DNA of 46,876 nt, taken from assembly GCA_944324265.1 (NCBI GenBank), contig CALUVS010000014.1:1-46876 (forward strand), written 5' to 3'. Source of the stretch: an uncultured Traorella sp. GTDB taxonomy: Bacteria > Bacillota_I > Bacilli_A > Erysipelotrichales > Erysipelotrichaceae. A program made the translations under genes and the position numbers. Positions 1-46,876 of this stretch are shown here, piece by piece. Position 1 is the first letter of the stretch; each line of letters starts with the position of its first letter. The notes under the pieces were generated by a model that worked only from the letters and a program-made list of their open reading frames with translations, was not told the origin of the DNA and did not search any database.

Positions 1-118
1 AAAAATAAAAAAATTCTCAAGCGATTTGAAATCGATGAGAAATACATTGATTCGACATCCAGAGCAGCGACAAAGGGGCTATAGTTATACAAATCGTTAA
101 AAGTTAAGGTTGCTTCAT
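1..118 (-). pseudogene. Possible frameshifted 5' end of a gene leaving the left edge
   Basis: On the minus strand an AGGAGG ribosome site stands 5 bases before an ATG at 118, but that frame stops after four codons (M-K-Q-P). The neighbouring frame, sharing the last base of the ATG, is open for about 38 codons to the window edge and reads like protein (E-A-T-L-T-F-N-D-L-Y-N-Y-S-P-F-V). One base added after the start codon would join the two. A good promoter lies upstream. I do not recognise the product. It could equally be a leader peptide or chance; only about 40 codons are visible. Confidence 0.25.
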
Positions 119-134
119 AACACCCTCCTAAAAC

Positions 135-177
135 AGACCTCATGGTCTATTATAGTCAAAGCAGACTGACTAGTCGA
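135..177 (-). promoter_or_regulatory. Minus-strand promoter with a palindrome at the start site
   Basis: Reading leftward, TCGACT (172-177), a 17-base spacer and TATAAT (149-154) make a good sigma-A-type promoter. A short palindrome, AGACC-TCAT-GGTCT (135-148), sits where transcription would begin and could be an operator or a leader hairpin. It points at the possible frameshifted gene at the left edge. Confidence 0.5.
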
Positions 178-233
178 CATTATTTTTGTGAAATTTATCT
201 GAAATATTGGAAACTGTTTCCGCTGGCAATTCT

Positions 234-305
234 AGGGGAATACTTGAAAATGCTTTTTATTGATGATAAACTTTTATCATACATAAAGTGTTTTTATCAT
301 GCATA
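234..305 (+). promoter_or_regulatory. Promoter and operator-like repeats of the polysaccharide operon
   Basis: The block AGGGGAATACTTG, 18 bases, then GATAAACTTTT (234-275) contains TTGAAA (244-249), a 17-base spacer and TAAACT (267-272). The same block with the same spacing lies before the second c-di-GMP operon (11807-11848). A perfect inverted repeat, ATGATAAA/TTTATCAT (263-270 and 273-280), covers the -10 box. A second copy of the right-hand part, TTTTATCATRCATA, follows exactly 20 bp later (272-285 and 292-305). This arrangement suggests a dimeric regulator plus an extra half site. The leader from about 279 to 398 shows no recognisable c-di-GMP riboswitch. Confidence 0.6.
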
Positions 306-398
306 TAATTAATTGATATTTTCCTTTAAATAGAAAATGAATCAGAGGAGATATTTGTTTATAGACAATAGATTTTTTTATTTTCTGGAGGTGATGAA

Positions 399-1094
399 AT
401 GAATGAAGTGTATCGAGAAGAAAAGAAATATCTGATGAACTTATTGGATATGGTTCAGCTTTCGATGCTGCTTGAATCGGTCATGATCCAGGATGTTCAT
501 AATGGAGCACAAGGATATCGCATTCGCTCACTCTATTTTGATACAATTGATGAAAAGGATTATGAAGAAAAATTGGATGGCATTGAAAAACGCAGAAAAA
601 TTAGACTGCGCATTTATGATCCTGATAATGATTTTGCCATGCTGGAAATGAAACAGAAAGAGGGAGCTTATCAGAAAAAGCGATCGCTTCGCTTATCAAG
701 AGAAGATGCAATTGAGGTTTCAAAGGGAAACTATAACTGTTTATTGAATTATGAAGATCCCTTTGCAATAGAATGTTATGGATTGATGCATTGGCAATGC
801 TATCGTCCGAAAACAATTGTGGAATATAAACGCAAAGCCTTTATTGCGAAAGAAAATCGGATTCGAATTACTTTTGACAGTGAAATCAGAGCCACAGAAA
901 CAAATTTAGATCTATTTAGTCATAATCTGAATATGTATCCTGTATTGGATATGTTCAACAGTGTGCTGGAAGTCAAATACAATGGATTTCTGCTGAGCTA
1001 TATCAAAGATCTGGTCAATGAGAGCAATCGCTCAGAGTTATCTGTCAGCAAATATTGTTTGGCCAGAAGTGCAAGCATGAAGTTTGGGTTTTAA
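399..1094 (+). CDS. VTC-domain protein (polyphosphate polymerase-like)
   Basis: This 231-residue protein fits the bacterial VTC family, a branch of the triphosphate-tunnel (CYTH-like) fold whose yeast member Vtc4 makes polyphosphate from ATP. The tunnel motifs are all visible: E-E-K-K-Y near residues 7-11, the basic strand R-R-K-I-R-L-R (65-71), E-x-K-x-K (83-87), V-E-Y-K-R-K, and the late acidic strand V-L-E-V-K-Y. There is no signal peptide or membrane segment, so it should act in the cytosol. A strong GGAGGTGA site sets the start. It is the first gene of a long operon; VTC, DUF4956 and CotH genes are commonly neighbours in bacteria. Whether it polymerises phosphate or uses a triphosphate substrate for another purpose cannot be told from sequence. 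Confidence 0.85.
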   Translation: MNEVYREEKKYLMNLLDMVQLSMLLESVMIQDVHNGAQGYRIRSLYFDTIDEKDYEEKLDGIEKRRKIRLRIYDPDNDFAMLEMKQKEGAYQKKRSLRLSREDAIEVSKGNYNCLLNYEDPFAIECYGLMHWQCYRPKTIVEYKRKAFIAKENRIRITFDSEIRATETNLDLFSHNLNMYPVLDMFNSVLEVKYNGFLLSYIKDLVNESNRSELSVSKYCLARSASMKFGF

Positions 1095-1108
1095 GGGGAG
1101 GAATGGTT

Positions 1109-2554
1109 GTGAGAAAGAAATGTTTGAATATTTTCTTATCGATTTCCCTGATTCTGTGCGTGAGTGCCTGTACATCTCAGGTGCAATTATCTGAACCACA
1201 GAATGTTACTGCAGTTTTATCGGCAGATAATACGGTTGAACTTCATTGGGAAGAGGTAGAGGAAGCAGAAAATTATCGTATCTATCGAAAAAATGAGGAC
1301 GATGAGAGCTTTCGCTATTTGATTGATGTCAGTGATACTTCGTATCAAGATAAACGAGTAGATGCCGGAGAAAGTTATATTTATAAAGTGAGTGCATTAA
1401 ATGCCAAAGAGGAATCAGAGGCATCGGTGAGTGCTGTTGTTGAGATTACAGGACAGCCAGTGATACAGGAACCTATTGTCTTGACTGCACCGACCATTAC
1501 CTCTGTAACGGCAATGGATAAATACACGAATGTCATCATTTTTGAAGATGAAAATGAAGATTGTACTTATCAGATCATGCGCTCAACAAGTCAAAATGGT
1601 GAATATGAATTAGCAGGAACGACAGAAGATAAAGCTTTCTACGATGAAGCTTACGGCACAAGTTATTATTACACTGTAAAAGCAATAAAAGAGAATTCAG
1701 AAAGTGAAGCTTCTGAGCCTGTTCTTACCGGTACCAATGCAAAGCAGGTTGTTGGGGTTCCAGTCATCATGTATCACGAATTTGTAACTGAAGAAGATTT
1801 AGCAAATGGTGTTCTTTTTGATGAATATGCTATTTATAAAGATGAATTTGAAAGTGATCTGAAATGGTTAAAAGAAAATGGCTATACAACGATTACAACT
1901 AAAGAACTGATTAATTATTTAGAGGGAAATGGCACACTTCCGGAAAAGCCGATTATCTTGACAATCGACGATGGAAAATATGGAGTATATAAAAATGCTT
2001 ATCCGCTTTTGCAAGAATATGACATGAAAGCAGTTTTGGCTGTCATTGGTGAAAGAATTCAAACTGCTACTGAAAACCCAGAGACACGCACAGATCCGCA
2101 AGCACCATATTGCACATGGGAAGAAATTGCAGAGATGTCACATTCCGGACATGTGGAGATTATCAGTCATACTTATGGTTTACATGTATACAATCATGAT
2201 AATCGTCAAGGGGCAAATACCGCAGAAGGAGAAACAAGTGAAGAATATTTTCCAGCTGCTTATGAGGATTATCGAACAATAAAATACTATTTTGAAAAAT
2301 ACAATATAGAGTTACCATTTTCTCAATGTTATCCATATTCCATCAGAAGTGATGAAGCGGATGATGCTTGGCTGGACAGCGGATATAAACTTTTACTTTC
2401 AGGAGACAGTGTAGAGGCTCGTGCAAGTCATTACAATTTTTTCATACAAGAAGCTGGAATAAATCATGAATCTGCTTTGATGCGTAGGCTTGTTCGCATG
2501 CATGGAACATCATTGAGTGAATATATTCTTGATGCCATTGAAGAAGACAGTTAG
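1109..2554 (+). CDS. Lipoprotein with two FN3-like domains and a NodB polysaccharide deacetylase domain
   Basis: I start this gene at GTG 1109, 7 bases after GGGGAGG; an ATG two codons earlier is too close to that site. The N-terminus is a lipoprotein signal with lipobox V-S-A-C (Cys21), so the protein should be anchored on the outer face of the membrane. Two fibronectin type III-like repeats follow (about residues 28-110 and 125-210), then a polysaccharide deacetylase (CE4/NodB) domain starting at G-V-P-V-I-M-Y-H. Catalytic motifs are T-I-D-D-G, with Ile where Phe is usual, and S-H-T-Y-G-L-H for metal binding. It probably removes N- or O-acetyl groups from the polymer made by the operon's glycosyltransferase, as PgaB or IcaB do in other systems. 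The substrate is inferred. Confidence 0.85.
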   Translation: MRKKCLNIFLSISLILCVSACTSQVQLSEPQNVTAVLSADNTVELHWEEVEEAENYRIYRKNEDDESFRYLIDVSDTSYQDKRVDAGESYIYKVSALNAKEESEASVSAVVEITGQPVIQEPIVLTAPTITSVTAMDKYTNVIIFEDENEDCTYQIMRSTSQNGEYELAGTTEDKAFYDEAYGTSYYYTVKAIKENSESEASEPVLTGTNAKQVVGVPVIMYHEFVTEEDLANGVLFDEYAIYKDEFESDLKWLKENGYTTITTKELINYLEGNGTLPEKPIILTIDDGKYGVYKNAYPLLQEYDMKAVLAVIGERIQTATENPETRTDPQAPYCTWEEIAEMSHSGHVEIISHTYGLHVYNHDNRQGANTAEGETSEEYFPAAYEDYRTIKYYFEKYNIELPFSQCYPYSIRSDEADDAWLDSGYKLLLSGDSVEARASHYNFFIQEAGINHESALMRRLVRMHGTSLSEYILDAIEEDS

Positions 2555-2564
2555 GGGGAAAAAT

Positions 2565-3260
2565 ATGAATCGAATATTATTGGAATTATTTGAAAATACA
2601 GGACAATTGATGCCGCAAGATATTATTCTGCGTTTGGTGATGGCAACTATCATTGCAGTATTTATTTTTATTTCTTATGCTTTATCTCATGAAGGAAGCA
2701 TTTACAGTAAAAAGTTTAACGTTTCTTTAATGGCTTTGACAATCATTACCACTACTGTCATGATTGTTATCGGCAATAATATTGCTTTGTCATTAGGGAT
2801 GGTCGGTGCGTTGTCTATTGTACGTTTCCGTACAGCAATTAAAGATTCACGAGATACAATTTACATATTCTGGACAATTGTAGCCGGAATTTGCTGCGGT
2901 GCCGGAGATTTCCTAGTGGCTACAGTGGGCAGTATCTTTACATTCTTGATTTTATTGATTTTCGGTCGAATCAGAAATGATAATCGAATGTTGATTGTTA
3001 TTCGCGGCGCTCGAGTAAACGAAGAACGAATTGAAGCTTTGATTTTCCAATATTTTGAACGAAAAGCAAATTTGAGAGTAAAGAATACGACAGATACCAG
3101 CATCGAATTTATTTATGAAATCAGTAAGCGTGTGATGGATCGCACTGAGAAAAAACATAAAGAAGATGCAAAGAAAAAAAGCTTTGTTGATGCTTTATAT
3201 GAAATCGGCAATATCGAATACTGCAATATTGTTATGCAGAATGATGAAATCAGCAGTTAA
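2565..3260 (+). CDS. DUF4956 family membrane protein
   Basis: This 231-residue integral membrane protein has about four or five hydrophobic segments (roughly 21-40, 52-87, 100-137) and a soluble C-terminal half of about 90 residues. The stretch G-A-L-S-I-V-R-F-R-T-A-I-K-D-S-R-D-T, between membrane segments, is the hallmark of DUF4956. The family has no established biochemical role that I can name, but it is recurrently found beside VTC and CotH genes, as here. The charged R-x-R-x-x-x-x-D-x-R loop is probably functional. The start is ATG 2565 after AGGGGG, only 10 bases after the upstream stop, which implies one transcript. A role in transport or assembly of the polymer or its phosphate-containing substituent is a guess. 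Confidence 0.8.
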   Translation: MNRILLELFENTGQLMPQDIILRLVMATIIAVFIFISYALSHEGSIYSKKFNVSLMALTIITTTVMIVIGNNIALSLGMVGALSIVRFRTAIKDSRDTIYIFWTIVAGICCGAGDFLVATVGSIFTFLILLIFGRIRNDNRMLIVIRGARVNEERIEALIFQYFERKANLRVKNTTDTSIEFIYEISKRVMDRTEKKHKEDAKKKSFVDALYEIGNIEYCNIVMQNDEISS

Positions 3261-3295
3261 TTGTTAATAGATTATATTGCAAAGGAGGTGCAAAG

Positions 3296-4753
3296 ATGAA
3301 ATATAAATTGATGGGGATTGTATCTATGATATGTTTATTGATCAGCGGCGTTGTGTTGACATCTGCAAAAAGTGATAATCCCAACAATCGAATTCATCAG
3401 CACCTGACAGCACAAGTTACCAGTGAGGATTGTGAGGGAGAGGAAGAATTCTGTACTCATTTGCCTCTGGTTATCATTGATACAGGCGGTGAAGAAATAC
3501 CAGGGGAACCAATTCGTGAAAATGGTTCTACAAGCTTTACCTTAACAGATGAAGGTGAAACCATGCTTTCTGCGAAAATTTCGATTATCAGTGATGAAAC
3601 AAAAGTACATCATTTAACCGATGAACCAGATTTAGAAAGTAATATTTTAATTCGAATCCGCGGAAATTCTTCTCGTAATTTTGATAAAAAAGGCTATTTA
3701 GTACGTTTGACTGACAGTGATGGTACTTATCGCAATGAAGAAGTGATGGGAATGGCAGCACACTATGAATGGGCTTTGCATGGTCCTTATTTGGATAAAT
3801 CCTTGATTCGAAATTATATGTGGTATAACATTGCGGGAGAAATTATGGATTATGCTCCCAATGTTCGATTTTGTGAAGTTGTATTAAATGGAGAGTATAT
3901 TGGACTATATGTCATGACAGAAACCATTACGAATGGTGAAGATTGCCGTGTGAATATATCAAAACCTGTTGCCGGATTAAATCAGACAGGCTATGTACTT
4001 CGATTAGATCGTGGCAGTAATAATTCTATGAAAAACTTAGATACTTTTACACATTATTCATTACGTAATTTACAGGAAATTGACATTCAATATCCTCGTT
4101 TTGGTGATCTGACTCCTGAATTAATAAATGCAATTGAACAGGATTTTTCAAATTTCGAAAAAAGTTTGTATTCATTTGATTATGATACCGATAATTATGG
4201 TTATTTCTATGATATCAATGTTTCCTCTTTTGTCGATTATTTTATAATCAACGAATTTACAACTAATTATGATGCAGGCTGGTTATCAACTTATGTTTAC
4301 AAAGATATTGGTGGAAAATATAATATGGTTATTTGGGATTTTAATTCAGCCTGCGATAATTATTCAGATTCTGTATTAAATCCTATGCATTTTGAAATGC
4401 AGTATAATATTTGGTACTATATGCTGACAAAAGATGAAAATTTTACAGATGAAATTATAAATCGATATAGAGAACTTCGAGAAACATATTTGAGTGAAGA
4501 TTATTTATATAACTACATTGATAAAACTGTTGCTTATTTAGGAGACGCTATTGATCGTAACTTTGAAGTTTGGGGCTATACTTTTGAAGAATTTTTCCCA
4601 TTAGAACCTGATGAACGTAATCCAAAGAATTATGAAGAAGCAGTCCAACAAATAAAGGATTTTATTCATGTGCGTGGTGAATGGATGGATGAGAATATTG
4701 AAATATTGCGTCAGTATAGTCATGAATCCAAAAATAAGAAATTTAATCATTAA
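3296..4753 (+). CDS. CotH kinase family protein, secreted or anchored
   Basis: This 485-residue protein has an N-terminal hydrophobic signal or anchor (residues 5-23) and a CotH domain. CotH proteins have an atypical protein-kinase fold; Bacillus CotH phosphorylates spore-coat proteins. Visible family landmarks are R-I-R-G-N-S-S-R-N-F-D-K-K (120-132), L-D-K-S-L-I-R-N (166-173), F-I-I-N-E-F-T-T-N-Y-D (316-326) and W-D-F-N-x-x-x-D (347-354), whose Asp348 and Asp354 would bind metal and ATP. No sporulation gene is nearby; the neighbours are polysaccharide genes, so a spore-coat role is unlikely. An extracellular kinase-like domain beside a VTC protein suggests phosphoryl-group chemistry on a cell-surface polymer or protein. 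That is inference. Start follows AAGGAGGTG. Confidence 0.85.
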   Translation: MKYKLMGIVSMICLLISGVVLTSAKSDNPNNRIHQHLTAQVTSEDCEGEEEFCTHLPLVIIDTGGEEIPGEPIRENGSTSFTLTDEGETMLSAKISIISDETKVHHLTDEPDLESNILIRIRGNSSRNFDKKGYLVRLTDSDGTYRNEEVMGMAAHYEWALHGPYLDKSLIRNYMWYNIAGEIMDYAPNVRFCEVVLNGEYIGLYVMTETITNGEDCRVNISKPVAGLNQTGYVLRLDRGSNNSMKNLDTFTHYSLRNLQEIDIQYPRFGDLTPELINAIEQDFSNFEKSLYSFDYDTDNYGYFYDINVSSFVDYFIINEFTTNYDAGWLSTYVYKDIGGKYNMVIWDFNSACDNYSDSVLNPMHFEMQYNIWYYMLTKDENFTDEIINRYRELRETYLSEDYLYNYIDKTVAYLGDAIDRNFEVWGYTFEEFFPLEPDERNPKNYEEAVQQIKDFIHVRGEWMDENIEILRQYSHESKNKKFNH

Positions 4754-4773
4754 ATGAAAGGAAGGGATATACC

Positions 4774-6909
4774 ATGAAAAAATTTATTATTGCGGCATGT
4801 ATAGTGGTAATGTCCCTTTTTATATGGAATTATGCTTATTATCATTTAGGAATTTATATAAGTTTGAATCCCGATGCACCTGTCACTACTTTTATGACAA
4901 CAGATGAAGATACAATTTATATGGAAAAGGATGGCGAAATGGCCCCTTTTGAAATCCGTGGTGTAAATATGGGGGTAGGACTTCCGGGAAAATGGGCGAC
5001 GGATTATGCGATTGATAAAGAAACCTATCTGCGCTGGTTTGAATGGATTCAAGACTTGGGTGCTAATACGATTCGTGTTTATACGATACTGCAGGATGAT
5101 TTTTATGATGCCTTTTATGAATACAATAAGGATCGAGAAGATCCATTGTACTTGATTCATGGAGTATGGGTGAATGATTATGTACAGAATTCTCATCGTG
5201 ATGCGTATGATGATGATTTTCGTCAGACATTATTGGATGATTGTCGAACAGTTGTGGATATACTTCATGGACAGAAAAATTTATCTTTAGGTTATGGATT
5301 AGGTTCAGGTACTTATCGCAGTGATATTTCTCAATGGGTGATTGGTTATATTTTAGGTGTTGAATGGGAAGATGTAACAGTAGTTTATACAGATCATAAA
5401 TATCCGGAACGCAATTCATATCAAGGCACTTATATGTATACGACAGAGGATGCAACATCGTTTGAAGCCATGCTTTGTGAGATTGGAGATAAAATCATTG
5501 AATATGAATCCAATCGATACAAAGAGCAGCGTTTAGTTGCTTTTTCCAATTGGCCGACAACCGATCCTTTTGATTATCCAGAGGATATTACAGAATTCTT
5601 TATGAAATGCGCCAAAGTCGATGTCGAACATATCCAAACTACAGAGAAATTTATTTCGGGTCATTTTGCTTCATATCATGTATATCCGTATTATCCGGAT
5701 TATTTGAATTATGAAAATGATATTCGTGGCTTTTCTTATACCGATGATGGACGTTTAAACACGTATTTGACTTATTTGAAACGTTTGACTGAACACCACG
5801 ATATTCCGGTTGTTATTTCTGAATATGGTGTCTCAACGGGACGAGGCATGGCGCAGCGAGACTACAATACAGGGCGAAATCAGGGTCATATGTCAGAAGA
5901 TGAACAGGGTCAGGCGATTATTGAGTGTTATGAAGATATCATGGAGGCAGGATGTGCCGGCAGTATTGTCTTCACATGGCAGGATGAATGGTTCAAACGT
6001 ACATGGAACACGATGCATGCGGTAGATCTGTTAAATACGCCTTATTGGAGTGACTATCAGACCAATGAACAATATTTTGGATTATTAGCTTTTGATCCGG
6101 GTGAAGAGGAAAGTGTCAGCTATGTGGATGGAGATGTCAGTGAATGGGAAGAAAGTGATATTGTCTCTGTCAATGGAGATACTTCTATATCCATGAAATA
6201 TGATGAGAAGTTTATTTACTTTATGATTCATAAAGAAGATTTTTCTGAATCTGATCAATTATATATTCCGATTGATATTACACCAAAAACTGGCAGTACG
6301 TATTGTGAAAATTATGATCTCACTTTTGAAAATGCATCTGATTTTTTGATTGTCATTGATGGAAGGGAAAATAGCCGTGTATTGGTGCAGGAACGTTATG
6401 AGGTACTGCGTGCAATGTTTTTGCATGAAACAGAAGATAGAGATGCTTTTATTGATCCAGTAGATAAAGACACACCTGTTTTCAAACCAATTCACTTGAT
6501 GCTTCAAACAGCGACACCGCTGCTGACAGGAAATTGGCAGGCTTCTTCTGAAACTTATGAAACAGGTCTATTGACTTATGGCAATGCCAATCCAAGTGAT
6601 GAAGATTTTAATTCTTTGGCTGATTTTATTTTTAATGGTGAATACATTGAAATTAAATTGCCTTGGCAGTTATTGAATTTCGCTAATCCATCTGAAATGA
6701 TGGTGCATGATGATTATTATGAAAACTATGGTGTGGAATATATTCACATTGACGAACTGCAGGTAGGAATTGCCGACAGTGAAAATGCAGAATACCGTAT
6801 CCCAATGGATTCTTTCGCATTAGAAGGATGGGGAAGAAATGTTACTTATCATGAAAGATTAAAAGAATCTTATTATATTCTGAAAGATTATTGGGCATCG
6901 ATTGATTAA
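4774..6909 (+). CDS. Membrane-anchored glycoside hydrolase-like protein with DOMON/CBM9-like C-terminus
   Basis: The 711-residue product begins with a signal anchor (residues 3-20), so the bulk is extracellular. Residues 55-400 look like a clan GH-A (GH2/GH5-like) TIM barrel: E-I-R-G-V-N-M-G opens it, G-A-N-T-I-R-V-Y-T marks beta-2, G-Y-I-L-G-V-E-W (Glu197) is a likely acid/base strand, and V-V-I-S-E-Y-G (Glu350) a likely nucleophile strand. The residue before Glu197 is Val rather than the usual Asn. The C-terminal third contains V-D-G-D-V-S-E-W, typical of DOMON/CBM9-like carbohydrate-binding domains. A polymer-trimming hydrolase is common in exopolysaccharide operons (BcsZ, PelA, PslG). The bond it cuts is unknown. 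Confidence 0.7.
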   Translation: MKKFIIAACIVVMSLFIWNYAYYHLGIYISLNPDAPVTTFMTTDEDTIYMEKDGEMAPFEIRGVNMGVGLPGKWATDYAIDKETYLRWFEWIQDLGANTIRVYTILQDDFYDAFYEYNKDREDPLYLIHGVWVNDYVQNSHRDAYDDDFRQTLLDDCRTVVDILHGQKNLSLGYGLGSGTYRSDISQWVIGYILGVEWEDVTVVYTDHKYPERNSYQGTYMYTTEDATSFEAMLCEIGDKIIEYESNRYKEQRLVAFSNWPTTDPFDYPEDITEFFMKCAKVDVEHIQTTEKFISGHFASYHVYPYYPDYLNYENDIRGFSYTDDGRLNTYLTYLKRLTEHHDIPVVISEYGVSTGRGMAQRDYNTGRNQGHMSEDEQGQAIIECYEDIMEAGCAGSIVFTWQDEWFKRTWNTMHAVDLLNTPYWSDYQTNEQYFGLLAFDPGEEESVSYVDGDVSEWEESDIVSVNGDTSISMKYDEKFIYFMIHKEDFSESDQLYIPIDITPKTGSTYCENYDLTFENASDFLIVIDGRENSRVLVQERYEVLRAMFLHETEDRDAFIDPVDKDTPVFKPIHLMLQTATPLLTGNWQASSETYETGLLTYGNANPSDEDFNSLADFIFNGEYIEIKLPWQLLNFANPSEMMVHDDYYENYGVEYIHIDELQVGIADSENAEYRIPMDSFALEGWGRNVTYHERLKESYYILKDYWASID

Positions 6910-6926
6910 AGAAAGGGGGCATCACG

Positions 6927-8027
6927 ATGGGCGTAGAAGTTATGATTTATATTTACGGAGCAATCTGTTTCAGTATGATCATATTCAATATCGTTTATGG
7001 TATTCTGATGCGCAGAAGTGAGCCCCGAATGAATAAGAAAATCAAGCGATTGCAGAAGAAGATTGATGTACAGTTTGAAAATATTCGTGCCGGAAAACCG
7101 GTGGATTCCAAGCATTTAAATTATCTTGAGCATAAATGTAAACATGTGAATTATTTGATTGCTTTCAATGAAATATTAAATGGTATGATTGAGAAGGAGA
7201 ATGTAGTTTACAGTCAATATCTATATCAGATTCGTTCGGTAATCTTATATCTGGCTGTTTCTTATCAGAAAAAAGAAAATATGCAGGCAGGATATTTTTC
7301 ATATTTCTTAATAAAATATGCGAAGAAAACACAATTGCCGATTGATTCTATTCAAGATATTTTATTGAAATATGTAGAGAAGGATAATTTTTACTGCCGA
7401 GTGAATGCACTAGATGCTTTATATGCTTATGGCAATACCGATAATGTAGTCGAAGCCTTGAAGATTCAGGATGATCAGAAAGTCTTTGTGCATGAGAAGA
7501 TATTGACTGAAGGATTGCTTTCTTTCAGCGGCAGTCATGATGAATTGATTGCACATTTGTGGAAAGATTTCAATCAGTTCTCGGTGCATACGCAATTAGC
7601 CATCTGCAATTATATCCGTTTTTATTCAGGAAAATATAAGAAAGAAATGCTGGAAATTCTGCAAGATGAACGTCAAGATAAGGAGCTGCGTCTTTCAGCG
7701 ATTCGCTACTTTGGTAAGTATACGGATGACTCAGCTTTGAAAATTCTCTTGGCATTTGCGAAAGACAAAGATCCGGCTCATTGGGAATATGCGAATGTGG
7801 CTGTGAGCTCTTTGGCTCGCTATTCTGGACAGGAAGTAGTTGATACTTTAAAAGATGCTCTGCATAGTTCAAATTGGTATGTGCGTTATTCAGCGGCTAT
7901 CAGTCTGGAAGCTCATCATGTTGATTTCAGTGATTTGATTGATATTGTTGCCGGCAATGATCGCTATGCGCGTGAAATGCTGATGTATCGGCTGGAAACT
8001 GCTCAGCTGCAGAAGGCTAGGGGGTAG
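6927..8027 (+). CDS. Membrane-anchored HEAT-repeat protein
   Basis: This 366-residue protein has one N-terminal membrane segment (about residues 5-27), then a basic linker and an all-helical body ending in clear HEAT-like repeats (roughly 235-350) with the recurrent pattern W-Y-V-R-Y-S-A-A-I-S-L and A-x-x-x-L-x-x-x-x. The chain after the membrane segment is basic, predicting a cytoplasmic body. It lies 17 bases after the hydrolase gene and 5 bases before the glycosyltransferase gene. HEAT arrays are protein-binding scaffolds, so it may dock onto or regulate the glycosyltransferase. No PilZ domain is found anywhere in the operon, so this protein is a candidate for linking c-di-GMP to synthesis, though nothing in its sequence shows nucleotide binding. 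Confidence 0.75.
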   Translation: MGVEVMIYIYGAICFSMIIFNIVYGILMRRSEPRMNKKIKRLQKKIDVQFENIRAGKPVDSKHLNYLEHKCKHVNYLIAFNEILNGMIEKENVVYSQYLYQIRSVILYLAVSYQKKENMQAGYFSYFLIKYAKKTQLPIDSIQDILLKYVEKDNFYCRVNALDALYAYGNTDNVVEALKIQDDQKVFVHEKILTEGLLSFSGSHDELIAHLWKDFNQFSVHTQLAICNYIRFYSGKYKKEMLEILQDERQDKELRLSAIRYFGKYTDDSALKILLAFAKDKDPAHWEYANVAVSSLARYSGQEVVDTLKDALHSSNWYVRYSAAISLEAHHVDFSDLIDIVAGNDRYAREMLMYRLETAQLQKARG

Positions 8028-8032
8028 AAGAC

Positions 8033-9436
8033 ATGACTGATTTTTTTAAGATGATCTTTGATTATATCGGAATATTTTTTATTCTCTATCTGATTGGCTA
8101 TTCCAGCTTTTTATTCTTATCGGTAACTGTAGGTTCTTCAACATTGTATCAGGTCAAACGCCGCAATAAGCTGAAAAATGAACTGCATCAGGATTATTAT
8201 GTACCGGTTTCCATTGTTGTTCCGGCTTATAACGAAGAAGTAACCATTGAAGCCAGCATTCGTTCTTTGCTTGCTTTGGAATATAAGCTTTATGAAATTA
8301 TTATCGTGGATGATGGATCCAGTGATAATACTTCTGCTGTATTGCAGAATGCTTTCCATATGCAGAAGGTTTCTCGTCCTATTCAGCGAAGAATTGCCTG
8401 TCAGCAGGAAGAAGCCATCTATGAAACCTATGAATTCAAAGTACCGATCACACTGATCCGCAAAAAAAATGGCGGTAAAGCAGATGCTTTGAATATGGGA
8501 ATCAATGCTTCCAAATATCCGTATTTTATCTGTATGGATGCGGATTCAGTGCTGCAATATGATTCATTGGAAAAAATCGTTCGCCCGGTTTTAGAGGAAG
8601 GGAATGTAGTAGCCGTCGGCGGCGCTGTTCGTCCCTGCAATGGAACTGAGATACAAGATGGACATGTCATTTCCTATCATATGCCTAGTAAGATATTACC
8701 TTGCATGCAGGTATTGGAATATGATCGTTCCTTTTTAGCTTCCAGAATCTTATTTGATAAGTTTAACGGCAGTATCATAATTTCAGGGGCATTCGGTCTA
8801 TTTAAGAAAAGTGTCGTAATAGCTGCCGGCGGCTATGATTCATCGACCATGGGAGAAGACATGGAACTGGTTGTCAAGCTGCATGTGTTCTGCCGTGAAC
8901 ATAACATGGATTATCGTATTCGTTATGCGACAGATGCCATCTGCTGGACACAGGCTCCGGAAAGTTTAAGAGATTTGTGCAAACAAAGACGTAGATGGCA
9001 TATCGGCTTATTTCAAAGTATGACAAGACACCGAAGAATGCTGATGAATCCCAAATATGGACTTGTCGGATGTATTTCTTATTTATACTTTTTGATTTAT
9101 GAGCTCTTGTCTCCTTATATAGAAATATTTGGTATATTTACGATTGCTCTTGCTTTTGCAGTTGACTTGATCAATGTACCATTTATGATCTTATTTTTCT
9201 TGATTTATGTGCTTTATTCTTCAATATTATCGTTAACGGCATTTTTTGCCCGTATTCATACCATTGATTTGAAATTGACTCCGATGGATGTCATCAAAGC
9301 TGTAGGACTTTGTGCTTTGGAATTGTCCTGTCTGCGTTTTATTTTGGCTTGGGTGCGTGCAACTGCCTTATTTGGGTATAAGAAAAAGAAAAATGCTTGG
9401 GGAAAAATAGAAAGAAAACAAATAAAATTTCGATGA
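8033..9436 (+). CDS. Processive family 2 glycosyltransferase (BcsA/PgaC-like)
   Basis: This 467-residue membrane enzyme should polymerise and extrude the operon's polysaccharide from a UDP-sugar. Motifs in order: a membrane segment (9-31), V-P-A-Y-N-E-E (63-69), V-D-D-G-S (92-96), K-N-G-G-K-A-D-A-L-N (145-154), the metal-binding D-A-D (169-171), G-E-D (274-276) with the catalytic-base region, and Q-R-R-R-W (318-322), the mark of processive synthases such as cellulose, hyaluronan and PNAG synthases. Three or four C-terminal membrane segments follow. There is no PilZ domain after them, so allosteric c-di-GMP control, if present, must come through a partner. The insertion at residues 105-135 between the DDG and GGK motifs is longer than I would expect. 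Sugar specificity is unknown. Confidence 0.9.
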   Translation: MTDFFKMIFDYIGIFFILYLIGYSSFLFLSVTVGSSTLYQVKRRNKLKNELHQDYYVPVSIVVPAYNEEVTIEASIRSLLALEYKLYEIIIVDDGSSDNTSAVLQNAFHMQKVSRPIQRRIACQQEEAIYETYEFKVPITLIRKKNGGKADALNMGINASKYPYFICMDADSVLQYDSLEKIVRPVLEEGNVVAVGGAVRPCNGTEIQDGHVISYHMPSKILPCMQVLEYDRSFLASRILFDKFNGSIIISGAFGLFKKSVVIAAGGYDSSTMGEDMELVVKLHVFCREHNMDYRIRYATDAICWTQAPESLRDLCKQRRRWHIGLFQSMTRHRRMLMNPKYGLVGCISYLYFLIYELLSPYIEIFGIFTIALAFAVDLINVPFMILFFLIYVLYSSILSLTAFFARIHTIDLKLTPMDVIKAVGLCALELSCLRFILAWVRATALFGYKKKKNAWGKIERKQIKFR

Positions 9437-9450
9437 TCTGGGAGGTATTT

Positions 9451-9936
9451 ATGAAAAAAGAAGATTTAAAATCCGGTTTGTTTGGTTATAAGAAAGCTAG
9501 TGTATTTCGTTATATTGCAGAAATTGAACAAGAATATTCTGAAAAAATCAATGAAAAAGAAATATTAGCTAAGAAAGCAGAAGAACAATATTTGATGCAG
9601 TATGCTGCTTTGGAAAAGGAACTGCAGGAAGCGCAGAATCAAATTGAAAATATGAAGCAGATGCTGGAAATGAAAGAAAAAGAGGCTGAGCAGGAAAAAA
9701 GAAATGCGGATATATTCAGAAAGAAATATGATGAAAAAGCAAAGGAAGCAGAACAAAAGCAAGCTAAGATTGAACGTATTGCTTCTGGTATGCAGGATTT
9801 GTTGAATGAAATTACGGATCGCTCTGCTCAGATTGATCTGCAGCCGGTTAAAACAGGATCAGAAGAGAATCGTGATTCCAAGGAAGAGAACAATCGAAAT
9901 ATGTCCATGTTTCAGCGCCGTGCTAATCAAGCCTAG
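9451..9936 (+). CDS. Coiled-coil protein, DivIVA-like N-terminus
   Basis: The start is ATG 9451 after GGGAGG; an upstream in-frame ATG inside the glycosyltransferase gene has no ribosome site. The 161-residue product has no membrane segment. Residues 8-30 (G-L-F-G-Y-K-K-A-S-V-F-R-Y-I) resemble the G-Y-x-x-x-x-V motif by which DivIVA/GpsB-type proteins recognise membranes, followed by about 100 residues of Glu/Lys/Gln-rich coiled coil and a short polar tail. Such proteins usually cluster at poles or septa and recruit partners, so it may place the synthase complex. It is in the same operon, 14 bases after the glycosyltransferase. The family assignment rests on a short motif and on coiled-coil character. 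Confidence 0.65.
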   Translation: MKKEDLKSGLFGYKKASVFRYIAEIEQEYSEKINEKEILAKKAEEQYLMQYAALEKELQEAQNQIENMKQMLEMKEKEAEQEKRNADIFRKKYDEKAKEAEQKQAKIERIASGMQDLLNEITDRSAQIDLQPVKTGSEENRDSKEENNRNMSMFQRRANQA

Positions 9937-9947
9937 AGGAAAAGAAT

Positions 9948-11774
9948 GTGGAAGATAAAGTAATTATATATGTGGCAGGCAATCCGGATGCTTATCCATT
10001 GGAATATTATGATGAACAGACGGAGTCTTATGCTGGGGTGATTCCTGAACTATTGAATGAATTTTCTGCAGAAAGCCGATATGAGATCATCTATTATCAG
10101 CCAAGCAGTACGGATCAGCGAGAGGATCTGGCCAAAAACAATCAAGTCGATGTTTTATCCGGTTATATGCTGGGGGATCGGCTGCCGGAGCACAGTGATG
10201 TCATACAGCTGTTTTCTGCAGTTCACGATGCTCAGGAAATTTCCTATTTTCTTTGCTTTACAGAAGCAGCTCCAACGGATTTTCAGCGGGATCTGACTGC
10301 TTTTATGGAAAATATCTCACAGGAAAGAATCAGCGGTATTTTGATGGATACAGCATTGCTTCCTCAAGATAATACACCTTTGTATTATACGATCGGTGCG
10401 TTGGTGCTGAGTATTGCACTGCTTGTCACAGTATCTGCAGTTATCATAAGAAAATATAAGCAGAAATTAGCTCTGGCACAAAGAAATTTAGAGGCTGATG
10501 ATGTCACGGGATTAGGAAATTTTGATTATTTGGAACGATATTATCATCAATTGGTCAATGATAAAACACGTATTCTTTATGAAATGGTTTATTTTCATGT
10601 AGATACAGATTACTTGCTTCGCATCAGCAGCAGTGAAGAGACCAATGACTTTCTGCGCCATTGTGCTTTGATCTTGCAGGAGCATACTTCTGATAATGAT
10701 GTTTTGGCTAAAGTATCGGATCAAGGATTTGCCTTGCTTCGCATGTCCAGCAATATTCAGAAATATGAAGATTGGCTTCAGCCAATTTTTGATCAGATTC
10801 ATGAATATCCTCAGAAATACAATAAGTCTTTTGATGTGAAATTGACTGCAGGTATTTATCCATTAAAAAAAGAAGACCGTGATCTCAACAGTATTATTTT
10901 TGATGCTTCTTTGGGAGCTGAATTAGCTGAAAGAGAAGAAAAAGACTTCATGATTTGTTCAGAACATGTACTCAATAAGCTTTCTGAAGATAAAATATTG
11001 CAGGCAAGTATTGAACAAGCCTTTGCCAAACATGAGTTTGAATTATATATTCAATTTTATGTCGATGCGGATTCCTATGAAGTGGTGGGCGGTGAAGCTT
11101 TATCACGCTGGAATCATCCGCAAAAAGGAATCTTGCTTCCAAATGTATTTGTTCCGATGATGGAAAAAGAGAAAATGATCAGCCGTCTGGACTATTATTG
11201 CTTAAATGAAGTCTGTGCCTTTTTAGAGAACTTAGTGAATCATGGCATTGAGACATTCTTTATGTCCTGTAACTTTTCTCGTGATACCTTTTCATCTGCA
11301 GATTTTGTTGCTCAGTGCAAAAAGATCATTGATGCTTATCAATTTCCAAGAGAATTATTGATCATGGAAATTACGGAGAGTGTAACAGTCAAGAATCTTG
11401 CTTTGATTCAACAGAATATTTTAGAATTAAAAGAATATGGTGTGCGCATTGCTTTGGATGATTTTGGAGAAGGCTTTACCTCTTTTTATGATCTGCAGAA
11501 ATATCCGCTGGATGGAATTAAATTAGATAAGTCATTGGTGGATAATGCTACTACTCAAAATGGACGAATCATTTTAAAAGCAATGATTCAGGTGGGGCAT
11601 GAATTGGGAATGACTATTTTAGCTGAAGGAGTTGAAACTGATGAACAGGTGAATGCTTTGCAGTCAATGCATTGTGATGTTATCCAAGGATTCCGTTTTC
11701 ATTACCCTTTGCCTGTTTGGAAAGCTAAGCAGCAACTCATTCATGCAGATATTCGCTTGAAAACAGGAAATTAA
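9948..11774 (+). CDS. c-di-GMP phosphodiesterase (EAL) with degenerate GGDEF and truncated solute-binding domain
   Basis: From GTG 9948 (AGAGGA site) this 608-residue protein has a periplasmic-binding-protein-like stretch (about 5-140; Y-A-G-V-I-P-E-L-L-N), one membrane segment (about 147-168), a GGDEF relic in which the signature is replaced by S-D-Q-G-F (257-261), and an EAL domain. The EAL motifs are intact: G-E-A-L-S-R-W (382-388), S-C-N-F-S, M-E-I-T-E-S, L-D-D-F-G-E-G-F, K-L-D-K-S and A-E-G-V-E-T. It should hydrolyse c-di-GMP to pGpG. The sensor domain is half the usual size and has no signal peptide; an in-frame stop at 9924 rules out a longer N-terminus. It closes the polysaccharide operon and presumably lowers c-di-GMP locally. 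Confidence 0.88.
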   Translation: MEDKVIIYVAGNPDAYPLEYYDEQTESYAGVIPELLNEFSAESRYEIIYYQPSSTDQREDLAKNNQVDVLSGYMLGDRLPEHSDVIQLFSAVHDAQEISYFLCFTEAAPTDFQRDLTAFMENISQERISGILMDTALLPQDNTPLYYTIGALVLSIALLVTVSAVIIRKYKQKLALAQRNLEADDVTGLGNFDYLERYYHQLVNDKTRILYEMVYFHVDTDYLLRISSSEETNDFLRHCALILQEHTSDNDVLAKVSDQGFALLRMSSNIQKYEDWLQPIFDQIHEYPQKYNKSFDVKLTAGIYPLKKEDRDLNSIIFDASLGAELAEREEKDFMICSEHVLNKLSEDKILQASIEQAFAKHEFELYIQFYVDADSYEVVGGEALSRWNHPQKGILLPNVFVPMMEKEKMISRLDYYCLNEVCAFLENLVNHGIETFFMSCNFSRDTFSSADFVAQCKKIIDAYQFPRELLIMEITESVTVKNLALIQQNILELKEYGVRIALDDFGEGFTSFYDLQKYPLDGIKLDKSLVDNATTQNGRIILKAMIQVGHELGMTILAEGVETDEQVNALQSMHCDVIQGFRFHYPLPVWKAKQQLIHADIRLKTGN

Positions 11775-11799
11775 CTGCTTTGAAAGAGCAGTTTTTTTT
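11774..11799 (+). terminator. Terminator of the polysaccharide operon
   Basis: ACTGCT (11774-11779) pairs with AGCAGT (11787-11792) and is followed by eight T residues. It overlaps the stop codon of the EAL gene and ends the first operon. Confidence 0.85.
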
Positions 11800-11806
11800 C
11801 TTTATC

Positions 11807-11848
11807 AGGAGAATACTTGCAATCAGTTCTTGATTTTGATAAACTTTT
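11807..11848 (+). promoter_or_regulatory. Promoter of the second c-di-GMP operon, matching the one at 234
   Basis: AGGAGAATACTTG, 18 bases, then GATAAACTTTT repeats the block at 234-275 with one change in 24 fixed positions. It contains TTGCAA (11817-11822), a 17-base spacer and TAAACT (11840-11845). The leader from about 11852 to 12030 has a partly symmetrical stretch, AACAGTATACTGTACTGTTT, near 11955-11974 but no riboswitch that I recognise. Confidence 0.6.
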
Positions 11849-12030
11849 TTAGAATAGTCAATCCATCTTTATTCAACATGTGTTATGATGAAGATGAATA
11901 AGACCGATAACCCTTACAGATAAAATCGTGATATACTTTTATTTGTGCTTAAAAACAGTATACTGTACTGTTTAGTTATTTTAATCATCAGTCAAATCTT
12001 GAATGTTGTATTGATTGAGGAGGGTATTGC

Positions 12031-14205
12031 ATGCATGGTGAAAATAAAAGGGGTAAAATATTTATTGCAGTTATTGCAGCACTGCTGATGACTATTGCAG
12101 CTGGCTTTTTTTACAATACTTCATTGTTTGAGAACATGCTGAATCAGATTGTTGAGCGCTATGTGCTGGAGGCCAATCATCAGTTAGCTGTGCAGGTATC
12201 TTATCAATTAAGATCCGGAGAAGAATTTGTCAAGGATCTTGCGGATTCATTGAGCCGGATGCCGCAGCATCTTGTTACAGAAGAATTTCTTGAAAGAAAA
12301 ACAGAGGCATTGGCTTTGAAGGGAATCTACATTGTTTCTTCTGATGGAGAAGTATTTCCAAAATTGCCTGAAGATGAGAATAAATTAACACAGTGGCTGG
12401 AAAGAAATCCGCAGATTTTTGATGAATACATGGTTTCCTATGAAAGAAAACCGGGACTGATTGTGTTCACTGCTCCTTTTACGCGTGAAGGAGAACAGAT
12501 GATTGTACTCGGAGCTCAAAATTATGAAAATCTGCAGTCACTTGTGGGTATGACAGATTATCAGGAACAAGGCTTAAGTCTATTATTCGATAGCGAAACA
12601 AATGAAGTACTGATGAGCGGTGAAGACGGTGCCATTGAGGTCGATGAATCTATGACTGCTTCGTGGATTCAGTCTTGGCATGATCAAATTACCCAGCCGC
12701 ATATTCATACAGAAAATATTGCAGGCATTGGAGAAGTTTATGTAGCTATTTGTAAAGTCGAATCTACTTCTTGGGTTCAGATGGCCATCATCTCTTCTGA
12801 ATTTTTAACGTCAAAAATACGTCCATATATGAATATATATGGTGTTTTGGCCATTCTTGTGCTTCTTGTTTTTGCACTGCTGATGTGGCGGCTTGTCAGC
12901 GAAAATAAGAAAAAAGAAATTATGTTCTCTACAGATCCTCTGACAGGCGGATATAATCGTCTTGGCTTTATTCAGGCCGCACATTCATTGGTCGATAATC
13001 GAAATTATTCTTTCTATGTGATTGTATATATCAATGTTGTTAATTTTAAATTGATCAATGAGAAATGGAGTGAAGAAGAAGGAAACAGAGTGCTTCAATT
13101 CATTTATCAGGTATTGAATCAGCATTTAAAAGAAAATGAACTGGTCTGCCGGTCAGGGATGGATCGTTATTTTCTGCTGTTAAAAGATAAAGAAGATCAG
13201 AATATTGCCATGCGCATTCAAACGATGATACAAAGCATACATGAACGTATTCAGCAATTATCCAGCTACGCCATGGATTTTTATATTGGTGCTTGCCGAA
13301 TTGAGGATGTTCACGCTTTTTCATCTGCCATTAATAAAGCAATTTTTGCCAGTCAAAGAGGAATAAATCATAATAAATGCATTTTCTACGACAAAGATAT
13401 TACCGAAGAATACAACCGAGAAAAGCTATTGAATGATCTTTTTGAGGAATCAATCCAAAATCGTGATTTTCAAGTTTATCTGCAGCCAAAAGTTTCTATC
13501 GGGCAGAATAAAGATTTTCAGGCTGAAGCCTTGATCAGATGGATTCATCCGGCTGAAGGAATAATTTATCCTTCCGAATTTATTCCTCTGTTTGAAAAAA
13601 ACGGCAAGATCGGACAATTGGATCTCTATGTGTTTGAGGAAGTTTGCCGATTGGAGAGCCAATGGATCAAGGAAAAGAAAGAACCGATTGCTATATCTGT
13701 GAATATATCACGATTTCATCTGCGCAATTCAGGAGTAGATATTTGGAAAAACTATCAGAAAATCAAACAGAAATATCATATTCCGGATGGCTTGATTGAA
13801 TTGGAAATGACCGAAACAATCATGCTGGAAAAAAATCAATTATCATTTGTGAAACAAGTGTTGGACGGCTTTCATTCCAGCGGCTTTCAAGTGGCCTTGG
13901 ATGATTTTGGCTTTGCCTATTCCTCATTGGCTTTACTGAAAGATTTTGAAGTAGATACGATGAAGCTTGATCGTGAGTTCTTTGTCAATGAAAATGAGAA
14001 ATCAAGAAAAATTGTTGCCAGCCTCATACAGCTAGCACATCATTTGGGCATGCATGTTGTTGCCGAGGGGATTGAAGAAGAAAGTCAAGTAGCGATGCTG
14101 CAGGAAATGGGCTGTGATTATATTCAGGGCTTTGTCTTTGCAAAACCAATGCCGATTGATGAATTTGAAAAATGGGGGGAAATGTATGAAGAAAACCAGT
14201 ATTAA
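12031..14205 (+). CDS. Membrane c-di-GMP phosphodiesterase: sensor, degenerate GGDEF, EAL
   Basis: This 724-residue protein has membrane segments at about 9-29 and 268-288 enclosing an extracellular Cache-like sensor with no recognised ligand. The cytoplasmic half starts with D-P-L-T-G-G-Y-N-R, but the cyclase signature is replaced by S-G-M-D-R-Y-F (375-381), so cyclase activity should be lost. The EAL domain is complete: A-E-A-L-I-R-W (498-504), V-N-I-S, M-T-E-T, L-D-D-F-G, K-L-D-R-E and A-E-G-I-E-E. It should degrade c-di-GMP; the dead GGDEF may bind GTP and regulate it, as in other tandem proteins. AGGAGGG precedes the start. The next gene, an active-looking cyclase, overlaps its last 20 bases, coupling synthesis of opposing enzymes. 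Confidence 0.9.
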   Translation: MHGENKRGKIFIAVIAALLMTIAAGFFYNTSLFENMLNQIVERYVLEANHQLAVQVSYQLRSGEEFVKDLADSLSRMPQHLVTEEFLERKTEALALKGIYIVSSDGEVFPKLPEDENKLTQWLERNPQIFDEYMVSYERKPGLIVFTAPFTREGEQMIVLGAQNYENLQSLVGMTDYQEQGLSLLFDSETNEVLMSGEDGAIEVDESMTASWIQSWHDQITQPHIHTENIAGIGEVYVAICKVESTSWVQMAIISSEFLTSKIRPYMNIYGVLAILVLLVFALLMWRLVSENKKKEIMFSTDPLTGGYNRLGFIQAAHSLVDNRNYSFYVIVYINVVNFKLINEKWSEEEGNRVLQFIYQVLNQHLKENELVCRSGMDRYFLLLKDKEDQNIAMRIQTMIQSIHERIQQLSSYAMDFYIGACRIEDVHAFSSAINKAIFASQRGINHNKCIFYDKDITEEYNREKLLNDLFEESIQNRDFQVYLQPKVSIGQNKDFQAEALIRWIHPAEGIIYPSEFIPLFEKNGKIGQLDLYVFEEVCRLESQWIKEKKEPIAISVNISRFHLRNSGVDIWKNYQKIKQKYHIPDGLIELEMTETIMLEKNQLSFVKQVLDGFHSSGFQVALDDFGFAYSSLALLKDFEVDTMKLDREFFVNENEKSRKIVASLIQLAHHLGMHVVAEGIEEESQVAMLQEMGCDYIQGFVFAKPMPIDEFEKWGEMYEENQY

Positions 14206-16093
14206 AAAATCCTTGCCTCGTTTAACAAAGATCATGATGCTGATTTTGATTTTATTGATCTTACCTGCTGATTTATGGCTGCAGCTGACTCTTCAGCATC
14301 ATAATCAGATGGAAAGTTCCATGGAATTGTTCGGACAGGTAGAACAACTGATTGAAAGCAATACGGAAATTCTTCAGCATGAAGAAGAAGAATTTAAGGA
14401 TATGTGCATTCGTGCAGCAGAAATGGCTGCCTATATTATCCGGCAGGATGTCACTGCCTTAGAAGATATGGACAAAATGAAAGAAATGGCAGAAAAGCTG
14501 AATGTCGAGGAGATTCACTTTTTTACACCGCAAGGAGAAATTGTTGCAGGAACAGATCCGGAATATTATGGCTATACTCTTTATTCCGGTGAACAGATGG
14601 ATTTCTTTTTGCCGATGCTGGAAGATCGGTCACTGAAGCTTTGTCAGGAAATTACAGCGAATACACCAGAAGGAAAACCAATGCAGTATGCAGCAGTTTG
14701 GATGGAAGATGGCAGCGGAATTGTACAGATCGGTATGAGTCCAGAGCATCATCTTCAGATGGTGAATCATAATCGTCTGCAGGCCATCTTTTCAGAAATT
14801 CCTTATGACTTACGAGGTTATCTGCATATTGTCGATGCTTCTGATAATACAGTTGTTGCTTCCAGCGATCAGCAAATGGTCGGTACAGATATGAGTGAGT
14901 TGATCAATGAAATGACTTGGGAAGAAGACTCTGTATTTTTCCATTCTTATATTGATGGTGAGAAGTTTTGTGTTTATGCAAAACTATATGATGAATACAT
15001 ATTGATTCGCAGTTATATTTCTTTCTATCCTACGATGACAGGTGTTATTTCTGCGGTTTTGGTTTTTATCTATATGATTGTGGCAACGATTGTTGTAATC
15101 AGCATCATCGGCTGGTATATTAAGAAAAGAATTTCCAATAATCTAGATCAGATTGTCAACGATCTGAAAAAGATTGAAGAAGGAGATCTGGAAAATATTA
15201 AACTTCATACGAATATTGCAGAATTTGATGAATTGATTTTCTATATCAATCAGTTATTAAAGAGTATTCGATTAAATTGGTTTAAAATGATTAATTTTGT
15301 CAATGTAGGTAATATCCCTGTCGGTATTTTTGAGTTCAACCAATTTTATAAAAAGATGTTCCATAATGAACGTTTGCTTGAAATTTTAGGTATCGATAAA
15401 AATGGATTTGATGATACAGAACTTCTGAAAATCGTTCGTCATAAAATACATGAAGCAGAAACTTCCTTGATCAATAAGGATGAGAAAATCTATCGTTATC
15501 AAAAAAAGAATCAATCAGTTTATTTGCGCATTGAAAAGCATACAGATGAACAGAGCATTACTTATTACATTACAGATGTTTCTGTATGGTGGACTGAATT
15601 AAATATGCTGAAGGAAAAAAGTTATACTGACAGTTTGACAAAATTGTACAATCGCCGCGGTTTCAAAAATATCATGAATGAATTGTTTGAACAGTCTGAA
15701 AATATCGGCATGGGAGTTATGATTGTTGTAGATGCCGATGGATTAAAGAAGGTCAATGATATTTATGGTCATCGCGCCGGTGATCGATATTTGAAGCGCA
15801 TTGCAGAGTTTATCAAGTCTTCTGTAGGTGAAAAAGCAGTTTGTGCACGTTTCGGAGGCGATGAATTCGTTATGTTTGTATATGGTTTTGATTCAGAAAC
15901 AGAAATTGAACAAATGATCAATCAACTGAAAAAACATCGTGGTATAGTTTTTATCAGTGATGAGGAACAGACGATTACTATTGAATATTCCATTGGTACA
16001 GCTCTATATCCGAAAGAAGGCAATAATTATCATATACTGATGAACATCGCTGATAAAAAAATGTATCAGGAAAAATTAGACAGAAAGCGATAA
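14186..16093 (+). CDS. Membrane diguanylate cyclase (sensor, HAMP-like, PAS-like, GGDEF)
   Basis: The start is ATG 14186 after GGGGGGA; the longer open frame from 14114 lies inside the previous gene. The 635-residue protein has membrane segments at about 15-35 and 286-309 around an extracellular sensor of about 250 residues, a HAMP-like linker (310-360), a PAS-like region (368-470) and a GGDEF domain (478-635) with D-S-L-T-K-L-Y-N-R-R and an intact R-F-G-G-D-E-F (555-561). It should make c-di-GMP from two GTP. The inhibitory I-site, RxxD in front of the signature, reads G-E-K-A (548-551), so feedback inhibition through that site is not expected. It is the only intact GGDEF in the window. Confidence 0.9.
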   Translation: MKKTSIKKSLPRLTKIMMLILILLILPADLWLQLTLQHHNQMESSMELFGQVEQLIESNTEILQHEEEEFKDMCIRAAEMAAYIIRQDVTALEDMDKMKEMAEKLNVEEIHFFTPQGEIVAGTDPEYYGYTLYSGEQMDFFLPMLEDRSLKLCQEITANTPEGKPMQYAAVWMEDGSGIVQIGMSPEHHLQMVNHNRLQAIFSEIPYDLRGYLHIVDASDNTVVASSDQQMVGTDMSELINEMTWEEDSVFFHSYIDGEKFCVYAKLYDEYILIRSYISFYPTMTGVISAVLVFIYMIVATIVVISIIGWYIKKRISNNLDQIVNDLKKIEEGDLENIKLHTNIAEFDELIFYINQLLKSIRLNWFKMINFVNVGNIPVGIFEFNQFYKKMFHNERLLEILGIDKNGFDDTELLKIVRHKIHEAETSLINKDEKIYRYQKKNQSVYLRIEKHTDEQSITYYITDVSVWWTELNMLKEKSYTDSLTKLYNRRGFKNIMNELFEQSENIGMGVMIVVDADGLKKVNDIYGHRAGDRYLKRIAEFIKSSVGEKAVCARFGGDEFVMFVYGFDSETEIEQMINQLKKHRGIVFISDEEQTITIEYSIGTALYPKEGNNYHILMNIADKKMYQEKLDRKR

Positions 16094-16141
16094 AAGTATA
16101 AGATTTCTTTTTGCATCCATTCTAAAAGAAAGAGGTGCATA

Positions 16142-16573
16142 ATGGAACAAGATACAGTTTATTTGCTTCAGGAATGTGATGCGGGTATTCAGATGGGAAT
16201 ATCTTCTATGGAGGAAGTCCATGCATTTATTCACAATGATTCTTTCCGCGAATGTTTGAAAAAAAGTCTTCAGAGTCATCAGCATTTGAAAAACAGAGTA
16301 GAGGAAATGCTGAGGGAATATCATGAAGACGGAAAAGAAATCAATCCGCTGGTTCAAGGAATGTCCCAGCTGAAAACACAGATGAAATTGGTGCTGGATG
16401 AATCAGATGCTATGATTGCAGATATGATTTGGGATGGTATATATATGGGCATTCAATCACTGATTCGTTATTTGAATCAATATCGCTTGGCCAGTGAAAA
16501 GGCAAAGGATTTGGTGAAGGAATTAATTGTCCTGGAAGAAAAATTGGCATATGATATACGTCCTTATCTATAA
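16142..16573 (+). CDS. Small all-helical protein of unknown function
   Basis: This 143-residue soluble protein is rich in Glu, Lys, Gln and Met and appears to be four long amphipathic helices, like a four-helix bundle (DUF2383/ferritin-like in outline). I see no clear metal-ligand pattern of the E-x-x-H type. It follows the diguanylate cyclase by 48 bases with its own AAAGAGGTG site, and a terminator follows, so it is most likely the last gene of the c-di-GMP operon. It could be a general stress or cell-surface accessory protein. I do not recognise the family. Confidence 0.75.
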   Translation: MEQDTVYLLQECDAGIQMGISSMEEVHAFIHNDSFRECLKKSLQSHQHLKNRVEEMLREYHEDGKEINPLVQGMSQLKTQMKLVLDESDAMIADMIWDGIYMGIQSLIRYLNQYRLASEKAKDLVKELIVLEEKLAYDIRPYL

Positions 16574-16575
16574 AG

Positions 16576-16604
16576 AAAAGCATGCTTGCTAGGCATGCTT
16601 TTTT
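16576..16604. terminator. Bidirectional terminator with a stop codon in its loop
   Basis: AAAAGCATGC (16576-16585) pairs perfectly with GCATGCTTTT (16593-16602); T-runs lie on both sides. It ends the c-di-GMP operon rightward and the MATE gene leftward. The minus-strand stop codon of the MATE gene (16589-16591) lies in the 7-base loop. Confidence 0.8.
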
Positions 16605-17902
16605 GCTGGATCTTGGCTGTGTCGGAAGACTAAGAAGAAGGCAGTGATCAATAAAATGAATTGAGCTGCAGCTACAGACAGCCAGATGCCGTCAATTCCC
16701 ATGATCTGCGGTAAGAACAATAGAAACAATGTCTGCAGAAGGATTTCGCCATAGATCAAGATACTGGCATTTAGATTTTGATTGATGGCATAAAAATAAG
16801 AAATTGATACACGGATAAAGGATACGAATAACTGTCCGATATAGAAATAATGAATGCCATAGGCAAATAATTCAGCGCTGGCACTGCTGGCCCCAAACCA
16901 ATAAGGCATGACATGACGAAGCGGATAAAGCACAAGGAAATTGAGGATTGCAGTAATCAAAGAAAAAAGATAAGACTTATTCTGCAGATAATGCAGCGCT
17001 TCCCAGTTCTTGGCTCCGTAATATTGACCAATCAGCGGCTGTACACCATCTCCGATTCCCTGCAGCAAAAGCTGAACGATGCAGATAATATAGCTGATGA
17101 CTGCATAACAGGCGACAACATCTGTACCGCCGTAAGTAAGGCAGGCATAATTCAGGATGACAATGCTGATGCTTGGGCTTAATGTCAAAGCAAAGGGAGA
17201 GATGGAAGCAGATGCAATTTTCTTAACAAGATAAGCATTTAATTGAAATTTGATATTTTTGAAAATAGTTTTGCGCTTCATAAAGAAAATCACACAAGGA
17301 ATCAAAGATAAGACTTGTGCCAATACGGTTGCGAATGCAGCACCGGCAGTTCCGTAATTCCAGTGAAAGACAAACAGCCAATCTAAGAAAATATTTGCAG
17401 TGAAACCAAAGATCATTGAATTCATTGCGGTGATGCTTCCATTGTAATTGCGGATGATAGGAGTAATGCCGCAGGCTGTTAAATGGAATACAGACCCCAA
17501 TAAAATGACATTCAAATACTCCTGAGCATAATTAAATACGATTCCTTCAGTTCCTAAAACAGTTAACAGCCAGCTGCGTATCGGCCACAAGATCAATGTG
17601 CACAATAAACCTGACAATATCAATAGGGTAATCGTATTGCCGCAGACCGATAAAGCTTGATCTTCTTCCTTTTGTCCCTTATAGATGGCAATGTGAATCG
17701 CACCGGCCATTCCGATACCAGTACCGATAGCCAAAATAAAGGCTAAGATGGGATAAGCAATGTTGATAGCTGCTAATCCTGTATCTGAAACCTTCAGTCC
17801 GACAAAGATACCATCGACAATCGTATAAATGCCGGTAAAAGCAAAGGATATCATCGAAGGAAGTACATGCCGATAAAATTGTGAAGAGTACATTTGTTTC
17901 AT
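16589..17902 (-). CDS. MATE family efflux transporter
   Basis: This 437-residue, very hydrophobic protein has about 12 predicted membrane segments in two similar halves, which is the MATE layout. The N-terminal half has F-A-F-T-G-I-Y-T-I-V-D-G-I-F-V-G, the familiar start of MATE helix 1, and the repeat half has L-L-Q-G-I-G-D-G-V-Q-P-L-I-G-Q-Y-Y-G-A. Such carriers export cationic drugs or metabolites using Na+ or H+. Substrate cannot be inferred; there are no linked regulators. It is transcribed alone from a consensus promoter (17924-17952) and ends in the shared terminator. Confidence 0.9.
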   Translation of the reverse strand: MKQMYSSQFYRHVLPSMISFAFTGIYTIVDGIFVGLKVSDTGLAAINIAYPILAFILAIGTGIGMAGAIHIAIYKGQKEEDQALSVCGNTITLLILSGLLCTLILWPIRSWLLTVLGTEGIVFNYAQEYLNVILLGSVFHLTACGITPIIRNYNGSITAMNSMIFGFTANIFLDWLFVFHWNYGTAGAAFATVLAQVLSLIPCVIFFMKRKTIFKNIKFQLNAYLVKKIASASISPFALTLSPSISIVILNYACLTYGGTDVVACYAVISYIICIVQLLLQGIGDGVQPLIGQYYGAKNWEALHYLQNKSYLFSLITAILNFLVLYPLRHVMPYWFGASSASAELFAYGIHYFYIGQLFVSFIRVSISYFYAINQNLNASILIYGEILLQTLFLLFLPQIMGIDGIWLSVAAAQFILLITAFFLVFRHSQDPAKKHA

Positions 17903-17923
17903 AAAATTCTCCTAAGCCAAGAT

Positions 17924-17952
17924 ATTCTAATATAGAACATGTGCTTTGTCAA
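17924..17952 (-). promoter_or_regulatory. Promoter of the MATE gene
   Basis: On the minus strand, TTGACA (17947-17952), a 17-base spacer and TAGAAT (17924-17929): a near-consensus sigma-A promoter about 20 bases before the start codon. Confidence 0.75.
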
Positions 17953-17980
17953 TTTTTGCATAGTTATCCGCAACTCTGAC

Positions 17981-18009
17981 TTGACTTTATATCTAAAAAT
18001 TGATATTCT
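17981..18009 (+). promoter_or_regulatory. Promoter of the leuS T-box transcript
   Basis: TTGACT (17981-17986), 17 bases, TATTCT (18004-18009). Transcription would begin near 18016, just before stem I of the T-box. Confidence 0.7.
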
Positions 18010-18015
18010 TTTAAC

Positions 18016-18220
18016 GTTAATAGCGATGATTTAAAGTAGTAGTTGTTATGCCTTGATAGAGAGCTGATGGATGGTGGAAATCAGCAAGATACAGACAATG
18101 AACTTGTTAAGGAGCAAAGCTGATCCGGCTTTATCGGATAACAATGAAGGGCATATTCGAATGAATATGAACTAAGGTGGTACCGCGTAATTTTACGTCC
18201 TTAGATTAAGGGCGTTTTTT
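18016..18220 (+). promoter_or_regulatory. Leucine T-box riboswitch
   Basis: The T-box sequence AAGGTGGTACCGCG lies at 18174-18187, and stem I shows the GAGAGC and GATGGTGG elements (around 18059-18077). The specifier loop can be aligned: AGTA on the 5' side, GAAC-TTG on the 3' side (TTG at 18104-18106, Leu; the overlapping CTT at 18103-18105 is also Leu). The terminator is CGTCCTTA (18196-18203) pairing with TAAGGGCG (18207-18214), then T6. Uncharged tRNA-Leu should bind, favour the antiterminator and allow leuS to be transcribed. Confidence 0.93.
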
Positions 18221-18241
18221 ATTTGCAAAGGAGAGATATAC

Positions 18242-20626
18242 ATGGGTTTTGACCACAAGACAATTGAAGAAAAATGGCAGAAGTATTGGGATGAACATGA
18301 AACATTCAAAACAGATGTCTGGGATTTTTCTAAGCCAAAATATTATGTATTGGATATGTTCCCATATCCATCTGGACAGGGATTACATGTAGGACATCCG
18401 GAAGGCTACACAGCTACAGATATTCTGGCTCGCTACAAACGCATGAATGGCTTTAACGTACTTCATCCAATGGGATGGGATGCCTTCGGACTTCCTGCAG
18501 AACAATATGCTATCAAAACAGGAAATCATCCGGATGGCTTTACTCAAGCCAACATTGCCACATTTAAACGTCAGCTGAAAATGTTGGGCTTCTCTTATGA
18601 CTGGAGCAAGGAAATTTCCACAGCCGATCCAAAATTCTATAAATGGACACAGTGGATCTTCAAAAACTTATATCAGGATGGCTTAGCCAAAAATATTGAT
18701 ATGCCAGTCAACTGGTGTGAAGAATTAGGAACAGTATTGGCCAATGATGAAATCATTGACGGAAAGAGCGAACGCGGAGGATATCCTGTCGTCCGCAAAA
18801 ATATGCGTCAATGGGTCATGGATATTCCGCAGTATGCAGAAAGATTATTAAGTCAATTGGATGATCTGGATTGGCCGGAATCTACCAAAGAAATGCAGCG
18901 CAACTGGATCGGTAAATCAGTGGGGGCTCATGTGAAATTCAAGGTTGCCGATCACGATTTGGAATTTACAGTATTTACGACTCGTGCAGATACTTTGTTT
19001 GGCGCCACTTATTGCGTATTGGCACCGGAACATGAATTTGTTGATCAGATCAAAACAGCTGAACAGGCACGGGCTGTCGATGAATACAAAAAGATTTGTG
19101 CAAGTAAATCTGATTTGGAAAGAACAGAATTGAATAAAGAAAAGACAGGAGTATTTACCGGAGCTTATGCCATCAATCCTGTCAACAACAAGAAAATTCC
19201 GATTTGGATCTCTGACTATGTATTGGCAACTTATGGTACAGGAGCTATCATGGCTGTACCTGCTCATGATGAAAGAGACTATGCTTTCGCTAAGAAATTC
19301 GGCCTGGAAATCATTCCGGTGCTGGAAGGCGGCAATATTGAAGAAGAAGCCTTTGTCGGCGATGGCGTACACATCAATTCTGATTTCCTGAATGGTTTAG
19401 GTAAACAGGAAGCAATCGATAAGATGATTGAATGGTTAAGCGAAAGAGGCTTAGGCGAAAAGAAAATCAATTATCGTTTAAGAGAATGGATCTTTGCTCG
19501 TCAGCGTTATTGGGGAGAACCAATTCCGGTTGTCAATTATGAAGATCACACAGAAGTATTGCCGGATGAAGAATTGCCTTTGACATTGCCGATGCTGGAT
19601 GATTATTCACCAAGCAAGAGCGGAGAATCTCCATTGAACAAAGCTACGGATTGGGTCAATTACAAAGGCGGCAAGCGTGAAACAAGCACCATGCCGGGAA
19701 GTGCCGGAAGCAGCTGGTATTTCTTGCGTTATATTGATCCAAACAATGATCAGGAATTGGCTGATAAGCGCCTATTGGAACACTGGATGCCGGTAGACTT
19801 CTATATGGGCGGTACTGAACACGCAGTCGGTCACTTACTTTACAGCCGTTTCTGGAACAATTATCTCTACGATAAAGGAATTACTACAACCAAAGAACCA
19901 TTCCAGCGTTTATTCCACCAAGGAATGATCTTAGGTTCCAACAATGAGAAAATGAGCAAATCCAGAGGCAACGTCATCAATCCGGATGATATTGTCAAAG
20001 AATATGGGGCAGATACACTGCGTCTGTATGAAATGTTTATGGGACCTTTGGAAGCCAGCAAGCCATGGAGTGACAGCGGTGTGGACGGAGCCAGAAAATG
20101 GCTGGATCGTGTCTATCGTTTATTTACTGAAACAAATAAATTAACGGATCACAACAATCATTCATTGGATAAGGTATATCACGCAACCGTGAAAAAAGTA
20201 AGCGAAGATATCGAATCTATGAATTTGAATACAGCGATTTCACAAATGATGATCTTCATCAATGAATGCTATAAGAGCGATGAAGTTTACAATGAATATG
20301 CTAAGGGCTTTATTCAGATGTTAAGCTGCTATGCTCCTCACTTATGTGAAGAAATCTGGTCTGAAGTATTCCATGAAAAAGAATCTATTGCCCACAGCAC
20401 TTGGCCAAAATATGATCCAGAAATGCTTGTGGAAGCAGAGCATGAGATCGTTGTTCAGGTCAACGGAAAATTAAGAGGGAAGATCATGGTTGCTGCAGAT
20501 GCTGATGATCAGACAATTGAAGAAAAAGCAAAAGAAATTCCTGCTGTTCAGACACAATTGGCAGGCAAGACAATCAGAAAGGTCATTGTCATCAAAGGCA
20601 AGATTATTAACATTGTCGCAAACTAA
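18242..20626 (+). CDS. leuS: Leucine--tRNA ligase
   Basis: The 794-residue class I synthetase charges tRNA-Leu. It has the HIGH motif as H-V-G-H (49-52) after F-P-Y-P-S-G, the CP1 editing domain (T-x-R-x-D-T and A-V-P-A-H-D-E-R-D), and K-M-S-K-S (570-574), followed by the anticodon-binding helical domain and the C-terminal domain V-Q-V-N-G-K-L-R-G. The length is typical for bacterial LeuRS. The start follows AAGGAGAG, just after the T-box terminator that controls it. It is a single-gene unit with a strong terminator at 20665. Confidence 0.98.
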
Positions 20627-20664
20627 TAGGCCGATGGCCAATGTCATGAAATCAATATGACGAT

Positions 20665-20704
20665 AACCGGAAGTAAGAGCAGATTCAAATACTTCCGGTT
20701 TTTT
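20665..20704 (+). terminator. leuS: Terminator of leuS
   Basis: An 11-bp perfect stem, AACCGGAAGTA (20665-20675) with TACTTCCGGTT (20690-20700), followed by a T-run. Confidence 0.9.
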
Positions 20705-21000
20705 ACGTTTTGCACAGCATTATTCAATACAGGTCAGAAAGAAATATATCGTCAATTTCTGTACTTTTCAGAGTGAAATTATAATAAATATCAATAAAAA
20801 TGAGCAAGGTCTTAACTCTTTTCCTTAGAAAAATTTATTATAATATATGCAAATTTCATTTATAAGAAATGATAAAAATGATGAAAGAAATAAATAAAAA
20901 AGAAGAAAATTGATGTCTTTTGTACAAAATTTCTAAGGAACAAATTGATTGATAGAGGATGTCATTTTTTGATAATTAAATTAACAAGGAGGATAAAATC
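20705..21000 (+). promoter_or_regulatory. AT-rich leader with a widely spaced inverted repeat
   Basis: I see no gene in these 296 bases. A TATAAT box is at 20839-20844. An 11-bp inverted repeat, TTCCTTAGAAA (20821-20831) and TTTCTAAGGAA (20930-20940), brackets about 98 very AT-rich bases that include the -10 box. An AAGGAGG site (20988-20994) serves the small membrane gene at 21001. The repeat could be two operator half sites, or a long-range fold in the leader if transcription starts further upstream. Confidence 0.4.
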
Positions 21001-21306
21001 ATGGAAGCATATGAATTTACTTTTTTGTTCAATTTAGCTGACACATCTGGTGTTTTTCTCGCATTATTTTTAAGATTCTTATATGAAAGAAAAGCAAAAC
21101 AGAAAAATGCCGATATTAATCTATTTCAAAAGATTTATATTCGATATTTTAAAGCAATGATAATAATTGCATTGCCTATGTTCTTTATAAGTTATTTCAT
21201 CAATGAGATAGCTGGATATATAACTATGATTATTATTGCTGCATTAGTTTGGATAATGGATTTTCAGATGATTTATCAATTATATATTCTCTATAAGAAA
21301 AATTAA
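21001..21306 (+). CDS. Small membrane protein of unknown function
   Basis: The 101-residue product has about three hydrophobic segments (roughly 8-27, 50-66 and 69-95) and a basic loop, R-K-A-K-Q-K. A perfect AAGGAGG site precedes ATG 21001. I recognise no family. It is richer in A and T than its neighbours and stands alone between the leuS terminator and convergent transporter genes, which would fit a recently acquired or fast-evolving gene. Confidence 0.65.
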   Translation: MEAYEFTFLFNLADTSGVFLALFLRFLYERKAKQKNADINLFQKIYIRYFKAMIIIALPMFFISYFINEIAGYITMIIIAALVWIMDFQMIYQLYILYKKN

Positions 21307-21370
21307 ATGCTTTATTGATTCGATAGATTCGGAAATAACTCAGGATAAGACTTGGTTTAAAAAAACGAAA

Positions 21371-21410
21371 ATAAAAAATCAGCTTCCTGTCAGATAGATA
21401 GGGGCTGATT
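21371..21410 (-). terminator. Outer terminator facing the YdcZ operon
   Basis: AATCAGC (21377-21383) pairs with GCTGATT (21404-21410), with further pairing inside. Read leftward it ends in a T-rich run. It lies about 60 bases beyond another minus-strand terminator (21471-21500), giving a tandem pair; rightward it may also stop the small membrane gene, more weakly. Confidence 0.5.
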
Positions 21411-21470
21411 CATTCTGTTAATTAGATTTCGGGATCATAGGGAACAATTTAAACTATTCATAAAAGCAAG

Positions 21471-21500
21471 AAAAAAGACTGTTTTCCATGACAGTCTTTT
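21471..21500 (-). terminator. Terminator of the YdcZ transporter operon
   Basis: A 10-bp perfect stem, AAAAGACTGT (21473-21482) with ACAGTCTTTT (21491-21500), and a T-run on the minus strand. It touches the stop codon of the second transporter gene. Confidence 0.85.
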
Positions 21501-21949
21501 CAGTCAGCGGATGAATTATTTTGTGCAGATACTTTTTTATCCCAGATAACACCGATTCCTAATATAATAATTCCGATCAGTTTCATCCAAGAGGCTGACT
21601 GATAGAGAAAAGCATCCAATAGGAAAGAGCCAGTTAATTGGCCGATCAATAATAATACGGCCGATTGAAAAAGGTTCATTCGATGCAGTGAGGCAATGTT
21701 CAAAAAGAATGCAATGGTACCGAATACACCGCCTAAATATAACCAGCTGGGTACTTGAGTAAAGGCAGACAGATGCAATGTACTGCCCCCAAAGAACAAC
21801 AGCAGAACAGCGGATGCAATGGTTCCGGTCACATAGTTAACCAATGTGCCGTTTCCTTGTCCTAAGTATTGGGTTGCCCTGAAACTGACACTGCGTGAGA
21901 GGACATTCACACAGCCTAAAAATAAGGCAATGATGATATAGAATAACAT
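21500..21949 (-). CDS. DMT transporter, YdcZ (DUF606) family, second of a pair
   Basis: This 149-residue protein has about five membrane segments with small-residue-rich helices, typical of the half-sized YdcZ/DUF606 members of the drug/metabolite transporter superfamily (G-N-G-T-L-V-N-Y-V-T-G-T; G-A-V-I-W at the end in the form G-I-G-V-I-W-D-K-K). Such half-carriers work as dimers, and here the partner is the gene just upstream (12-base gap), so a heterodimer is likely. Substrate is unknown. The divergent Crp/Fnr-like gene probably controls the pair. Confidence 0.85.
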   Translation of the reverse strand: MLFYIIIALFLGCVNVLSRSVSFRATQYLGQGNGTLVNYVTGTIASAVLLLFFGGSTLHLSAFTQVPSWLYLGGVFGTIAFFLNIASLHRMNLFQSAVLLLIGQLTGSFLLDAFLYQSASWMKLIGIIILGIGVIWDKKVSAQNNSSAD

Positions 21950-21961
21950 GATAACTCCTCC

Positions 21962-22384
21962 TTAAGACAAAGTAACAAATACAAGCCCCAGTGCGATTAC
22001 ACATAGGCAGGGAATACGTTTTTTATCAAATGACTGCTGCTTGACACCAAACATACCGTAGTGGTCCATGATGATGGATAGGACCAATTGGCCTGCCAAA
22101 GAAAAAGCGTTTGTTATGACAACGCCGACCTGACTGACGACAAAGCTTGTCAATACGACTAAGGTCATACCTAAGATACCGCAGGTATAGACATAAGCCG
22201 GAGCATGCAGGATGGAAATCTTTTCTTTTAAAATAAAACGAATATAGAAAACTAATAATACAATTCCAATTGCATGTACAACAAAGCTGGTGGCATACAA
22301 GCCGATATGGGTACTTAAGATACCATTGAAAGCTTCCATGCAGGCGACTAAAAAGCCGGATAATAATACAAGAAAATAGCTCAT
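21962..22384 (-). CDS. DMT transporter, YdcZ (DUF606) family, first of a pair
   Basis: I start at ATG 22384, with AAGGAGA 6 bases upstream; the longer open frame would run into the divergent promoter. The 140-residue protein begins M-S-Y-F-L-V-L-L-S-G and has about five membrane segments, with the family's N-A-F-S-L-A-G-Q-L and D-H-Y-G-M-F motifs. Together with the downstream gene it forms a probable two-subunit carrier. The intergenic palindrome at 22434-22451 lies about 50 bases upstream. Confidence 0.85.
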   Translation of the reverse strand: MSYFLVLLSGFLVACMEAFNGILSTHIGLYATSFVVHAIGIVLLVFYIRFILKEKISILHAPAYVYTCGILGMTLVVLTSFVVSQVGVVITNAFSLAGQLVLSIIMDHYGMFGVKQQSFDKKRIPCLCVIALGLVFVTLS

Positions 22385-22433
22385 AACAATCTCCTTTTCT
22401 AGAGTATAATTTATCATATTCTCTTGCATTGCA

Positions 22434-22451
22434 CTATGACATGTGTCATAG
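22434..22451. promoter_or_regulatory. Near-perfect palindrome, probable Crp/Fnr-family operator
   Basis: CTATGACA-TG-TGTCATAG has 8-bp perfect arms. It lies between the divergent YdcZ operon and Crp/Fnr-type gene, directly before the latter's start at 22459. A TATAAT (22405-22410) faces right, which would put this site inside the transcript's first 35 bases, a repressing position. For the leftward operon the centre sits about 41.5 bases from a plausible start, an activating position. Confidence 0.75.
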
Positions 22452-22458
22452 TATAGGT

Positions 22459-23136
22459 ATGAAAGTAATCACAAATGAAAGGTTAAAAGAAAATTATATT
22501 CAAAAGTGCGGCATTACAGATTGGCTGCCGGCTTCTTTATACTCAGAATTAAAGCTTTATCGTTATAAAAAAGGCGAATTCATCTGCCAAGAGGGAAGAA
22601 TCATTGAACAGCTCTTTGTACAGGTACACGGCAAAAGCAAAGTAACCCGTTCCATGAATAACGGCAAGGAAATGCTGACATCGTTTAACAGCGGATTTTC
22701 TATGCTGGGTCATTTGGAATTTTTTACGCACAATCCTGCCTTCAACAATGTGGAAGTGATTGAAGATACCTTTTGCTTGGGCTTGTATCTGAGTGAATCA
22801 ACTCGAGCAGTCTTATTGCAGGATGTTCGTTTTCTGCAGTATATGGCCATTGATTTATCAAAAATGATCATCAAAGAAAATCAAAACTCTGCCATCAATC
22901 TGGTTTATCCAGTTCGTCAGCGAGTTGCGAGCTATATTCTCTGTACACAGAATAAGGGCTATTTTAAAGATAATTATACGCACTTGGCTGAATATTTGGG
23001 CTGTTCCCATCGTCAGCTGTTGCGTGTGCTTAACAGCTTTGTGCAGGAAGGCATGATTGCCGTACATGAAAAAGGGTATCACATATTACAAGAAAATAAG
23101 CTTAGGATGATTGCCGCCGAATTATACTCAAAATAA
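22459..23136 (+). CDS. Crp/Fnr family transcription regulator (YeiL-like)
   Basis: I choose ATG 22459; upstream starts would read through the operator. The 225-residue protein has a cyclic-nucleotide-binding-type beta barrel (about 20-130: Y-R-Y-K-K-G-E-F-I-C-Q-E-G), a dimer helix, and a C-terminal winged helix-turn-helix with Y-L-G-C-S-H-R-Q-L-L-R-V-L. Cyclic-AMP-binding residues of the R-x-S type are not evident and there is no Cys cluster for an iron-sulphur centre, so the signal is unknown. It is divergent from the YdcZ pair, and the palindrome between them is the likely shared target. The ribosome site is poor (ATAGG), suggesting low expression. Confidence 0.88.
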   Translation: MKVITNERLKENYIQKCGITDWLPASLYSELKLYRYKKGEFICQEGRIIEQLFVQVHGKSKVTRSMNNGKEMLTSFNSGFSMLGHLEFFTHNPAFNNVEVIEDTFCLGLYLSESTRAVLLQDVRFLQYMAIDLSKMIIKENQNSAINLVYPVRQRVASYILCTQNKGYFKDNYTHLAEYLGCSHRQLLRVLNSFVQEGMIAVHEKGYHILQENKLRMIAAELYSK

Positions 23137-23157
23137 AAAGCAGGATTACCTGCTTTT
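23136..23157. terminator. Bidirectional terminator with a stop codon in its tetraloop
   Basis: AAAAGCAGG (23136-23144) pairs with CCTGCTTTT (23149-23157) around the loop ATTA. It serves the Crp-type gene rightward and the glycosylase gene leftward, and the latter's stop codon (23146-23148) lies in the loop. Confidence 0.85.
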
Positions 23158-23793
23158 GGACTTTTTAGGGGCATAATCTTTCATATTCGGCAGAGCACCA
23201 TTGGCTGCAGCCCAGATATATAAACTGGCAATAGAACCATAAGGTGAATATCTTCTGCGGTATTTTTCAAATAAAGGTTTGGTGATCTTTCGATGATGAT
23301 AGATCATACGCAGTCCTCTTTGGATCGCTAAGTCATCATAACTGAAAATATCTTTGCGATTCAGACAAAAAAGCAAGATCATCTCTGCTGTCCATACACC
23401 AATACCCTTCAAAGAAGATAAAGCTTTTATTGCACTGGCATCATCCATTTGTTCAATAGCTTGGCAGTCAAATTCTTGATCAGCCACTTTCTGGGCAAAA
23501 TCTAAAATATATTCTGCTTTGCGATAAGTGATTCCGTAAGACTGAATCCTTTCTGCACCGGCCTGAAGCAATGCTTCGGCATTGAGTTCAATCAAATCTT
23601 CTTTCATGCGCTGAAAAATGGTCTGCTGGGCTTTGGTTGAAATCTGCTGTCCGATAATATGATGAATGACACTGATGAAAAGATCATCATCTTTTTTTCG
23701 TTCGATCCATCCGATTTGTTCAATGACTTCTTTTAATTTCGCATCTTTTTGCTTAAGAGCTTCTAATTCAGCTTGGCTGTATTCAAAAAACAT
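23146..23793 (-). CDS. DNA-3-methyladenine glycosylase II-like (HhH-GPD) protein
   Basis: This 215-residue protein belongs to the helix-hairpin-helix GPD superfamily of base-excision enzymes. The hairpin is L-K-G-I-G-V-W-T-A-E-M-I and the catalytic Asp is in D-D-L-A-I-Q-R-G, the AlkA arrangement; Q-Q-I-S precedes it as in AlkA. There is no four-Cys iron-sulphur loop as in Nth/MutY. It should remove alkylated purines from DNA. It lacks the extra N-terminal domain of E. coli AlkA, as is usual for the short form. Its ATG directly follows the TAA of the methyltransferase gene, so translation is probably coupled. Confidence 0.9.
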   Translation of the reverse strand: MFFEYSQAELEALKQKDAKLKEVIEQIGWIERKKDDDLFISVIHHIIGQQISTKAQQTIFQRMKEDLIELNAEALLQAGAERIQSYGITYRKAEYILDFAQKVADQEFDCQAIEQMDDASAIKALSSLKGIGVWTAEMILLFCLNRKDIFSYDDLAIQRGLRMIYHHRKITKPLFEKYRRRYSPYGSIASLYIWAAANGALPNMKDYAPKKSKSR

Positions 23794-24516
23794 TTACTTC
23801 CGCTGACGCAGGGCTTCAAAAGCAATTACACTGACTGCTGATGAACCATTTAAAGCATTTTTGAAGTCATTGCCGTAAGCAATATAGATGTTTTGATCGC
23901 TGTATCGCAGAATCTTTGAGCTTAAGCCTCTTTTTTCACCGCCGAAGGCAATGCACATGGATTGATTGAAATTGGCATTGACATATTCGATAGCATCTTC
24001 ACGCATCGCACAGAATAATTTGATGTCGTGTTTTTTTAATTCTTCACAGATATCCTGCATATTTTCAGCCGGAATAATATTGAGATATTCACTGGCACCT
24101 GCACTGGATTTGGTCACAACACCGGCTTCGCTGCTCCAATTGCGCTGCGCTACGATCATGCCATGGCAGCCGGCTGCATATAAGCTGCGGCAAATATAGC
24201 CGAAGTTATAAGGATCTTCCACTCCTTCGACAATCGCTAAAAATGACAATGGCTGAATGCATTCACTCAATGTCTGATATTCACGTTCTCCGACAATCGC
24301 GGCCATTCCGCCATGGGTCTTTCCTTGACAAAGCTCATCAATGGCTTCTCGTTCCAGCTTTCGGATCGGAATCTGACGATTATCAGCCTGACGCAGAATA
24401 AAAGCAGTATCTTTGTCTTTTTTCTTCTTGTCGACTAAAATTTCATAAACTTCACGTTTTTCTGCCATTAAAGCAGCTTTTACTGAAATATTTCCTTCTA
24501 AAATTGTTGTTTTCAT
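23794..24516 (-). CDS. SpoU/TrmH family RNA 2'-O-methyltransferase
   Basis: The start M-K-T-T-I-L-E-G (24516) matches the family's usual N-terminus; the longer frame would start inside the typA terminator. The 240-residue protein has an N-terminal RNA-binding domain and a SPOUT knot with V-E-D-P-Y-N-F-G, F-G-G-E-K-R-G-L and N-G-S-S-A-V-S-V, which bind S-adenosylmethionine. It resembles RlmB-type rRNA methyltransferases; the exact target base cannot be told. A TATAAT sits only 6 bases before the ATG with no ribosome site between, so the mRNA should be leaderless. Confidence 0.88.
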   Translation of the reverse strand: MKTTILEGNISVKAALMAEKREVYEILVDKKKKDKDTAFILRQADNRQIPIRKLEREAIDELCQGKTHGGMAAIVGEREYQTLSECIQPLSFLAIVEGVEDPYNFGYICRSLYAAGCHGMIVAQRNWSSEAGVVTKSSAGASEYLNIIPAENMQDICEELKKHDIKLFCAMREDAIEYVNANFNQSMCIAFGGEKRGLSSKILRYSDQNIYIAYGNDFKNALNGSSAVSVIAFEALRQRK

Positions 24517-24522
24517 AGAAAC

Positions 24523-24528
24523 ATTATA
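24523..24528 (-). promoter_or_regulatory. -10 box giving a leaderless transcript
   Basis: TATAAT on the minus strand ends 6 bases before ATG 24516, so the expected start of transcription is the A of the start codon. I see no convincing -35 box at 17 bases; the region is occupied by the typA terminator. Confidence 0.5.
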
Positions 24529-24535
24529 TATGAAA

Positions 24536-24556
24536 AAAAGCGGCAATGCCACTTTT
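24536..24556 (-). terminator. typA: Terminator of typA
   Basis: On the minus strand a GC-containing stem (AAAAGYGGC-type arms, one G-U pair) with a 3-base loop runs into a T-run. It overlaps the end of the typA stop codon. Confidence 0.8.
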
Positions 24557-26388
24557 TATTCAGTTTCTGTTTTTACTTGAGCACGATACAGCTGTTTGCG
24601 GTCAAAGGCTGTCAGACCTTTTTTGCGCAGACGAATGCAGTCCGGTGTAATTTCCACTAATTCATCATCATTGATAAATTCAATTGCGGATTCTAAGGTC
24701 AGAACCTTTGCTGGTGTCAGCTTCATCGCTTCATCTGCTCCGCTGGAACGGATCGCAGTCAATTTTTTATTCTTGATCGGATTGACTTCCATGTCATTGT
24801 CACGATTGGTCATTCCAACGATCATTCCTTCATAAACCTCTGTCTGAGGTGTAATGAATAAGGTTCCTCTTTCCTGCAGATTCCACAAAGCATAGGTCAT
24901 TGCTTTGCCTGTTTCAGTAGAAATCATGGCGCCGTTTGCTCTTTGCTGGATTTCTCCTTTATAAGGTTCATAGCCGGCAATTCTACGCACCAATGTGCCT
25001 TCTCCGCGTGTATCATTGATGAATTCGCTGCGATAGCCAATCAGGCCGCGGGTAGGAGCAACGTAAGTAATTCGGCAATAACCGCCATCTTCTTCCAAGT
25101 CCTGCATGACCCCTTTTCTTAAATTCAATTTATTGATGATTGTTCCTTGATATTCTGTCGGAGCAATGGCAATTACTTCTTCCACAGGTTCGACAAGTGT
25201 TCCGGATTCATCACGCTTTAAGATAACCTCAGGCTTGCTGACAGCAACCTCATAGCCTTCACGGCGCATATTTTCAAGCAAGATAGAAATATGCAATTCA
25301 CCTCGTCCGCTGACCTTAAAGCAATCGGCACTGTCAGTTTCTTCTACCTTTAAACCTACATTGACTTCCAGTTCCTTTTCCAATCTTTCCTTTAAGTTTC
25401 TGGATGTCACGTATTTGCCGCTTCTGCCGGCAAAAGGTGATTTATTGACGATGAAATTCATGGACAAAGTTGGTTCTTCAATTTCAATCATCGGCAAAGG
25501 CAATGGCTGATCCTTTTCACATACCGTTTCACCGATTGAAATATCGTTGATTCCGCTGATGACTACAATATCTCCGCTTTGTGCCTGTTCCACGGCTACT
25601 CGTTTCAATCCCTGATAGACAAAGACTTGAGAAATGGATTTCTGACGGACATGTCCGAAGGCATCACAGACAGAAACGCTTTGTCCTTCCTTGATGACAC
25701 CGGCATAAATACGGCCGATACCTAAACGCCCGATATATTCATCATAAGCCAGATTGGAGATCTGCAGCTGCAAAGGCTCTTCATCTTTATCCGGATAATA
25801 AGCCGCATGTTCAATCAACGTTTCAAACAATGGCTCCAGACTTTCTCCCGTCTCATTCAGATCTCTCACGACAATCCCCTGTTTGGCAATACCGTAAAGA
25901 ATCGGGAAGTCTAACTGTTCATCTGTGGCATTCAGTTCCAAGAACAGATCATATACTTCATCTACTACTTCTTCTGCACGAGCATCCTTTTTATCAATCT
26001 TATTGATCAGAAGAATCGGACGTAATCCCATTTCCAATGATTTGCTTAAGACAAAACGTGTCTGAGGCATTGGCCCTTCTGCACTGTCTACAAGCAAAAT
26101 AACGGTGTCTACTGTTTTGATGATTCGTTCAACCTCACTGGAAAAATCCGCATGTCCCGGTGTATCTACAATATTGATCTTGTAATCCTTGTAGTTGATA
26201 GAACAATTCTTCGAATAAATCGTAATTCCTCTTTCTTTTTCAAGATCATTGCTGTCCATGACACGCTCACTGACTTCTTCATTGTTTTTGAAAACATGAC
26301 TCTGTTTTAAAAACGCATCAACAAGTGTTGATTTTCCTGCATCAACATGAGCAATGACAGCGATATTTAATATTTTTTTATGACTCAT
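24556..26388 (-). CDS. typA: Translational GTPase TypA/BipA
   Basis: The 610-residue ribosome-binding GTPase has G1 A-H-V-D-A-G-K-S-T (13-21), the switch R-G-I-T-I-Y-S, G3 V-D-T-P-G-H, G4 N-K-I-D, then EF-G-like domains II, III and V and the unique C-terminal domain. TypA acts in 50S subunit assembly and stress or cold growth. The usual bacterial length is 600-615. A GTAGGTGA-type site precedes the start at 26388. The gene is divergent from the RpiR-like gene, with a 22-bp palindrome between them. Confidence 0.97.
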
Positions 26389-26461
26389 ATGTTCACCTAC
26401 TTTTTAACTTTGAAATTATACTACCACCATCATAAAAATACAATGAAAATACGATAAAACA

Positions 26462-26483
26462 CGCAGATTTACGTAAATTTGTG
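26462..26483. promoter_or_regulatory. 22-bp palindrome between typA and the RpiR-like gene
   Basis: The core ATTTACGTAAAT (26467-26478) is a perfect 12-bp palindrome, extended to 22 bp with 18 symmetrical positions by CGCAG and TTGTG flanks. It lies just upstream of the rightward -35 region (26494), a likely site for autoregulation by the RpiR-type protein. A T7 run follows it, so a weak terminator reading is possible, but no gene lies upstream on that strand. Confidence 0.6.
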
Positions 26484-26493
26484 TTTTTTTGTC

Positions 26494-26521
26494 CTGGCAG
26501 TGTTTACAAATATGTTACAAT
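26494..26521 (+). promoter_or_regulatory. Promoter of the RpiR-like gene
   Basis: CTGGCA (26494-26499), 16 bases, TACAAT (26516-26521). Confidence 0.55.
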
Positions 26522-26593
26522 AGGAAAGCAATGTACAAGGATTAGAATTGCACAGTAAAGTGAGGTGAATTCGGGCATTCATGCTCGATACGA

Positions 26594-27437
26594 ATGGATA
26601 TATTCAAAAAAATGCATCAGCTGAAAAATCTGACAGCTACAGAAAAAGCACTGATTGAATACATTGAAAAAGATCCGCTCAATTTCATTCAGATGAAACC
26701 CAAAGAAATTGCCTCACAAGCATATATTTCTGTTGCTTCGATCTATCGGCTGATTTCCAAGCTTGAACTGGATGGCTTCAATGATCTGAAAGTAGCAGTG
26801 AATTTATCTTTGCAGCAAAAAAGGGAAAATATAGAGAATATTGATTATCCCATTCTGCCGACAGATTCTCATTATGAAGTCATGCTTCGTCTGAAAAAAG
26901 TATATGAAAATACGATTCAGGATACATTGGATCTGATTGACCCTGAAGCACTGGTGTGCATCAGTCAGCTGATGAATCAAAGTGCTGCGATTGATGTGTA
27001 TACAAGCAGTGCGAATCTATACTTTGCACTTAATTTTCAATTCCAGATGCAGGAAATCAATGTACCGATTCAGGTTTATGAAGACGAATACCGTCAAGGA
27101 CTCTGTGCTGCCAACAGTGATCCTTCTCATTTAGCTCTTGTGATTTCATTTGGCGGCCGAAGTGAAAACATCAAAAGAATCTGTAAGATCTTAAAAAAAC
27201 AATCAAACCCCGATCGTATTGATTACTTCGGCAGACAATCCGCTGATTGAAATGGCCAATGAGCTCATTTATATGTCCGGCATTGAAAATCATTATGATA
27301 AGATTTCTTCCTTTTCTACACGTATGACCTTGCTTTATATTTTGGATACTTTATATGCGATTTACTTTAAACAGAATTATGAAAAGAATACACAGTATAA
27401 GAAAGATACATATCATAAGATGACGCTTCAAAAATAG
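26594..27437 (+). pseudogene. MurR/RpiR family regulator, frameshifted in an A7 run
   Basis: An N-terminal RpiR helix-turn-helix (L-T-A-T-E-K-A-L-I-E-Y-I; P-K-E-I-A-S-Q-A-Y-I-S-V-A-S-I-Y-R) leads into a SIS sugar-phosphate domain. The frame breaks at TTA AAA AAA CAA (A7 at 27193-27199) and ends at 27250 with nonsense. The next frame continues the family sequence, T-P-I-V-L-I-T-S-A-D-N-P-L-I-E-M-A-N, to 27437. One extra A restores a normal protein of about 281 residues. RpiR regulators sense phosphosugars. The only good ribosome site (GAGGTGA, 26562-26568) is about 25 bases from ATG 26594 and closer to an out-of-frame ATG at 26581. It may be a true pseudogene, a phase-variable gene, transcription slippage or a sequencing error. 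Confidence 0.8.
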
Positions 27438-27471
27438 ACTTGCTTTGCTTATGCAAAACAAGTCTGTTTTT
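27436..27471 (+). terminator. Terminator after the RpiR-like gene
   Basis: AGACTTG (27436-27442) pairs with CAAGTCT (27459-27465); an inner TTTGC/GCAAA pair extends the stem; T5 follows. It overlaps the end of the convergent HAD gene. Confidence 0.85.
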
Positions 27472-28303
27472 ATAAGTATTGATCTAAAGCCTTGGCAATA
27501 CCCTCTTCTTCATTGCTTTCAGTAACAAAATCAGCGATTTCTTTGAGATCCTCCACGGCATTGCCCATAGCTACTCCGATACCTGCATAGGCCAGCATAG
27601 AGGCATCATTATGACCATCGCCGAAGGCAATTAATGCTTCTTTAGGAATGCCTAAATTCGGCAGAACAGCATCCAATGCTTTGGCTTTATCAATGCCTTT
27701 CGCTGTGATTTCATAATAGAAAGGAGCTGAGAACATGCAGGAAAGCGTATCGATAAACGGCGCTGAAATGTCCTGATAAGTTTTCTGCAGATAATCTGCT
27801 TCTCCTGCAATCAAGATCTTATTGAGCGGAAAATCGGCGAAAACAGCCAGATCTTCTTTTTCACAAAGCTTGAATTTGCCACCGCGGGATTCATATTGAA
27901 TGATATTGAAAGGTGCTCCATCCAGCTGAATATAACAATCATAGACATCATTGACATATAAATAATCATCCTTGATGATCATCGGTTTTACTTCAAACTT
28001 TTTCAGATGCTCCAAAATAGCTCTTCCTTCTTCAATGCTCATTGTTTGATTGAAATAAATTTTCTGTGTCTGAACATCGACAACCTGTGAACCATTGTAA
28101 GCGATCAAAAGTCCGTGATGCTCATCCATCTTCAGCTCCTTGGCAAAATCCATCAGACCGCTGACAGGTCTTCCGCTGGCGAAAATTAATCGAATGCCCT
28201 TTTCTTGAGCTTCCATCAGTTTTTGTTTTGTAAGCGCCGGAATCTTTTTTTGTCCATTGGTCAAAGTTCCGTCCACATCCATGACAATTGCTTTTATTTT
28301 CAT
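27470..28303 (-). CDS. Cof-type HAD-IIB family phosphatase
   Basis: The 277-residue protein has HAD motif I as M-D-V-D-G-T-L-T (Asp8 and Asp10), motif II in A-S-G-R-P, and motif IV as G-D-G-H-N-D-A-S-M-L, with a large type IIB cap between. These enzymes dephosphorylate sugar phosphates, phosphorylated cofactors or flavins; the substrate here is open. AAAGGAGA precedes the start. It is convergent with the RpiR-like gene. A phosphosugar-sensing regulator beside a sugar phosphatase is suggestive, but they are on opposite strands. Confidence 0.92.
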   Translation of the reverse strand: MKIKAIVMDVDGTLTNGQKKIPALTKQKLMEAQEKGIRLIFASGRPVSGLMDFAKELKMDEHHGLLIAYNGSQVVDVQTQKIYFNQTMSIEEGRAILEHLKKFEVKPMIIKDDYLYVNDVYDCYIQLDGAPFNIIQYESRGGKFKLCEKEDLAVFADFPLNKILIAGEADYLQKTYQDISAPFIDTLSCMFSAPFYYEITAKGIDKAKALDAVLPNLGIPKEALIAFGDGHNDASMLAYAGIGVAMGNAVEDLKEIADFVTESNEEEGIAKALDQYL

Positions 28304-28631
28304 AAATGATCTCCTTTTTCTGCATTATAACTAATCCCTTTTTGTTATGAAATACAGCCCCTTTGTTTAGGAAGAAATTATCAATATTTGTATAATTGAA
28401 GCTTATTTTCTGAAAAAACAGTTTCAAATAACTCTAAGCAAAAAACGAAAGGTTTTGTTTTATGGAGTATTGTCTGAACACTCTTTATTGAAATTATCAA
28501 GAAATAATTCATTGAAATTTTCAGATTTATTTAGAAATTCTTCGCTTTTATATTGTAAAATTAACTAGAGAAAAAGATGACTTTTTATAGTTACCATGAT
28601 AGTATTATATTGATGAAAAGGGAAAGGTTTT
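28304..28631 (+). other. Intergenic, AT-rich, divergent promoter region
   Basis: This 328-base gap separates the divergent HAD and deacetylase genes. I see no open frame with a ribosome site, no RNA element and no strong repeat. TATATT just before 28620 and GGGAAAGG at the right end are the likely -10 region and ribosome site of the deacetylase operon, but no good -35 box is evident. Confidence 0.35.
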
Positions 28632-29924
28632 ATGAATACTAAAGTAGTGAAAAAAAGAAAAAGATTTCGTTTGAAAACACAGGTATTGGCAGGCTTATGC
28701 TGTGTGTTGATGGTTGCTGCAGGCACTTGTGCTTACATGTTATTTTTTGGTGAGAAGAGTCTGATTGATGAAGCTTATGCGAATGCGGATACAAAAACAA
28801 AACTAGCCGGAGAAGAAATTGTCAGTGATGTTTATAAAAATGAAGACTGTGTTTATGCACTGCATTATCCAAAATTTCAAAATGAATTACTCGATCAGAA
28901 GATCAATGCCTTTGTGGAAAAATCAAAGAAGATGAAAGATGAACAGGGTGCAGTCTATATGGATTATGACAGTGAAAAAGTGTTTGATCAGTATGTGGCT
29001 GTATCGATGAAGACACGAGTTTATGATCAAGTAGAAAATAAAAAACCTGTGCAGGAAGTGACAAATATCCAGGATGCCTTTGTATATGATTTAAAAGCGA
29101 ATCGAGTTCTTGAACCAAAGGATTGTATTCGCAATCGCGGTCTGATTCCTTTCAAGAACAAAGAGAATTTATTTGTCAGTGATATGGATAAATCTGGAAT
29201 TACTTTAGGCTATACGGAAAATGGCATAATAAAAGAAGAAAAGATGAACTTTGAAGAAAAGAAAAATCTTTTCAAGCTTCAGAATAAAAATATTCCATCT
29301 ATTTTGGAATATGAACCAATTGTTTCTAAGACGCATACAGTGGATGATCGTCCGATGATTGCGTTTACTTTTGATGATGGACCGAATGGTGAAACAACAA
29401 AACGGATTGCTGATGCTTTTTTGCCATATGATGGACGGGCAACTTTCTTTGAGCTGGGCAGCCGTATGCAATGGTTTCCGGATGTGACTCGTTATTTGGT
29501 GGAACAAGGTCATCAGGTTGCTTCTCATTCTTATGATCATCCATATTTTACGGATCTAAGTGTGGAATCCTATATGAACCAAGTGACACAGACAGAAGAT
29601 ATTTTTTATTCTTTGACTGGGCATGATATTACCGTATTTCGTCCTCCCGGAGGCTTCAGCAATCCTGAAATTGAAGCCAATGTGGGTGTACCATTTATCA
29701 TGTGGGATATTGATTCATTGGATTGGCAGAGCCGCAATAAGGATGCGGTAATCAATGAAATACTGCCGTATATTCATGATGGAGCGATTGTACTTTGTCA
29801 TGATCTTTATGATTCTACTGCTCAGGCCATTGAAGCAATTTTGCCGATTTTGGCAGAACAGGGCTATCAATTTGTGACAGTAGATGAATTAATGGCAAGA
29901 AATGGAGATAGTAATGAGGGATGA
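28632..29924 (+). CDS. Membrane-anchored polysaccharide deacetylase (PdaC/PgdA-like)
   Basis: This 430-residue protein has a basic N-terminus and one membrane anchor (17-39), an extracellular middle domain (about 60-230) resembling the DUF3298/DUF4163 part of PdaC, and a NodB domain. Catalytic motifs are complete: T-F-D-D-G-P (246-251), S-H-S-Y-D-H-P (298-304, metal His299 and His303), R-P-P-G-G (337-341), D-I-D-S-L-D-W (359-365) and the late C-H-D. It should de-N-acetylate peptidoglycan, giving lysozyme resistance, rather than act on the first operon's polymer. It heads a four-gene operon and overlaps the next start by 11 bases. Confidence 0.92.
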   Translation: MNTKVVKKRKRFRLKTQVLAGLCCVLMVAAGTCAYMLFFGEKSLIDEAYANADTKTKLAGEEIVSDVYKNEDCVYALHYPKFQNELLDQKINAFVEKSKKMKDEQGAVYMDYDSEKVFDQYVAVSMKTRVYDQVENKKPVQEVTNIQDAFVYDLKANRVLEPKDCIRNRGLIPFKNKENLFVSDMDKSGITLGYTENGIIKEEKMNFEEKKNLFKLQNKNIPSILEYEPIVSKTHTVDDRPMIAFTFDDGPNGETTKRIADAFLPYDGRATFFELGSRMQWFPDVTRYLVEQGHQVASHSYDHPYFTDLSVESYMNQVTQTEDIFYSLTGHDITVFRPPGGFSNPEIEANVGVPFIMWDIDSLDWQSRNKDAVINEILPYIHDGAIVLCHDLYDSTAQAIEAILPILAEQGYQFVTVDELMARNGDSNEG

Positions 29925-31041
29925 ATTCAAGACTAAGTTTAAGCTTTACAGTGGAGTAGCTATAACAGCTATTCTTTTCTATTTTATTTTGCTTCGCTTT
30001 GAGTCGGTCAAGATATGGTTTTCCGGTACTATTTCTTTGTTGTCGCCTTTTATTATCGGCTTTGTAATTGCCTTTTTGCTGGATAAGCCGATGATGAAAT
30101 TGCATGCTTTGTTTGAAAAAGCAGGATTGAAGAAAAGCAGTGCAAGAACGCTGGCAGCAATTTTGGCTTTGATCTTGGGAATCTTGGTGGTGCTGGCTTT
30201 CTTTGCCATCTTGCTGCCGCAGTTAGGCGAATCTATTGTTTCATTGGCCAGACAGGCTCCGGATTTGATCAAAAACTTTATTGCATCTGTGGAACGATTT
30301 ATTGCCGATAACAATATTGATATGAATTTAGTAGTAGATACGATCTTTAAAAATCTGGAAAGTCAGCTGATGGAATGGGGAACAGCTATTTTATCAACAA
30401 GCTTGCCGCAGGTGTTCCAAATTGGTACACAGGTGACTTCTACCATTATCAATACATTGGTCGGATTAGTAGCTGGTTTGTATCTGATGCTTGAAAAAGA
30501 AAATTTCATGTATGGGCTGAAACGTGTCGTCTATGCAATTTTTAATCAGGATCATGCTGATCATCTGTGCCGTTTTTCTAAGATCAGTGCCGATATCTTC
30601 AATAATTTTATTATCGGAAAAGCGATTGATTCATTGATTATCGGTATTATTACCTATATAGCGATGACGATTTTTCAGATGCCTTATGCGTTATTGCTGA
30701 GTGTCATTGTCGGAGTGACCAATATGATTCCGGTCTTCGGGCCGTTTATCGGCGCCATTCCGGGAATATTTATCTTAACGATCATGGATTGGCATCTTGG
30801 TTTGTATTTTGCATTGATGATATTGGCTATCCAGCAATTTGACGGCAATATTTTAGGACCGATTATTTTAGGAGATAAACTGGGGCTGCCTTCCTTTGCC
30901 ATTTTGTTTTCCGTTGTCGTATTCGGCGGACTATTTGGTTTTCTCGGTATGTTTATCGGTGTTCCTATCTTTGCGGTCATTTATACAGCTGTCAATGAAT
31001 GGGTCGAATATCGGTTAAAAAAGAAAAATATTGAAATATAA
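29914..31041 (+). CDS. AI-2E family transporter
   Basis: I choose ATG 29914, 4 bases after GGAGA, over an in-frame ATG at 29902. The 375-residue membrane protein has about seven or eight segments and the family's end motif G-N-I-L-G-P-I-I-L-G, followed by L-P-S-F-A-I-L-F-S-V-V-V-F-G-G-L-F-G. Members export autoinducer-2 (TqsA) or act as Na+/H+ antiporters; the name does not prove either here. It overlaps the deacetylase gene by 11 bases. Confidence 0.9.
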   Translation: MRDEFKTKFKLYSGVAITAILFYFILLRFESVKIWFSGTISLLSPFIIGFVIAFLLDKPMMKLHALFEKAGLKKSSARTLAAILALILGILVVLAFFAILLPQLGESIVSLARQAPDLIKNFIASVERFIADNNIDMNLVVDTIFKNLESQLMEWGTAILSTSLPQVFQIGTQVTSTIINTLVGLVAGLYLMLEKENFMYGLKRVVYAIFNQDHADHLCRFSKISADIFNNFIIGKAIDSLIIGIITYIAMTIFQMPYALLLSVIVGVTNMIPVFGPFIGAIPGIFILTIMDWHLGLYFALMILAIQQFDGNILGPIILGDKLGLPSFAILFSVVVFGGLFGFLGMFIGVPIFAVIYTAVNEWVEYRLKKKNIEI

Positions 31042-31061
31042 GTATATTTGCGGAGGGAAAT

Positions 31062-31994
31062 ATGGGAACAATTATTTCAACATGGCGTATGTCCTTAGAA
31101 GGAGTCGAAAAAGGAAAAAAAGAAATGCTCGCGGGAAAAAGCGCAGGAGAGCTTTTGGAAACAGTTATTTGTGAAGTAGAAAATAACCCAACCTTTATTT
31201 CTGTGGGATATGGCGGCTTACCGAATGAAGAAATGGAAGTAGAATTGGATGCAGCTTATATGGATGGGGATACCTTGGATATCGGCTGTGCAGCGGCGAT
31301 GAAAAATATTGCCAATCCTTTTCTGGTAGCTAAAAGATTATCCCAAGAAAAAGTCAATTGTGTTTTGGTGGGTGAGGGAGCTGAACAGTTTGCTTTGAAA
31401 GCAGGATTTGAAAAAAAAGATATGCTGACGGAAAATGCGAAGCAGCGTTATCTTGAAAAAATACAGGAAGAAGTACAGCCTTTAAAGCCGTATATCGGTC
31501 ATGATACGATTGGCTGTGTGGCACTTGATCATCAGGGCAAGATTGCGGCAGGGACATCTACCAGCGGTTTGTTTATGAAAAAGAAAGGCCGTGTCGGTGA
31601 TTCTCCGCTTGTCGGCAGCGGCTTTTATGCTGATTCACAGATCGGCGGTGCCTGTGCTACCGGATTAGGGGAGGATCTGATGAAAGGATGCATCAGCTAT
31701 GAAATTGTTCGTCTGATGAAAGAAGGAATGCATCCGCAGGCAGCGTGTGAAAAAGCGGTCAATGATCTGAATGCTTCTTTGATCCAAAGAAGAAAAGAAG
31801 CCGGGGATCTTAGTGTCATTGCTGTGAATAAGTATGGAGAATACGGGGCGGCGACAAATATTGAAGCTTTCTCGTTTGTTGCGGCACAGGATGAACAAGA
31901 GGCTTGTGTCTATCGTGTGATGCGTGATGCAGATGGGCATTGCACACATGTCAAAGCCTCTCAGGAATGGATCGACAGTCATTTGGTGGAATAA
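31062..31994 (+). CDS. N4-(beta-N-acetylglucosaminyl)-L-asparaginase/isoaspartyl peptidase family
   Basis: The 310-residue protein is an Ntn-hydrolase of the asparaginase-2 family. The self-cleavage site is G-H-D-T-I-G (146-151), so Thr149 should become the catalytic N-terminus of the beta chain after autoprocessing. Typical flanks are present: S-V-G-Y-G-G-L-P-N near the start, G-R-V-G-D-S-P-L-V-G-S-G-F-Y-A-D and G-A-C-A-T-G-L-G-E in the beta chain. These fit glycosylasparaginases, which cut GlcNAc from Asn, better than plain asparaginases. No signal peptide is seen, so it is cytosolic. A role in recycling glycopeptide nitrogen and amino sugar is likely. The next gene's ATG shares one base with its stop. 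Confidence 0.9.
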   Translation: MGTIISTWRMSLEGVEKGKKEMLAGKSAGELLETVICEVENNPTFISVGYGGLPNEEMEVELDAAYMDGDTLDIGCAAAMKNIANPFLVAKRLSQEKVNCVLVGEGAEQFALKAGFEKKDMLTENAKQRYLEKIQEEVQPLKPYIGHDTIGCVALDHQGKIAAGTSTSGLFMKKKGRVGDSPLVGSGFYADSQIGGACATGLGEDLMKGCISYEIVRLMKEGMHPQAACEKAVNDLNASLIQRRKEAGDLSVIAVNKYGEYGAATNIEAFSFVAAQDEQEACVYRVMRDADGHCTHVKASQEWIDSHLVE

Positions 31995-32728
31995 TGAGAA
32001 CGATCGTAGAAATATGCTGCGGCAGCTATGAGGATGCTCTTTGTGCACAGAATGGAGGAGCTGACCGCATTGAATTGAATTCTGCTTTGCATCTGGGCGG
32101 ATTGACTCCTTCTTTGGCGTCCTTGAAATGTGCTAAAAAAGCTTGTACCATTCCTATCATCTGCATGGTTCGTCCAAGAGGGGCAGGCTTCTGTTATAAT
32201 GAAAAAGAAATTGAAGTCATGTTTGAAGATGCAAAGATCCTGCTTGACAATGGCTGTGACGGCATTGCTTTCGGCTTTTTGAATGAGGATCGTACAATTA
32301 ATCAAGTTTTAACGAAAAAGATGTGTGAACTCATTCATTCCTATCAGAAGGAAGCTGTTTTTCATCGAGCCTTTGATTGTGTCAAAGATCCTTATGAAGC
32401 CATTGAACAATTGATCAGGATCGGCATTGATCGTATTCTGACCAGCGGCTTGGAAGCAACCGCACCGGAAGGAGAAGAACTGATTGCCGAGCTGACAGAA
32501 AAATATCAGGATCAAATTGAAATTTTGGCCGGCAGCGGCATCAAAGCGCACAATGTCAAAGACTTTATCAAAAAGACCAAGATCAGACAAGTGCATTCTT
32601 CTGCCAAATGCTGGCGTCAGGATCTCACAACAACGGCCAATCATGTCAGCTATGCTTACCATGAAGCGTTTGACTATGATGCCGTCAGCGAAGAAGCCGT
32701 TAAAGAATTGATGAATGCCGTAAAATAA
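31994..32728 (+). CDS. cutC: CutC family protein
   Basis: The 244-residue TIM-barrel protein shows the CutC signature from the first residues: V-E-I-C-C-G-S, A-D-R-I-E-L-N-S, G-G-L-T-P-S, M-V-R-P-R-G, and H-R-A-F-D later. The start ATG shares its A with the preceding stop codon. CutC was linked to copper tolerance in E. coli, but later work makes that doubtful and its reaction is unknown. The spacing implies co-translation with the glycosylasparaginase-like gene, which hints at a sugar or amino-acid role. Confidence 0.93.
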   Translation: MRTIVEICCGSYEDALCAQNGGADRIELNSALHLGGLTPSLASLKCAKKACTIPIICMVRPRGAGFCYNEKEIEVMFEDAKILLDNGCDGIAFGFLNEDRTINQVLTKKMCELIHSYQKEAVFHRAFDCVKDPYEAIEQLIRIGIDRILTSGLEATAPEGEELIAELTEKYQDQIEILAGSGIKAHNVKDFIKKTKIRQVHSSAKCWRQDLTTTANHVSYAYHEAFDYDAVSEEAVKELMNAVK

Positions 32729-32750
32729 AAAGTACCGTCAGGTACTTTTT
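32727..32750. terminator. Bidirectional terminator with a stop codon in its tetraloop
   Basis: AAAAAGTACC (32727-32736) pairs perfectly with GGTACTTTTT (32741-32750). The loop GTCA contains the minus-strand stop TGA (32738-32740) of the nucleotidyltransferase gene; the cutC stop codon overlaps the left arm. Confidence 0.88.
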
Positions 32751-33127
32751 ATCTGTTTCATATAATCATATTTGTCATAAAGAACTTGAAATCCATCCTG
32801 CAGTACATGAGCAGTGCCTTCATCCAATGGCATTTGAATCCAAGAACGGTCCACAAGACCAAATTCAGCTTCAAGTCCATTTTCATAAAAAATCCGCCAG
32901 GAAGTGCAGGCACCATAATATTCAATTTGTTTGTGTCGGATCGGACCAAAAAAGGCAAATATTGCGCAATCTTGAACAAGATCATTTTTATGATTGCTTA
33001 TGATCACCAAATCAATATCGGAATCAGTTTTAGCCGTATTTCTGGCATAGGAGCCGACAAGTAAGATACAATCAATTTCAGGATTCATTGATGCCCATTG
33101 TTTTACTTGTCTGAAAAACTGTTTCAT
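32738..33127 (-). CDS. Nucleotidyltransferase domain protein (MNT/DNA-polymerase-beta type)
   Basis: This 129-residue protein has the minimal nucleotidyltransferase motif G-S-Y-A-R-N-T-A-K-T-D-S-D-I-D-L (residues 25-40), with both catalytic Asp residues. It looks complete but lacks a helical second domain, so it is closer to stand-alone MNT proteins than to full resistance enzymes. No HEPN partner gene is adjacent, so a toxin-antitoxin reading is not supported. It overlaps the GNAT gene upstream by 4 bases (ATGA), so the two are translationally coupled. Confidence 0.85.
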   Translation of the reverse strand: MKQFFRQVKQWASMNPEIDCILLVGSYARNTAKTDSDIDLVIISNHKNDLVQDCAIFAFFGPIRHKQIEYYGACTSWRIFYENGLEAEFGLVDRSWIQMPLDEGTAHVLQDGFQVLYDKYDYMKQIKST

Positions 33128-33585
33128 GATTCCTCCTTGTGCTGATACATACGTACTTCATTTTGATCATTATCCAGAATGTTTCCGATATATTCCCATC
33201 CTAAACGTTCATAGAAAGAAGCATGATCAGTGATCAAATACAAGGTATCAATGCCTTTTTGCTTCATATCTTGGCAGATATGATTCAACAGCTTTTTGGC
33301 AATGCCTTGTCCGCGATAATCTTTCTCAACAACCAATGCACATACATTCGGAAAAAGATCAGTGCGCTGGTGAAAGTCATTTTCAATGACACCGGCTCCG
33401 GCAATGATCTTATCTTCATCCAATACCAAATACCAGCTGGGAATAATAGTTGAATGATTGCAGGCTTGATTCATACTGGTCAGATATTCTTCTTTCGGTA
33501 TCTGCCATTTGCTGTGAAAAAATTCTGCCAATGGTTCTTTGAGAGTCCTTTTATCTTTTAGATTGAAAATTCTATCATTTTTCAT
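33124..33585 (-). CDS. GNAT family N-acetyltransferase
   Basis: The 153-residue protein carries the acetyl-CoA loop V-E-K-D-Y-R-G-Q-G-I-A-K-K-L-L (Q-x-x-G-x-G/A type) and the late motif A-S-F-Y-E-R-L-G-W-E. Its substrate is not evident. It is the first gene of a two-gene unit with the nucleotidyltransferase; a small-molecule acetyltransferase beside a nucleotidyltransferase recalls antibiotic-modifying pairs, but neither matches a known resistance enzyme by eye. Confidence 0.88.
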   Translation of the reverse strand: MKNDRIFNLKDKRTLKEPLAEFFHSKWQIPKEEYLTSMNQACNHSTIIPSWYLVLDEDKIIAGAGVIENDFHQRTDLFPNVCALVVEKDYRGQGIAKKLLNHICQDMKQKGIDTLYLITDHASFYERLGWEYIGNILDNDQNEVRMYQHKEES

Positions 33586-33658
33586 CCTTGCATCCTTTCT
33601 TTTTTTGTTCTTTCATAAACATAGCTGTCATCACATACATTATAGGGGAGGAACATAG

Positions 33659-34216
33659 ATGAAAGCAATGAATGTAGAAAAAAAGATATTGAATGGAATC
33701 AAAATTGAGAATTTAGTCAATGTACAAGCCAATGAATTTCTGGAATACAGTCAGGAAAATAAAGGCAAAAGAGCGATTGGCTATGTCAAGGTCAGCGGAC
33801 AGTTTATCAGTGAAGGACGGCTTCGCAATTATGAAGAAAGCATTGAAATGGATATTTTTGCGCCATCGAATAAACTGAATGGGGAAGAATTTCTTATTCG
33901 TTTGAAAGATGTCAATGGTGTAGTGGATGATGGTATCATGATTTATCTGGATTTTGAAATTGAAGGCATTAAGGAAGAGAATAAAGATGAACAAAGCATG
34001 ATCATTAAGCAGGATGATGATGAAATCACCATTGAAGGGATAGAAGATTTGTTTGAAGATAATCAAAATGTGTATACAAGCTGTCGCTTGATCATTGCCA
34101 AAAATGATGATACGTATGAAAGTATTGCTTCTAGGTATCAAATTGATGTCGATGAAATAAAAAGTCTGAATAAAAATCAGCCAATTCTGCCAAAACAATG
34201 CATCTTGATACCTTAA
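33659..34216 (+). CDS. LysM-domain protein with a SipL/SpoVID-like layout
   Basis: The 185-residue protein lacks a signal peptide. Residues 1-130 are a beta-rich domain (R-A-I-G-Y-V-K-V-S-G-Q-F-I-S-E-G) that resembles the SPOCS (DUF3794) domain in outline; an acidic linker follows, and residues 142-185 are a LysM domain (I-A-K-N-D-D-T-Y-E-S-I-A-S-R-Y-Q-I; L-N-K-N-Q-P-I). A soluble protein of this layout would suit a spore-morphogenesis factor like SipL or SpoVID. The family call for the N-terminal part is weak. GGGGAGG precedes the start. Confidence 0.65.
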   Translation: MKAMNVEKKILNGIKIENLVNVQANEFLEYSQENKGKRAIGYVKVSGQFISEGRLRNYEESIEMDIFAPSNKLNGEEFLIRLKDVNGVVDDGIMIYLDFEIEGIKEENKDEQSMIIKQDDDEITIEGIEDLFEDNQNVYTSCRLIIAKNDDTYESIASRYQIDVDEIKSLNKNQPILPKQCILIP

Positions 34217-34219
34217 CTC

Positions 34220-34253
34220 TTGAAAAGTAATTTTGTTGTGCTATAATAGCACC
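34220..34253 (+). promoter_or_regulatory. Promoter of the valS T-box transcript
   Basis: TTGAAA (34220-34225), 16 bases, TATAAT (34242-34247). The -10 box is centred in a short inverted repeat, GTGCTA-TAA-TAGCAC (34239-34253), possibly an operator or part of a weak hairpin after the LysM gene. Confidence 0.65.
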
Positions 34254-34468
34254 ATAAAATACGAAGAAAAGAAGGAGTATCATGGAATAGCTTACAGAGA
34301 GTTCTGGGATGGTGAAACAGAATAGTGAAGACATGAGAAGGTAGTCTTGGAGTAGATTTTCTGAAAGAAGAGTAGGAAAATACGTAACTTTGCGTTAAAA
34401 AGATGAGGCACAGAGTTGTGTAAAATAAGGTGGTACCACGTTAAGCGTCCTTTGGGATGCTTTTTTTT
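34254..34468 (+). promoter_or_regulatory. Valine T-box riboswitch
   Basis: AAGGTGGTACCACG at 34427-34440 is the T-box. Stem I shows AGTA, the GAGAG and GGATGGTG elements, and a specifier loop that aligns as GAAG-GTA with GTA (Val) at 34341-34343. The terminator is AAGCGTCC (34443-34450) pairing with the GGATGCTT side (34455-34462), then T-run. It controls a GNAT gene and valS together. Confidence 0.9.
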
Positions 34469-34483
34469 GTAGTTGGAGGGAAT

Positions 34484-35029
34484 ATGCAGTTACCGGAAAT
34501 TGAAAGTGAACGATTATTGCTTCGTATGGTTTCGTCAGAGGATGCCAAAGATATATATGAATACATGTCTTTGCCTGTGACCACCCAGTATTTATATGCT
34601 TCACCGCTGAGTTATGAGAGGACTGCCCAGTTTATTCGTGTTGAATATCTCAGCTATCGTCAGCAGGGAAATCCATCTCCCTATGCCATTGTCTTAAAGG
34701 AAATCAATAAGGTCATAGGGGTGTGTTATTTTCACAGTGAAGAAGATGATATTGTTGAGATTGGGTTTATACTGAATCCTAAATTTGGGAAAAAAGGGTA
34801 TATGCAGGAAGCATTAAACAGGATGCTTGCCGTAGGTTTTGAGTTCTGTCATTATCGGCGTATTGAAGCCAATGTCATGGAAGGCAATGAGCGAAGTGAG
34901 AACTTGCTGGTTAAGCTTGGCTTTACCATGGAGGGTATTCGCCGAGAATATGCCATTAAAAATGGTATTCGCAGAAATGTAAAAATGTTTAGTATATTGG
35001 ATCATGAATGGAGGAAGAGATATGAATAA
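34484..35029 (+). CDS. RimJ/RimL-type GNAT acetyltransferase in the valS operon
   Basis: The start is ATG 34484 after TTGGAGGG; the longer frame begins inside the T-box terminator. The 181-residue protein matches the Rim-type GNAT layout: L-E-S-E-R-L-L-L-R-type start (here I-E-S-E-R-L-L-L-R-M), G-F-I-L-N-P-K-F-G-K-K-G-Y-M-Q-E-A, R-I-E-A-N-V, N-E-R-S-E-N-L-L-V-K-L-G-F. Such enzymes acetylate protein N-termini, polyamines or amino acids. It sits between the valine T-box and valS and overlaps valS by 8 bases, so its expression should rise when charged tRNA-Val falls. Confidence 0.9.
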   Translation: MQLPEIESERLLLRMVSSEDAKDIYEYMSLPVTTQYLYASPLSYERTAQFIRVEYLSYRQQGNPSPYAIVLKEINKVIGVCYFHSEEDDIVEIGFILNPKFGKKGYMQEALNRMLAVGFEFCHYRRIEANVMEGNERSENLLVKLGFTMEGIRREYAIKNGIRRNVKMFSILDHEWRKRYE

Positions 35030-37640
35030 AGAATTAGCACCAAAATACAATCCTCATGAAGTGGAAGAAGGCAAATATGAAGGTTGGCTGAAGGAAGGAT
35101 ACTTTACGGCAGGGGATACAGCCAAAAGTCCATACTGTATGGTAATACCGCCGCCAAATGTTACCGGAAAGCTGCATTTAGGTCACGCATGGGATACGAC
35201 TTTGCAGGATATTATTGCTCGCTATAAAAGAATGCAGGGCTTTGATACCCTGTGGCTGCCGGGAATGGATCATGCCGGTATCGCCACACAGGCAAAAGTA
35301 GATGCTCGTTTAAAAGATGAAGGCATTTCTCGTTATGATATCGGACGTGAAAAATTCTTGGAAAGAGCTTGGGAATGGAAAGAAGAATATGCTTCTTTTA
35401 TCCGTAAACAATGGGCAAAACTGGGCTTATCCTTGGATTATACCCGAGAAAGATTTACGCTGGATGAAGGCTTAAGCAAAGCTGTCAGAAAAATCTTTGT
35501 GGATTTGTACAATGATGGATTGATCTATCAGGGGGAAAGAATTATCAACTGGGATCCAAAAGCCAAAACAGCGTTAAGCAACATTGAAGTTATCCACAAA
35601 GAAGTGGAAGGTGCAATGTATTATTTCAACTATGAGATTGTGGAAACTGGACAGAAATTGGTTATTGCAACGACTCGTCCGGAAACTATGTTTGCGGATC
35701 AGGCCATTTTTGTACATCCTGAAGATGAAAGATACAAAGATATTATCGGCATGCATGCCATCAATCCAGCCAATGGAGAAGCATTGCCGATCATGGCTGA
35801 TGATTACATTGATATGTCTTTCGGTACAGCTGTTATGAAATGCACGCCGGCACATGATCCAAACGACTTTGCTTTGGCAAAGAAATATAACTTGCCGATG
35901 CCGATCTGTATGAATCCGGATGGTACGATGAATGCCTTGGCACACAAATATGAGGGCATGGATCGTTTTGAATGCCGCAAAGCTTTGGTGGCTGATTTTG
36001 AGGCAAGAGGTGTTGTAGATCACATTGAAAAGCATCTTCACCAAGTTGGGCACTCTGAAAGAACCGACGTTATCGTAGAACCATATTTAAGCAAACAGTG
36101 GTTTGTTAAGATGAAACCATTGGCTGAAGCTGTATTGAAGGCACAGGAAAATGAAGAAACAAAAATTCATTTCACACCAAAACGCTTTGAACACACATTC
36201 CAGCAATGGCTTGAAAATATCGAAGACTGGTGCATTTCCCGTCAGTTATGGTGGGGTCACCGTATTCCTGCTTGGTATCACAAGGAAACAGGTGAAATCT
36301 ATGTAGGTGAAACAGATCCGGAAGATATTGAAAACTGGGTACAGGATGAAGATGTATTGGATACATGGTTCTCCAGTGCTTTATGGCCTTTCTCAACTTT
36401 GGGATGGCCGGATCAAACAGCTGATCTGGAACGCTATTATCCAAATAATACTTTGGTAACCGGTTATGATATCATCTTCTTCTGGGTAGCTCGTATGGCT
36501 TTTCAAGCACGCTATGCGACTCATTCTCGTCCATTTAAGGATGTCTTGATTCACGGATTGGTACGTGATGCCCAAGGAAGAAAAATGTCCAAATCTTTGG
36601 GCAACGGTGTTGACCCAATGGATGTAATTGATCAATACGGATGTGATGCATTAAGATTCTTTTTAACTACAAACTCTACACCGGGACAAGACTTGCGTTT
36701 CATTCCTGAAAAAGTAGAAGCCAGCTGGAATTTCATCAATAAGATCTGGAATGCTTCACGCTTTGTATGCATGCAGCTGGATGAAAATATGTCTTTGGAA
36801 GATATTGACTTAACTCATGCCAGCATGATTGATAAATGGATCTTAAAACGTTTCAATGAAACTTTGGAAAGTGTTACCGCCAATATGGAACGCTTTGAAT
36901 TTGCATTGGTCGGCAATGAGCTTTACAACTTCATCTGGGATGATTTCTGCAGCTGGTACATCGAACTCTGCAAAGCTGAATTAAATAGTGAAGATGCACA
37001 GATCAAGCATGCCTGTGTATCTACTTTGATCACAGTGCTATCTGCTATTGTTCGTTTGGTTCATCCATTTATGCCATTTGTTACAGAAGAAATTTACACT
37101 TCACTTCCGCATGCTTATGCTTCCATCAATCAGGAAACATGGCCAAAACCAGTAGATATCACGATCTCTGAACAGGAAATGAATGAAGTCAATGAACTGA
37201 TTACCATGATTCAGGCTGTAAGAGAAATCAAAACAACTTATAACCTGAAGCCAAGCGCTCCGGTCAATGTATTGATCAAGGACACAGACAACAACATCCG
37301 TGCCTGCAATGAAGCGATTGCAGCCATTTTATTCAAGATGTGCAAAGCTACTTGGATCACAGAAGATTCCAATGAAGAAATGGTAACCCGTACGATCTTA
37401 AATGGTACATTGTCAATTCTTTTGGCTGATGTTGTCAATAAGGAAGAAGAAATTGCTAAATGCGAAAAAGAACTGATTCGTTTGACAAGTGAAATCAAAC
37501 GCTGTGAAGGAATGCTGAGCAATCCAAACTTCACCAATAAAGCACCGGCAGCGAAAGTAGAAGCTGAAAAAGAAAAACTGGCTAACTACCAGCAGCAATA
37601 TGAATTAACTGCTTCTCGTTTAGCCGAACTGAAAAAGTAA
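35022..37640 (+). CDS. valS: Valine--tRNA ligase
   Basis: I choose ATG 35022, 6 codons into the open frame, with GGAGGAAGAG upstream. The 872-residue class I synthetase has P-P-P-N-V-T-G-K-L-H-L-G-H (43-55), the CP1 editing domain with T-T-R-P-E-T-M, W-C-I-S-R-Q-L-W-W-G-H, K-M-S-K-S (521-525) and the C-terminal coiled coil that binds the tRNA. Length is normal. It is the second gene behind the valine T-box. Confidence 0.98.
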   Translation: MNKELAPKYNPHEVEEGKYEGWLKEGYFTAGDTAKSPYCMVIPPPNVTGKLHLGHAWDTTLQDIIARYKRMQGFDTLWLPGMDHAGIATQAKVDARLKDEGISRYDIGREKFLERAWEWKEEYASFIRKQWAKLGLSLDYTRERFTLDEGLSKAVRKIFVDLYNDGLIYQGERIINWDPKAKTALSNIEVIHKEVEGAMYYFNYEIVETGQKLVIATTRPETMFADQAIFVHPEDERYKDIIGMHAINPANGEALPIMADDYIDMSFGTAVMKCTPAHDPNDFALAKKYNLPMPICMNPDGTMNALAHKYEGMDRFECRKALVADFEARGVVDHIEKHLHQVGHSERTDVIVEPYLSKQWFVKMKPLAEAVLKAQENEETKIHFTPKRFEHTFQQWLENIEDWCISRQLWWGHRIPAWYHKETGEIYVGETDPEDIENWVQDEDVLDTWFSSALWPFSTLGWPDQTADLERYYPNNTLVTGYDIIFFWVARMAFQARYATHSRPFKDVLIHGLVRDAQGRKMSKSLGNGVDPMDVIDQYGCDALRFFLTTNSTPGQDLRFIPEKVEASWNFINKIWNASRFVCMQLDENMSLEDIDLTHASMIDKWILKRFNETLESVTANMERFEFALVGNELYNFIWDDFCSWYIELCKAELNSEDAQIKHACVSTLITVLSAIVRLVHPFMPFVTEEIYTSLPHAYASINQETWPKPVDITISEQEMNEVNELITMIQAVREIKTTYNLKPSAPVNVLIKDTDNNIRACNEAIAAILFKMCKATWITEDSNEEMVTRTILNGTLSILLADVVNKEEEIAKCEKELIRLTSEIKRCEGMLSNPNFTNKAPAAKVEAEKEKLANYQQQYELTASRLAELKK

Positions 37641-37648
37641 TTGAATCT

Positions 37649-37680
37649 GCACTATTGTATTCATGCAATAGTGCTTTTTT
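37649..37680 (+). terminator. valS: Terminator of valS
   Basis: GCACTATTG (37649-37657) pairs with CAATAGTGC (37666-37674), then T6. Confidence 0.9.
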
Positions 37681-37767
37681 AACACTTTAACAAAACAGAA
37701 ACAAATATTTGACATTTATTTAAAGCTTTTCTGAAATAATACAATTGCTTGAAGGAGGAAAAAGAAA

Positions 37768-37995
37768 ATGTCAAAATCTAAATTAGTTGAAATGAATGAA
37801 AAAATTGCAGAGAATGTTGTGAATGGATATGAGAAAATTGAAAAGAGTGTAGTCCAGGGATATGAAAAAGTAGAGAAGACATTTGTCGATGGATATAATC
37901 ATGTCGCAGATGCTTTCATTGATGAATTCTTTACAAAAGAAGGCGAAACAGTAGAAGAAGCCAAAGAAAGAATGAAGAAAGCAGCTGAAAAATAA
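37768..37995 (+). CDS. Small amphipathic repeat protein
   Basis: This 75-residue protein, after a strong GAAGGAGG site, has three imperfect 11-residue repeats (V-V-N-G-Y-E-K-I-E-K-S; V-V-Q-G-Y-E-K-V-E-K-T; F-V-D-G-Y-N-H-V-A-D-A), a pattern of apolipoprotein- or LEA-like amphipathic helices, and a charged E/K tail. There is no membrane segment. A TTGACA (near 37709) and its own terminator mark it as a separate, probably well-expressed gene. Eleven-residue repeats of this kind often bind membranes or protect against stress. I do not recognise a named family. Confidence 0.75.
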   Translation: MSKSKLVEMNEKIAENVVNGYEKIEKSVVQGYEKVEKTFVDGYNHVADAFIDEFFTKEGETVEEAKERMKKAAEK

Positions 37996-38042
37996 GCTTC
38001 AGTCAGAAAATAATATGCAGAAATGCATTTAATTTTCATCTT

Positions 38043-38079
38043 CCTTCTGTACAAAGAAATGTACAGAAGGATTTTTTTT
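38043..38079 (+). terminator. Terminator of the small repeat-protein gene
   Basis: An 11-bp perfect stem, CCTTCTGTACA (38043-38053) with TGTACAGAAGG (38060-38070), followed by A and T8. Confidence 0.93.
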
Positions 38080-38088
38080 ATTCACAAT

Positions 38089-38117
38089 TTGACTTCAATT
38101 CAGGTCTATCTTACAAT
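38089..38117 (+). promoter_or_regulatory. Promoter giving a leaderless transcript
   Basis: TTGACT (38089-38094), 17 bases, TACAAT (38112-38117). The -10 box ends 6 bases before ATG 38124, so transcription should start at, or within a base or two of, the start codon. Confidence 0.7.
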
Positions 38118-38123
38118 AAAAAT

Positions 38124-38921
38124 ATGAAAATATGGATGAGTGAAAATACAAAGTATAAAAATAAATATGCATTGCGTTTGATATTAAGTATATTGGCGAT
38201 AGTTCTTATCTCAATGATCAGTTTGATTGTTCTGACATTTCTGTCTATGGAAATGAATCTGCCGATTCAGATCATATCCGTTGTTTTGACAGTGCTGATA
38301 ACGGGTTTGATTATTCTATTGGCTCTTCGTCTGGGACGTAAAAACCAAAAAGATATTTTGATATTTGTGCAGGATCATCAAAAAAGAATGTATGTGATCA
38401 ATGCAATGAACTATATTCATGTTTCCAATGAACTGACTGCTTTGATTCAAAGTGCAGTGCAGACTGAAAGACATTTGAATCAGCTCAAGAAAATCTTTTA
38501 TTATGCTGAGAGTGATCTGAATTTGAATTTGGAAGGAATTGTTCCGCAGATTATTTCAGTATTGAATATGAAAGAAGATAAAAATGGTTATTATTTGGTC
38601 TGCCGGATGTTATCGATTCACGGTCAGCTTTATAAGCAGACATATCCTGTCTATCATGGCTATGAAAATGAAGAAGAGCTGATCTATGCTTTAAGAAAGC
38701 TGATGGACAGAAAAAGTCAGGTGGAAATCAGAGTCAATACCAATCCCTATAAGATTGCAGTCTGCGGAATATTTACATTGATTTTTCTTCTGCTTTGTTT
38801 ATTGTCTCATCCTTTGACAGCAGTATTATCAGAAACGTTATATTTTCCATGCTTGGGTCTTACTTTTGTCTTCTTTAGTCTGACTATGTATTTTATCGTG
38901 AAGCAAAAGCGCGGAGAATAA
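38124..38921 (+). CDS. Membrane protein of unknown function
   Basis: The 265-residue protein has two N-terminal membrane segments (about 16-43 and 49-71), a soluble region of about 130 residues with no recognised motif, and two C-terminal segments (about 210-230 and 238-258). The soluble part is probably cytoplasmic, from the positive charges at its edges. No ribosome site precedes ATG 38124, but a near-consensus promoter ends 6 bases before it, so a leaderless mRNA is likely. The next gene is an HTH-membrane regulator 70 bases downstream. Confidence 0.7.
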   Translation: MKIWMSENTKYKNKYALRLILSILAIVLISMISLIVLTFLSMEMNLPIQIISVVLTVLITGLIILLALRLGRKNQKDILIFVQDHQKRMYVINAMNYIHVSNELTALIQSAVQTERHLNQLKKIFYYAESDLNLNLEGIVPQIISVLNMKEDKNGYYLVCRMLSIHGQLYKQTYPVYHGYENEEELIYALRKLMDRKSQVEIRVNTNPYKIAVCGIFTLIFLLLCLLSHPLTAVLSETLYFPCLGLTFVFFSLTMYFIVKQKRGE

Positions 38922-38991
38922 GCGATTCTACTGACAGTCGGTTGATTTTCTTGCTTTTCGATAGAAAAATGGAAGCAGGAGGTAAAAAAAT

Positions 38992-39747
38992 ATGAATGAA
39001 ATTAATAAAGAACAGTTTGGTCAATTTATTGCATCTGTTCGCAAGCAAAAAAATATGACACAGAAAGAACTGGCAGGCCGTTTATTTGTTTCTGATAAGG
39101 CAGTCAGTAAATGGGAAAGAGGATTAAGTCTTCCGGATGTGACGATGCTGATGCCGTTAGCACATGCACTGGATGTCAGTGTAGCGGAGCTATTGCAGGG
39201 AAAACGCATGGAAGATGAATTGCCGAAAGAAGAAGTCGACAAGATTGTGAAAGCTTCTTTGCAGATGACGCAGGAATCCATCTTAGTCAATCAAAAAAAG
39301 AAGAAATGGGTGTATCTCTTCCTTTTGTTTATCTGCTGTGCAGAAGTATTGTTTTTATTTGTGACGCACTTGGCGGAAATAGAAACTCAGGCTGCAGGGA
39401 TGCTATTTTTGATCCTATTTTTAGCGGCTCTTTTTGGTTTGTATTTTTTTGTATTGATCAAACAGAAATTGCCGGATTATTATGATCAGTATCAAGTAGA
39501 TTATGTTGCCAGCGGGTTTTTCCGCATGCATATACCGTATCTTTATTTTAACAATACCAATTGGCCGTACATTGTTTATGCAGGTCAAATATGGAGCGGA
39601 ATTACTTTGACTGTCTATCCGCTGTGTTATGGTTTATTGAGCTGGCTTTTGCCGCAATATTTATATCTATGCTTTGTGATTCTGATCTTTCTGAATGTGA
39701 CTGCATTATTTATAGGGATATATGCTGTGGGCAAGCATTATGCCTGA
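38992..39747 (+). CDS. XRE family regulator with C-terminal membrane domain
   Basis: This 251-residue protein has an N-terminal XRE helix-turn-helix (10-65: T-Q-K-E-L-A-G-R-L-F-V-S-D-K-A-V-S-K-W-E-R-G) and four or five membrane segments from about 105 to the end. HTH proteins of this kind bind DNA while held in the membrane and may sense envelope or cell-surface signals. GCAGGAGG precedes the start. It meets another XRE-membrane gene tail to tail: its TGA (39745-39747) is followed at once by the other gene's stop. Confidence 0.88.
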   Translation: MNEINKEQFGQFIASVRKQKNMTQKELAGRLFVSDKAVSKWERGLSLPDVTMLMPLAHALDVSVAELLQGKRMEDELPKEEVDKIVKASLQMTQESILVNQKKKKWVYLFLLFICCAEVLFLFVTHLAEIETQAAGMLFLILFLAALFGLYFFVLIKQKLPDYYDQYQVDYVASGFFRMHIPYLYFNNTNWPYIVYAGQIWSGITLTVYPLCYGLLSWLLPQYLYLCFVILIFLNVTALFIGIYAVGKHYA

Positions 39748-40197
39748 TCATTGAATATAGGTTTGAACGATGCAGTAAACACCGACCAGCATTTCACCGA
39801 CTGAAATTCCTAATAAAGCACCAGAAAGAAAGTTTTGAACATCAGATCCGGAAAAGGTGTGAGAGAGTGCCATCAAGGCAATGCCCATGACAATCAAAAA
39901 TAAACCCAGCATCATATTTTTCTGTTTTTCAAGCTCTTGGATTTTTCTGAATAAATCTAAGAGCTGTTTTTCATTATTTGTTTCCGGTTCAGTTTTTCCG
40001 CTGATCAATTCGTTTAAAGTGATATCTAGTTCGCTGCATAATTGTTCAATGATGCTATAGTCAGGCATACATTTGCCGTTTTCCCATTTTGAAATGGCTT
40101 TATTTGAGATATTCAGTTTTTCTGCCAGCTGAGATTGTGTCATGTTTTTGGCTTTTCTTTTTTGTGCGATTGTTTGTCCGATGGATGATTGATTCAT
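39748..40197 (-). CDS. XRE family regulator with two membrane segments
   Basis: The 149-residue protein has an XRE helix-turn-helix (8-62: M-T-Q-S-Q-L-A-E-K-L-N-I-S-N-K-A-I-S-K-W-E-N-G) and two C-terminal membrane segments (about 92-110 and 120-145) joined by a short loop, G-S-D-V-Q. The helix-turn-helix is close in sequence to that of the convergent neighbour, suggesting an old duplication. An AAGGAGG-type site lies before ATG 40197. With a shared TGA|TCA junction and no hairpin, the two transcripts should overlap at their 3' ends. Confidence 0.87.
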   Translation of the reverse strand: MNQSSIGQTIAQKRKAKNMTQSQLAEKLNISNKAISKWENGKCMPDYSIIEQLCSELDITLNELISGKTEPETNNEKQLLDLFRKIQELEKQKNMMLGLFLIVMGIALMALSHTFSGSDVQNFLSGALLGISVGEMLVGVYCIVQTYIQ

Positions 40198-40359
40198 ATG
40201 AAATCCTCCTTACATGTTTATTATATCGTCTTGATTGTTTCTTTAACATCTCTTATTCGTAGAATATAGGTGGAAGTCATGTAAAAAATAAGTAAGAGTT
40301 ATCTTTTTTTTAGTTTGATCTATGAAAAGATGTTAAAATAATAAAAAAGGAGTAAGTTT

Positions 40360-40692
40360 ATGAGCATTACAATGAATTTGTATTATACCGGGAAAAACGG
40401 CAGTGCACGCAAGTTTGCAGAAGAAATGGAACAGAGCGGCACAGCGGATTTGATCCGCAAGGAAGCAGGAAATGAACGATATGAGTATTTCTTTCCGATG
40501 AATGATGATGAAACGGTTTTGCTGATTGACAGCTGGAAAGATCAGAAGTCATTGGATATTCATCATGCTTCACCGATGATGAAGACGATTGCCGAACTGC
40601 GTGAAAAATATGACCTGCATATGAGAGCAGAAAGATATGTTTCTGATGAAGCAGGAATTCCGGCTTCTGATTCAAAATTTATTAAAGAATAA
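40360..40692 (+). CDS. Putative quinol monooxygenase (ABM domain)
   Basis: This 110-residue protein fits the antibiotic-biosynthesis-monooxygenase fold (dimeric alpha-beta barrel): G-S-A-R-K-F-A-E-E-M, Y-E-Y-F-F-P, L-L-I-D-S-W-K-D-Q-K-S-L-D-I-H-H-A-S-P-M-M. The D-x-W and the His after it are the usual landmarks. Relatives such as YgiN act on quinols without a cofactor, but many are uncharacterised. AAAGGAG precedes the start; an 85-base gap separates it from the next gene. Confidence 0.8.
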   Translation: MSITMNLYYTGKNGSARKFAEEMEQSGTADLIRKEAGNERYEYFFPMNDDETVLLIDSWKDQKSLDIHHASPMMKTIAELREKYDLHMRAERYVSDEAGIPASDSKFIKE

Positions 40693-40777
40693 GATATGCA
40701 TCTGCAAAGATTTTGTCTTGATTCCATATATGAATCAAAACAGCCAAAAGATTTTAAAATAAATAATAGGAGATTTT

Positions 40778-41089
40778 ATGAGGTGCAGAATAACAGTTTT
40801 AAAAGTAATGAATAATGCAGAATTAGCCAAAGAATATGGACATGAGCCGATTCCTTGTCCTGTATTCAAAGAAGGAGAAGTATATGAGACCAAAGGAATC
40901 TTTGGCAATGATATTCCGGATGGTTTTTGTCATATGGCTTGGCAGTCTTTGGTGATGCCGGTCAATGTTTTGATTGGCAACGGAAAAGTATTGGGCATGG
41001 ATGATGTGCATATTGCCTGCTGTCCGGATGGTCTGCGTCCGGTAGTATTTAAATTGGAACGAATTGATGAAAATAAAAGCCCTGAATGA
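40778..41089 (+). CDS. TIGR04076 family protein
   Basis: The 103-residue protein is small and Cys-containing: C-R-I-T-V-L at the start, C-P-V-F-K-E-G-E, F-C-H-M-A-W and C-C-P-D-G-L-R-P-V-V-F-K near the end. The W/C pattern and C-C-P-D-G-x-R-P-V ending are those of the TIGR04076 family, whose function is unknown; the Cys residues may bind metal. Its TGA stop lies inside the loop of the following terminator. Confidence 0.8.
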   Translation: MRCRITVLKVMNNAELAKEYGHEPIPCPVFKEGEVYETKGIFGNDIPDGFCHMAWQSLVMPVNVLIGNGKVLGMDDVHIACCPDGLRPVVFKLERIDENKSPE

Positions 41090-41099
41090 TAGGGCTTTT
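41075..41099. terminator. Bidirectional terminator with a stop codon in its loop
   Basis: AAAAGCCCT (41075-41083) pairs with AGGGCTTTT (41091-41099); the loop GAATGAT contains the plus-strand stop TGA (41087-41089). It also faces the J-domain gene, which ends at 41106. Confidence 0.85.
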
Positions 41100-41105
41100 T
41101 GCTTA

Positions 41106-41600
41106 TTAATCGTTTTGATAAGGCATTTCCTGCTGTGTTTGATTGCTGTTATCGTAATATGGCCAGTAATAGCGATATGGGCGATAGAAGAAACCGCCGA
41201 ATAACATGTTGATCAGGAAGTTAATCAGCATGAAGGCAATCAAATAATAGAAAATGGATGGGCGTCGGACATTCCGCTGATATTGATAATTTCGATAATT
41301 TTGATTTTGGCCTTGATTTGTATTTGTATACCAAAAGAATGGTCCATAATAATATCCTTGCTGCTGATATTGCTGTTGCTGCTGATAACCGGTATTCTGA
41401 TATTGATTGGCGTTATAATGGAAACCATTGCTTTTGAGTGTATCATAAGCAACGTTGATATCATTCATTTTCTTGGCTGCTTCAGGGTTATTGGGATTGA
41501 CGTCAGGATGATATTTTTTTGCCAGTTTGCGATAAGCTTCTTTAATTTCTTGTTCACTGGCATTGTGACTGACACCTAAAACAGTATAAGGATCATTCAT
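41106..41600 (-). CDS. J-domain (DnaJ-like) membrane protein
   Basis: I start at ATG 41600, 5 bases after GAGGTGA; an ATG three codons earlier is too close. The 164-residue protein has an N-terminal J domain (2-60: D-P-Y-T-V-L-G-V, with H-P-D in K-K-Y-H-P-D-V-N-P), a Gln/Tyr/Asn-rich low-complexity linker (about 65-110) and a hydrophobic segment (about 120-145). It lacks the Gly/Phe and zinc-finger parts of true DnaJ, so it is a specialised co-chaperone that would recruit DnaK to the membrane. Confidence 0.9.
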
Positions 41601-41775
41601 GCACTTCACCTCGCATTTATCTTTCGTTTAGTAGTGTAACAGTATTCAAAAAACATGTCAATTACAGTTATGTCATTGTTCATTAAAATTTCAGTTTTCT
41701 TATAAATAGGGATGCAGAAAGTCATTTGAGAAAAGTTTTCGATAAGAAACACTAGATTATGCACACGAATAATTG

Positions 41776-41781
41776 TATAAT
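41776..41781 (+). promoter_or_regulatory. ppdK: -10 box of ppdK
   Basis: TATAAT about 43 bases before the start codon. No good -35 box is at 17 bases. A strong AGGAGGAG ribosome site follows. Confidence 0.45.
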
Positions 41782-41823
41782 AATAAAGTAAGCGATTACA
41801 TAAAATATAGGAGGAGTATTTAG

Positions 41824-44451
41824 ATGACAAAATATGTATATTTGTTCTCTGAAGGCCGCGGCGACATGCGTGAATTGCTGGGTGGCAAAGGGGCAAACTT
41901 AGCTGAGATGATCAATCTCGGAATGCCTGTACCATTCGGCTTCACAGTGACTACTGAAGCCTGCAATCGTTATTACGAAGATGGGGAAACGATTCATGAT
42001 GAAATCAAAGAGGAAATCTTCGCTGCTTTGGAAAAACTCGAAGCAAAAGTAAACAAAAAACTAGGTGATAAGGAAAATCCATTATTGGTTTCTGTACGTT
42101 CCGGTGCTCGGGCTTCTATGCCGGGAATGATGGATACAATCTTGAACTTAGGGATCAATGATGAAGTTGTAGAAACAATTGCGAAAAAAACGAATAATCC
42201 TCGTTTTGCTTATGATTCTTATCGTCGTTTTATTCAGATGTTTGCAGACGTAGTAATGGGTCTGTCAAAAGCTCGTTTTGAAACAATTATTGATGAAATT
42301 AAAGAAACTAAAGGTGTAAAACTGGATTCTGATCTGGACGCAGATGATCTGAAGGTAATGGTTCAGAGATTCAAGGAATTCTATCACGATGAATTAAATG
42401 AAGACTTCCCAACTGATCCAAAGGTTCAGATGATCAAAGCGGTGGAAGCTGTATTCAGAAGCTGGAACAATCCTCGTGCAATTTATTATCGTAAGATGAA
42501 TGATATTCCAAGTGCTTGGGGAACTGCTGTCAATGTACAGTCCATGGTATTCGGTAATATGGGAAATGACTGCGGTACAGGTGTTGCCTTTACACGTAAC
42601 CCTGCAACAGGAGAAAAGAAACTGTTTGGAGAATTCTTAATGAATGCTCAAGGGGAAGACGTTGTTGCCGGTATTCGTACACCTCAGACAATCGATCAAT
42701 TAAAAGAAGTAATGCCGGAAGCTTATAATCAGTTTGTGGAAATCTGTGATCGTTTGGAACACCATTATAGAGATATGCAGGATATGGAATTTACAATTGA
42801 AGGCGGTAAATTATACATGCTTCAGACTCGTAACGGAAAACGTACAGCTGCAGCTGCATTGAAAATTGCCTGCGATATGGTTGATGAAGGCTTGATTACT
42901 GAAGAAGAAGCATTGATGAAAGTTGAACCAAAACAATTGGATACTTTGCTGCACCCTCAGTTTGATGCTGAAGATTTGAAGAATGCAAAACCAATCGCTT
43001 CAGCTCTTCCTGCTTCTCCGGGAGCTGCAACAGGTAATGTTGTATTCTCTGCTGAAGATGCAATCGCAAAAGCAGAAAAAGGTGAAAAAGTCATCTTAGT
43101 TCGTTTGGAAACTTCACCAGAAGATATTGAAGGTATGAACGTGGCTCAAGGTATCTTGACAGTTCGCGGCGGTATGACTTCTCATGCAGCTGTTGTTGCT
43201 CGTGGTATGGGACGCTGCTGTGTTTCTGGATGCGGTGATATCAAGATTGATGAAGAAGCTAAGACTTTTACAGTTGGCGGCGTAACTTATAAAGAAGGCG
43301 ATCCAATCTCATTGGATGGTTCTACAGGTAATATTTACGGGCAGGCAATCAAGACTGTGCCAGCGACAATTTCAGGACACTTTGAAAGATTCATGAACTG
43401 GGCTGACAAGACTCGTAAATTACAGGTAAGAACAAATGCAGATACACCAAGAGATGCAAAACAAGCACTTGCATTTGGTGCTGAAGGTATTGGCTTGGTT
43501 CGTACAGAACACATGTTCTTTGAAGCAGACAGAATTAAAGCTGTTCGTGAAATGATCGTTTCAAAGAATGAAGAACAAAGAAGAAAAGCATTGGCAAAAC
43601 TGCTGCCAATTCAGCAGGGCGACTTTGAAGCCATTTATGAAGTGATGCAGGGATTGCCGGTAACCATTCGTTACTTGGATCCACCTCTGCATGAATTCCT
43701 GCCTACAAATGAAGAAGATATCAAGGCAATTGCAGAAGAAATGGAAATGCCTGTGGAAGAATTAAAAGCTGTCATCACAAGTCTTCACGAATTTAACCCT
43801 ATGATGGGACACCGTGGATGCCGTTTAGCTGTTTCTTATCCAGAAATTGCAGAAATGCAGACCGAAGCTGTCATTCAGGCTGCCATCAATGTCAATAAGA
43901 AACATCCTGAATTCAATGTACATCCAGAAATCATGATTCCGCTTGTCGGCGACAAAGCTGAATTAAAATATGTTAAAGATGTTGTTGTGAAGAAGGCTGA
44001 AGAAGTTATGGCTCGCAACAATACAAAAGTAGAGTACAAGATCGGTACAATGATTGAAATTCCTAGAGCTGCTTTATTAGCAGATGAAATTGCTGAAGAA
44101 GCAGAATTCTTCTCATTCGGTACAAATGACTTGACTCAGATGACATTCGGCTTCTCCCGTGATGATGCCGGAGGATTCTTATCAGATTACTATGATAAGA
44201 AGATCTATGAACAAGATCCATTTGCTCGTATCGACCAGAAGGGTGTCGGCAAATTAGTCAAGATGGCTGCAGAATTAGGACGTTCTGTTCGTCCGGATAT
44301 CAAATTAGGTATCTGCGGTGAACACGGCGGGGATCCTTCTTCTATCGAATTCTGCCACAAAGTAGGCTTGACTTATGTATCTTGCTCACCATTCCGTGTG
44401 CCTATCGCACGTTTGGCTGCTGCTCAGGCTGCAATCAAGTTTAAAAAGTAA
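41824..44451 (+). CDS. ppdK: Pyruvate, phosphate dikinase
   Basis: The 875-residue enzyme interconverts pyruvate, ATP and phosphate with phosphoenolpyruvate, AMP and pyrophosphate. An N-terminal ATP-grasp domain (G-G-K-G-A-N-L-A-E-M; S-V-R-S-G-A), the swivelling domain with the phosphorylated His454 in G-G-M-T-S-H-A-A-V-V-A-R-G-M-G, and the C-terminal TIM barrel with the catalytic Cys831 in G-I-C-G-E-H-G-G are all intact. Length is normal. No PPDK regulatory kinase gene is adjacent. Many anaerobes use it glycolytically instead of, or alongside, pyruvate kinase. Confidence 0.98.
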   Translation: MTKYVYLFSEGRGDMRELLGGKGANLAEMINLGMPVPFGFTVTTEACNRYYEDGETIHDEIKEEIFAALEKLEAKVNKKLGDKENPLLVSVRSGARASMPGMMDTILNLGINDEVVETIAKKTNNPRFAYDSYRRFIQMFADVVMGLSKARFETIIDEIKETKGVKLDSDLDADDLKVMVQRFKEFYHDELNEDFPTDPKVQMIKAVEAVFRSWNNPRAIYYRKMNDIPSAWGTAVNVQSMVFGNMGNDCGTGVAFTRNPATGEKKLFGEFLMNAQGEDVVAGIRTPQTIDQLKEVMPEAYNQFVEICDRLEHHYRDMQDMEFTIEGGKLYMLQTRNGKRTAAAALKIACDMVDEGLITEEEALMKVEPKQLDTLLHPQFDAEDLKNAKPIASALPASPGAATGNVVFSAEDAIAKAEKGEKVILVRLETSPEDIEGMNVAQGILTVRGGMTSHAAVVARGMGRCCVSGCGDIKIDEEAKTFTVGGVTYKEGDPISLDGSTGNIYGQAIKTVPATISGHFERFMNWADKTRKLQVRTNADTPRDAKQALAFGAEGIGLVRTEHMFFEADRIKAVREMIVSKNEEQRRKALAKLLPIQQGDFEAIYEVMQGLPVTIRYLDPPLHEFLPTNEEDIKAIAEEMEMPVEELKAVITSLHEFNPMMGHRGCRLAVSYPEIAEMQTEAVIQAAINVNKKHPEFNVHPEIMIPLVGDKAELKYVKDVVVKKAEEVMARNNTKVEYKIGTMIEIPRAALLADEIAEEAEFFSFGTNDLTQMTFGFSRDDAGGFLSDYYDKKIYEQDPFARIDQKGVGKLVKMAAELGRSVRPDIKLGICGEHGGDPSSIEFCHKVGLTYVSCSPFRVPIARLAAAQAAIKFKK

Positions 44452-44477
44452 TCACTTGTAAAAACTTTATTTGAAAT

Positions 44478-44519
44478 AAAGACTAAGATGACTGAATACC
44501 GTTAATCTTAGTCTTTTTT
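44478..44519 (+). terminator. ppdK: Terminator of ppdK
   Basis: AAAGACTAAGAT (44478-44489) pairs perfectly with ATCTTAGTCTTT (44505-44516), continuing into a T-run. Confidence 0.9.
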
Positions 44520-44653
44520 CATATGAAGCATGAAGAATGAAAGAACCAGTTTTATGACACAAGCAAATGATGGAATCTGATTTTGGATCATATGTTTTTG
44601 GAACAAATTGAAGATATAAATGTTATACTATAAAATAGTAAAGCAGGGATAAA

Positions 44654-45886
44654 ATGAAAAAGATTGTAAAGGGATTATTATTCATATCAGTATTGATCAG
44701 CTGCACGCTTAATGATATATCTGTAAATGCAGAGGAGTATCAGGAACAAGCAGCAGATATTGAAGAGGAAATTTTTGATATAACAAGTGATCATGTAATA
44801 CTTTATAATTTAGAGGATAAAAGTATCTTATATGAAAAAAACAGCAATGAAAAAGTACAGATTGCAAGTTTAACGAAAATCATGACGGCTTTAGTTGCCA
44901 TAGAGCATATTGAGAATTTAGAGGAAGTGGTTACGATTACGAGTGATGTTTTCAGAGGATTAACCGGATATTCGCAGGCAGGGCTCAGAATTGGTGATGA
45001 GGTTACTTACAGAGATTTGCTTTATGGGGTCATACTGCCCAGCGGGGCTGATTGTGTGAATGCTATTATTTTAAATGGATTTGACAGCAATGAGGCTTTT
45101 GTAGAACTGATGAATGCAAAGGCAGAAGAGATTGGTCTTCATGATACGAAGTTTGACAACGCGATAGGAATGGATTCTGATGAAAATTATTCTACTGCCA
45201 GTGATGTAGCCAAACTGCTGATGCATGCTTTGGAGAATGAGACTTTTCGTACGATATTTCAATCGAGGACTTATACGATTTCTAGTATAAATCGGACGCT
45301 GAACAGTACTCTGACAGCTTATGGCGGCAATTTAGATATCGGCAATATATTAGGGGCTAAAAGCGGATTTACTTATGGTGCCGGATTATGCTTAGCTTCT
45401 GTTGCCAGTTATAATGATATTGATTATTTAGAAGTGGTACTGGGAGCAGATATATCAAATCGAGAGAATGCCGTTTGTGACAGTTTAACGATCTATAATT
45501 ATTATGCTGAGAATTATGATTATATAGATATCATAAAAAAGGGACAAGTATTAGAAGAAATAGATGTGAAATGGGGCAAGATTGATACATATTCTATTCG
45601 GGGAAAAGATAATATTTCTGTTTATTTGAGAAATACGGTGACGTCGGATGATTTAGAATATCATTATGAGGGAATTGAAGAAATAACTTATAAAAACAAA
45701 AAAGGAGATAAATTAGGCGTTGTAACTGTCAGCTATGAAGGCAGAGAACTGATTGAGTATGATGTCTATCTGAATGATAGTATTGAATATTATCATCCTG
45801 TATTGTATACAGTGATAGCTGCTTTTGTTATTTTCATGATCATATTTGTTATTTACATGAGAAAAAGAAAACATAAGACTGTGTAA
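44654..45886 (+). CDS. D-alanyl-D-alanine carboxypeptidase (S11, DacF-like)
   Basis: This 410-residue penicillin-binding protein has a signal peptide (cleavage near A26), a transpeptidase-like domain with S-L-T-K (72-75), S-G-A (130-132, where S-G-N is usual) and K-S-G (236-238, for K-T-G), then a beta domain and a C-terminal membrane anchor (about 380-402) with a basic tail. It should trim the terminal D-Ala from peptidoglycan pentapeptides at the outer membrane face. The S-G-A variant is seen in other Firmicutes S11 proteins, as far as I recall, so loss of activity is not implied. The start follows GCAGGG. Confidence 0.9.
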   Translation: MKKIVKGLLFISVLISCTLNDISVNAEEYQEQAADIEEEIFDITSDHVILYNLEDKSILYEKNSNEKVQIASLTKIMTALVAIEHIENLEEVVTITSDVFRGLTGYSQAGLRIGDEVTYRDLLYGVILPSGADCVNAIILNGFDSNEAFVELMNAKAEEIGLHDTKFDNAIGMDSDENYSTASDVAKLLMHALENETFRTIFQSRTYTISSINRTLNSTLTAYGGNLDIGNILGAKSGFTYGAGLCLASVASYNDIDYLEVVLGADISNRENAVCDSLTIYNYYAENYDYIDIIKKGQVLEEIDVKWGKIDTYSIRGKDNISVYLRNTVTSDDLEYHYEGIEEITYKNKKGDKLGVVTVSYEGRELIEYDVYLNDSIEYYHPVLYTVIAAFVIFMIIFVIYMRKRKHKTV

Positions 45887-46027
45887 AATGGGAATTTGAA
45901 ACCCCAAATCATGTAGGCGGTTATACTGCCTCATAGGGATTTAATAAAGTCCTCTGAAACCGTTGAAAATAAAGGATTTTTCGCAATCTGCTCGCCTTAT
46001 CCCTTTATACGATTTCACACCGTTTTA

Positions 46028-46064
46028 CCCTTGCTCCAAGAGGTTATAAAGGCAAAAGCAAGGG
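46028..46064. repeat. 8-bp inverted repeat in the tnpV leader
   Basis: CCCTTGCT (46028-46035) and AGCAAGGG (46057-46064), with 21 bases between. It may form a hairpin in the element's leader or mark a recombinase-binding site. Confidence 0.4.
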
Positions 46065-46153
46065 CAGGAAAAACTGATAACACGATATAACAAGGTGTGG
46101 CAATCGGAAAACTGTGATATATGTGCGAATATATGATTTTGGAGGATTACAAA

Positions 46154-46531
46154 ATGGAACAGTACATCTATAACGAGCAAAAAGGTCTGTAGTATGAACT
46201 GCAAGGAAATTATTATATCCCGTGTCTTATTTTACCAGCCGAAAAAGAACAGCTTATCGGTTCGTGGGGACAGCGTCACTTGCGGTATCTGAAAGAATAC
46301 CACAGAAATACATACACAACGTTACTTACAAGCGGCAGGCTGAACACTTATCTTGCCGATATAGATAAACAAGCACAGGAGCGTATGGAAAGACTTAAAG
46401 AGCAGATGAAACGGGCGCAGGGTATTACGGAGCAGTTAAAAGCAGAAAACGCCTTAGAATGGGTGCAGAGGATAAATAACATACAAGCGTGTGCAAAGGA
46501 AATTGTAGAAAAGGAAATTATCTTTGCATAA
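46154..46531 (+). pseudogene. tnpV: tnpV, interrupted by an amber codon
   Basis: ATG 46154 follows TTGGAGG and reads M-E-Q-Y-I-Y-N-E-Q-K-G-L, then TAG (46190-46192), then continues in frame Y-E-L-Q-G-N-Y-Y-I-P-C-L to 46531. As I recall, intact TnpV proteins have Trp at the stop position, so a single TGG to TAG change explains it. The rest matches TnpV well: W-G-Q-R-H-L-R-Y-L-K-E-Y, L-T-S-G-R-L-N-T-Y-L-A-D-I-D, A-Q-G-I-T-E-Q-L-K-A-E-N-A. TnpV is a small protein of unknown role carried by Tn4451-like and related elements. An internal ATG at 46280 could give an 83-residue fragment but has no good ribosome site. Confidence 0.85.
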
Positions 46532-46540
46532 GTTAAAAAG

Positions 46541-46564
46541 GCGGCAGGGAGAACTCTCTGCCGC
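46541..46564 (+). terminator. GC-rich hairpin after tnpV
   Basis: GCGGCAG (46541-46547) pairs with CTGCCGC (46558-46564), with more pairing inside. No T-run follows, so it is a weak or factor-dependent terminator, or an mRNA-stabilising end. Confidence 0.55.
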
Positions 46565-46635
46565 TATTCATATTAAGAACTCAGAACGGTTTTTGACCAG
46601 TTGTGTTTTGAAATCAACCAACTATCGCAAATTCA

Positions 46636-46664
46636 TTGAAACTATTATCTGCTTTACTTATAAT
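46636..46664 (+). promoter_or_regulatory. Promoter of the LytTR-type gene
   Basis: TTGAAA (46636-46641), 17 bases, TATAAT (46659-46664): near-consensus. Confidence 0.75.
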
Positions 46665-46697
46665 GACATTGTAAGGAAAAAGAAAGAGGTGATTATC

Positions 46698-46876
46698 ATG
46701 CAGGTCGAAATTAAAATTGACAGTTCATATATCGACCCAAAAGTAATCATATTGACTGCTTCAATGACAGAAGATGTGAGCAAAATTGTAAAAAAACTTT
46801 CAGAAGATGCCTCACAAATAATTTCTGGTCATAAAGATGAAAAAATTGAAATATTGGAGCATACAGATTTGATTCG
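46698..46876 (+). CDS. LytTR family DNA-binding regulator, N-terminal part
   Basis: Starting at ATG 46698 after AAGAGGTGA, the 59 visible codons read M-Q-V-E-I-K-I-D-S-S-Y-I-D-P-K-V-I-I-L-T-A-S-M-T and so on, open to the window edge. This opening is typical of the small stand-alone LytTR regulators of Clostridia that often sit upstream of a DUF3021 membrane gene. The DNA-binding beta domain itself lies beyond the window. It is probably cargo of the mobile element; its codon use is closer to the chromosome than tnpV's. Confidence 0.7.
   Translation, partial: MQVEIKIDSSYIDPKVIILTASMTEDVSKIVKKLSEDASQIISGHKDEKIEILEHTDLI

Follow-up and report, generated by a model that had tools for sequence, protein, structure and literature searches.

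The window, the whole 46,876-nucleotide stretch of gut-bacterial DNA that was analyzed, begins at the start of its contig and leaves only 398 bases 5′ of the gene for a VTC-domain protein. From this gene onward nine open reading frames lie co-directionally on the + strand (399-11774). As the first-pass annotation had described, they are separated by gaps of 5-35 bases, counted from internal start codons. A purine tract resembling a Shine-Dalgarno sequence is found 5′ of most of the starts, and an intrinsic-terminator-like hairpin (11773..11793, + strand) with a 9-pair stem and a T tract comes right after the stop codon of the ninth gene. No Rfam elements were found in positions 1-17000. The domains first named for the operon (VTC, deacetylase, DUF4956, CotH, HEAT, GT2, and EAL) were confirmed by Pfam; the fifth gene product (gene5) and a coiled-coil protein have no significant Pfam family.

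The VTC-domain protein (399..1094, + strand; 231 aa) is a predicted cytosolic polyphosphate polymerase. Its domain scores 142.6 bits (E 1.9e-41) against a Pfam cut-off of 23. A single-sequence query gave no match among solved structures, and a search with an alignment profile then found VTC4 as the closest solved relative (1.6e-16). By alignment the operon protein retains the VTC4 tunnel residues, which are at least 98% conserved among 94 bacterial VTCs (E8, K10, K67, R69, R71, E83, K85, K87, K94, R145, R156, D160, E191, K193, and K218). With both the domain and the catalytic tunnel residues, it can be classed from sequence as a VTC polyphosphate polymerase, its polymerase activity being predicted. 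The yeast VTC complex shares these catalytic residues but also has an SPX domain and a VTC1-type membrane part, both absent from the operon VTC; DUF4956 would take the place of the VTC1-type part as its membrane partner. The same genome also encodes PPK1, therefore VTC is not the only predicted polyphosphate enzyme of the cell and may be dedicated to the system encoded by the operon.

The DUF4956 membrane protein (2565..3260, + strand; Pfam 1.8e-12) is the predicted partner of VTC, as a translocator or a regulator. Its structure model, of moderate quality only (pLDDT 75.5, from an alignment of 8 sequences), has N-terminal helices and an ACT-like C-terminal domain that resembles those of MgtC proteins (Z 8.6-9.0). 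The fold comparison was effective for this C-terminal domain only, with no informative match for the transmembrane part, and against the Pfam MgtC family the protein scores a weak 19.5 bits, below the cut-off of 31.4. The likeness to MgtC is new here. We know of no MgtC-like protein that is a polyphosphate transporter. At 72 of 80 VTC loci the neighboring gene encodes DUF4956, and the two have identical presence patterns across 14 control genomes. Beside them stands a third, extracellular partner, often CotH or Cthe_2159; this pairing with an extracellular third partner is likewise new.

In the operon the third partner is a secreted protein of the CotH family with a kinase fold (3296..4753, + strand). 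The CotH domain is clear (E 6.7e-57, 193.8 bits versus a Pfam cut-off of 23.8), and the active-site aspartates D326 and D348 are conserved and align with those of the CotH structure 5JD9, features that place the protein in the CotH kinase family as judged from its sequence. A hydrophobic N-terminus is present in 43 of 44 cassette CotHs, and the protein is predicted to be located outside the cell. Genomes that encode CotH tend to encode VTC as well (odds ratio 30, p 3e-29, uncorrected for phylogeny). A strict rule that secreted CotH occurs only with VTC is broken, as 24 of 392 genomes encode CotH without VTC and CotHs not located near VTC include, at the top of the score list, proteins that likewise look like secreted lipoproteins; CotH therefore has no general dependence on VTC.

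Gene5 (4774..6909, + strand), which like CotH carries an N-terminal export or anchor segment, had been called hydrolase-like. Its sequence profile found no relative among solved structures. An AlphaFold2 model (pLDDT 87.5) predicts a membrane-anchored extracellular TIM barrel of clan GH-A followed by a beta-rich C-terminal domain. The nearest fold is that of the GH157 glycoside hydrolases (Z 30.7, rmsd 2.5 Å over 312 residues), with GH2 enzymes lower (Z about 27), and the likeness to GH157 is judged here from the fold. Two glutamates at barrel strand ends, E197 and E350, are intact in the window. Identity to GH157 is only 18-19%, the C-terminal domain differs, and the predicted nucleophile is missing in five operon members. 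Trimming of the polymer, also proposed at first, is doubtful as a system trait because of these five members.

A HEAT-repeat protein with an N-terminal membrane segment (6927..8027, + strand; Pfam HEAT_2 1.4e-15) precedes a GT2 synthase of the processive type (8033..9436, + strand; Pfam GT2 8e-31). The GT2 motifs DDG, DAD, GED, and QRRRW are unchanged across 5 relatives. The HEAT protein is the constant partner of the GT2, its gene being found 5′ of the GT2 gene in relatives from several phyla, and HEAT-GT2 pairs without the cassette of VTC, DUF4956, and CotH genes are encoded in Bacillaceae and other phyla. HEAT-GT2 is an older synthase core, which is recognized here for the first time. The operon also encodes a lipoprotein with fn3 and polysaccharide deacetylase domains (1103..2554, + strand; Pfam fn3 and Polysacc_deac_1), which can be aligned with the deacetylase domain of E. 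coli PgaB. Among the operon relatives only one (L037), besides the window, carries this gene. The deacetylase is therefore an accessory rather than a core part, and deacetylation, originally given as a step of the system, is not a property of it.

As originally stated, the operon does not match the PNAG, cellulose, or Pel systems on the features tested. The GT2 scores 156.1 bits as PgaC/IcaA, versus an equivalog cut-off of 422.3, and 36.2 bits as CelA (cut-off 699.1), and it has no Pfam match to a PilZ domain. The deacetylase scores 132.6 bits as PgaB (cut-off 321.9) and 65.2 bits as IcaB (cut-off 248.35). None of the Pel families (pelDEADAFG) was found among the nine operon proteins at E 0.001.

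The last two genes code for a coiled-coil protein (9451..9936, + strand) and a membrane protein of the c-di-GMP phosphodiesterase type (9948..11774, + strand) with a degenerate GGDEF domain (2e-8) and an EAL domain (1.9e-59). A start for the coiled-coil gene at 9448 is impossible, the codon there being TTT; the gene likely starts at the ATG at 9451. The N-terminus of the coiled-coil protein is weakly DivIVA-like, at 15.2 bits against a Pfam cut-off of 28, and all 4 of its relatives have DivIVA matches that also fall below the cut-off. Downstream lie a second GGDEF-EAL protein (12031..14205, + strand; EAL 1.1e-61, GGDEF 1.8e-18), which likely belongs to the same regulatory circuit, and a membrane GGDEF protein (14114..16093, + strand). 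The latter is a predicted diguanylate cyclase from the intact motif (RFGGDEF) in its translation. EAL-type genes are also found 3′ of the operon in two relatives (L030 and L032).

We surveyed gene neighborhoods, and VTC, CotH, and DUF4956 travel together with the GT2/HEAT pair as first claimed; the separation of these genes that would have refuted the claim was not observed. The core order VTC-DUF4956-CotH-gene5-HEAT-GT2 is found repeatedly in gut Firmicutes, and this order is not chance because it recurs in many genera. In a tree of 47 GT2 synthases, the operon GT2s form a clade of 18 rows (SH-aLRT 100) in which 15 have the cassette, with 2 further rows on contigs cut at gene5. The cassette is present beside none of the 26 GT2s outside this clade. 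The VTCs from HEAT-GT2 operons also form a single clade (15 rows, SH-aLRT 100), requiring 1 change versus 14.2 in shuffles, as do the DUF4956 proteins (12 rows, 1 change, support 88). Among the six core proteins, pairwise distances are correlated (r 0.78-0.94; 0.93 for VTC and GT2), though for linked genes such correlation reflects in part a shared species history. GGDEF genes are encoded in 10 of 15 synthase-type operons versus 1 of 30 CotH-only loci, and EAL genes in 9 of 15 versus none of 30. The c-di-GMP genes go with the synthase version of the cassette and SigI/RsgI with the CotH-only version, a division that is new here. Acidic-repeat proteins, putative substrates, are encoded beside 6 of the 30 CotH-only loci and none of the 15 synthase-type operons, and a search of the latter for an acceptor protein with obvious repeats had no result.

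The locus had been called uncharacterized, which holds for its function but not for its gene order. As read from a published gene table, that order is already on record from 2010 as NELoc-2 of Clostridium perfringens (CP4_0458-CP4_0468) in chicken-disease strains, described as a pathogenicity-associated locus and never as a polysaccharide system (PMC2879425, PMC5964661, PMC11677781). In that table NELoc-2 encodes, in the same order, VTC, a 226-aa "tubulin" protein at the DUF4956 position, CotH, a hypothetical protein of ~685 aa, HEAT, and a GT2 ("chitin synthase"). Unlike the operon, it has the VTC/DUF4956-position pair duplicated around a resolvase and a sigma factor/anti-sigma gene in front with no GGDEF there, and no c-di-GMP enzymes are reported within the locus. 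Genes for CotH, a polyphosphate polymerase, and DUF4956 are also known from Gram-positive bacteria as neighbors of Pel loci, where they directly adjoin a synthase-dependent polysaccharide operon and, in bifidobacteria, are accompanied by a DGC/PDE gene; this was reported in 2020 and left unexplained (PMC7112168). In those loci the synthase is Pel (pelDEADAFG), a DUF4832 protein is encoded in place of gene5, and HEAT-GT2 is absent.

The operon most likely encodes a surface polysaccharide system controlled by c-di-GMP, along with a cassette for extracellular phosphotransfer that is inherited with it, a reading that supports the secreted, c-di-GMP-regulated system first suggested. We consider a functional link between the glycan system and the cassette probable as a general reading, not for each step. 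At the membrane the GT2, partnered on the cytosolic side by the HEAT protein, would polymerize a sugar, and gene5 would act on or guide the carbohydrate outside the cell. The coiled-coil protein may position the machine within the cell, and the c-di-GMP enzymes would set its activity. VTC would make polyphosphate from ATP in the cytosol, and its membrane partner DUF4956 would most likely export this polyphosphate. Outside the cell CotH would phosphorylate either the polymer or surface proteins, with polyphosphate as its putative donor. The co-inheritance, conserved active sites, and topology raise modification of the polymer with phosphate or polyphosphate above a guess. The cassette appears to have joined the older HEAT-GT2 core a single time, in a lineage that has since become widespread among gut Firmicutes.

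A more specific proposal is that the VTC-DUF4956 pair is a minimal bacterial polyphosphate synthase-translocase, whose exported product is the phosphate donor with which a secreted CotH kinase phosphorylates extracellular targets independently of ATP. The targets would be the HEAT-GT2 polysaccharide or its machinery here and acidic-repeat surface proteins elsewhere, with a carbohydrate-binding protein replacing CotH in the Cthe_2159 version. This proposal is tentative, and we regard it as unlikely.

The cassette could instead be a regulator, with CotH phosphorylating the synthase complex or gene5, or signaling phosphate or ATP status with VTC and the MgtC-like DUF4956, and so switching output of a phosphate-free polymer. 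Regulation based on CotH was proposed by the Pel authors for streptococci without c-di-GMP (PMC7112168), NELoc-2 transcripts for VTC and the DUF4956-position protein vary together (PMC4983038), and an MgtC-like fold suits a regulatory protein more than a channel. However, synthase-type operons already have c-di-GMP enzymes, and a CotH predicted to be extracellular is awkward as a regulator of a cytosolic synthase; we regard this account as unlikely. It is less likely still that the cassette has its own surface-protein role and is tied to the polysaccharide genes by nothing more than a common promoter. The cassette does occur on its own, as in a second locus of the same genome (L196) with a sigma factor, RsgI, and acidic-repeat proteins, and HEAT-GT2 occurs without it, but mere co-transport fits poorly with the single-origin VTC and DUF4956 clades, the coincidence of cassette and GT2 clade across many genera, and a relative (L034) whose VTC gene has shifted to the opposite side of the operon yet remains linked. 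A divergent PNAG (pga/ica) system is very unlikely: PgaC/IcaA and PgaB are the top NCBIfam matches, the GT2 is of the PgaC type, and the deacetylase fold is of the PgaB type, but the scores are far too low, nearly all relatives dispense with the deacetylase, HEAT stands where PgaD/IcaD is expected, and in the GT2 tree PgaC has a very long branch and falls outside the family.

With this reading, genes annotated as hypothetical become a testable system. Gut commensals carry it, and so, according to the published gene table, do all the necrotic-enteritis strains in one survey of C. perfringens. The VTC-DUF4956 pair, which is near-obligate and has a kinase-fold partner outside the cell, offers a concrete way into the question of how a secreted kinase could get phosphate where ATP is scarce. 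The HEAT-associated synthase family would escape searches built on Bcs, Pga, or Pel.

The first-pass annotation reported nine co-directional genes at 399-11774, and ORF reading and domain searches find all nine on the + strand with the domains it named: a VTC enzyme, a deacetylase, DUF4956, CotH, a hydrolase-like protein (gene5, 4774-6909), a HEAT protein, a GT2 glycosyltransferase, a coiled-coil protein and an EAL enzyme. Its gaps of 5-35 bases were reproduced once internal starts were taken, and its start for the coiled-coil gene (9448) is replaced by an ATG at 9451. A Shine-Dalgarno-like tract stands in front of most of the genes and a terminator-like hairpin (11773-11793) after the final stop codon. 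The contig begins with the window, placing the region 5' of VTC outside view; in a same-genus genome (L149) a GGDEF gene is immediately upstream of VTC. Another polysaccharide-deacetylase-like protein, its translation read by eye, is encoded outside the operon (28632-29924).

VTC, DUF4956 and CotH, hereafter the cassette, had been expected to travel with the GT2/HEAT pair, and do so in all close relatives with visible upstream DNA. There the order VTC, DUF4956, CotH, gene5, HEAT, GT2 is nearly constant; in one locus (L034) VTC is relocated to the far side of the EAL gene. These GT2 relatives, found by alignment search of named genomes, come from gut MAGs and isolates of Ruminococcus, Flavonifractor, Faecalicatena faecalis, Solobacterium, Agathobaculum, Metalachnospira and others. 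On a 93-row VTC tree, the 15 from operons fall into a single clade (SH-aLRT 100), with one change of operon state vs 14.2 in shuffles, and the 12 operon DUF4956 proteins also group as a single clade (support 88). On a 47-row GT2 tree, the cassette accompanies 15 of the 18 operon-clade rows and none of the 26 GT2s outside that clade. The remaining three are two contigs cut at gene5 (L018, L031) and a long-branch MAG with no visible cassette (L067). Pairwise distances correlate across all six core proteins (r 0.78-0.94), in part through shared species history. The operon is real and co-inherited.

A search of 296 genomes from the class found gene5 in 13; in five of them, not counting the window, it lies directly with HEAT and GT2. 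Distant GT2 relatives lack the cassette: those of Bacillaceae and Paenibacillus have a HEAT protein upstream, often with gene5, and those of Neomarinimicrobiota or Polaribacter have HEAT upstream and TPR/YaiO outer-membrane proteins. These loci have HEAT without the cassette, which makes HEAT-GT2 an older synthase core to which the cassette was added. In two Gram-negative loci (L048:8736-12903, L062:8712-14335) the TPR/YaiO proteins follow HEAT-GT2, possibly as an export version of the same core. A truncated contig left off the tree, from a Lachnoclostridium MAG (L095), has gene5-HEAT-GT2 with no cassette visible and a transglutaminase-like protein upstream (5443-6291). The GT2 domain lies within long proteins at L021:16727-19000, L060:8516-11416 and L061:8558-11428; that of L021 also has an N-terminal helical-repeat-like part, resembling a HEAT-GT2 fusion.

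The top solved match to the VTC profile is VTC4, whose tunnel-equivalent residues are at least 98% conserved in 94 VTC sequences; assignments of individual VTC4 catalytic residues beyond the aligned stretch are presumptive. DUF4956 is modeled as helices followed by an ACT-like domain resembling the MgtC C-terminal domain, the match to the MgtC sequence model being below threshold. CotH retains its active-site aspartates, with export predicted in 43 of 44. GT2 has the full set of processive-GT2 motifs and the coiled-coil protein is weakly DivIVA-like. The gene5 barrel is predicted confidently (pLDDT 87.5) and is closest to GH157, with E197 and E350 after barrel strands 4 and 7, the arrangement of clan GH-A. 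E350, the predicted nucleophile, is G, K or missing in five operon loci (L034, L035, L040, L056, L149), and no such loss was found among standalone or Bacillaceae gene5 relatives. Hydrolysis therefore appears dispensable in some carriers.

VTC was found in 73 and CotH in 76 of 392 genomes, with 52 encoding both (odds ratio 30, p 3e-29, kinship ignored). DUF4956 adjoins VTC at 72 of 80 VTC loci, and both match in the same three of 14 control genomes. The nearby partner at 79 classified VTC loci (within L140-L219) is CotH in 31, Cthe_2159 (PF14262) in 26 and neither, by the models used, in 22; none of the 79 has both. These predicted extracellular partners of VTC-DUF4956 cluster by type on the VTC tree. 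The window's own genome encodes a second VTC-DUF4956-CotH cassette (L196, contig C28 6000-24000), directly upstream of whose VTC are a sigma factor, an RsgI-like protein and a lipoprotein with acidic TDYGPNNDG repeats. By domain matches, L214, L186 and L183 have similar genes. Acidic S/T/Y-D repeats occur at 6 of 30 CotH-type loci vs 0 of 63 others (p 8e-4), making these proteins candidate CotH substrates. A sigma factor/RsgI is found in 11 of 30 cassette loci with CotH but no synthase; synthase-version operons encode GGDEF in 10 of 15 and EAL in nine of 15. The same genome has a third, truncated VTC gene (L197, C49:5412-5633) with no adjacent DUF4956.

As read from its published gene table, C. 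perfringens NELoc-2 has a gene order that matches the window operon (PMC2879425). NELoc-2 was in every necrotic-enteritis strain of one survey (PMC5964661), and its genes in the VTC and DUF4956 positions drop together in vivo (PMC4983038). Gram-positive pel loci have the same accessory set beside pel (PMC7112168). In the literature searched, which covered few subscription papers, CotH kinases and polyphosphate were not linked beyond both being listed, and earlier work may exist.

There is little ATP outside cells, and this together with the co-inheritance is the ground for proposing polyphosphate as a possible phosphate donor for CotH. GT2-HEAT would synthesize a polymer under c-di-GMP control, VTC would make polyphosphate that may pass via DUF4956, and CotH would perform extracellular phosphotransfer. 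CotHs without VTC exist, which counts against polyphosphate as a universal donor. The operon has been sighted before but not explained; it is probably a new variant of the synthase-dependent surface polysaccharide system, carrying a putative phosphotransfer cassette.
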